Positions 1 to 35,927 of a stretch of DNA of 35,927 nt are shown here, one piece after another. A program made the position numbers and the translations under genes. The DNA is from Muribaculaceae bacterium (GTDB taxonomy: Bacteria > Bacteroidota > Bacteroidia > Bacteroidales > Muribaculaceae). The notes below the pieces were generated by a model. The model was given only the letters and a program-made list of their open reading frames with translations, did not search any database and was not told the origin of the DNA. The DNA is taken from positions 1 through 35,927 of the forward strand of contig JAIEAO010000152.1 of the NCBI GenBank assembly GCA_029071345.1, written 5' to 3'. Within the stretch, counting starts at the first letter, position 1. Every line of letters begins with the position of its first letter.

Positions 1-252
1 CTACAAAGATGTGGCATAGCCAAGTGGCAGGCATGGCAGTGGGCAAATACCCGAAAGGGGTACTGGCGCACTGTTCACAGCCCGATACTCAAGCGTGCCA
101 TATCAAATGAGACCTTGAAACGAGCGCACTATCCCACACTTACGGAATACTACGAGAAACTGCATCCGCGTTCAGAACCGCCGTATGCCGAACGGCACGT
201 ACGATGGTGTGAGAGGTCGGTAAACACGAAAGTAGGAGATAAACACCTATGA
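1..252 (+). CDS. Group II intron reverse transcriptase/maturase, C-terminal fragment (truncated by window start)
   Basis: Frame 1 is open from base 1 to TGA at 250-252: LQRCGIAKWQAWQWANTRKGYWRTVHSPILKRAISNETLKRAHYPTLTEYYEKLHPRSEPPYAERHVRWCERSVNTKVGDKHL*. The 'WANTRKGYWR..SPIL.R.' segment is characteristic of group II intron maturase C-termini. Not in the supplied ORF track because it has no start codon in the window. Confidence 0.85.
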   Translation, partial: LQRCGIAKWQAWQWANTRKGYWRTVHSPILKRAISNETLKRAHYPTLTEYYEKLHPRSEPPYAERHVRWCERSVNTKVGDKHL

Positions 253-281
253 TTAGTGTTTACCTCCTACTCGATTTCGAC
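172..281 (+). ncRNA. Group II intron 3' end: domain V/VI-like structures and probable 3' splice boundary
   Basis: Domain V-like hairpin ACCGCCGT-A-TGCC-GAAC-GGCA-CGT-ACGATGGT (about 176-209). Domain VI-like hairpin GTAGGAGATAAACAC..GTGTTTACCTCCTAC (about 232-270; one A.C mismatch). Intron probably ends at an AC dinucleotide near 280-281. Confidence 0.7.
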
Positions 282-339
282 AGAAAAATGCCAAACCTCT
301 TACTACCTACTTGTATATTGGGATTGGAGGGTATTTGTC

Positions 340-1149
340 TTACTTGGGGAGGTTGAAGACGGTGGAGATTTCCTGCATCTGTTCGGGTGTCATACCGTCA
401 GGAATGAAGCCCATTGCACGGGCATCACGGTATATGATGGCGCTCTTGTTGAGTACATCGACCATGTCGAACGCTTCCATGACATCATCACCGACGGCGA
501 AGACACCGTGCTTCTCCCACATCACTACGTCATAGTTGTCATCGATGGCCTTGATAGTCTCTTCGGCGAGTTCTACCGATGACGGCAGCATATAGGGCAC
601 TATGCCGAGACCGCGCGGACAGAAAGCCTTTGTCTCCGGGATCATGCTCCACAGCAAATGTGAGAGCACGTCTTTTTTCAGGAACATTGGATTATGGCTC
701 ATCGCTACAAGCTGGATAGGGTGAGTGTGAACCGATGCCTTATAGTTCGAGCCTTTACCGATCAGGTAGTTGTGTACGCTCAGATGCGAGGGGAGCTCGG
801 ATGTGGGCTTCACAGGTTCATCGGCTACAATCTCATAATTAGAGCAGTCGTCGCATATTCTGATGATTGAGCCGTTCTCCATCGGTCGGCGGGCGAGGTC
901 ACGCATTCGGCGGTTGGTACCCTTGCAATAGAACCAGCACCCTTTGAGGTTAGGGAGTGTCGCGCCGATCGGCATAGGTTTGGTAATTGCCGGCATGGCG
1001 CGCATTGCGTCGTCGACGTACTCGGTAATATTCACTGTTATATTGCCGCCGTTGCGCTCGGCCCAGCCCTTTTCCCACAGGTAGCCGGCTACCTCGGCGA
1101 CTTTATATACCTCGGCACTTAACGCCGGGCGGTTTTCAAGAATTGACAT
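340..1149 (-). CDS. rhaD: Rhamnulose-1-phosphate aldolase
   Basis: 269 aa with class II aldolase-type features (ERNGGNITVN, ASVHTHPIQLVAMSHNP, WEKHGVFAVG); last gene of a rhaBATD operon. Confidence 0.93.
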   Translation of the reverse strand: MSILENRPALSAEVYKVAEVAGYLWEKGWAERNGGNITVNITEYVDDAMRAMPAITKPMPIGATLPNLKGCWFYCKGTNRRMRDLARRPMENGSIIRICDDCSNYEIVADEPVKPTSELPSHLSVHNYLIGKGSNYKASVHTHPIQLVAMSHNPMFLKKDVLSHLLWSMIPETKAFCPRGLGIVPYMLPSSVELAEETIKAIDDNYDVVMWEKHGVFAVGDDVMEAFDMVDVLNKSAIIYRDARAMGFIPDGMTPEQMQEISTVFNLPK

Positions 1150-1153
1150 AACA

Positions 1154-2191
1154 TTATATCAGTTGAGGTAAAAAACATGAGATTATAAGTATCACTATAC
1201 CCGTCAGGAGCGTTATGATTGTGGCGCGTGAGCAACCCTTCCACTCCTTGAGAATGATGCCCCACACATTGGAGAAAACCACGTTAAGGGCCATAAGGAT
1301 ACAGAACGATAGCGTCATGAGAGTGGGGGAACCGGTCAGGAATCCCTTGCCGAGACTCAGCCCGAAGAACTGACTGTACCACAACGCGCCGGCGAGTGCG
1401 CAGAAGAGCAGATTATTGAGCCATACCGAGCCCTTTGCATAATCGCCCCATGAACTATTGCGTGCGTTCTGCACCAGACAGTAGATGACGTTGGTGATGA
1501 AGCCTCCCACGGTGACAAGCAGTGTGGCCGGTAATGTACGGTAGATTGCCGGTGTGAGTTCACCGAAGTTTATGTCAGCACCAAATTCGAGTCCGACATT
1601 GAAACAACCGCTCATGAAGCCGGCCAGTAGTGCTATCGCCAGACCTTTCGGGAAGTTGAAATCCTTTACAGCCTCCTTCTTCTGCTCCTCGGTGAGCATC
1701 GATGATTTCATCGAACCGGCTATGCCTATCACTGCAATACCGATCAGAGTAACAACCACGCCGATTATTACCGAAGCGGTTAACGCCGATAGGGGATCAA
1801 GTTCGGGGAAGAAGATGTTGAGCAGTACCGGGCCCATGACCGTACCGAGTGCCGCACAGGTGCCGAGAGCGATTGACTGGCCGAGCGCCACGCCGAGATA
1901 ACGCATTGAGAGACCGAATGTGAGGCCTCCTATGCCCCACAGTACCCCGAACAGCATCGTCATCCACAGGTTGAAGGGATTGCACTCTGCGAACAGTTCC
2001 CAAAGGGTGTGACCTGCGGGAACAGCAAGCATAGCGCCTATGAGCGGGAACACGAGCCACGCGAACACACCCTGCACGATCCAGTAAGTCTCCCAGCTCC
2101 AGGACTTGACCTTATTGATAGGCACGTAGCTACTCGACTGGCAGAACGCACCTATAGCTATGATTAGCAAACCGATAAGAGCTTCCATCAA
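1154..2191 (-). CDS. rhaT: L-rhamnose/proton symporter RhaT
   Basis: 345-aa polytopic membrane protein with RhaT-like N-terminus (SSYVPINKVKSWSWETYWIVQGVFAWLVFPLIGA); lies between rhaA and rhaD. Confidence 0.93.
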   Translation of the reverse strand: MMEALIGLLIIAIGAFCQSSSYVPINKVKSWSWETYWIVQGVFAWLVFPLIGAMLAVPAGHTLWELFAECNPFNLWMTMLFGVLWGIGGLTFGLSMRYLGVALGQSIALGTCAALGTVMGPVLLNIFFPELDPLSALTASVIIGVVVTLIGIAVIGIAGSMKSSMLTEEQKKEAVKDFNFPKGLAIALLAGFMSGCFNVGLEFGADINFGELTPAIYRTLPATLLVTVGGFITNVIYCLVQNARNSSWGDYAKGSVWLNNLLFCALAGALWYSQFFGLSLGKGFLTGSPTLMTLSFCILMALNVVFSNVWGIILKEWKGCSRATIITLLTGIVILIISCFLPQLI

Positions 2192-3438
2192 CGCTTAGAA
2201 GTTACCTCGGTTTCATACTTCTCCACCTCGGCTATGAAATCTGCTCCGGCGGGAACGTTATTGCGCAGGCAGAACATATTCCATACGTCGCCGAACGGCA
2301 TCGCCTTCGCCTCTTCCATAAGGGCAAGTTTCTGGAAGTTGCGGTTGGAGAGTTCGAGTTCGCTGAGTTTCGCCACAGGCTCCAGCAGACCGCGAAGAAT
2401 AGACTTCTGAGTGGCACGTGCACCAACTACATACGCACCGATACGGTTGATTGAGGCATCGAAATAATCGAGACCGATGTGTACGCGGTCGAGAGCGTTG
2501 CAGCGTGTGATCTCCATGCAAAGTTCCAGTGTAGAGTCATCCATAATAGTAACATGGTCGCTGTCCCAACGGATGGGACGTGAAACATGGAGCATGATCT
2601 CGGGGCAGAACAGAAGCACCGATGCGACCTTATCGCCAACAACCTCTGTGGGATGGAAATGGCCGGTGTCGAGAGTGACAATCTTATTGTTCTTCGCGCA
2701 GTAACCGAGATAGAAATCATTGCTTCCCACCGTGAAAGCCTCAAGACCGATGCCGAATACTTTCGACTCCAGACAGTCTTTCATGTGATGGTACTCGGTT
2801 TTGTAAATCTCATCGAGAGAATCCTTCAGAATTGAACGGTAGAGCATACGGTTTACCGTCATCTCCTTCTGACCGTCGTGGACCCAAAGGTTCATTATGC
2901 ACTGGTCGTCGAGCTGACGGCCCATTTCGTCAGCGATGGCACGGCAACGCTTTGTGTGCTCGATCCAGAAATCGCGTATCCCTTTGTCGGGGTTACTCAA
3001 TGACAAATCTCCCGACTTCGGATGAGAGAACGAGGTCGAGTTGAAGTCGAGTGTCAGGCCATTGGCTTTGGCCCAATCTATCCATCCCTGGAAATGCTTG
3101 ATGCTGACCTCGTCGCGATCAATCTTTTCATTGTCGAACTCACCATAAATCTCGTGAAGATTGATACGGTGGCTGCCTCCGAGCATAGAGCAGACCTTGA
3201 GCAGGTCGGCACGCACCTCGTCGATGTTGCGGGCTTTGCCTGGATAATTACCTGTAGCCTGAATACCTCCCGACAGGCTGTCGGTCGATTCAAATCCGGT
3301 TACGTCGTCGGTTTGCCAGCAATGAAGCGAGAGCTGTACTTTCTGTAATGTGTCAAGGGCTTTATCTGTGTCAATATCAAGTTCTGCATAGCGTTGACGG
3401 GCTATCTCGTAAGACTGTTCGATTTGTTTTGCATTCAT
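2188..3438 (-). CDS. rhaA: L-rhamnose isomerase
   Basis: 416 aa; L-rhamnose isomerase-like sequence (SLHCWQTDDVTGFE, LDFNSTSFSHPKSGDLSLSNPDKGIRDFWIEHTKRCRAI, LDTGHFHPTE); ATGA overlap with rhaT. Confidence 0.95.
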   Translation of the reverse strand: MNAKQIEQSYEIARQRYAELDIDTDKALDTLQKVQLSLHCWQTDDVTGFESTDSLSGGIQATGNYPGKARNIDEVRADLLKVCSMLGGSHRINLHEIYGEFDNEKIDRDEVSIKHFQGWIDWAKANGLTLDFNSTSFSHPKSGDLSLSNPDKGIRDFWIEHTKRCRAIADEMGRQLDDQCIMNLWVHDGQKEMTVNRMLYRSILKDSLDEIYKTEYHHMKDCLESKVFGIGLEAFTVGSNDFYLGYCAKNNKIVTLDTGHFHPTEVVGDKVASVLLFCPEIMLHVSRPIRWDSDHVTIMDDSTLELCMEITRCNALDRVHIGLDYFDASINRIGAYVVGARATQKSILRGLLEPVAKLSELELSNRNFQKLALMEEAKAMPFGDVWNMFCLRNNVPAGADFIAEVEKYETEVTSKR

Positions 3439-4916
3439 GATTGTGAAGTTATTGTTAGGTATTTGTTATATGCTGAGCCTCTATCGGAATTGGGTGAGGG
3501 AATGAATGTTTTCAGTTGATTAGACTCGCGTATTATCTTGCGCATCTCTCCGAGCGAACTGACCTCTCCGGCTGCCCGAGCCTGGACCATGATGTTTCCG
3601 GCAGCGGTACATTCCACAGGACCTGCCACAACCTCAACACCGAGTGCATCGGCAGTCATAGAGTTCAGGAAGTCGTTCTGCGATCCTCCGCCGATTACAT
3701 GCAGCCTATTGATGGCGAACGGTGCGAAACTCTCCAACAGTTCAAACACCTGACGATATCGCAGTGCGAGGCTCTCGTAGATGCAGCGCGTGAACTGCCC
3801 CGGAGTCTCCGGCACGGGTTGCCCGGTGCGGATGCAGTAGTCGGTGATGGCTGCGGTCATGCTTGCAGGATTAGCAAACACCGCGTCATCGGGGAAAATG
3901 AGGGAGCGAAGCGGTTCTGCTTCCTGTGCCATATCTACGAGCTTGGAGTATGATGTTTCGAGACCTTCGTTTGCCCACTCTTCTCGACAGCGTTCAAGGA
4001 GCCACATACCGCAGATGTTTTTCAAGAAACGAATCGTGCCCTCAATGCCACCCTCGTGGGTGAAATTCTCGGCTGCAGAGCGGTTGTTGATAATTGGGGT
4101 GTCGATCTCTATGCCCATCAGGCTCCATGTGCCCGAACTGAGGTAAGCGAAGCCATCGCGTTCGTCACTCGCAGGCACAGCGGCGACAGCCGATGCTGTG
4201 TCATGACCGGCGACCGCTACCACCGGCACCGGCCCGAGACCCGTAAGCTGCTGCACCTCGGGCGTAAGAGCACCGATTAACTCACCGGGCATCACCTCTC
4301 GACCAAAATTCTCTTTAGCAATTCCGACCGAAGCAAGGATTTTCTCGTCCAAACGTCGTGTCGAGGCGTTGACCATCTGAGAGGTCGAGGCCATCGTGTA
4401 CTCCGTCACCATCTCGCCTGTTAGCAGATAACTCAAGGCGTCGGGGAGAAAGAGGATCTTTTCGGCAACATCAAGTGCTGACGCCTCGGCACGTCTCATG
4501 GCTGAAAGCTGGAATAGCGAATTGAACGGCATTACCTGAATACCTGTGAGTGAGTAAACCTCATCGGCCGGCAGTCTGTCGGCAAAATAGCGTGCCGGTT
4601 CACCATCGGTATGGGTGTCGCGATAGCTGCGAGGCGTTCCGATAATGTGACCATCGCGACCAATCGTCACGAAATCCACGCCCCATGTGTCGATACCGAT
4701 TGATGTTAGTTCTACTTTACGTTCGGCTGCAGCTCGCAACCCGCGCAGAACCTCGTCATACAGATTCCATATATTCCAGTAGCACCGGCCACCGTGACGT
4801 ACGATACGGTTTGGGAAACGCGTCAGCTCCTCGAGAGTAAGCCGTCCATCGGCAAGTGTTCCGAGAATGGTGCGACCCGAAGTCGCCCCCAAGTCTATGG
4901 CAAGAAAATATGACAT
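3435..4916 (-). CDS. rhaB: Rhamnulokinase (FGGY family)
   Basis: 493 aa; sugar kinase start AIDLGATSGRTILG, internal GHDTASAVAAVP and GGGSQNDFLNSMTADALG; ATGA overlap with rhaA. Confidence 0.93.
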   Translation of the reverse strand: MSYFLAIDLGATSGRTILGTLADGRLTLEELTRFPNRIVRHGGRCYWNIWNLYDEVLRGLRAAAERKVELTSIGIDTWGVDFVTIGRDGHIIGTPRSYRDTHTDGEPARYFADRLPADEVYSLTGIQVMPFNSLFQLSAMRRAEASALDVAEKILFLPDALSYLLTGEMVTEYTMASTSQMVNASTRRLDEKILASVGIAKENFGREVMPGELIGALTPEVQQLTGLGPVPVVAVAGHDTASAVAAVPASDERDGFAYLSSGTWSLMGIEIDTPIINNRSAAENFTHEGGIEGTIRFLKNICGMWLLERCREEWANEGLETSYSKLVDMAQEAEPLRSLIFPDDAVFANPASMTAAITDYCIRTGQPVPETPGQFTRCIYESLALRYRQVFELLESFAPFAINRLHVIGGGSQNDFLNSMTADALGVEVVAGPVECTAAGNIMVQARAAGEVSSLGEMRKIIRESNQLKTFIPSPNSDRGSAYNKYLTITSQS

Positions 4917-4945
4917 TAGTATTATTTATTGATGGGTCCTATACA

Positions 4946-4979
4946 CTAATATATTGTGGAAGAGAAATATCAATCAAAA
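4946..4979 (-). promoter_or_regulatory. Candidate Bacteroidetes housekeeping-type promoter for rhaBATD
   Basis: Minus strand reads TTTTG-N21-TATATTAG, one mismatch from the TAnnTTTG -7 consensus with a -33 TTTG; it lies between GH3 and rhaB and overlaps the GH3 stop codon. Confidence 0.45.
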
Positions 4980-7316
4980 TTGATGTAGACGTTCAAATTC
5001 TTGCGACGGTTTGAGAATCCTTTTTACAGGCCAGTATGACTTATCCACTTCAAATTGAGTCGAATCTTTTATATCCCGGCTTGAGGAACCGACATAAAGG
5101 GTATAAGTGCCACCGGTAGTGGACCATGCTGATCTTTCTTCATCGAAAAAAGAGACATCGCAGGGCGTAAATGAGAATGTGAGAGTTTCCGACTCGCCCG
5201 GTGATAGTGTGCGGGTTTTTGCATAGGCAAGCAGCTCTTTGGCAGGTCGTTCAGGTCCGGCAGGAGCACTATAATATAGTTGAGCTATTTCTTTGCCCTG
5301 TTGTTTTCCTATGTTACGGATAGTTACAGTTGCCTTAAATTTATCTCCGTCTTTGGAAATGTTGAAATCGGAATATTCAAAATCGGTATATGATATGCCA
5401 TAACCGAAAGGATAGGATACATCTATATCGAAAGAATCAAAATAACGGTAACCTACATAAATATCTTCCTCATACATCGTGTAGTCAATGTTCTTCTTAT
5501 CACGAATATGTTTTAGAGTATTTGCGCCAAAAATTATCCCTCCGTCTACATCAACCGGGAAATTTTTGTTTGACGCATGATCCGCATAGTCGATTGGGAA
5601 GGTCATTGGTAATTTGCCGCTCGGAAACGCATAACCAAGCAAAACATCGGCAGTGCTGTTGCCACATTCTTGTCCACTCTGCCATGCACACAATATTGCA
5701 TCCGGTTTATCTTTCCATCTTGCAGTCTCGATAACTCCGCCCGTATTCAACACTACAATAACCGGCTTTCCCTTGCTGTGAAACGCATCACAGACCTGTG
5801 TCAGCATCGTATCGATTACGGGATCAAGATAAAAGCTTGCCGACGAACGGTCAGAAAATTCACCGGCTCCAAAGCCCACAGTGATTATTGCCGCATCATC
5901 TGTCTCGGCTGAATTCAGAATGTCGTCGAGCGGTATGTTAAGTTCCTTAGGGCGTTGTCTTACTGCCATCCAAAAGGTCGTATCCTCGCGGGCGAGGCGA
6001 TCGTATTCGTTGTTTATGAATTGATTATACTTTGCGGCAAGTATCGGATTCATTATTAATCCATGATTTGCCAACCCGTCACTGAGATTAACCTTATAAG
6101 CACGGTTTACGTCTCCCGAGCCGGTACCTCCGGCTATCATATCGTATGAGTTATTGCCAAATAAGGCAACAGATTTAATATTCGGTCTCAATGGTAAAAT
6201 TGAGTTTTCGTTCTTTAACAGCACCATTCCTTCAGGAGCTGCGCTTCTGCATAATCGGGCGTTGGCTTCAATATCGGGGTTGTTTGAAAACTTATACTTA
6301 TTAAACCTCGGTGTCCGCACAATCAGTCTAAGAACACGGGCAATATTTCGGTCAATTACTTTCTCGTCAAGAGTGCCGTTCTTAAGCGCTGTCAGAATAT
6401 CATTATACTCCCTCTCATATCCCGGTTGAAGCAATTCGTTGCCGGCATTCATTTGCGCCACAGCATCTGTTCCTCCAAACCAATCAGAGACCACCACCCC
6501 GTCAAATCCCCATTCCTTTCTCAATAAAGAGTCGAGAAGTTCAGGATTCTCTGAAGTGTACGGTCCATTGAGGTAATTATAAGATGACATTACCGTCCAG
6601 GGCTTTGCTTCTCTGATTGCGTATTCAAATCCCTTGAGATATATTTCTCTTAAAGCACGTTGCGATACAATAGATTCATTTGCCTTTCGGTTAGTCTCTT
6701 GATTATTAGCCGCAAGATGCTTCACACAAGCACCTACACCCATACTCTGGATACCCGATGTGTATGCTGCGGCTATATGTCCGCTTAAAACCGGGTCTTC
6801 AGAGTAATACTCATAGTTGCGACCGCAAAGGGGGTGACGCTGTATATTCATTGCAGGCGCAAGCATTATGTCTACACCATACTCCAGAGCCTCATTACCG
6901 ATTGCTTTACCGATATCAACGATCAGGCTATCATTCCACGTTGCTCCCAATAGTGTTCCCATCGGGAAATGGGTGCAGGAATATGTTGCCGAATCCTTTT
7001 CCCTTAACCGGTCGATTCTTACTCCGGCAGGTCCATCGGCAAAAACTATTGCAGGGATACCGAGCCGAGGAATGGGGCGAGTGGTGCCTGCGGCGCCGGG
7101 CACTATATTTTTTGTGTGGCCGATGACCCCGTTCCCCTGATCGTATTCATCGCTCATGCCCACTCCGATTAGAAATCCGGCTTTCTCTTCGAGCGTCATT
7201 GCTGCTACTACTTCATCTATTGGAGAAACCCCGAGGCGTGGAAGTGCAGCCTCGGCATAGGTATACGAACACCCAGTCATAGCAAGAATCGCTATGACAC
7301 ATTTAATTTTTATCAT
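4974..7316 (-). CDS. Glycoside hydrolase family 3 protein (beta-glucosidase/beta-xylosidase type)
   Basis: 780 aa with signal sequence (possible lipobox AMTGC), ACVKHLAANNQETNR, VVVSDWFGG catalytic region and C-terminal fibronectin III-like domain. Confidence 0.9.
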   Translation of the reverse strand: MIKIKCVIAILAMTGCSYTYAEAALPRLGVSPIDEVVAAMTLEEKAGFLIGVGMSDEYDQGNGVIGHTKNIVPGAAGTTRPIPRLGIPAIVFADGPAGVRIDRLREKDSATYSCTHFPMGTLLGATWNDSLIVDIGKAIGNEALEYGVDIMLAPAMNIQRHPLCGRNYEYYSEDPVLSGHIAAAYTSGIQSMGVGACVKHLAANNQETNRKANESIVSQRALREIYLKGFEYAIREAKPWTVMSSYNYLNGPYTSENPELLDSLLRKEWGFDGVVVSDWFGGTDAVAQMNAGNELLQPGYEREYNDILTALKNGTLDEKVIDRNIARVLRLIVRTPRFNKYKFSNNPDIEANARLCRSAAPEGMVLLKNENSILPLRPNIKSVALFGNNSYDMIAGGTGSGDVNRAYKVNLSDGLANHGLIMNPILAAKYNQFINNEYDRLAREDTTFWMAVRQRPKELNIPLDDILNSAETDDAAIITVGFGAGEFSDRSSASFYLDPVIDTMLTQVCDAFHSKGKPVIVVLNTGGVIETARWKDKPDAILCAWQSGQECGNSTADVLLGYAFPSGKLPMTFPIDYADHASNKNFPVDVDGGIIFGANTLKHIRDKKNIDYTMYEEDIYVGYRYFDSFDIDVSYPFGYGISYTDFEYSDFNISKDGDKFKATVTIRNIGKQQGKEIAQLYYSAPAGPERPAKELLAYAKTRTLSPGESETLTFSFTPCDVSFFDEERSAWSTTGGTYTLYVGSSSRDIKDSTQFEVDKSYWPVKRILKPSQEFERLHQF

Positions 7317-7328
7317 AATTAATATTGC

Positions 7329-8351
7329 TTAAGATCGGGGCTTTACGTGGATTACATTTTTATTATCCGATGATTCATCACTTTCTGACGATATATATTC
7401 AAGAGATGTAGATTTCTTTATAAGTTGCATAATCTGTTCAAGTGAAGCATCGTCAAAAGTGGCATAAAAGAGTACATTCTGTAATTTTGGATCAACCTTA
7501 AATGTCATGCCGTAAATCTGTCCGAGACGTTTATAGACGTTACAGAGTGGTTCGTTCTTAAAAGCCAGACAACCATGACGCCACAATGTATTTTTCTCAG
7601 TGTTGCCAAGATATAAGCGGCCACACTTGATATTTTCATTGTAAACTATCATCTGTCCGGGGTTGAGAACTGACTGTGACAGACTATCGGTTACCAATAT
7701 AGATCCGTCGTTAAGCGTAACCGTTGTAAGTGAATCAGTTGGATAAGAACAAACGTTAAATTCCGTACCGATAGCTTCAACCGACAAGTTTCGTGTGTAG
7801 ACCACAAACGGGTGAGTGGCATCATGAGCCACATTGAAGAAAACCTCTCCTTTAAGATCTACTATCCTACGACCATCGGGTCTATCCTGACTATAGGTTA
7901 GCGAACTGCCACCGTTGAGCCATACTTCAGTGCTGTCCGGAAGAAAGGTGTGGACGCGAGTTCCATGAATTGCAATAATCTCTTGAGATACAGGTATAAA
8001 ATGTGATTCGCCGGAGGAAGATTTTTTTAAGAGAAACCCCAATGCTATGATCAATGGAATAAATAAAATGGCTGATGCTTTCTGAAAATAACGAGCGGAT
8101 TTGTAGAAAAAGTTGCGGTAGCGTAATCTTTTTATATTACCAATGACTTTTTCATAATGCGAAGATATATCCACCTCTGAATACTCCTCCGGATTTTCAG
8201 TCACTTCCCAAATTTTCTTCATAACAAGGAAATGCTCGGCAAATTCATCTGAAGAATTGATCAGATTTATAAGCGTGCTTTCTTCTTCAGAGGTTATCTC
8301 TCCGGCGAGATAACGAACAATTAAATCATCGTATAATTCAAAATGCCCCAT
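7329..8351 (-). CDS. FecR-family anti-sigma factor
   Basis: 340 aa; N-terminal cytoplasmic region, one TM segment (ASAILFIPLIIALGFLL), FecR-like core (VHTFLPDSTEVWLNGGSSLTYSQD..RIVDLKGEVFFNVAHDATHPFVVYTRNLSVEAIGTEFNV) and STN-like C-terminus; next to an ECF sigma gene. Confidence 0.93.
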   Translation of the reverse strand: MGHFELYDDLIVRYLAGEITSEEESTLINLINSSDEFAEHFLVMKKIWEVTENPEEYSEVDISSHYEKVIGNIKRLRYRNFFYKSARYFQKASAILFIPLIIALGFLLKKSSSGESHFIPVSQEIIAIHGTRVHTFLPDSTEVWLNGGSSLTYSQDRPDGRRIVDLKGEVFFNVAHDATHPFVVYTRNLSVEAIGTEFNVCSYPTDSLTTVTLNDGSILVTDSLSQSVLNPGQMIVYNENIKCGRLYLGNTEKNTLWRHGCLAFKNEPLCNVYKRLGQIYGMTFKVDPKLQNVLFYATFDDASLEQIMQLIKKSTSLEYISSESDESSDNKNVIHVKPRS

Positions 8352-8361
8352 AAACTCTTTA

Positions 8362-8928
8362 TTATTTTGATAAAAATGGAAAAAGTTTTGCTAATTCGGA
8401 TCTAAGTTCACGCACAATTTTTGTTACCCGAACTTCGACAGTGCGTCGTGAAACATGCATAATCTCAGCGATTTCATCATATTTCATGTGATCCCACCGA
8501 CTCATTTTAAAGGCTTTGACAGCATCAGTATCCAAGTTGTCAAGAGTGACCTTTATTATCTGCTCTAATTCGTTATAAAGCACTAATTTTTCAGCAGAAT
8601 CCAGTTCCTCTTTAATAGAGGCCAATGCATTTGCGATATGAGACTCCACTATCTTCTTGTGCTTTATAGCATCCAGACAGTCGTGACGAACACTTCTCAG
8701 AAGCCATCCTTTCAGGGAAGTCACTTTAATCCGGCGACGCTGTTCCCATAAATCGACAAATATACCTTGAACAATATCCTCCGCTTCCGACCGTTCGGCT
8801 ATCCATGAATTGCAATAGAGCACCAAACTATAGTAATACTTTGAAAAGATTGCATTGAAAGCTTTATGATCACTTTCGCGCAATCTTTCCAAAAGAATAT
8901 CGTCAGTCAGGGCGGAATACTCTTTCAT
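8362..8928 (-). CDS. ECF RNA polymerase sigma factor (Bacteroidetes sigma-70 type)
   Basis: 188 aa; region 2 (FNAIFSKYYYSLVLYCNSWIAERSEAEDIVQGIFVDLWEQR) and region 4 helix-turn-helix (MKYDEIAEIMHVSRRTVEVRVTKIVRELRSEL). Confidence 0.95.
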   Translation of the reverse strand: MKEYSALTDDILLERLRESDHKAFNAIFSKYYYSLVLYCNSWIAERSEAEDIVQGIFVDLWEQRRRIKVTSLKGWLLRSVRHDCLDAIKHKKIVESHIANALASIKEELDSAEKLVLYNELEQIIKVTLDNLDTDAVKAFKMSRWDHMKYDEIAEIMHVSRRTVEVRVTKIVRELRSELAKLFPFLSK

Positions 8929-8944
8929 TGTTTATCGGCAGGTG

Positions 8945-9796
8945 TTAGTATTCCTCTACAATCCAGTCTTCAATTTGGCGTAAAACAATATCAAAACCGG
9001 GTTCAGAAACAGTCACATCAAACTTATATATGTTTCCCGACTTGAATTCGAACGGTCCGAGTTGTCTGGTAAATGTCATCCCTTTGAGAGTGCAGGCTAT
9101 AGAGAGATTACCAACCGAGCCGGGAAGGACGAAGTTCTCGCTGTGGTGGCCACCATCTGTTAAATTGACAGGAATCCGACCGGACACATCCTGTAATGAC
9201 AGTTGACCTGTAATCAAGTCGAAGTCTGCCTGTCCGGGAAGATTCTGGAATGCCATTGTCACACTCTTCAGATCCTCGTCAGTCACACCTTCACCTGCTT
9301 TAATGTCAAACATCACCTGTGCTAAAATATGTTTGAACTGAACTTTGACAGGTGCCAATGCCATATACTTATTGCGATTGGCGGAATACAGATAGTCGCT
9401 TTTTACAGCAGCTGCAGCGGTGGAAACATCAAGTGAGATGAGATTATTTTCAGATACTGTCTGATCGTAGGGCGTGTAGGCAAGAATATTTACTTTTGAC
9501 CCATCCTTGGGGTAGTGGAGCAGGTCGCCGGTATCAATCATGCCATCTGCATCAACCGACATTTTTAGGTTTGAGGCTATTAATTCATCAGATTCTGACG
9601 AAACCATGTAGACCCCGACTGCAGTACCGACCTCAATCGCTTCCGGCTTCTCTTTGTCATAAGGCACAATCTGAGCCTTGAGCTGAACAGCTACATCTGG
9701 CAGCTCTGTCTGACCTCCTTCATATATGTTCTCACAAGACGACAGAGATATTGCCGACAAGCCGATGGCGCAAATTGATAATAATTTAATTTTCAT
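8945..9796 (-). CDS. Fimbrillin-like lipoprotein (start revised to internal Met)
   Basis: ORF track start is 9856, but the ATG at 9796 gives MKIKLLSICAIGLSAISLSSCENIYEGG, a good lipoprotein signal peptide. Body has Mfa/FimA-like features (EVGTAVGVYMVSS, INILAYTPYDQT, PVKVQFKHILAQVMFDI). Confidence 0.75.
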   Translation of the reverse strand: MKIKLLSICAIGLSAISLSSCENIYEGGQTELPDVAVQLKAQIVPYDKEKPEAIEVGTAVGVYMVSSESDELIASNLKMSVDADGMIDTGDLLHYPKDGSKVNILAYTPYDQTVSENNLISLDVSTAAAAVKSDYLYSANRNKYMALAPVKVQFKHILAQVMFDIKAGEGVTDEDLKSVTMAFQNLPGQADFDLITGQLSLQDVSGRIPVNLTDGGHHSENFVLPGSVGNLSIACTLKGMTFTRQLGPFEFKSGNIYKFDVTVSEPGFDIVLRQIEDWIVEEY

Positions 9797-9815
9797 ATTT
9801 CCAAAGAATATATTG

Positions 9816-9861
9816 AAAACATGGGAGCGGCAGTGATCATGGGCTGACACCCCCATGTTTT
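9816..9861 (-). promoter_or_regulatory. Inverted repeat with two competing pairings between the two fimbrillin-like genes (possible attenuator or mRNA-processing structure)
   Basis: Perfect 10-bp inverted repeat AAAACATGGG (9816-9825) / CCCATGTTTT (9852-9861); a second CATGGG at 9838-9843 can pair with the same CCCATG (9852-9857). Confidence 0.5.
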
Positions 9862-9874
9862 ACAAATATAGGAA

Positions 9875-11722
9875 TTAATTATTAATCTTTACACAACGCA
9901 CGTTCAAAGCGTTGCAAGTGCTGTAATTATTCAGCTGACCCCAGCCATTATCAAATTGAGCAGCCTGATTCTTAAGCGGATAAGAAGGAGCAGCCATAGA
10001 GCCGGAGAAGAGCATAGCACTTGTAGTGTTTCCGAATGTACCGTCGAAGCGCATACGTCCACCTGCGGGATAGGTCGAGAGGGGATCGTTAACGAGTGTA
10101 TTGCCATCTACATATGAAGCCCAGGGAGACATACCGTTACGGTAGTTCGGCACCATCCAGCCTGCAGGCGAGGGATCGAATACCCCCTTCTCTCCTGTAG
10201 CTTCTACTGTCCAGTAGTTCGGACCATAAAGCAGATCCGCATTCTGGTCAGTTGTAAGCCAACTGTAAGGTTCGCCTTTCGATGTAACAAACAGGCCCGG
10301 GAAAGTCAGTATACGACGGGTTGACTGACCTTGGTTGTCACCCCAAATACCGTCTACAGTGTAGCTATAGGGATTGTTTTCAATATCATAAAGCGGGATA
10401 GTAGTGATTGAGACACCATCGGTGGGGAATTTGTCGGTGAATCCGGCATAAGGCTCATTGTTGCAGCCCTGATAATACATACCAATAGAGAGAGGATTGT
10501 TGACATCATTGCTCAACGCACCAAGATTGCGATCCATAAAGATATAATCATCTACGCCGTCGCCGTTATTGTCAACTCCTACAGTATTCTGCTCGGGGTC
10601 AAAATTAGTTACCCAGATGTGGTATGACCATACTTTATCACCACCCATTGTAACCGATACAAGAGCGTTACCTTCAATGTTACCGGCCTGTACGGTCACG
10701 GTGCTTTGTTCGCGCTGTGCGGCATCGGGATTGAGGGTCACGCTGCTGATAAGGCTCTGGTGATCCTGCCATATCAGAGTTGCACCAAGTTCACCGTCGT
10801 TTCTGAGGTTGCCGCCATTGATGTAAGGTATTTCACGCCATACCTTGAATGCTTTGAGAACCGGGAAAGTTACAGACTCACCGGGTTTTACAATATAGCA
10901 GTTGGGTAGGTCGGCCATCGAAACGAGGGTAGATGTTATGTTATAGCGATAAGCAAGTCCGGCGAATACATTTTCGTTAGCAAGTGAGTAGTTTTGAGTA
11001 TCATTACCGGCTCTCAGGACAATAGCGGCATCCTCTGCGACAATCTGCTCGGGAATGTAGGCGCGGTAATGCTTAGCTTCCATGAGATCCATTTTTACCG
11101 ATTTGACTTCGCTTCCAAGCTGCATCACATTCTCGGTTCCGAAACCGCCAAGATTGAATGAAGCAGTGGGGCAGAAACCATCTACTGTAAGATTGCTACC
11201 CGAACCGGCAACGATTTCGGCATCTAAAAGACCTAACTGGTGATAGAATGTGAGAGTGACAGTCTCGGTAGAGTTATCAATATCGGCTGTCTTGGCCATC
11301 ATAAGGTCATACATCGACGATGATGCGTCATAAGCAATAGCCTTCGGGTCAACATTCTCAGCATAGGGATAGTAAGCATAGAAATCAAGAGCGGTGCCAT
11401 CCTGGGGGAATGCCACATCCTTGTCAATCATCCATTGGCCATCGACTAATGTAAGTTTGTAATTGTCGGCATAGTTACCTGCAGAAGCGAGATCGGCAGT
11501 CTCCCCGGAGGCATGAACAACTGCAAACAAACCTACCTGGTCACCATTATCAAAGGTGGTTTTAAAATTGTCATCGGTAGTCACACGTGTTTGGCTTCCG
11601 GCTGTGACGAGCTCGAACTTGATTCCGGATACAGAATTTTGTGCGTTTGAAATCAATTCCTCATCTTGCGAACATGATGCAAGAATAAGTAGTGACGCAC
11701 TGAAGAAAATTAACTTTTTCAT
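9875..11722 (-). CDS. Fimbrillin-like (Mfa-like) lipoprotein with extended FISUMP-like C-terminal region
   Basis: 615 aa; lipobox LASCSQDEE; fimbrillin-like N-terminus (GSQTRVTTDDNFKTTFDNGDQVGLFAV, DFYAYYPYAENV, TLTFYHQLGLLDAEI); C-terminus with FMDRNLGALS, YYQGCNNEPYA and a terminal NVRCVKI. Confidence 0.8.
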   Translation of the reverse strand: MKKLIFFSASLLILASCSQDEELISNAQNSVSGIKFELVTAGSQTRVTTDDNFKTTFDNGDQVGLFAVVHASGETADLASAGNYADNYKLTLVDGQWMIDKDVAFPQDGTALDFYAYYPYAENVDPKAIAYDASSSMYDLMMAKTADIDNSTETVTLTFYHQLGLLDAEIVAGSGSNLTVDGFCPTASFNLGGFGTENVMQLGSEVKSVKMDLMEAKHYRAYIPEQIVAEDAAIVLRAGNDTQNYSLANENVFAGLAYRYNITSTLVSMADLPNCYIVKPGESVTFPVLKAFKVWREIPYINGGNLRNDGELGATLIWQDHQSLISSVTLNPDAAQREQSTVTVQAGNIEGNALVSVTMGGDKVWSYHIWVTNFDPEQNTVGVDNNGDGVDDYIFMDRNLGALSNDVNNPLSIGMYYQGCNNEPYAGFTDKFPTDGVSITTIPLYDIENNPYSYTVDGIWGDNQGQSTRRILTFPGLFVTSKGEPYSWLTTDQNADLLYGPNYWTVEATGEKGVFDPSPAGWMVPNYRNGMSPWASYVDGNTLVNDPLSTYPAGGRMRFDGTFGNTTSAMLFSGSMAAPSYPLKNQAAQFDNGWGQLNNYSTCNALNVRCVKINN

Positions 11723-11803
11723 TGATATTTAAAAGGTTTGATAATATTTGCTCCTGACGAGATTTGTAAAATTACCGCTGATGCAGGCTAAATCTGTATA
11801 TAA

Positions 11804-11830
11804 GGCGATTCATAAGTACATTCACACATT
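11804..11830 (-). promoter_or_regulatory. Candidate ECF-sigma promoter, site D (drives fimbrillin-sigma-fecR-GH3 unit)
   Basis: Minus strand reads AATGTGTG-N12-AATCGCC-TTATATA; shares sequence and 12-nt spacer with three other sites in the window. Confidence 0.75.
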
Positions 11831-11876
11831 TTTTTGAAAAAATAAATAATTTAACTTTTTGCAGGTGTTATAAAGC

Positions 11877-11903
11877 GATGTGTGAAAAAACATCTCAATC
11901 GCC
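11877..11903 (+). promoter_or_regulatory. Candidate ECF-sigma promoter, site A (drives GH63-like/GH99-like genes)
   Basis: GATGTGTG-N12-AATCGCC-TATTATA, 40 bp upstream of the ATG at 11944. Confidence 0.8.
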
Positions 11904-11943
11904 TATTATATGAAACTAACCGACACTCATCAAATTCAAACTT

Positions 11944-13455
11944 ATGAACATTGCCAAATCAATTGTTTTATTCGCATTAGCGTTTATAACATCGTCTACC
12001 TTTGTGCAGGGGCAGATCAAGGGGGATCTTCCTAAACACCGGCTACCATCGCCAATCTATTCGCCTGAGCCAAGTTTTGTCGATCTATACTGGAAGGCAT
12101 GGGAGTTGGCATGGGATAGAGTGACATATCAGGAAGGGGTGCCTCAGTCGCCTTATATGGACGAAAACCTGTGGGAAGATACCATCTGGATATGGGATAC
12201 TGAATTCATGGTGTTATTCTGCCGATACGCTCCCGATGTGTTTCCCGGCATTCAGAGCCTTGATAACTTCTATAAATGTATACTCGACAAGTACCCGACG
12301 TCGCTGCGTATTCAGCATCCCGATAATCCGCCCTTCTATTCATGGGTGGAATGGGAATACTATAAAATGACCGGCGACCGCGACCGATTGCAGAAGGTGC
12401 TCATTGACAACCGTTGGCTTCAACGTCACTACCAATGGTTCGATTCGCTTAAGATTGGCACTAAACTGCATTTTGAGCACGCCCCGATCCTGTTGCAGAA
12501 AGAGGGAATCGGCTATCTATGGGGAAATATCCAAAGCGGCATGGATAACACACCGCGCACTTCCGACGCCATATCAGACAAGGAGATGCTTTGGATGGAC
12601 GCATTGGCGCAGCAGGCTCTGTCGGCCCTTTACATAAGCCGTATCGCCAAAGAACTTGGCCGCGAGGATATCGCCGAGGAATACGACTCGCTCTATGCCG
12701 ATGGCAAGCGGTTGCTCAATGATTATTATTGGGATGAAACGGATGGATTCTACTATGACCTCAACAGTAGCGATAATACTCACATCAAGGTACGCACACC
12801 GGCTGTGTACTGGACCATGCTGGCGGAGGTGCCGGACCGTGAACAGGCTTCGCGAGTAGCTGCTTTTGCTGCCGATTCGCTTGAATTTGGTGGCAAATAT
12901 CCCTGGCCAACCGTTTCGCGTCGCCATCATGGCTATGAACCCGAGACCGGTGATTACTGGCGCGGTGGCATTTGGTTGCCCACTGCCTATATGTCGACCA
13001 AAGCTCTTGAGGCATACGGCTACCACGACCTTGCCGATGAGAATGCTCTGAAGCTACTCAGACAGATGGATGAGACATACCGCACCTATAGCCCCGCGAC
13101 CATTTGGGAGGCTTACTCACCAACGGCGCCCCGGCCATCAGAGCATCTGTGGACCTACAAGCCGCGTGAGCGTGTGCGACCTGACTTTTGTGGTTGGTCA
13201 GCTCTTGGCCCTATCTCGCTTTTTATAGAGAATGTCCTGGGCTTTCACAACATCGATGCCCAGGCTCGTCTTGTCGAATGGCGAAAAAAAGGGGATGGAA
13301 ATCAGGGCATCCGCAATCTGCGGTTTGGCGATACAATAACGGATATCGTAGCCAACGGCTCGAAATTGACCGTCAGCAGTAACCAACAGTATACACTGCG
13401 CGTCAACGGTAAAAACTATAAAGTCAAAAAAGGGAACAATAAATTCAAAATATGA
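11944..13455 (+). CDS. Secreted (alpha/alpha)6 glycosidase, GH63/MGH1-like (clan GH-G type)
   Basis: 503 aa with signal peptide; ENLWEDTIWIWDTEFMVLFCRYAP, NIQSGMDNTPR, YWRGGIWLPTAYMSTKALEAYG and a C-terminal W-rich FCGWSALGPISL are typical of GH63/trehalase-like catalytic domains. Confidence 0.75.
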   Translation: MNIAKSIVLFALAFITSSTFVQGQIKGDLPKHRLPSPIYSPEPSFVDLYWKAWELAWDRVTYQEGVPQSPYMDENLWEDTIWIWDTEFMVLFCRYAPDVFPGIQSLDNFYKCILDKYPTSLRIQHPDNPPFYSWVEWEYYKMTGDRDRLQKVLIDNRWLQRHYQWFDSLKIGTKLHFEHAPILLQKEGIGYLWGNIQSGMDNTPRTSDAISDKEMLWMDALAQQALSALYISRIAKELGREDIAEEYDSLYADGKRLLNDYYWDETDGFYYDLNSSDNTHIKVRTPAVYWTMLAEVPDREQASRVAAFAADSLEFGGKYPWPTVSRRHHGYEPETGDYWRGGIWLPTAYMSTKALEAYGYHDLADENALKLLRQMDETYRTYSPATIWEAYSPTAPRPSEHLWTYKPRERVRPDFCGWSALGPISLFIENVLGFHNIDAQARLVEWRKKGDGNQGIRNLRFGDTITDIVANGSKLTVSSNQQYTLRVNGKNYKVKKGNNKFKI

Positions 13456-14708
13456 AACGATTTAACTTCAATGACATTAAATGTGTGGCTGCTGTGGGCT
13501 TAACGTTATGGCTTACCGGTCTGCAGACCCTCGAAGCCAGAAACATCACAAAAGACACCGACGGCTATGTGGTCTCGGCCTACGTTTGGCCATCATGCCA
13601 TAACGATACACTTGGCCAAAAATATCTTTGGCCCGATGGCCGGGGCGAGTGGGAAGTAATCAAAAAAGGACATCCCAGATTTGAAGGTCATCAGCAGCCC
13701 AAGCAACCGCTTTGGGGCTATGAAATGGACGACGACCCCGAAGTTGTGGCGCGCTGGATCGACACGGCAAAAAAATATGGTGTAAACAACTTTGTCTACG
13801 ACTGGTATTGGTTTATGAACGGGCCATACCTCGAGGGTGCCCTCAACGATGGCTTTTTAAAGGCCGCCAACAACGAGGATATGTCGTTCTATATAATGTG
13901 GGCAAACCATTTTGTCAAGAAAAACTACTGGAACTGGCATAAGTATGGAGATGATGAGTCAATTTTGTTTGATCCTGTTCTCGATGAGAAAAACTATAAA
14001 ATAGTGGTCGACAGGGTCATCAATCAATACTTCACCAAGCCCAATTATCTTAAGATCGATGGGAAACCTGTGTTTGGCATATTCAGCATCAAAAACTTTC
14101 TGCGCGGTTTTGACAACGACCTTGAAAAAGGCGCAAAGGCCCTGCAATATTTTGACAAAAAAGCCCGTGAAGCCGGCTTTGCAGGTGTTCATTTTCAGGA
14201 AATGCCCGGCAACGGCGAGGAGCTCACCGAAGAAGATATAGCCCGCATAAAGGAATCTCACAAGAAACTCGGTATCAACAGTGTCGCATTCTATAACATG
14301 GGCGGATTTGACTGCGACTATATGACTCACGGCGCCAACAGCATCAACATCCGTGATCAGTGGGATAAGGAAATCGACACTCCCGTCTTCCCGACCGTAT
14401 CTGTCGGCTGGGACGATACACCACGCTTCCCGCGCAAAGGCGCCAAGGATGTTACCCGATTCAATCATACCCCTCAATCTTTCGCCGGATTCCTGCAGGC
14501 AGCTAAGGAATATGTAGACTCTCATCCCGACCAGCCTAAGATCATCAATATCAATGCCTGGAACGAATGGATCGAAGGGAGTTACCTATTGCCCGACCGC
14601 CTCAACGGATTTGGCTATCTTGAAGCCGTCAGCGATGTCATGAACGGCAAATATAGCAAGGATAAATATAGGGATAATGACGAATATGACGAGAAATTCA
14701 AAAAGTGA
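13452..14708 (+). CDS. Secreted GH99-like / WbsX-type domain protein
   Basis: 418 aa; signal peptide; VVSAYVWPSCHNDTLGQKYLWPDGRGEWEVIKKGHPRFEGHQQPKQPLWGYEMDDDPEVVARWIDTAKKYGVNNFVYDWYWF and INAWNEWIEGSYLLP are typical of GH99-like/WbsX domains; ATGA overlap with the upstream gene. Confidence 0.8.
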   Translation: MKRFNFNDIKCVAAVGLTLWLTGLQTLEARNITKDTDGYVVSAYVWPSCHNDTLGQKYLWPDGRGEWEVIKKGHPRFEGHQQPKQPLWGYEMDDDPEVVARWIDTAKKYGVNNFVYDWYWFMNGPYLEGALNDGFLKAANNEDMSFYIMWANHFVKKNYWNWHKYGDDESILFDPVLDEKNYKIVVDRVINQYFTKPNYLKIDGKPVFGIFSIKNFLRGFDNDLEKGAKALQYFDKKAREAGFAGVHFQEMPGNGEELTEEDIARIKESHKKLGINSVAFYNMGGFDCDYMTHGANSINIRDQWDKEIDTPVFPTVSVGWDDTPRFPRKGAKDVTRFNHTPQSFAGFLQAAKEYVDSHPDQPKIININAWNEWIEGSYLLPDRLNGFGYLEAVSDVMNGKYSKDKYRDNDEYDEKFKK

Positions 14709-14734
14709 TGTGTGGAAAGCTCACACAATCGCCT
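14708..14734 (+). promoter_or_regulatory. Candidate ECF-sigma promoter, site B (drives susC-susD)
   Basis: GATGTGTG-N12-AATCGCC-TTATAA; begins at the last base of the upstream stop codon, 58 bp before the susC-like ATG. Confidence 0.8.
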
Positions 14735-14792
14735 TATAAGCGAATAAAAATTTATTTTCGATTCTAATACCGCTTACCTAACAAATAAACCA

Positions 14793-17700
14793 ATGCTAAA
14801 CAACAATCGCAACCAAAAGGGGACAACATGGCCCTGGCGATTCTTGCGTTTCTGCTTGATCCTTGTCACTGTCCTTTGTTTTACCGGACAGCTCATGGCT
14901 CAGGAACCGACAGTAACCCTGAAACGCCAAAACATCACTTTATCAAAGGCATTTGACCTAATTCATGAACAGACCGGATACAATTTCGTCTACAACGAAG
15001 GTGTAGGCAATCTTGATGCCAAGGTAAATCTTAACGTTACAAATCAAACCGTTAGTAACACTCTCCGGCAGCTTTTGGCCGATAAGGACATAAGTTTTGA
15101 GATGGATGAAAAGTATGTCATACTGAAGAAAAAACCTAAGGCGGTGTCTTCAGAAATGACGGTAAAAGGCGTGGTGACTGATTCAGAGGGAGAGCCTCTA
15201 ATCGGTGCTACGGTTTTGATTAAGAGAACGAAGCAGGGAGTAGCGACAAATATAGATGGTCAGTTTGAAATTTCCGCAGCAAAAGGTGATATTCTCTCGT
15301 TTAGATATGTGGGATATACACCTAAAGATGTGCGTGTAACCGGACCCGAGCTCAAAGTTGTTCTTGAGGAAGCGGAAGTGGCTCTGAACCAGGTGGTAGT
15401 AATCGGTTACGGCTCAATGAAAAAGAAAGACCTCACGGGGTCCGTCAGCACCATCACCGGTGCCACTGTCACTGACCGCAAGGTATCATCCCTCTCCAAC
15501 GCCCTTCAGGGTGCGATGGGTGGCGTTACGGTTACGCGCAGCAACGGTGGACCGGGAGCGGCTGCCGACATTAAGATTCGAGGCATAACCACTATCGGTG
15601 ACAGCAGCCCTCTGATTATCGTCGATGGTGTTCCTGTCGATGATATAAATGATGTCAACCCTCAGGATGTGGAAAACGTCACAGCCCTTAAAGATGCTGC
15701 TTCAGCAGCCATATATGGATCTCGCGCTGCATCAGGAGTTATTCTCATCACCACCAAACGTGCGAGTGAAGGCAAGGTCTCATTGTCATATTCTTATGAA
15801 TATGGTTATGAAAAACCGACCGCACAGCCCGATTATGTCGATGCGACACGCTATATGGCGATGGTGAATGAGCTGCGCTGGAATGATGCGGGCAACGGTC
15901 CTGATCATTTCCCCGTTTATATTCCCGTCGTTATTGATGACTATGATTATCTTAACGCACGCTTCCCCAATGACTTCCCGAATACAGACTGGCGCGGAAT
16001 GCTCCTCAAGAATCATTCAAACCGTCAGTCACACAACTTCCGAATCTCGGGTGGCAACAAGACCGTGCGCACCAATGCCTCTATCGGTTATGACATGTCG
16101 GATGGTCTTTATGCAGACCGTGACTACTCTCGTCTGACCATTCGAATGAATAATGACATAACTATCAATAAATATCTTTCCGCCTCATTTGATCTCAATG
16201 TAAAGCGCAGCGAGTATAAAAGTCCGGTTTATGATCCGATGTATGCAGTCTACACAATGCCGGCCATCTATCCGGCCCTGTGGGAAGACGGACGTATTGC
16301 CGACGGAAAGTCAGGAGATAACCCTTACGCGGCTCTTAACTACGGAGGCACTTCGAAAAATAATTATAATCAGGTAGGTGGTAAGGCAGCCATTTATGTT
16401 ACGCCCATCGATGGACTTAAACTCTCCGCAATCATCTCCCCAATATGGAATAATTCGTCAGGCAAGTCATTCCGCAAGCGTATCGAATATTTTGCTGCTG
16501 ATGATCCTGACAACCTGATCGGAGCAATCAACGGCTTCGCTTCGACCAAACTTGATGAATCCCGCAACAATAATTACAGCATCACCTCACAGTTTATTGC
16601 CAATTACGACAATACTTTCGGTAAACACTCTGTAAGCCTGATGGCCGGTTACGAAGACAACTCATACAAGACTGAAGGTTTGTGGGCTGCCCGCGACAAG
16701 TTCGCACTTACGGAATATCCCTATCTCGACCGTGGCAATGCCGACTACCAGACGAATGGTGGCAATGCGGCGCACACCGCATATCGCTCGATATTCGGCC
16801 GCGCAATGTATAATTTCGACGGACGATATCTTCTTCAGGCCAACCTGCGTTGCGACCGTTCATCACGTTTCGATAAGAAATACCGTTCAGGAGTCTTCCC
16901 CTCAGTGTCGGGAGGTTGGGTGATAACCAGGGAACCTTGGTTTGAAAGATTTAGCCTTAACCCTTATCTCAATCAGCTGAAAGTACGCGCGTCTTACGGT
17001 TTGCTCGGTAATGACCGTGTGGGAAATTATCCTTATCTGCCTCTACTTAATTATACAGATGCCCTTTTCTGGGAAGGCTCAAACATTGTGTCTTCCACCA
17101 CCGCCGCGCAATGGTCGTATGCGATCCGTGATATATCCTGGGAGACAACAAAGACATTCGGCATAGGTCTTGATCTGGCTTTCTTCAACAACCGTCTTAC
17201 TGTCACCGGCGACTGGTATTATAAGATTACGAAGGATATGATTCTTGACATCGACATTCCTGATTATGTAGGTTATGACAACCCGTCGCAGAACACCGGC
17301 AAAATGAAAACCACCGGTTTTGAAATCGAGGCCCGTTGGAATGATGCTATCGGCGACTTCCACTATAGCGTATCGGCCAACTTGAGCGATTTCAAATCGC
17401 GGATGGGTTATCTGGGCGGAAATCAGTTCCTCGGTGACCAGATCAAAATGATGGGCAGCTACTTTAATGAGTGGTACGGCTACCGCACCGACGGTCTGTT
17501 CCAGACTCAGGAAGAGATAGACAACTATCCCGTGATGAACAGCAGTGTGCGCCCCGGTGACATCAAATATCTCAAAGCCGATCCGGAAGACACCACACCG
17601 ATATCGCCCGACAAAGACCGCGTACTGCTCGGTAATTCTCAGCCACGTTATCAGTATGGCCTTACCCTCACGGGGGGATGGAAAGGTTTCGACCTGAGCA

Positions 17701-18131
17701 TTACCTTACAAGGTGTCGGGAAACAACTTAAACGCAAGTCTGCCACTATGGTGCAGCCTCTGCGTGATAACTTCGGTAATATTCCCAAACTTATCGACGG
17801 CCGCTATTGGAGCAATTACAATACCCCCGAGCAGAATCTGAAGGCTGAATATCCCCGTCTGACTTCCACACAGGCTTCTTACAACTACGCAATGTCAGAC
17901 TTCTGGTTGATCAACAGCCACTATTGCCGTCTGAAAAACATATCGCTCGGCTACACAATCCCCTCGAATATAACAAAGAAGGCCTATATCCAAAGTCTTC
18001 GATTTTATATCGCGGCGAATGATCTGTTTTGTATAACTAATTATCCCCGCGGATGGGATTATGAGGGCTACGGCTCTACAGGTTATCCTATAACCAAATC
18101 CTTTATCTGTGGTGCAACCATTAATTTCTGA
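14793..18131 (+). CDS. SusC/RagA-family TonB-dependent outer-membrane transporter with N-terminal STN signalling domain
   Basis: 1112 aa; STN-like segment (VTLKRQNITLSKAFDLIHEQTGYNFVYN), carboxypeptidase-like domain (VKGVVTDSEGEPLIGATVLIK), plug (VVVIGYGSMKKKDLTGSVS, IKIRGITTIGDSSPLIIVDGVPVDDIN), C-terminal beta barrel. Confidence 0.96.
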   Translation: MLNNNRNQKGTTWPWRFLRFCLILVTVLCFTGQLMAQEPTVTLKRQNITLSKAFDLIHEQTGYNFVYNEGVGNLDAKVNLNVTNQTVSNTLRQLLADKDISFEMDEKYVILKKKPKAVSSEMTVKGVVTDSEGEPLIGATVLIKRTKQGVATNIDGQFEISAAKGDILSFRYVGYTPKDVRVTGPELKVVLEEAEVALNQVVVIGYGSMKKKDLTGSVSTITGATVTDRKVSSLSNALQGAMGGVTVTRSNGGPGAAADIKIRGITTIGDSSPLIIVDGVPVDDINDVNPQDVENVTALKDAASAAIYGSRAASGVILITTKRASEGKVSLSYSYEYGYEKPTAQPDYVDATRYMAMVNELRWNDAGNGPDHFPVYIPVVIDDYDYLNARFPNDFPNTDWRGMLLKNHSNRQSHNFRISGGNKTVRTNASIGYDMSDGLYADRDYSRLTIRMNNDITINKYLSASFDLNVKRSEYKSPVYDPMYAVYTMPAIYPALWEDGRIADGKSGDNPYAALNYGGTSKNNYNQVGGKAAIYVTPIDGLKLSAIISPIWNNSSGKSFRKRIEYFAADDPDNLIGAINGFASTKLDESRNNNYSITSQFIANYDNTFGKHSVSLMAGYEDNSYKTEGLWAARDKFALTEYPYLDRGNADYQTNGGNAAHTAYRSIFGRAMYNFDGRYLLQANLRCDRSSRFDKKYRSGVFPSVSGGWVITREPWFERFSLNPYLNQLKVRASYGLLGNDRVGNYPYLPLLNYTDALFWEGSNIVSSTTAAQWSYAIRDISWETTKTFGIGLDLAFFNNRLTVTGDWYYKITKDMILDIDIPDYVGYDNPSQNTGKMKTTGFEIEARWNDAIGDFHYSVSANLSDFKSRMGYLGGNQFLGDQIKMMGSYFNEWYGYRTDGLFQTQEEIDNYPVMNSSVRPGDIKYLKADPEDTTPISPDKDRVLLGNSQPRYQYGLTLTGGWKGFDLSITLQGVGKQLKRKSATMVQPLRDNFGNIPKLIDGRYWSNYNTPEQNLKAEYPRLTSTQASYNYAMSDFWLINSHYCRLKNISLGYTIPSNITKKAYIQSLRFYIAANDLFCITNYPRGWDYEGYGSTGYPITKSFICGATINF

Positions 18132-18136
18132 TAGTT

Positions 18137-19843
18137 ATGAAGTTTTATTCTAATATACTCACTGCGGCCGCTCTTTCGTTATTGTGTTCCTGCGCAGACC
18201 TTGACCTGCAGCCGCTTGATACCGGTTCGAGCGATTCATGGTACAAAACCGAAGATGAAATAAAGGCCTCGATCAACGGCCTATACCGCACTGACTTCTT
18301 CTCGCTCGAAAACTTTCAATGGAGCGATGATCACCAATCGCGTGACCGCCTTAATGAAATGACGGCTGCCACGGTCAATGGCGAAACTCATGCCGTAACC
18401 GAAATGTGGCAAGTATGCTACAAATCGATAGCACGTTGCAATATTCTTCTGGAGAAATTGCAGAATTATCAGGCGATAGGACTTTCAGAGGAACGCGCCA
18501 AACTTTATCGTGCCCAGGTACTTTTCGTAAGGGCCACGCAGTATGCCCGTCTCACATCATACTTCGGAGATGTAGTGTGGGTTGATTCCGAGCTTACGAT
18601 TGAAGATGCTTTCAAGATGGGTCGCACGGATCGTGCCGAAGTTATGGAGCATGTCTACGCGGACTATGATGAAGCAGCTCAATACCTGCCATTATCCTAC
18701 GGCACTCAAAAGGAATTAGCCACCAAAGCGGCAGCCCTCGGTCTTAAGGCACGATATGCCCTCTACAATGAGGATTGGGAAATTTCCGCTGCCGCTGCCA
18801 AAGAGTGCATGGAATTAGGATCACATCAGTTATATCCCGACTTCGAGAAACTTTTCCTTTCCTCGACTCGCCACGCTTGCGAGAATATCCTGTCGTGGCC
18901 GACATCGCTTGAACTCGAAATTTACGGCGAAAGTCCGGGAAATGCTATGGGTTTCCTTCCGCGCTGCCGTGGGGGTTATGCGTCAGAGTATCCTTCATGG
19001 GATTTGTTCGCCTCTTTCCTATGCACGGATGGTCTTCCTATCGACGAATCCCCACTGTTTGATCCTCAAAATCCTTTTAAGAACCGAGATCCGCGTTGCG
19101 CCGCTACGATCGTGGAGTTCGGCACAGAACATTGTGGTGTAATCTACGATCCGAATCCTATGGTAACTCAGGTCTACAGTTCCGTAGCCGGAAAAATGGT
19201 TACTAATCTTGACTGCAAGTCTGGCAGCCCGTATGCATCATATAACGGTCTGCTTCGCAAGAAAGGGATTGACGAGAGCTGGATCAACGATGGCTCGTTC
19301 AAGGTGGCCTTTGACATTGTTTTCCTTCGCTATGCCGAAGTGCTTCTCACTTATGCCGAGGCTAAAATAGAGGCGGGTGAAATTGACAATAGTGTCCTTG
19401 AAGCCATCAACCGGGTGCGTGCCCGTGCTTATAAGGCTGATTACACCAATACCAGAGCTTATCCGGCAGTGAAAACTACTGATCGCGAACAATTACGTAC
19501 CATCGTGCGCACGGAACGCAGAATGGAGTTTGCCTACGAAGGTCTTCGCCGCATGGACATTATACGCTGGCGCATTGCCGAGAAAGTTCTCAATCAGCCT
19601 GACTATGGACTGCTCGACAAAGACCTCCTCACCTCTAAACTCATTGACAAACAGTTGTGGTTCTGGCCCGAAACACCCGACATTGACGAGAACGGATCGG
19701 CCGATTTCTCATCTTTATATGGGCAAGGTTATTGTAAGATCATAACCCGTCGTCAGTTTGATGAGTCAAAGAATTATTTATGGCCCATCCCATCACAGGA
19801 AGTTATTACTAACCCTTATCTCGGACAAAATGATAATTACTAA
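18137..19843 (+). CDS. SusD/RagB-family nutrient-binding outer-membrane lipoprotein
   Basis: 568 aa; lipobox LLCSCADLDLQPLD; SusD features (SINGLYRTDFFSLENFQWSDD, VLLTYAEAKIEAG, EAINRVRARA, RTIVRTERRMEFAYEGLRRMDIIRWRIAE); follows susC. Confidence 0.96.
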   Translation: MKFYSNILTAAALSLLCSCADLDLQPLDTGSSDSWYKTEDEIKASINGLYRTDFFSLENFQWSDDHQSRDRLNEMTAATVNGETHAVTEMWQVCYKSIARCNILLEKLQNYQAIGLSEERAKLYRAQVLFVRATQYARLTSYFGDVVWVDSELTIEDAFKMGRTDRAEVMEHVYADYDEAAQYLPLSYGTQKELATKAAALGLKARYALYNEDWEISAAAAKECMELGSHQLYPDFEKLFLSSTRHACENILSWPTSLELEIYGESPGNAMGFLPRCRGGYASEYPSWDLFASFLCTDGLPIDESPLFDPQNPFKNRDPRCAATIVEFGTEHCGVIYDPNPMVTQVYSSVAGKMVTNLDCKSGSPYASYNGLLRKKGIDESWINDGSFKVAFDIVFLRYAEVLLTYAEAKIEAGEIDNSVLEAINRVRARAYKADYTNTRAYPAVKTTDREQLRTIVRTERRMEFAYEGLRRMDIIRWRIAEKVLNQPDYGLLDKDLLTSKLIDKQLWFWPETPDIDENGSADFSSLYGQGYCKIITRRQFDESKNYLWPIPSQEVITNPYLGQNDNY

Positions 19844-19856
19844 ACAATTAGACCGT

Positions 19857-21374
19857 ATGAATATCATAGCAAAAATCTCACTGATATCTTTTGCCGCAAT
19901 CGCGCCGTTCATAGTTTCGGCTTGCACAACAGAATATTTGACCTACAATCATAATCCCGGTGTGCCTGAAACGCCAGCTGAGCCGGAACCCGAACCGGAG
20001 ATGCCGGATGTGATGCCGGTCGGTACATATAAACTTCTCACTGATCAGCCGGCACAGGTGATAGAAGGACTCGGTTTTGAAATTCAGAATGAAATCACTG
20101 CCGCACCCGACGTAAACAAGCCAAGCAAATATTACGGCGTACCGCTTGACCTCGTTCCATCAGAGCGTAAACGCCTTGCCGAGGAAATGCTCAAGGGATT
20201 CCGCTATATGCGTATGGGAATGGGTGTATGGTATCAGGGTCAGACAGATGACCGCAAAAATTTTGTGGAACGTATCCCCGGTCAAAACGAGGCTCTCGTG
20301 CAACTTATGAAAGATGCCGGAGTTGAAGGAATCTCACTTGAATATTGGTCGCCTGCCACTTACTGGAAGTCAAACGGCAGTTTTAACGACGGTACGCTGA
20401 AAAGCTTTGACGACGATTTCCTTGATCAGTTTACCGATGCCCTTGTCAACGACATAAAATATTTCAAGAGCAATGGATTTAATGTGTCGACATGGGGATT
20501 GCAGAATGAATGTCAGTATGAATCCGTAGGGTATGCGCATTGCCATTACACTCCCGACCAATTCGTTAAAGTGTTTGGGATTGCAGCTCCGAAAGTACGT
20601 GCTCTCGATCCAAATATCGAAATCATCTATGACACCAACAGCGGAAACAATGGTGAGTACGGTGAAAAACTATGGCGCGAGAATTCCCAACTGCTCCCGT
20701 ATGTTGATGCATGGGTATATCACCGCATAGGTGATGATTCCGACTTCGTGATGGACCGCTGCGAAGAATACAAGGCCAACAATCAGGGGAAGCCCATCTA
20801 TCAGAATGAGTATGAATATTTCAACGATCAGATGCCTACGCACAGCTATGAGTGGTTTATGGTCAACACAGCCCAGTCGATTATGAACTGGATGACGTTT
20901 ATTGATTCGCCCAAGTGGTACTGGCTCCATGCTCTCAAGGCTGTCGATGACCACACTGACCGCGACGGATTCGGCCTTGGCATCTGGCGTCCGAGCTATG
21001 CCAACGACAGCCACGACTATCCGACGCTCAAACATGGTCACTTCACGTTCAATTGGCAGAACTTCAACGGTATTGCCGGCTTCCTGAAATATATGCCGTG
21101 GGATTCGCGCCGATATAAGGTACACGAGGATGAGGCCTTGCACAATAACCGCATTATGGCGTGGAAGACCCCTGAAGGAAAATTTGTCATCGCCCTCACC
21201 AACCGCTCCGATGAATGGTATGAGTTCAAGGTAGATCTTGACAAAAATATGAAACTCAACGGTCACCGGTATAATAAAAACGGTATTGACCAGCCTCTTG
21301 GAAGCACCGATGGTAACTCAACATTGTCTGCAAAGGTGCGTCCGTGGAGCATTGAATTTTGGGTTGAAGAGTGA
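19857..21374 (+). CDS. Surface lipoprotein glycosidase, GH30-like (clan GH-A)
   Basis: The ORF track's 19758 start overlaps susD; ATG at 19857 gives MNIIAKISLISFAAIAPFIVSACTTEY (lipoprotein signal). Contains IEGLGFEIQNE, STWGLQNECQYES (candidate acid/base), PIYQNEYEYF (candidate nucleophile) and a C-terminal beta-sandwich; Pro/Glu-rich tether after the lipobox. Confidence 0.7.
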   Translation: MNIIAKISLISFAAIAPFIVSACTTEYLTYNHNPGVPETPAEPEPEPEMPDVMPVGTYKLLTDQPAQVIEGLGFEIQNEITAAPDVNKPSKYYGVPLDLVPSERKRLAEEMLKGFRYMRMGMGVWYQGQTDDRKNFVERIPGQNEALVQLMKDAGVEGISLEYWSPATYWKSNGSFNDGTLKSFDDDFLDQFTDALVNDIKYFKSNGFNVSTWGLQNECQYESVGYAHCHYTPDQFVKVFGIAAPKVRALDPNIEIIYDTNSGNNGEYGEKLWRENSQLLPYVDAWVYHRIGDDSDFVMDRCEEYKANNQGKPIYQNEYEYFNDQMPTHSYEWFMVNTAQSIMNWMTFIDSPKWYWLHALKAVDDHTDRDGFGLGIWRPSYANDSHDYPTLKHGHFTFNWQNFNGIAGFLKYMPWDSRRYKVHEDEALHNNRIMAWKTPEGKFVIALTNRSDEWYEFKVDLDKNMKLNGHRYNKNGIDQPLGSTDGNSTLSAKVRPWSIEFWVEE

Positions 21375-21414
21375 TTTGTTAAATGTAATAGTAGGTAAAA
21401 AAGGTTGTTTAATG

Positions 21415-21447
21415 TGGGCGGGGACAAACCAGTCTTCGCCCATTTTT
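21415..21447 (+). terminator. Rho-independent terminator-like hairpin between the GH30-like gene and the downstream lipoprotein gene
   Basis: GGGCGGGGAC-AAACCA-GTCTTCGCCC (10-bp stem with two G.U pairs, flanked by a T-A pair) followed by ATTTTT. Confidence 0.7.
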
Positions 21448-21461
21448 AAAAGTAATCCAAA

Positions 21462-23915
21462 ATGAGCACAATTAAATCCATAAACACGATCCTATTCACA
21501 TCAGTACTTTTCTGCAGTTGTGCAGCCACCACTACCACCCGCACACCTCTCGAGAGCGATAAGCCTAATTATGGAGGTGTTTTTCCTCACCTCGCATTTT
21601 ATAACAACGAGGGTGAATGTGGCACCGGCGCCGTGGTTCCCTGGCAGGGGAAACTTTGGGCGATTACTTACGGACCACATCTTCCGTGGGGATCAAGTGA
21701 TAAACTATATGAAATTGATGATACTCTCAACATCAATGTGCGCCCGGAGAGTGTCGGCGGAACCGCAGCTGACCGAATGATTCACCGTGAGAGCAACCAG
21801 CTTATCATCGGTCCTTATTTTATCGATAGTCTGTGCAATGTCAGAACCATGTCTTACGACAATGCACAAGGCCGTTACACCGGAGTCTGCCGACACCTGA
21901 CTGACCCGGCCAACAAAGTATATATTGCCACGATGGAGGAGGGATTCTATGAGGTGGATGTCAACACTCTGAAATCCCGCGAAATTTATCCTGATGCGAA
22001 TGTCGGCAACGGTCATGATGACACCGGAGTGAATCCACAGAATGACCTTCTTCCCGGAGCACACGGCAAGGGGCTTTATAGCGGTCAGAATGTGATGGTG
22101 TTCTCAAACAACGGTGAAGCTGTTCCTGAAGCGCTTGAGAAGTTTAATATCCCGTCGGGTTGTCTCGCCGAGTGGGACGGGAAGGATTGGAAAGTGATAC
22201 GCCGCAATCAGTTTACCGAAGTGACAGGCCCCGGAGGAATCTATGGCAGCGATCCTAAAGCTCCCATATATGCACTCGGATGGGATTACAAGTCCATCAT
22301 TCTGGCTATGCGCGATAAAGGGGAGTGGTCATTTTACCGACTCCCCAAGGCAAGTAATTCTTACGATGGTGCGCATGGTTGGAACACGGAATGGCCACGT
22401 ATCCGAGAGGTCGGGACAGCTGAAAATCCCATGAAACTTATGACCATGCATGGGATGTTCTGGGAATTCCCGCAGGAATTTAATACAGGTAAAACATCCG
22501 GGATTAGGCCACTTTCAGCTTATTTGAAAGTCATCGGAGATTTTACCCGTTGGAATGACAACCTGGTGTTTGGTTGTGATGACTCGGCAAAAAAAGAATT
22601 TCTGAACAAACGCCGCATTAAGGGTAATATCGCCGGCCCCGGACAGAGTAATTCAAACTTATGGTTTGTAGAACCTGCGCGCCTGAATAATTTAGGACCG
22701 ACTAATGCATCCGGATCGGTTTGGTTTAATGATGATGTAGAAGCAGGCAAGCCGAGCGAAGCAATGCTTTTTGCCGGATGGCCCAAACGTTGCGCATGGC
22801 TTAGGAATGATGGAGATGAAAATGTAAAATTCACTTTTGAAGTATCCGACGGCCGCGGGAAATGGTCTGCACTCAAAAGTGTAGATCTGAAGGGAAATAG
22901 TTCAGTCTTTGTTCCCTTCAACGAGGGTGACAAAGGGGAGTGGATTCGCCTTAAATCTGACAAGCCGACCACTGTAAGCGCCTTATTCTCTTATTCCGAC
23001 ACCGACACCCGAACCACCAAATCAAGTTCTATTTTCAACGGTTTGACTGCGGTCAACTCTACACCTGCTTCTACAGGTCGTCTGTACTGTCTGGGTAATA
23101 ATGCCCGTAAATTGGGTGTTGCAACCGATAAAGGATACTTTGAGCTGGATGGGAATATGAATTTTTCTCCTGAGAGTAACGCCGAGGTCATTGACTTTAT
23201 CAATAAAAACATGACCATTACGAACGAAGGTCTGGAAATCACCGACGGCTCCGTACTTATTATCGATGATAAAGGGCGACGCTGGAGACTCCCTAAGGGA
23301 TCGGAGGATTTTACTCCTCTCATTCGTGACAACAAGATGCGGATTTGCCGTGAAGTTTCCACCGAGCGCGACCTTCTCAACTGTCATGGCACCTTCTATG
23401 AACTTCCGGCTGAAAACGCAGACGGATTTGCCAAGATCAGACCGATTTCATCACATAAATTCCGCATCAATGACTATGGTTCCTATCGCGGAATGTTGGT
23501 TATGACAGGCCTATCGGATTCCGAAAGCAACAATCCCCGCATAATAAACTCTACCGATGGCAAGATGTCCCTTTGGTGTGGCTCAATAGATGACCTGTGG
23601 AAACTTGGCAAACCTGTAGGCAACGGAGGGCCATGGGTGGAGGAGTCAGTTAACGCCCATGAATATTCCGATCCATACCTCATAGGTTTTTATGACGATC
23701 GTATGCTGAATATCTCACATAAGTCTGCCGAGCCGGTAAAATTCACGGTTGAGGCGGATCCCACCGGTGATGGGAACTGGGTGCAATATGGCGTGTTTGA
23801 GGTTAATCCGGACGATTCATTTTTCCACAAATTCCCTGATGCATTCCAGGCCCGCTGGATTCGCTTTAAAACTGACAAACCTTGTGTGGCAACCACCTGG
23901 CTGGAATATAAATAA
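21462..23915 (+). CDS. Large secreted lipoprotein of unknown family with internal duplication (candidate glycan-active or glycan-binding protein)
   Basis: 817 aa; lipobox LFCSC; two similar long segments visible in the translation (WSFYRLPKAS..HGMFWEFP..IRPLS..VKFTFEV..WIRLKSDKPTTV and RRWRLPKGS..HGTFYELP..IRPIS..VKFTVEA..WIRFKTDKPCVA). Confidence 0.75.
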   Translation: MSTIKSINTILFTSVLFCSCAATTTTRTPLESDKPNYGGVFPHLAFYNNEGECGTGAVVPWQGKLWAITYGPHLPWGSSDKLYEIDDTLNINVRPESVGGTAADRMIHRESNQLIIGPYFIDSLCNVRTMSYDNAQGRYTGVCRHLTDPANKVYIATMEEGFYEVDVNTLKSREIYPDANVGNGHDDTGVNPQNDLLPGAHGKGLYSGQNVMVFSNNGEAVPEALEKFNIPSGCLAEWDGKDWKVIRRNQFTEVTGPGGIYGSDPKAPIYALGWDYKSIILAMRDKGEWSFYRLPKASNSYDGAHGWNTEWPRIREVGTAENPMKLMTMHGMFWEFPQEFNTGKTSGIRPLSAYLKVIGDFTRWNDNLVFGCDDSAKKEFLNKRRIKGNIAGPGQSNSNLWFVEPARLNNLGPTNASGSVWFNDDVEAGKPSEAMLFAGWPKRCAWLRNDGDENVKFTFEVSDGRGKWSALKSVDLKGNSSVFVPFNEGDKGEWIRLKSDKPTTVSALFSYSDTDTRTTKSSSIFNGLTAVNSTPASTGRLYCLGNNARKLGVATDKGYFELDGNMNFSPESNAEVIDFINKNMTITNEGLEITDGSVLIIDDKGRRWRLPKGSEDFTPLIRDNKMRICREVSTERDLLNCHGTFYELPAENADGFAKIRPISSHKFRINDYGSYRGMLVMTGLSDSESNNPRIINSTDGKMSLWCGSIDDLWKLGKPVGNGGPWVEESVNAHEYSDPYLIGFYDDRMLNISHKSAEPVKFTVEADPTGDGNWVQYGVFEVNPDDSFFHKFPDAFQARWIRFKTDKPCVATTWLEYK

Positions 23916-23955
23916 GAATATGATGATAAAATGACGGATATTGTGCAATATTGAG

Positions 23956-23982
23956 GATGTGTGTTTTCTCGTCATAATCGCC
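23956..23982 (+). promoter_or_regulatory. Candidate ECF-sigma promoter, site C (drives the small secreted CTD protein)
   Basis: GATGTGTG-N12-AATCGCC-ATATATAA, 43 bp upstream of the ATG at 24026. Confidence 0.8.
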
Positions 23983-24025
23983 ATATATAAGACAATGATA
24001 ATAACAATACTTTAAATACTAATTC

Positions 24026-24541
24026 ATGAGAAAATTATTTCTTTCATTTGTAGTGTCATGCTTATTCACTGCTCTGTCAGCTCAAGCTGAAACAGGCTTT
24101 GACAGTGATATTACGAATTGGTCGTATGTGGAAAACGGTACAATTTATTCTACCGTAATTATTGAAAATCCAGTCGGCGTAGTCATTACAGTGCCGGGGA
24201 GCGAGACCGAAATTGAACTCACTGAAGGAAGCAACACTCTTAAGGTGCCTCTTTCACAGCCCGTTTATGAAGTGAGCGCTAAAGATGGTTACGCTATAAC
24301 TGTCAAAGTAGGTGACAAAGCCTACGTTTACGACAATGAGCCTATCGTAATCAACTGCACAAAACCGGCTCCAGTATATATATCTGCCACCGGCAACACA
24401 TCCACTAACTGCCTGACTATTTCAGCTAACGATGCTGAAGTAAAGTATTATGATCTCAATGGTTTGACGGTCAAACAACCTCAACCCGGAAAAATTTATA
24501 TCAGGGTGTCAGGCTCTGAAGTGCGGAAAGTGAAATTCTGA
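24026..24541 (+). CDS. Small secreted protein with T9SS-like C-terminal sorting domain
   Basis: 171 aa; signal peptide MRKLFLSFVVSCLFTALSAQA; C-terminus VKYYDLNGLTVKQPQPGKIYIRVSGSEVRKVKF fits the '(Y)YDLNG..V..P..GIYI...G...KV' Bacteroidetes C-terminal secretion-domain pattern. Confidence 0.6.
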   Translation: MRKLFLSFVVSCLFTALSAQAETGFDSDITNWSYVENGTIYSTVIIENPVGVVITVPGSETEIELTEGSNTLKVPLSQPVYEVSAKDGYAITVKVGDKAYVYDNEPIVINCTKPAPVYISATGNTSTNCLTISANDAEVKYYDLNGLTVKQPQPGKIYIRVSGSEVRKVKF

Positions 24542-24550
24542 AAAATCCTG

Positions 24551-24596
24551 AGGGCTATCATTTTGCTTACCGAAAAGTAATCTGATAGCCCTTATT
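24551..24596 (+). terminator. Rho-independent terminator-like hairpin downstream of the small CTD protein gene
   Basis: AGGGCTATCA (24551-24560) / TGATAGCCCT (24583-24592), followed by the T-rich sequence TATTG. Confidence 0.6.
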
Positions 24597-24624
24597 GTAT
24601 AATCACCCCAATAATATAGTTTTG
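24594..24624 (+). promoter_or_regulatory. Candidate Bacteroidetes housekeeping-type promoter for GH31-GH36-GH2
   Basis: ATTG-N19-TAGTTTTG; the -7 element matches TAnnTTTG. Confidence 0.5.
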
Positions 24625-24697
24625 TGAACTCTAACCCAACCGTCACGGTTTAGGTGAAATTATTTATAAATACCTATTTCCCATAATAAACTACATC

Positions 24698-27070
24698 ATG
24701 AAAATATCATTGAAATTTTTTAAGATTCTCACAGGGCTTCTTTGCATGACAGGCGCAATAGTTGTTAACCCTGTTGTCGCCCGGAATCCTATTGCCAAGA
24801 GCGAAGCAACCGTGGAATCAGGTAACGCCCGGTTCACCGTCCTGACCCCTGAAATGATTCGCATAGAATATAGTGAAAGAGGAACCTTTGAGGACCGTGC
24901 TACATTTACAATACAGAACCGGGAGATGGATATAGTTCCGGACTTTTCAAAAAACGAGGATAAGGAATTCCTGTATATAGAGACGGAAAAAATCAAACTT
25001 AAATATCGCAAGGGCTCAAATCCGAAAACGATTCCGGCTTCTCCTGATAATTTAAAGATAACAATGAAACACAACCGCGACACCGTAGTATGGTATCCCG
25101 GCAAACCTGACCCATTGAATCTTAAAGGAACCTGTCGCACTCTTGACTTATGTGATGGTGACAGTAAGCGCTCTGAACTTGAAAATGGCTTAATATCACG
25201 ATCTGGATGGGCCGTTATTGATGACTCATGGACTGCAGCCCGCCCCGATGGCGGCCGTTCGTTTGCTCTTGAACCAAATGAAGAGCTCGGTTACGACTGG
25301 TGGAGTGCGAGGAAAGATCCTGATGCTTTGGATATCTACTTTATGGGTTATGGATCAAACTATAAAAAAGCTTTGAGTGATTACACAAAAGTGGCGGGGA
25401 AAATACCGTTGCCCCCAAACTATGTTTTTGGCTACTGGTATAGCCGATATGCTCCTTACACAGATTCTGATTATCGTCAGATAATGCGGGAGCTTGCGGA
25501 GAATGATATACCGACAGATGTCATGATTCTGGATATGGACTGGCATTGGAACGGAAAAGCAGATTGTGAATCGTCAGGCCGTGGAAATTGGACCGGTTGG
25601 TCATGGAATACAAATTTGATTCCTGCCCCTGAAAAACTCCTTAATGATATTCACGATAATGATCTAAAATTGTCTCTTAACCTTCATCCTGCGGATGGGA
25701 TCGATAGCATTGAGTCTCCCCAATATTATAATGCCATTAAATCAGAGCTGCAGGGCAAGTATGATAATAAGGGAGTTATCACATGGAGTGTTGACTATCC
25801 GGATTTCACTAAATCGTTCTTCAAGAATATAATACGTGAACATGAAAAAGAAGGTGTCGATTTCTGGTGGCTCGACTGGCAACAGTACCTTACAAGTCCT
25901 TTTACATCAGGTCTTAGCGAGACATTCTGGTGCAATCATGTTTTCTACAACGATATGAAGACAAACCGCACAGACCGTCGTCCTGTCATTTTCCATCGTT
26001 GGGGTGGCCTTGGCAGTCACCGTTATCAAATCGGTTTTTCGGGAGATGCAATGATAAATTTCCCCACATTGGCGTTTCAGCCCTATTTTACGGCCACGGC
26101 TTCAAATGTAGGTTATACATATTGGGGTCACGATCTGGGAGGGCATTTGTTTACTGATGAAAAGATCGTCAATGATCCTGAATTGATGCTTAGATGGATA
26201 CAATTCGGTGTATTCACTCCTATTTTTCGCAGTCATGCCACTAAAGAAGATAGAATCGAACGAAGGATATGGAAATTCAGTAATTTCCCTCTTATGCGTG
26301 ATGCCGTAAAACTACGCTACGCTCTTTTCCCTTACATATATACTATGGCTCGTAAAACTTACGATACAGGTATCGGTATGTGTCGACCTCTATATTATGA
26401 ATTCCCGGATGATGAAGAAGCCTATAATTATGAGGGAGAATATTTCTTTGGCGATAATATCCTGGTTGCACCTATCACCGAGCCTGCCACTGACGGTAAA
26501 ACAAGCTATAAGAAAATCTGGTTTCCGACAGGGAAATGGTGGAGCGTGGCGACAAATCAACTTATCGAAGGTCCATGTGTCATGACGATGGAGTTCTCAG
26601 CGGAGGATATTCCTTATTTTTACAAAGCAGGATCTATTATTCCAATGAATCCGTCATCTGTAAACAGGGTTACGACGCGCCCTGAAGAAATCGTGCTTCA
26701 TTCGGTTGCCGGTAGTGAAGGTGAGGATATTTTATATGAAGATGAAGGGGATAATCCGGATTACGATACAAGATATGCTACCACACAACTCAGACATCAC
26801 GTAAACGGCAATAAAGAGACATATCTTATATGCCCCAGAGAAGGTGATCAGTCAAATCTCGTTCAGAGTCGTTCGTGGAAGCTTAATATTTTTAATGCCT
26901 GTCCTCCCGATGAAATCAAAATCAATGGTTTCGTACTTGGACAAAAAGATTGGCATTATAATGCTGCCGATAAGGAACTTAGCATTTCAATTCCCAAAAC
27001 AAATTGCAGTGAGGCCATCAAGATTACTGTGACATATAAGTCTGAAACGGGAAGAACCTCAGGCAAATGA
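24698..27070 (+). CDS. Glycoside hydrolase family 31 protein
   Basis: 790 aa with N-terminal signal; DVMILDMDWHW, GVDFWWLDWQQ (candidate nucleophile), SGDAMINFPTLAFQPYFTATASNVGYTYWGHDLGGH and PIFRSHATKEDRIERRIW are GH31 motifs. Confidence 0.92.
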   Translation: MKISLKFFKILTGLLCMTGAIVVNPVVARNPIAKSEATVESGNARFTVLTPEMIRIEYSERGTFEDRATFTIQNREMDIVPDFSKNEDKEFLYIETEKIKLKYRKGSNPKTIPASPDNLKITMKHNRDTVVWYPGKPDPLNLKGTCRTLDLCDGDSKRSELENGLISRSGWAVIDDSWTAARPDGGRSFALEPNEELGYDWWSARKDPDALDIYFMGYGSNYKKALSDYTKVAGKIPLPPNYVFGYWYSRYAPYTDSDYRQIMRELAENDIPTDVMILDMDWHWNGKADCESSGRGNWTGWSWNTNLIPAPEKLLNDIHDNDLKLSLNLHPADGIDSIESPQYYNAIKSELQGKYDNKGVITWSVDYPDFTKSFFKNIIREHEKEGVDFWWLDWQQYLTSPFTSGLSETFWCNHVFYNDMKTNRTDRRPVIFHRWGGLGSHRYQIGFSGDAMINFPTLAFQPYFTATASNVGYTYWGHDLGGHLFTDEKIVNDPELMLRWIQFGVFTPIFRSHATKEDRIERRIWKFSNFPLMRDAVKLRYALFPYIYTMARKTYDTGIGMCRPLYYEFPDDEEAYNYEGEYFFGDNILVAPITEPATDGKTSYKKIWFPTGKWWSVATNQLIEGPCVMTMEFSAEDIPYFYKAGSIIPMNPSSVNRVTTRPEEIVLHSVAGSEGEDILYEDEGDNPDYDTRYATTQLRHHVNGNKETYLICPREGDQSNLVQSRSWKLNIFNACPPDEIKINGFVLGQKDWHYNAADKELSISIPKTNCSEAIKITVTYKSETGRTSGK

Positions 27071-27089
27071 AAATCCTAAAATTCATTGT

Positions 27090-32464
<5,375 letters not shown>

Positions 32465-32525
32465 TCCATTTCCATGCCTGTCGATTCAAGCAATTATGCG
32501 GGTGTTGATAAATATCTCCCGCTCC

Positions 32526-32558
32526 TTTGCTTATTAAATGTATTCTTCACTATATTTG
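32526..32558 (+). promoter_or_regulatory. Candidate Bacteroidetes housekeeping-type promoter for the downstream GH3 gene
   Basis: TTTG-N21-TATATTTG, exact match to TTTG / TAnnTTTG, 25 bp upstream of the ATG at 32584. Confidence 0.6.
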
Positions 32559-32583
32559 CAGCATTTAAAATTGATACATATAT

Positions 32584-34842
32584 ATGAATTCGTTTATCAA
32601 ATTCTCGGGTCTTGTTTTTGCGGCTGTGGTGACTTCCATATTCTCGTATGCCGCAACCCCGATTTATCTGGATGAAAAGCAACCTCTGGAGACGAGGGTT
32701 CAGTATGCTTTATCCCGTCTGACAACCTCAGAAAAGATTGCCCTTATCCATGCGCAAAGCAAATTCAGTTCTCCGGGTGTAGCAAGGTTAGGTATTCCGG
32801 AGGTTTGGTGCACTGACGGGCCTCATGGGATTCGTCCTGATGTTCTTTGGGATGAATGGAATCAGGCCGGCGCCACCAATGACTCATGCGTGGCTTTCCC
32901 GGCTCTCACCTGTCTCGCGGCAACTTGGAATCCTGAAATGGGATACCTCTACGGGAAATCAATCGGAGAGGAGGCCAGATACCGTAAAAAGACAGTTCTG
33001 CTCGGCCCGGGTGTAAACATCTACCGCACTCCTTTAAACGGTAGAAATTTTGAATACATGGGTGAAGATCCTTATCTCGCAGCTCAAATGGTAGCGCCAT
33101 ACGTGCGGGGAGTGCAGCAAAACGGAGTGGCTGCCTGCGTTAAGCATTATGCTTTGAATAATCAGGAGGTTAACCGTTCTCATGTAAACGTTATCGTTGA
33201 TGACCGCACCTTACACGAGATTTACCTTCCTGCTTTCAAGTCGGCTGTCAAGGATGGTAAAGCCTGGGCAATTATGCCGGGTTATAATAAGTATGACGGT
33301 GACCATGCTTGTGAAAACCCTAAACTTCTGCTTGATATTCTCAAAGGGGATTGGGGCTTCGATGGAGTTGCAATCAGTGACTGGGGAGCGGTTCATAACA
33401 CGGAGAAAGTGGCGCCGAATGGCCTTGATATGGAATTTGGTTCATGGACTAATGGCCTGGATTGGGGCACGAGCAATGCATACGATAATTACTTTCTTGC
33501 CAAACCATACGAGAGACTTTTGAATGAGGGGAAACTCGATATTAAGGATCTCGATGACAAGGCGGCCCGTGTACTTCGTCTGATATTCAGAACTGAAATG
33601 GATCGCAACCGTCCATTCGGATCCATGAACAGCGATGAGCATTATGCGGCCGCACGAAAGATTGCCGGAGAAGGAATTGTTCTGTTGAAAAATAATCGAT
33701 CACTGCTGCCCGTTGTGCCGGAGTCGGTTAAGAATATTCTTGTCGTAGGCGAAAATGCAATCAAAATGATGACGGTAGGCGGCGGTTCGTCATCTCTTAA
33801 GGTCCAGAAAGAGATTCTGCCCCTTGATGGCATTAAGGAACGTGCTGCCAAAGATGGGATCAATGTAGTGTTCGAAAGAGGGTACGTTGGCGACATAACC
33901 GGTGAATACAATGGTGTAACGACAGGGCAGGATCTCAAGGATTCCCGCTCTTCAGAACAATTGATTGCAGATGCGGTGAAAGCGGCCAAAGATGCGGATA
34001 TTGTAATATTCATCGGAGGTCTGAATAAATCTAATCATCAGGATGCAGAAGGTTGCGACAGAAATGAATATCCACTCCCTTATAATCAAAATGAGGTAAT
34101 ATCGGCCCTTGCCGCAGCCAATCCCAATCTTGTGGTGGTATCCCTTACAGGAAATGCTTATTCCATGCCTTGGCTTGATCGGGTACCTGCCGTGGTTCAA
34201 GGATGGTATATTGGCTCTGAATCGGGCGAGGCACTTGCTGATGTAATCTTTGGCGATGTCAATCCCTCCGGCAAATTGCCCTTCACCTTTGCCAAAGCGA
34301 TCACTGATTTTGCGCCTCATGCAACAAACGACAGCACAATGTATCCCGGCGTGAATAGGGAGGTGAACTATAAGGAAGGCCTCAATATCGGTTATCGTCA
34401 CACCGACAGGAAGCCCGGAAGAGTGAATTTTGCGTTCGGACACGGTCTGAGTTTTTCTACTTTCAATATTGGCAAACCGGAGTTGAATGATATGGATGAC
34501 GATGACGAGACAACATTTACAATATCTGTGCCGGTGACAAACACGGGCAACCGGACTGGCTCCGAAGTCGTTCAGGCCTACGTTCATGATGTCAAGAGCA
34601 GTGTATACCGTCCTGTCAAAGAACTTAAGGCATTCGGGAAGGTTTCATTAAATCCCGGAGAGACTAAGAATGTCAGCCTCTCATTTGATAAAAACTCATT
34701 TGCGTTCTATAATCCTGACACAAACAAATGGACAGTCGAGCCCGGTAAATTCGAGATTCTTATCGGCAATGCATCTGACAACATCTCCCAAAAGATACCT
34801 GTGAAAATAAACCGCGCGATGACATGGAGCGATGCAGATTAA
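32584..34842 (+). CDS. Glycoside hydrolase family 3 protein (beta-glucosidase-type)
   Basis: 752 aa; VWCTDGPHGIRPD, AACVKHYALNNQEVNR, FDGVAISDWGAVHNT (nucleophile region) and C-terminal FnIII-like domain; cleavable signal peptide. Confidence 0.92.
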   Translation: MNSFIKFSGLVFAAVVTSIFSYAATPIYLDEKQPLETRVQYALSRLTTSEKIALIHAQSKFSSPGVARLGIPEVWCTDGPHGIRPDVLWDEWNQAGATNDSCVAFPALTCLAATWNPEMGYLYGKSIGEEARYRKKTVLLGPGVNIYRTPLNGRNFEYMGEDPYLAAQMVAPYVRGVQQNGVAACVKHYALNNQEVNRSHVNVIVDDRTLHEIYLPAFKSAVKDGKAWAIMPGYNKYDGDHACENPKLLLDILKGDWGFDGVAISDWGAVHNTEKVAPNGLDMEFGSWTNGLDWGTSNAYDNYFLAKPYERLLNEGKLDIKDLDDKAARVLRLIFRTEMDRNRPFGSMNSDEHYAAARKIAGEGIVLLKNNRSLLPVVPESVKNILVVGENAIKMMTVGGGSSSLKVQKEILPLDGIKERAAKDGINVVFERGYVGDITGEYNGVTTGQDLKDSRSSEQLIADAVKAAKDADIVIFIGGLNKSNHQDAEGCDRNEYPLPYNQNEVISALAAANPNLVVVSLTGNAYSMPWLDRVPAVVQGWYIGSESGEALADVIFGDVNPSGKLPFTFAKAITDFAPHATNDSTMYPGVNREVNYKEGLNIGYRHTDRKPGRVNFAFGHGLSFSTFNIGKPELNDMDDDDETTFTISVPVTNTGNRTGSEVVQAYVHDVKSSVYRPVKELKAFGKVSLNPGETKNVSLSFDKNSFAFYNPDTNKWTVEPGKFEILIGNASDNISQKIPVKINRAMTWSDAD

Positions 34843-34897
34843 TGCCCGATGAGTTAATTCTGAAAACTGGAAACCGATAACTGAAAACTAAAAATAA

Positions 34898-35761
34898 ATG
34901 AAACGAATTGCGAAGATTGCTATGTCGATGCTCGCGCTCGGTTGCATAACAATGTCAGCCGCAGAGCCAATGAAAATCAAATTATGGTCCAACGGCGCTC
35001 CAACGAAAAATGGTCTTGAAGGCACTGAAGAGCGTTGGGAGGGTGCTAAGGTATATGAAGTATCAGAGCCCGAGCTATGGGTGTATCAAGCCGAAAAACC
35101 TAACGGTATGGCTGTTATCGCTTGCCCGGGTGGTGGCTATAAATACTTGTCTACCGACAATGAGGGCACAATGTTTATCGATTGGATGAATGAGCGCGGC
35201 ATCACTTTCGCCATCCTTAAATACCGGTTGCCTAATGGTCATTCGGAGGTACCGCTGGAGGATGCCCGCCGTGCGATGGAGATAATGCGCACACAAGGGA
35301 AAGAATACGGTGTTAACCCTAACGAGATCGGAATTATGGGCAGCTCAGCCGGAGGTCACCTTGCCGCTACGCTTGCCACAATGTACGGCTTACCCATGTA
35401 TCGCCCCGACTTCCAGATACTTCTCTATCCCGTAATCACTATGACCGACAAGACGCACAAAGGATCGCGTTCCAATCTTTTAGGTGAAAATCCGACTGCC
35501 GGGGAGATAGAGAAATATAGTCTCGAAAACCGCGTAGATGCGCAGACTCCTCCTGCCTTTATCATCCTCGCCTCAGACGACAATGCCGTCAAACCGATCA
35601 ATTCCCTGCGTTATGCCGAAAAACTGCAGGAAAACAAAGTACCTTATTCACTTCATATCTACCCCAGCGGTGGACATGGTTTCGGATTCCGCGACACCTA
35701 TCAATATAAACCTCAATGGAGCGCGGAATTAGATCGCTGGTTGAAATCATTACAAAAATAA
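34898..35761 (+). CDS. Secreted alpha/beta-hydrolase carbohydrate esterase-like protein (acetyl-xylan esterase/deacetylase type)
   Basis: 287 aa; signal peptide; VIACPGGGYKYLS oxyanion-type motif, GIMGSSAGGHLAATLA nucleophile elbow, ASDDNAVKP and GGHGFGF catalytic Asp/His. Confidence 0.85.
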   Translation: MKRIAKIAMSMLALGCITMSAAEPMKIKLWSNGAPTKNGLEGTEERWEGAKVYEVSEPELWVYQAEKPNGMAVIACPGGGYKYLSTDNEGTMFIDWMNERGITFAILKYRLPNGHSEVPLEDARRAMEIMRTQGKEYGVNPNEIGIMGSSAGGHLAATLATMYGLPMYRPDFQILLYPVITMTDKTHKGSRSNLLGENPTAGEIEKYSLENRVDAQTPPAFIILASDDNAVKPINSLRYAEKLQENKVPYSLHIYPSGGHGFGFRDTYQYKPQWSAELDRWLKSLQK

Positions 35762-35776
35762 ATACCCATTAAACCC

Positions 35777-35813
35777 AAAGACTTCGGCTCAAAACCGGAG
35801 TCTTTATTATTTT
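35777..35813 (+). terminator. Rho-independent terminator at the end of the locus
   Basis: AAAGACTTCGG (35777-35787) / CCGGAGTCTTT (35795-35805) with a 7-nt loop, followed by ATTATTTT. Confidence 0.8.
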
Positions 35814-35846
35814 CATGGGGATAAAGTTATTTTCAGGGGAATAAAA
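35807..35846 (+). repeat. Imperfect tandem repeat, 2 x 20 bp
   Basis: TTATTTTCATGGGGATAAAG / TTATTTTCAGGGGAATAAAA; 17/20 identical, directly adjacent. Confidence 0.75.
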
Positions 35847-35854
35847 AAGAAGAC

Positions 35855-35916
35855 CTAATGGACATTTTGAGTGATGAAAATGTCTCTAAAAATCACTAAT
35901 GGACATTTCGGGTGAT
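35855..35916 (+). repeat. Direct repeats of 21 bp spaced 41 bp apart, with an embedded inverted repeat (possible mobile-element end)
   Basis: CTAATGGACATTTTGAGTGAT (35855-35875) and CTAATGGACATTTCGGGTGAT (35896-35916), 19/21 identical; inverted repeat GACATTTT (35861-35868) / AAAATGTC (35877-35884). Confidence 0.7.
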
Positions 35917-35927
35917 ATTCTCCATTT

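Follow-up and report, generated by a model that had tools for sequence, protein, structure and literature searches.

A conserved two-box element, very probably the promoter of a resident ECF sigma factor, in a SusC/SusD locus of a Muribaculaceae bacterium

Genes of the locus and the four sites

The window, which is the whole 35,927-nucleotide stretch of Muribaculaceae DNA analysed here, carries on its minus strand a conserved operon that starts with a fimbrillin-like (Mfa_like_1) protein gene (9875..11722) and whose last gene encodes a GH3 glycosidase (4974..7316), with Pfam matches and 63–82% and 61–76% identity in the orthologous loci, respectively. Between them lie the gene of a second fimbrillin-like protein (8945..9856; Pfam), which the open reading frame list places 16 bp ahead of the sigma gene, that of a 188-aa ECF sigma factor (8362..8928), the putative reader of the element described below, and that of a FecR-type transmembrane anti-sigma factor (7329..8351; Pfam FecR and FecR_C; 46–60% identity in the orthologous loci). 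The sigma factor contains Pfam regions 2 and 4 and scored 133 bits against TIGR02985 (Sig70_bacteroi1), above the curated cut-off of 126.4. Pfam matches on the plus strand identified an MGH1-like glycoside hydrolase (11944..13455), a WbsX-family protein encoded in the same operon (13452..14708), a SusC transporter with an N-terminal STN signalling domain (14793..18131; STN and Plug, and 913 bits against TIGR04056), and a SusD lipoprotein (18137..19843). A 171-aa protein with a signal-peptide-like N-terminus (24026..24541, plus strand) matched no family among the Pfam and TIGR profiles. The parts of a FecI/FecR/TonB-transducer system are thus present, as the sigma gene adjoins fecR and the STN domain was located at residues 63–114 of SusC.

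Four exact copies of ATGTGTG-N12-AATCGCC were located in the window, all intergenic and all with a spacer of exactly 12 nt, as originally described. Element 1 (AATGTGTG-N12-AATCGCC followed by TTATA; 11804..11830, minus strand) lies upstream of the Mfa_like-Mfa_like-sigma-FecR-GH3 operon, and element 2 (GATGTGTG-N12-AATCGCC followed by TATTA; 11877..11903, plus strand) lies upstream of the MGH1-like and WbsX-type genes. Element 3 (the same left box and spacing, then TTATAAGCGAATA; 14707..14733, plus strand) precedes susC, starting one position before the 14708 given earlier, and element 4 (again GATGTGTG-N12-AATCGCC, then ATATA; 23956..23982, plus strand) precedes the 171-aa secreted-protein gene. 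Counted from the last base of AATCGCC, the start codon follows after 81, 40, 59, and 43 bp for elements 1 to 4, which agrees with the 40–82 bp claimed for them. The numbering of ECF −10 boxes assigns C, G, and T to −14, −13, and −12 and a master nucleotide to −11 (PMC6372665); with the last C of CGCC taken as −11, transcription is predicted to start near 11793 for element 1, 11914 for element 2, 14744 for element 3, and 23993 for element 4.

An unbiased search of the upstream regions of the window returned the ATGTGTG/AATCGCC element as its top dyad. No other dyad of two 7-mers at spacings of 8–20 exceeded three copies in the window, those with three being shifted versions of the element itself, and 30 dinucleotide shuffles of the window reached a maximum of 2–3 copies vs. 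the four observed. The claim that the pair is missing upstream of the rha, GH31, and GH3/esterase genes also held, as no copy was found there in the window. A housekeeping-type TAnnTTTG box, which a sigma-ABfr promoter has at −7, was present in the intergenic sequence ahead of GH31 (24617) and of the second GH3 gene (32551), and none was found in the gaps holding the four sites. An Rfam scan of the window gave no match.

Orthologous loci and distribution among genomes

Three orthologous loci (L027, L028, and L018) encode a sigma factor 55–75% identical to that of the window. The L018 ortholog was flagged for a stop inside the search match, though its reading frame as listed runs uninterrupted for 184 aa. 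Comparison of the orthologous upstream regions, along the lines of a check that had been proposed, revealed the element retained before the same operons: in all four genomes including that of the window, it precedes the sigma/anti-sigma operon, susC, and the 171-aa gene (the latter in L058, L060, and L062), and it precedes the MGH1-like gene in both loci where this gene was found, L028 being the sole ortholog locus among them. Unbiased dyad discovery ranked the element first in L028, and in L027 and L018 it was one of the few shared dyads. A matrix built from 15 sites, 14 in the four ortholog loci and one stray copy, reads ATGTGTg-N12-RR-TCGCC-TTATA, in which ATGTG and TCGCC are invariant at fixed spacing and the spacer holds almost no information, as had been claimed for its sequence. 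The AATCGCC box as first described stands in its TCGCC part, whereas its AA becomes A/G-A/G in the orthologs. The sites have the form of ECF promoters, being exactly spaced, intergenic, correctly oriented, and 40–134 bp upstream of a start codon where scored, with a −10 box of the CGT/CGTC type, which has C in place of T as its third base in the ortholog group, and adjoining AT-rich sequence (TCGCC-TTATA). The stray copy, located in G147 (C2:99038), stems from duplication of the susC promoter and leader, and no open reading frame follows it for about 290 nt.

Pattern-matching scans found no exact ATGTGTG-N12-AATCGCC elsewhere in the genome (2.56-Mb assembly, 86% complete), so that exact copies are confined to the locus, against the unrelated genome-wide copies that were named as a refutation. 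Allowing up to two mismatches gave 14 genome-wide matches, against 7 with the reversed pattern as control; the surplus consisted of the four sites and scattered singles. The exact pattern was seen once among 110 other congeners. In 397 family genomes, exact TGTGTG-N14-TCGCCTTAT yielded 9 matches, of which 8 fell in the 4 genomes that possess the sigma ortholog.

Spacing in distant relatives, the sigma tree, and candidate specificity residues

The new observation of this study is that the loci of distant sigma relatives (28–41% identity) have sites of identical geometry and different letters, TGTG-N17-[CT]G[CT]C, their −10 letters being CGTC or TGTC. With letters chosen after the first set of loci had been seen, TGTG-k-[CT]G[CT]C occurred 18 times at k = 17 vs. 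about once for each other k, and GTGG-k-CGTC occurred 11 times at k = 16 and at most once at any other; the sites of this wider motif precede susC- and fecR-sized genes. Loci beyond the first set added few matches, three in short loci and one more. A strict TGTGGG-N15-CGTCTT pattern gave about 29 matches in 198 genomes of the order, with more for the reversed control, and TGTGG-N13-19-CGTCWTA gave 18 matches in five ECF-rich genomes with a few at N16 and no clear peak. The wider rule is hence seen in the context of the loci only, because the strict pattern is not enriched and the variable-gap search shows no peak. Own-genome paralog loci L146–L153 had no match at k = 17; L021 is the only own-genome paralog locus with the geometry, at one site that carries CGTC and not CGCC.

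On the sigma tree, wider-motif sites were present, at the stringency applied, in only 17 of the 27 members of one supported clade and in none of the 10 sequences outside it, and site presence took 6 changes vs. 12.6 in shuffles, none of 500 shuffles being as low. It appears from these comparisons that the TGTG-N17-YGYC geometry is common to a clade of SusC/FecR-linked Bacteroidales sigma factors, most of which would use TGTGG and CGTC while the ortholog group of the window sigma would use TGTGTG and CGCC. The window element would then be no one-off but the CGCC version of a promoter, TGTGG-N16-CGTC, that the clade has in common. We favor, with some reserve, the broader proposal that TGTG-N17-YGYC (commonly TGTGG-N16-CGTC) is a grammar read by the whole clade across Bacteroidales families; minor letter differences, for instance CGCC in place of CGTC, may keep the individual sigma factors orthogonal.

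This letter change coincides with two differences in the sigma factor: the L3 specificity loop is one residue shorter than in sigmaE and 17 other aligned relatives, and helix 2.4 has H or Y in the CGCC group at a position where most relatives have asparagine. These differences come from a single clade, so that the correlation amounts to one evolutionary event; it offers a natural promoter-letter change paired with specific sigma residues. The equivalent of sigmaL His54 (PMC6372665), located at about R64, was considered as the cause of the T-to-C change at −12 and rejected, since this residue is nearly invariant in the relatives and thus leaves the change unexplained.

The element as a sigma promoter and its alternatives

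Since relatives keep the positions of the element and the clade shares its spacing, the element very probably serves as promoter for the ECF sigma factor encoded in the locus itself (8362–8928). Support for this comes from conservation, co-distribution, geometry, and phylogenetic clustering. The dedicated sigma promoter originally predicted came through those refutation tests that could be run, with the orthologs, co-distribution, and geometry on its side, while its assignment to the local sigma is still what we infer. TGTGTG would serve as the −35 box recognized by sigma region 4, and TCGCC-TTATA as the −10 box and adjoining melting region recognized by region 2. The fixed distance between the boxes would match the reach from one sigma domain to the other, leaving the intervening sequence free to vary. 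Glycan binding to the STN-bearing SusC may then signal to FecR, which would release the sigma factor, and RNA polymerase would fire four operons, namely those of the transporter, the MGH1-like and WbsX proteins, the small secreted protein, and sigma/FecR. The site before the last of these suggests that the sigma/anti-sigma operon belongs to its own regulon, which would create a feedback loop.

Promoters of the E. coli sigmaE and M. tuberculosis sigmaL type have a −35 box of the GGAAC type, unlike TGTGTG, and a −10 box of CGTC or CGTG rather than CGCC. They otherwise resemble the window element in having two boxes, fixed spacing, and a CGT-type −10 (PMC6372665), which is typical of ECF sigma factors (PMC9723704). 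The predicted domains of the window sigma fit the sigmaE structures of region 2 on the −10 (4LUP, 1.9 Å) and region 4 on the −35 (2H27, 1.2 Å). The same set of ECF sigma, FecR, and STN-bearing TonB-dependent receptor is known from FecI-FecR-FecA and, in SusC-linked form, from Bacteroides PULs such as B. thetaiotaomicron PUL24 (BT1877/BT1876), whereas in the window sigma and FecR belong to a fimbrillin-like operon with its own copy of the element. For PUL24, 5′ RACE in an anti-sigma mutant mapped a 5′ end, 291 nt ahead of BT1875, that lacks a housekeeping promoter and was proposed to be sigma-dependent (PMC11501099). Bacteroides PM2 and the B. fragilis EcfO motif are likewise non-housekeeping and were proposed for ECF sigmas (PMC7366714, PMC12596196), although PM2 differs by a TGTT near −10 and by its association with genes of oxidative stress (PMC12596196). 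The SM6 promoters of Flavobacterium psychrophilum also carry a CGT box at −10, which was ascribed to an ECF sigma, and have one sigma/anti-sigma pair among their targets, but these include type IX secretion genes rather than PULs, and no TGTG −35 is described in the accessible part of that paper (PMC9723704).

Of the 50 ECF sigmas of B. thetaiotaomicron, almost half lie in sugar-utilization loci (PMC12596196); according to Ryan et al. (2020), none of the 50 had a known motif (PMC7366714), and a comparative study left ECF promoters out, calling their prediction challenging (PMC3878776). The element would be an ECF promoter and as such of a known kind, and its TGTGTG/CGCC specificity was apparently not described before, as no earlier report of the motif was found in the freely accessible literature. 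With a conserved promoter that tracks its sigma and a spacing rule for the whole clade, PUL regulons would become predictable from the sequence, and a readable rule for locating such switches elsewhere is at hand; if the clade-wide grammar is true, ECF-controlled PUL regulons could be read directly from genomes.

It is very improbable that the element instead serves as operator for a conventional activator or repressor (hybrid two-component, LacI- or AraC-type) encoded elsewhere and acting with the housekeeping sigma. Such regulators often run PULs (PMC3878776) and a conserved two-part site at fixed spacing could be an operator, but family searches detected no other DNA-binding regulator, HTCS proteins included, among the window proteins. 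HTCS sites are direct repeats (PMC3878776), whereas TGTGTG and TCGCC are unrelated and form neither inverted nor direct repeats. The gaps holding the sites lack TAnnTTTG while two other gaps have it, and the element tracks the sigma across genomes as its geometry tracks the sigma tree. The same tracking bears on an about equally improbable variant of the preferred reading, in which another ECF sigma of the cell, or several, would use the sites and the local pair would be one of several inputs. The genome holds about 20 TIGR02985-type matches, and there is a reported case of a distant sigma acting on a PUL, SigW-1 on PUL59 (PMC12596196); the sites, however, are almost confined to genomes with the local sigma ortholog, the one paralog locus with the geometry has different −10 letters, and the sigma's own operon has a site in all four genomes. 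That the sites are a small dispersed repeat or copies of a duplicated leader is hardly credible, since such duplication explains the G147 copy while the 14 locus sites share almost no spacer or flanking sequence outside the boxes, are absent elsewhere in the genome, and hold their position before orthologous genes.

Four Sites in a Polysaccharide-Utilization Locus

The gene content of the window is that of a polysaccharide-utilization locus (PUL). Its minus strand carries GH3 and rhamnose genes, FecR (7329-8351), an ECF sigma factor passing the TIGR02985 cut-off (8362-8928) and two fimbrillin-like Mfa_like_1 genes (8945-11722). On the plus strand are an MGH1-like glycosidase gene followed by one of WbsX type, then susC, whose product bears an STN signalling domain, and susD. 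Next come two large proteins (19758-21374 and 21462-23915) that match nothing in Pfam or NCBIfam, and a 171-aa protein (24026-24541), likewise lacking a family match, whose start resembles a signal peptide; downstream of it lie GH31, GH36, GH2, GH3 and esterase genes. Family searches of the window proteins found no DNA-binding regulator other than the sigma.

All four copies of ATGTGTG-N12-AATCGCC in the original prediction were read in the window sequence with their 12-nt spacer, and they are real. They end 81 bp before the start codon of a fimbrillin-like gene (11804-11830, minus strand), and on the plus strand 40 bp before that of the MGH1-like glycosidase (11877-11903), 59 bp before that of susC (14707-14733) and 43 bp before that of the 171-aa secreted protein (23956-23982); the susC site had been given one base too far right, at 14708. 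A genome-wide pattern scan found no exact copy in the 2.56-Mb assembly beyond these four, and 110 other congeners contained one stray exact copy. Other 7+7 dyads (spacing 8-20) occurred at most three times in the window, those with three copies being shifts of the same element, and the dyad maximum in 30 dinucleotide shuffles was 2-3 copies. The element also ranked first when upstream regions were searched for dyads with no motif given beforehand.

Conservation of the Element and Its Wider Family

Sigma orthologs were found at 74-75% in loci L027 (G147:C15) and L028 (G141:C50), and at 55% in L018 (G060:C35). Mfa1-Mfa2-sigma-FecR-GH3 and susC-susD-ORF538-ORF817-ORF171 are conserved across these loci, while the glycosidases are rearranged. 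Comparison of the upstream regions, as proposed earlier, located the element in each locus ahead of the sigma operon, of susC and of the ORF171 homolog, and L028 has a further copy before its MGH1-like gene. Over the 15 sites of the matrix (14 in loci and a stray one in G147), ATGTG and TCGCC were invariant, the following T and TTATA tract nearly so, and a weak RAAT appeared at the expected start position; the spacer held almost no information, as had been claimed. The third G060 site (L062:5896, before the ORF171 homolog) reads TGTGTC-N14-TCGCC. Of nine exact matches to TGTGTG-N14-TCGCCTTAT in 397 family genomes, eight came from the four genomes that carry the sigma and the ninth from G326.

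The sigma/anti-sigma operon is headed in 4/4 genomes by the Mfa_like_1 pair, and such genes are unusual companions of a PUL regulator. The two large proteins, 69-87% conserved across ortholog loci, occupy the usual place of surface glycan-binding lipoproteins. The 171-aa protein diverges fastest in its block (29-50% identity), yet has kept its own promoter copy in 4/4 genomes.

Loci of more distant relatives (sigma 28-41% identity) were picked solely by sigma, and a regex permitting four spacings matched outside the orthologs at the ortholog spacing only. With motif letters picked after part of the data had been seen, TGTG-N17-[CT]G[CT]C occurred 18 times in 168 upstream regions, against 0-5 (mean ~1) at each of the remaining spacings between 8 and 29, and GTGG-N16-CGTC 11 times against ≤1; loci beyond the first set added a few matches at the same spacing. 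In the window's own genome, the C144 sigma locus (L021) shows TGTGCC-N14-ACGTC upstream of susC. The regex matches include TGTGGG...ACGTCTT before fecR and susC in L071, and three TGTGG/T...TGTCTT sites with a TGTC -10 and ortholog geometry in L069 (G431; 7578-7658, 10660-10686), two of them divergent. The last locus is a good candidate for matching promoter letters to sigma residues. Genome-wide pattern counts of the wider motif without locus context showed no enrichment. In a maximum-likelihood tree of 37 sigmas, sites occurred in 17/27 members of one supported clade, the other 10 lacking one, and in 0/10 sigmas outside it; the site label changed 6 times on the tree versus 12.6 in shuffles (0/500 as low). 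Because the geometry is shared by relatives and clustered on the sigma tree, the window element is a putative clade-wide promoter in its CGCC form.

Sigma Model and Putative Promoter-Contacting Residues

In an AlphaFold2 model of the sigma (mean pLDDT 87), domain 2 fitted sigmaE bound to -10 (4LUP, 1.9 Å) and domain 4 fitted sigmaE bound to -35 (2H27, 1.2 Å). Loop 63-71, between helices 46-62 and 72-109, is the counterpart of L3 (sigmaE residues 63-72), which builds the pocket for the flipped master nucleotide (PMC6372665) and whose swap experiments are reviewed in PMC8103513. Compared with relatives, one L3 residue is missing in the four CGCC-group sigmas alone (window sigma and three orthologs), and their helix 2.4 has R-H/Y where most relatives have Q-N. 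The correlation of these differences with the CGCC letters counts as one event since it comes from a single clade, and is a lead rather than proof.

Proposed Regulon and Related Systems

The element is conserved, confined to the locus, co-distributed with the sigma and follows the sigma tree in its geometry, and the STN-SusC, FecR and ECF parts are present in the locus. SusC with bound glycan would signal to FecR, which may then free the sigma to transcribe four operons, its own included. Numbering the C of CGCC as -11 puts the predicted starts near 11793 (minus strand), 11914, 14744 and 23993. The housekeeping -7 box (TAnnTTTG) was absent from the gaps that hold the sites. Two other gaps, ahead of GH31 (24617) and of the second GH3 (32551), do have such a box, which suggests expression of both enzymes apart from the sigma regulon; the GH31-GH36-GH2 genes probably use their own promoter or read-through.

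ECF sigmas that read two-box promoters within FecR/SusC systems are of an already known kind. The literature searched contained no promoter consensus for Bacteroidota sigmas linked to PULs, though one may already be reported elsewhere; predicting such promoters was termed challenging (PMC3878776), and no B. thetaiotaomicron ECF has a known promoter motif according to PMC7366714. The gene sets associated with PM2 (PMC7366714, PMC12596196) and SM6 (PMC9723704) differ from that of the element.

The fifteenth copy lies outside the PUL in G147 (L181:1500-1790; G147:C2:99038-99328) and is a duplicated susC promoter and leader, 78% to the susC promoter region of the same genome. It could be a relic or give an untranslated transcript; the ~290 nt that follow contain no ORF, and further on comes an inverted repeat, GAGCGGAGAG...CTCTCCGCTC.

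Follow-up and report, generated by a model that had tools for sequence, protein, structure and literature searches.

The 35,927-nucleotide stretch of Muribaculaceae DNA analysed here (the window) encodes on its forward strand an 817-aa protein (single ORF, 21462-23915) belonging to an uncharacterised family of known kind, that of a very well conserved and unnamed beta-propeller. This protein is most likely a sugar-processing enzyme, and our best guess is that it acts on acidic oligosaccharides via a His/Arg-rich propeller face.

Predicted fold and internal duplication

The AlphaFold model of the protein, computed with 68 sequences, is confident (pLDDT 91.7, pTM 0.91) and all-beta with short helices only, and it bears out the guess of a first-pass annotation that the protein is built of units combining propeller-like blades and a beta-sandwich. 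The N-terminal domain is a seven-bladed beta-propeller (residues 34-410; 21561-22691, forward strand), which is the most conserved part of the protein and likely its functional site. It is followed by a less conserved, eight-stranded beta-sandwich (residues about 405-515; 22674-23006), a shortened propeller of about four blades (residues 516-710; 23007-23591) and a second beta-sandwich (residues 711-817), these three being delineated on the same strand by DSSP on the model. In the strand list, the seven blades themselves take up residues 54-403, the four further ones 540-707 and the second sandwich 720-816. A similarity to F5/8 type C domains within the second sandwich (residues 756-806) is weak and below its cut-off (E 0.0046), providing a hint only.

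The clear internal duplication described in the first-pass annotation is also found, and at the sequence level it is far beyond chance. Comparing two parts of the protein by BLASTP, residues 280-511 align with residues 597-816 at 30% identity across 235 columns (E=1e-18), and the halves treated as family profiles in hhalign match over residues about 272-512 and 591-817 with a probability of 99.9 (E=3.9e-31). Copy 1 thus spans 22275-22997 and copy 2, which includes the second beta-sandwich, 23232-23912, both on the forward strand. The duplication demonstrable in sequence is limited to the sandwich and roughly the three blades that precede it, and the first three blades are missing from the second copy. 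The second half lacks the polar residues of blades 1-4, and the putative active site is therefore probably located in the first propeller.

Submitted to Foldseek, the full-length model gave only distorted multi-propeller alignments, with double-propeller sensor and PorZ ectodomains among the top matches. Because of these distortions, the N-terminal propeller was modelled separately, again with confidence (pTM 0.89) and with seven A-B strand hairpins in DSSP. Alone, it matches generic seven-bladed propellers (YncE, WD40) with a TM of about 0.5; no catalytic CAZy propeller appears among its top 50 matches, and 3tc9, a Bacteroides 'auxiliary nutrient binding' propeller, comes at rank 20. The YncE/WD40-type proteins have the fold of the N-terminal domain in common with the 817-aa protein, whereas their identity to it is 8-13% and they possess neither the sandwich, nor the duplication, nor the polysaccharide utilization locus (PUL) context.

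No usable match was obtained by searching Pfam, NCBIfam and PDB sequences with the protein, the family profile and the short paralogs described below, and a literature search for a named family of the propeller/sandwich kind found nothing. The earlier statement that no named family can be recognised therefore holds; the Foldseek comparison, which had been proposed at that time, yielded generic propellers, and no sequence match led to a characterised family. Given this result, the propeller/sandwich model and the glycan gene context, it was reasonable to present the protein as a candidate for a glycan-active family.

Relatives and gene neighbourhoods

Scanning one genome for each species identified 437 encoded relatives. 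The best 80 of them, at 56-78% identity, are nearly all of the same ~820-aa type and all come from Bacteroidota (Bacteroidia, Cytophagia and Chitinophagia), the phylum to which the genome search was devoted. The family has a patchy occurrence, being present in 5 to 6 of roughly 390 genomes sampled. No relative was found in a phage collection or in IMG/VR viral contigs, and two plasmid-borne relatives carry the NCBI annotation "hypothetical protein". Two divergent paralogs (L026:6375-9974 and L086:12679-15366) end with Por secretion-system tails, the former also displaying a weak, sub-threshold match to CBM4/9.

Four short paralogs of ~480 aa include one propeller and one sandwich, and each is encoded directly upstream of a long form. 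The family profile recovers them with E=6.7e-70 in a profile comparison, which served as a positive control. Compared with the long form, their C-terminal parts are closer to its second half than to its first (39-43% versus 33-36%). In the simplest history, two tandem single-unit genes would have fused, the second one then losing its first blades.

The usual gene order is SusC-SusD-family gene, with SusD at 61 and SusC at 55 of 84 loci and a near-universal co-orientation of the family genes with both. In Dyadobacter and Spirosoma, a family member is frequently the sole gene following SusCD. In 17 loci including L073 (3593-4933, reverse strand), a protein of ~447 aa with a mid-chain transmembrane-like stretch and no Pfam/NCBIfam match is encoded; its gene is divergent from SusC in the mini-loci of these two genera, and it is perhaps a membrane-bound regulator. 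The commonest enzyme neighbour after SusC/SusD is an FAD-dependent oxidoreductase (PF12831, 24 of the 84 loci, e.g. L037:7468-9330), a lead pointing to oxidative glycoside cleavage, although this count comes without a background rate. Sulfatases (14 loci), GH2 (9), GDSL/BD-FAE esterases (8), GH29 (6) and GH30-like proteins (5) follow, together with single cases of GH92, GH95, GH116, GH43 and a lyase-GH88 set; GH36, GH78, GH88 and lyases are also among the glycan enzymes near family loci. These neighbours are too varied to name one substrate.

In the window, the gene belongs to the same operon as a SusC-like TonB-dependent transporter (14793-18131), identified by sequence and by its recurrent neighbour cluster, and a SusD-like lipoprotein (18137-19843), whose cluster representative is a SusD in Pfam. 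Directly upstream lies the GH30-like gene (19758-21374) already noticed in the first-pass annotation. Its product is divergent, with a weak GH30C match, no Pfam catalytic-domain match and a distant PDB match only (AcXbh30A, E=1.6e-5), and possibly represents a divergent GH30 subfamily; counterparts occur near L008, L009, L010, L030 and L072. Past the 817-aa gene, the operon encodes a GH31 (24698-27070; best PDB match labelled alpha-xylosidase), a GH36 alpha-galactosidase-like enzyme (27090-29285; family and PDB matches), a GH2, a GH3 and an esterase. All genes with coordinates given in this paragraph are on the forward strand. Such a set of enzymes would fit a hemicellulose locus better than one for arabinogalactan-rhamnose.

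Other genes of the window deserve mention. A 171-aa protein encoded directly downstream (24026-24541, forward strand) has no family match above cut-off and is kept by the closest relatives only (L007, L008). A WbsX protein (PF14307; 13452-14708, forward strand), with no solved relative, is encoded beside a GH63/MGH1-like gene in the PUL context. Two fimbrillin-like lipoproteins (8945-11722, reverse strand) adjoin a sigma/FecR pair, and the one at 9875-11722 has a relative near L008, L009, L010 and L072.

Candidate functions of the protein

Across 45 loci with the complete trio, the mean pairwise identity is 67% for the 817-aa-type protein versus 45% for both SusD and SusC, and in 94% of pairs it is the former that shows the higher conservation. 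About 66 residues of the N-terminal propeller are invariant across 67 sequences. Many of them are still invariant in the diverged, single-unit short paralogs, and the residues kept there include H73, R105, H108, R138, H145, E159, H201 and K203, as well as N216, N217, D302, E310, R313, R315, H330 and D360. Reading the DSSP strand order of the model, H73, R105, R138, E159, H201, K203, N216/217 and D360 would be on one face of the propeller, and H108, H145, W274, H330 and W364 on the opposite one.

On balance, the protein is probably a PUL-encoded enzyme active on carbohydrates, likely periplasmic and belonging to an uncharacterised family, with its active site in the propeller and an acidic oligosaccharide motif as target. 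We infer its enzymatic nature, its location and the roles of its residues as follows. An oligosaccharide would enter through SusC/SusD, and the periplasmic protein would then cleave or modify one recurrent acidic motif on it. The active site would be in the N-terminal seven-bladed propeller, while both sandwiches and the incomplete C-terminal propeller would have an accessory role (binding or structural). The pocket may be formed on the canonical propeller face by H73, R105, R138, E159, H201, K203, N216/N217 and D360, where Arg/Lys would anchor a carboxylate or a sulfate, with His acting as general base or acid, as in the propeller lyases PL22/24/25/42. Lyase-type chemistry itself, suggested by this analogy, is somewhat doubtful.

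The enzymatic reading is supported by the consistent SusC-SusD-gene order in the company of a wide range of glycan enzymes (GH29, GH95, GH92, GH2, sulfatases) and by the setting of the family gene together with lyase-like and GH88 genes in Bacteroides congonensis (B. congonensis, L058). A conservation above that of SusD and SusC, the invariant propeller residues kept in the short paralogs and the Por tails of two divergent paralogs, as on secreted enzymes, also appear to favour it. Against it stand the generic nature of the Foldseek propellers and the many Dyadobacter and Spirosoma genomes in which the trio SusC-SusD-gene is alone. The PUL of the window itself gives no sign of an acidic substrate, as no lyase, GH88 or sulfatase is obvious in it.

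The propeller lyases are the best analogy for a putative working mode, rather than a family to join. PL22, PL24, PL25 and PL42 lyases and GH145 share with the 817-aa protein a seven-bladed beta-propeller, which is the catalytic domain in GH145/PL42 and a similarity of predicted fold only, as well as conserved His/Arg, and some occur in Bacteroidota glycan loci. The catalytic residues are His48 in BT3686 and His85, His105 and Arg166 in FoRham1. In PL22, a metal-binding His cluster is associated with catalytic His/Arg; at the sequence level, the 817-aa protein has several invariant His/Arg. FoRham1 is a PL42 member of Pfam BNR_4, and the PL27 fold consists of an N-terminal beta-sandwich and an (alpha/alpha)6 barrel (PMC8377490). 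The GH145/PL42 profile (PF15892, BNR_4) gave no hmmscan match to the protein at E<=1, and this home was rejected as hhalign against seven PF15892 relatives returned a probability of 0.2 percent. PL22 (PF14583) was likewise rejected, with no Pfam match and a probability of 0.7 percent in hhalign against two PF14583 relatives, the profile comparison covering PL22, PL42 and GH145. PL27 is excluded because the model is all-beta, without an (alpha/alpha)6 barrel. The duplicated propeller-sandwich architecture also sets the protein apart from PL22/24/25/42 and GH145. A genuine PF15892 (GH145/PL42-type) protein is encoded elsewhere in the genome of the window (contig C53:22769-23560, locus L095; E=3e-94).

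A surface glycan-binding protein, in SusE/F position or as a propeller binder of the BT_3476/BtuG kind handing glycan to SusCD, would account for a gene that directly follows SusD at most loci and for loci reduced to SusC, SusD and the family gene. Indeed, SusE/SusF-type SGBPs, BT_3476 (PDB 3tc9) and BtuG resemble the protein by the position beside SusD, the propeller and the weak Foldseek similarity to 3tc9, and the F5/8-like sandwiches fit as well. However, binding proteins usually diverge faster, whereas the conservation here is far above that of SusD and many charged residues are invariant, unlike in SusE/F-type SGBPs. The signal sequence (21462-21521, forward strand) carries a plausible lipobox, SVLFCS/CAATT, the Cys of which is not followed by an acidic export signal. 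The designation lipoprotein given earlier thus suits the window protein but not the family as a whole, since 44 of the 68 aligned relatives look lipidated and about a third have no lipobox. According to the lipoprotein surface-export signal (LES) rule, acidic residues follow the lipobox Cys (PMC5080379); at least two of them at +2 to +7 occur in none of the 21 detected family lipoboxes versus 20 of 43 SusD controls. Moreover, separate genes for SGBP-type proteins (DUF4998+F5/8C; DUF4959-DUF5000) coexist in some family loci. A periplasmic enzyme is therefore likelier, judging from these sequence features, and a surface binder appears unlikely.

A non-enzymatic accessory or assembly factor for a particular SusCD pair is quite unlikely. 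It would agree with the tight, co-oriented linkage to SusC/SusD and with the sensor and PorZ ectodomains retrieved by the full-length model, but some loci have no adjacent SusCD (e.g. L017, L023, L048, L056), the two tagged paralogs look secreted, and SusC/SusD diverge much faster than the 817-aa-type protein.

The removal of L-rhamnose caps from arabinogalactan by a GH145-, PL42- or PL27-like activity, which had been raised as a testable possibility in view of the adjacent GH30-like enzyme and a rha operon in the window, is highly improbable: despite the seven-bladed propeller, an alpha-L-rhamnosidase annotated upstream on the Chondrinema plasmid and GH78 rhamnosidases near 2 of 83 related loci, rhaA/B/D/T probes found no recurrent rha gene in these 83 loci, the profile and fold comparisons above are negative, the genome has its own PF15892 protein and the PUL enzymes of the window are of GH31, GH36, GH2, GH3 and GH30-like types. 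The rha operon (340-4916, reverse strand) lies about 16.5 kb upstream of the 817-aa gene on the opposite strand, separated from it by a GH3 gene, the sigma/FecR pair and the two fimbrillin-like genes, all on the reverse strand, and then by the PUL.

Significance for Bacteroidota glycan loci

Coming back to the enzymatic reading, the protein could, as a tentative proposal, be the founding member of a new Bacteroidota-wide family of propeller CAZymes (glycoside hydrolase or lyase), born by tandem fusion and directed at an acidic motif that many glycans share. The family gene is present at several hundred loci of Bacteroidota, mostly beside SusC/SusD, yet it has no Pfam/NCBIfam name. With a full propeller and sandwich followed by a shortened copy, it represents a propeller gene that was duplicated and partly decayed while still under strong constraint. 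The mini-loci composed of SusC, SusD and the family gene only offer a simple test system, and the assignment of an activity would annotate all of these several hundred loci together.
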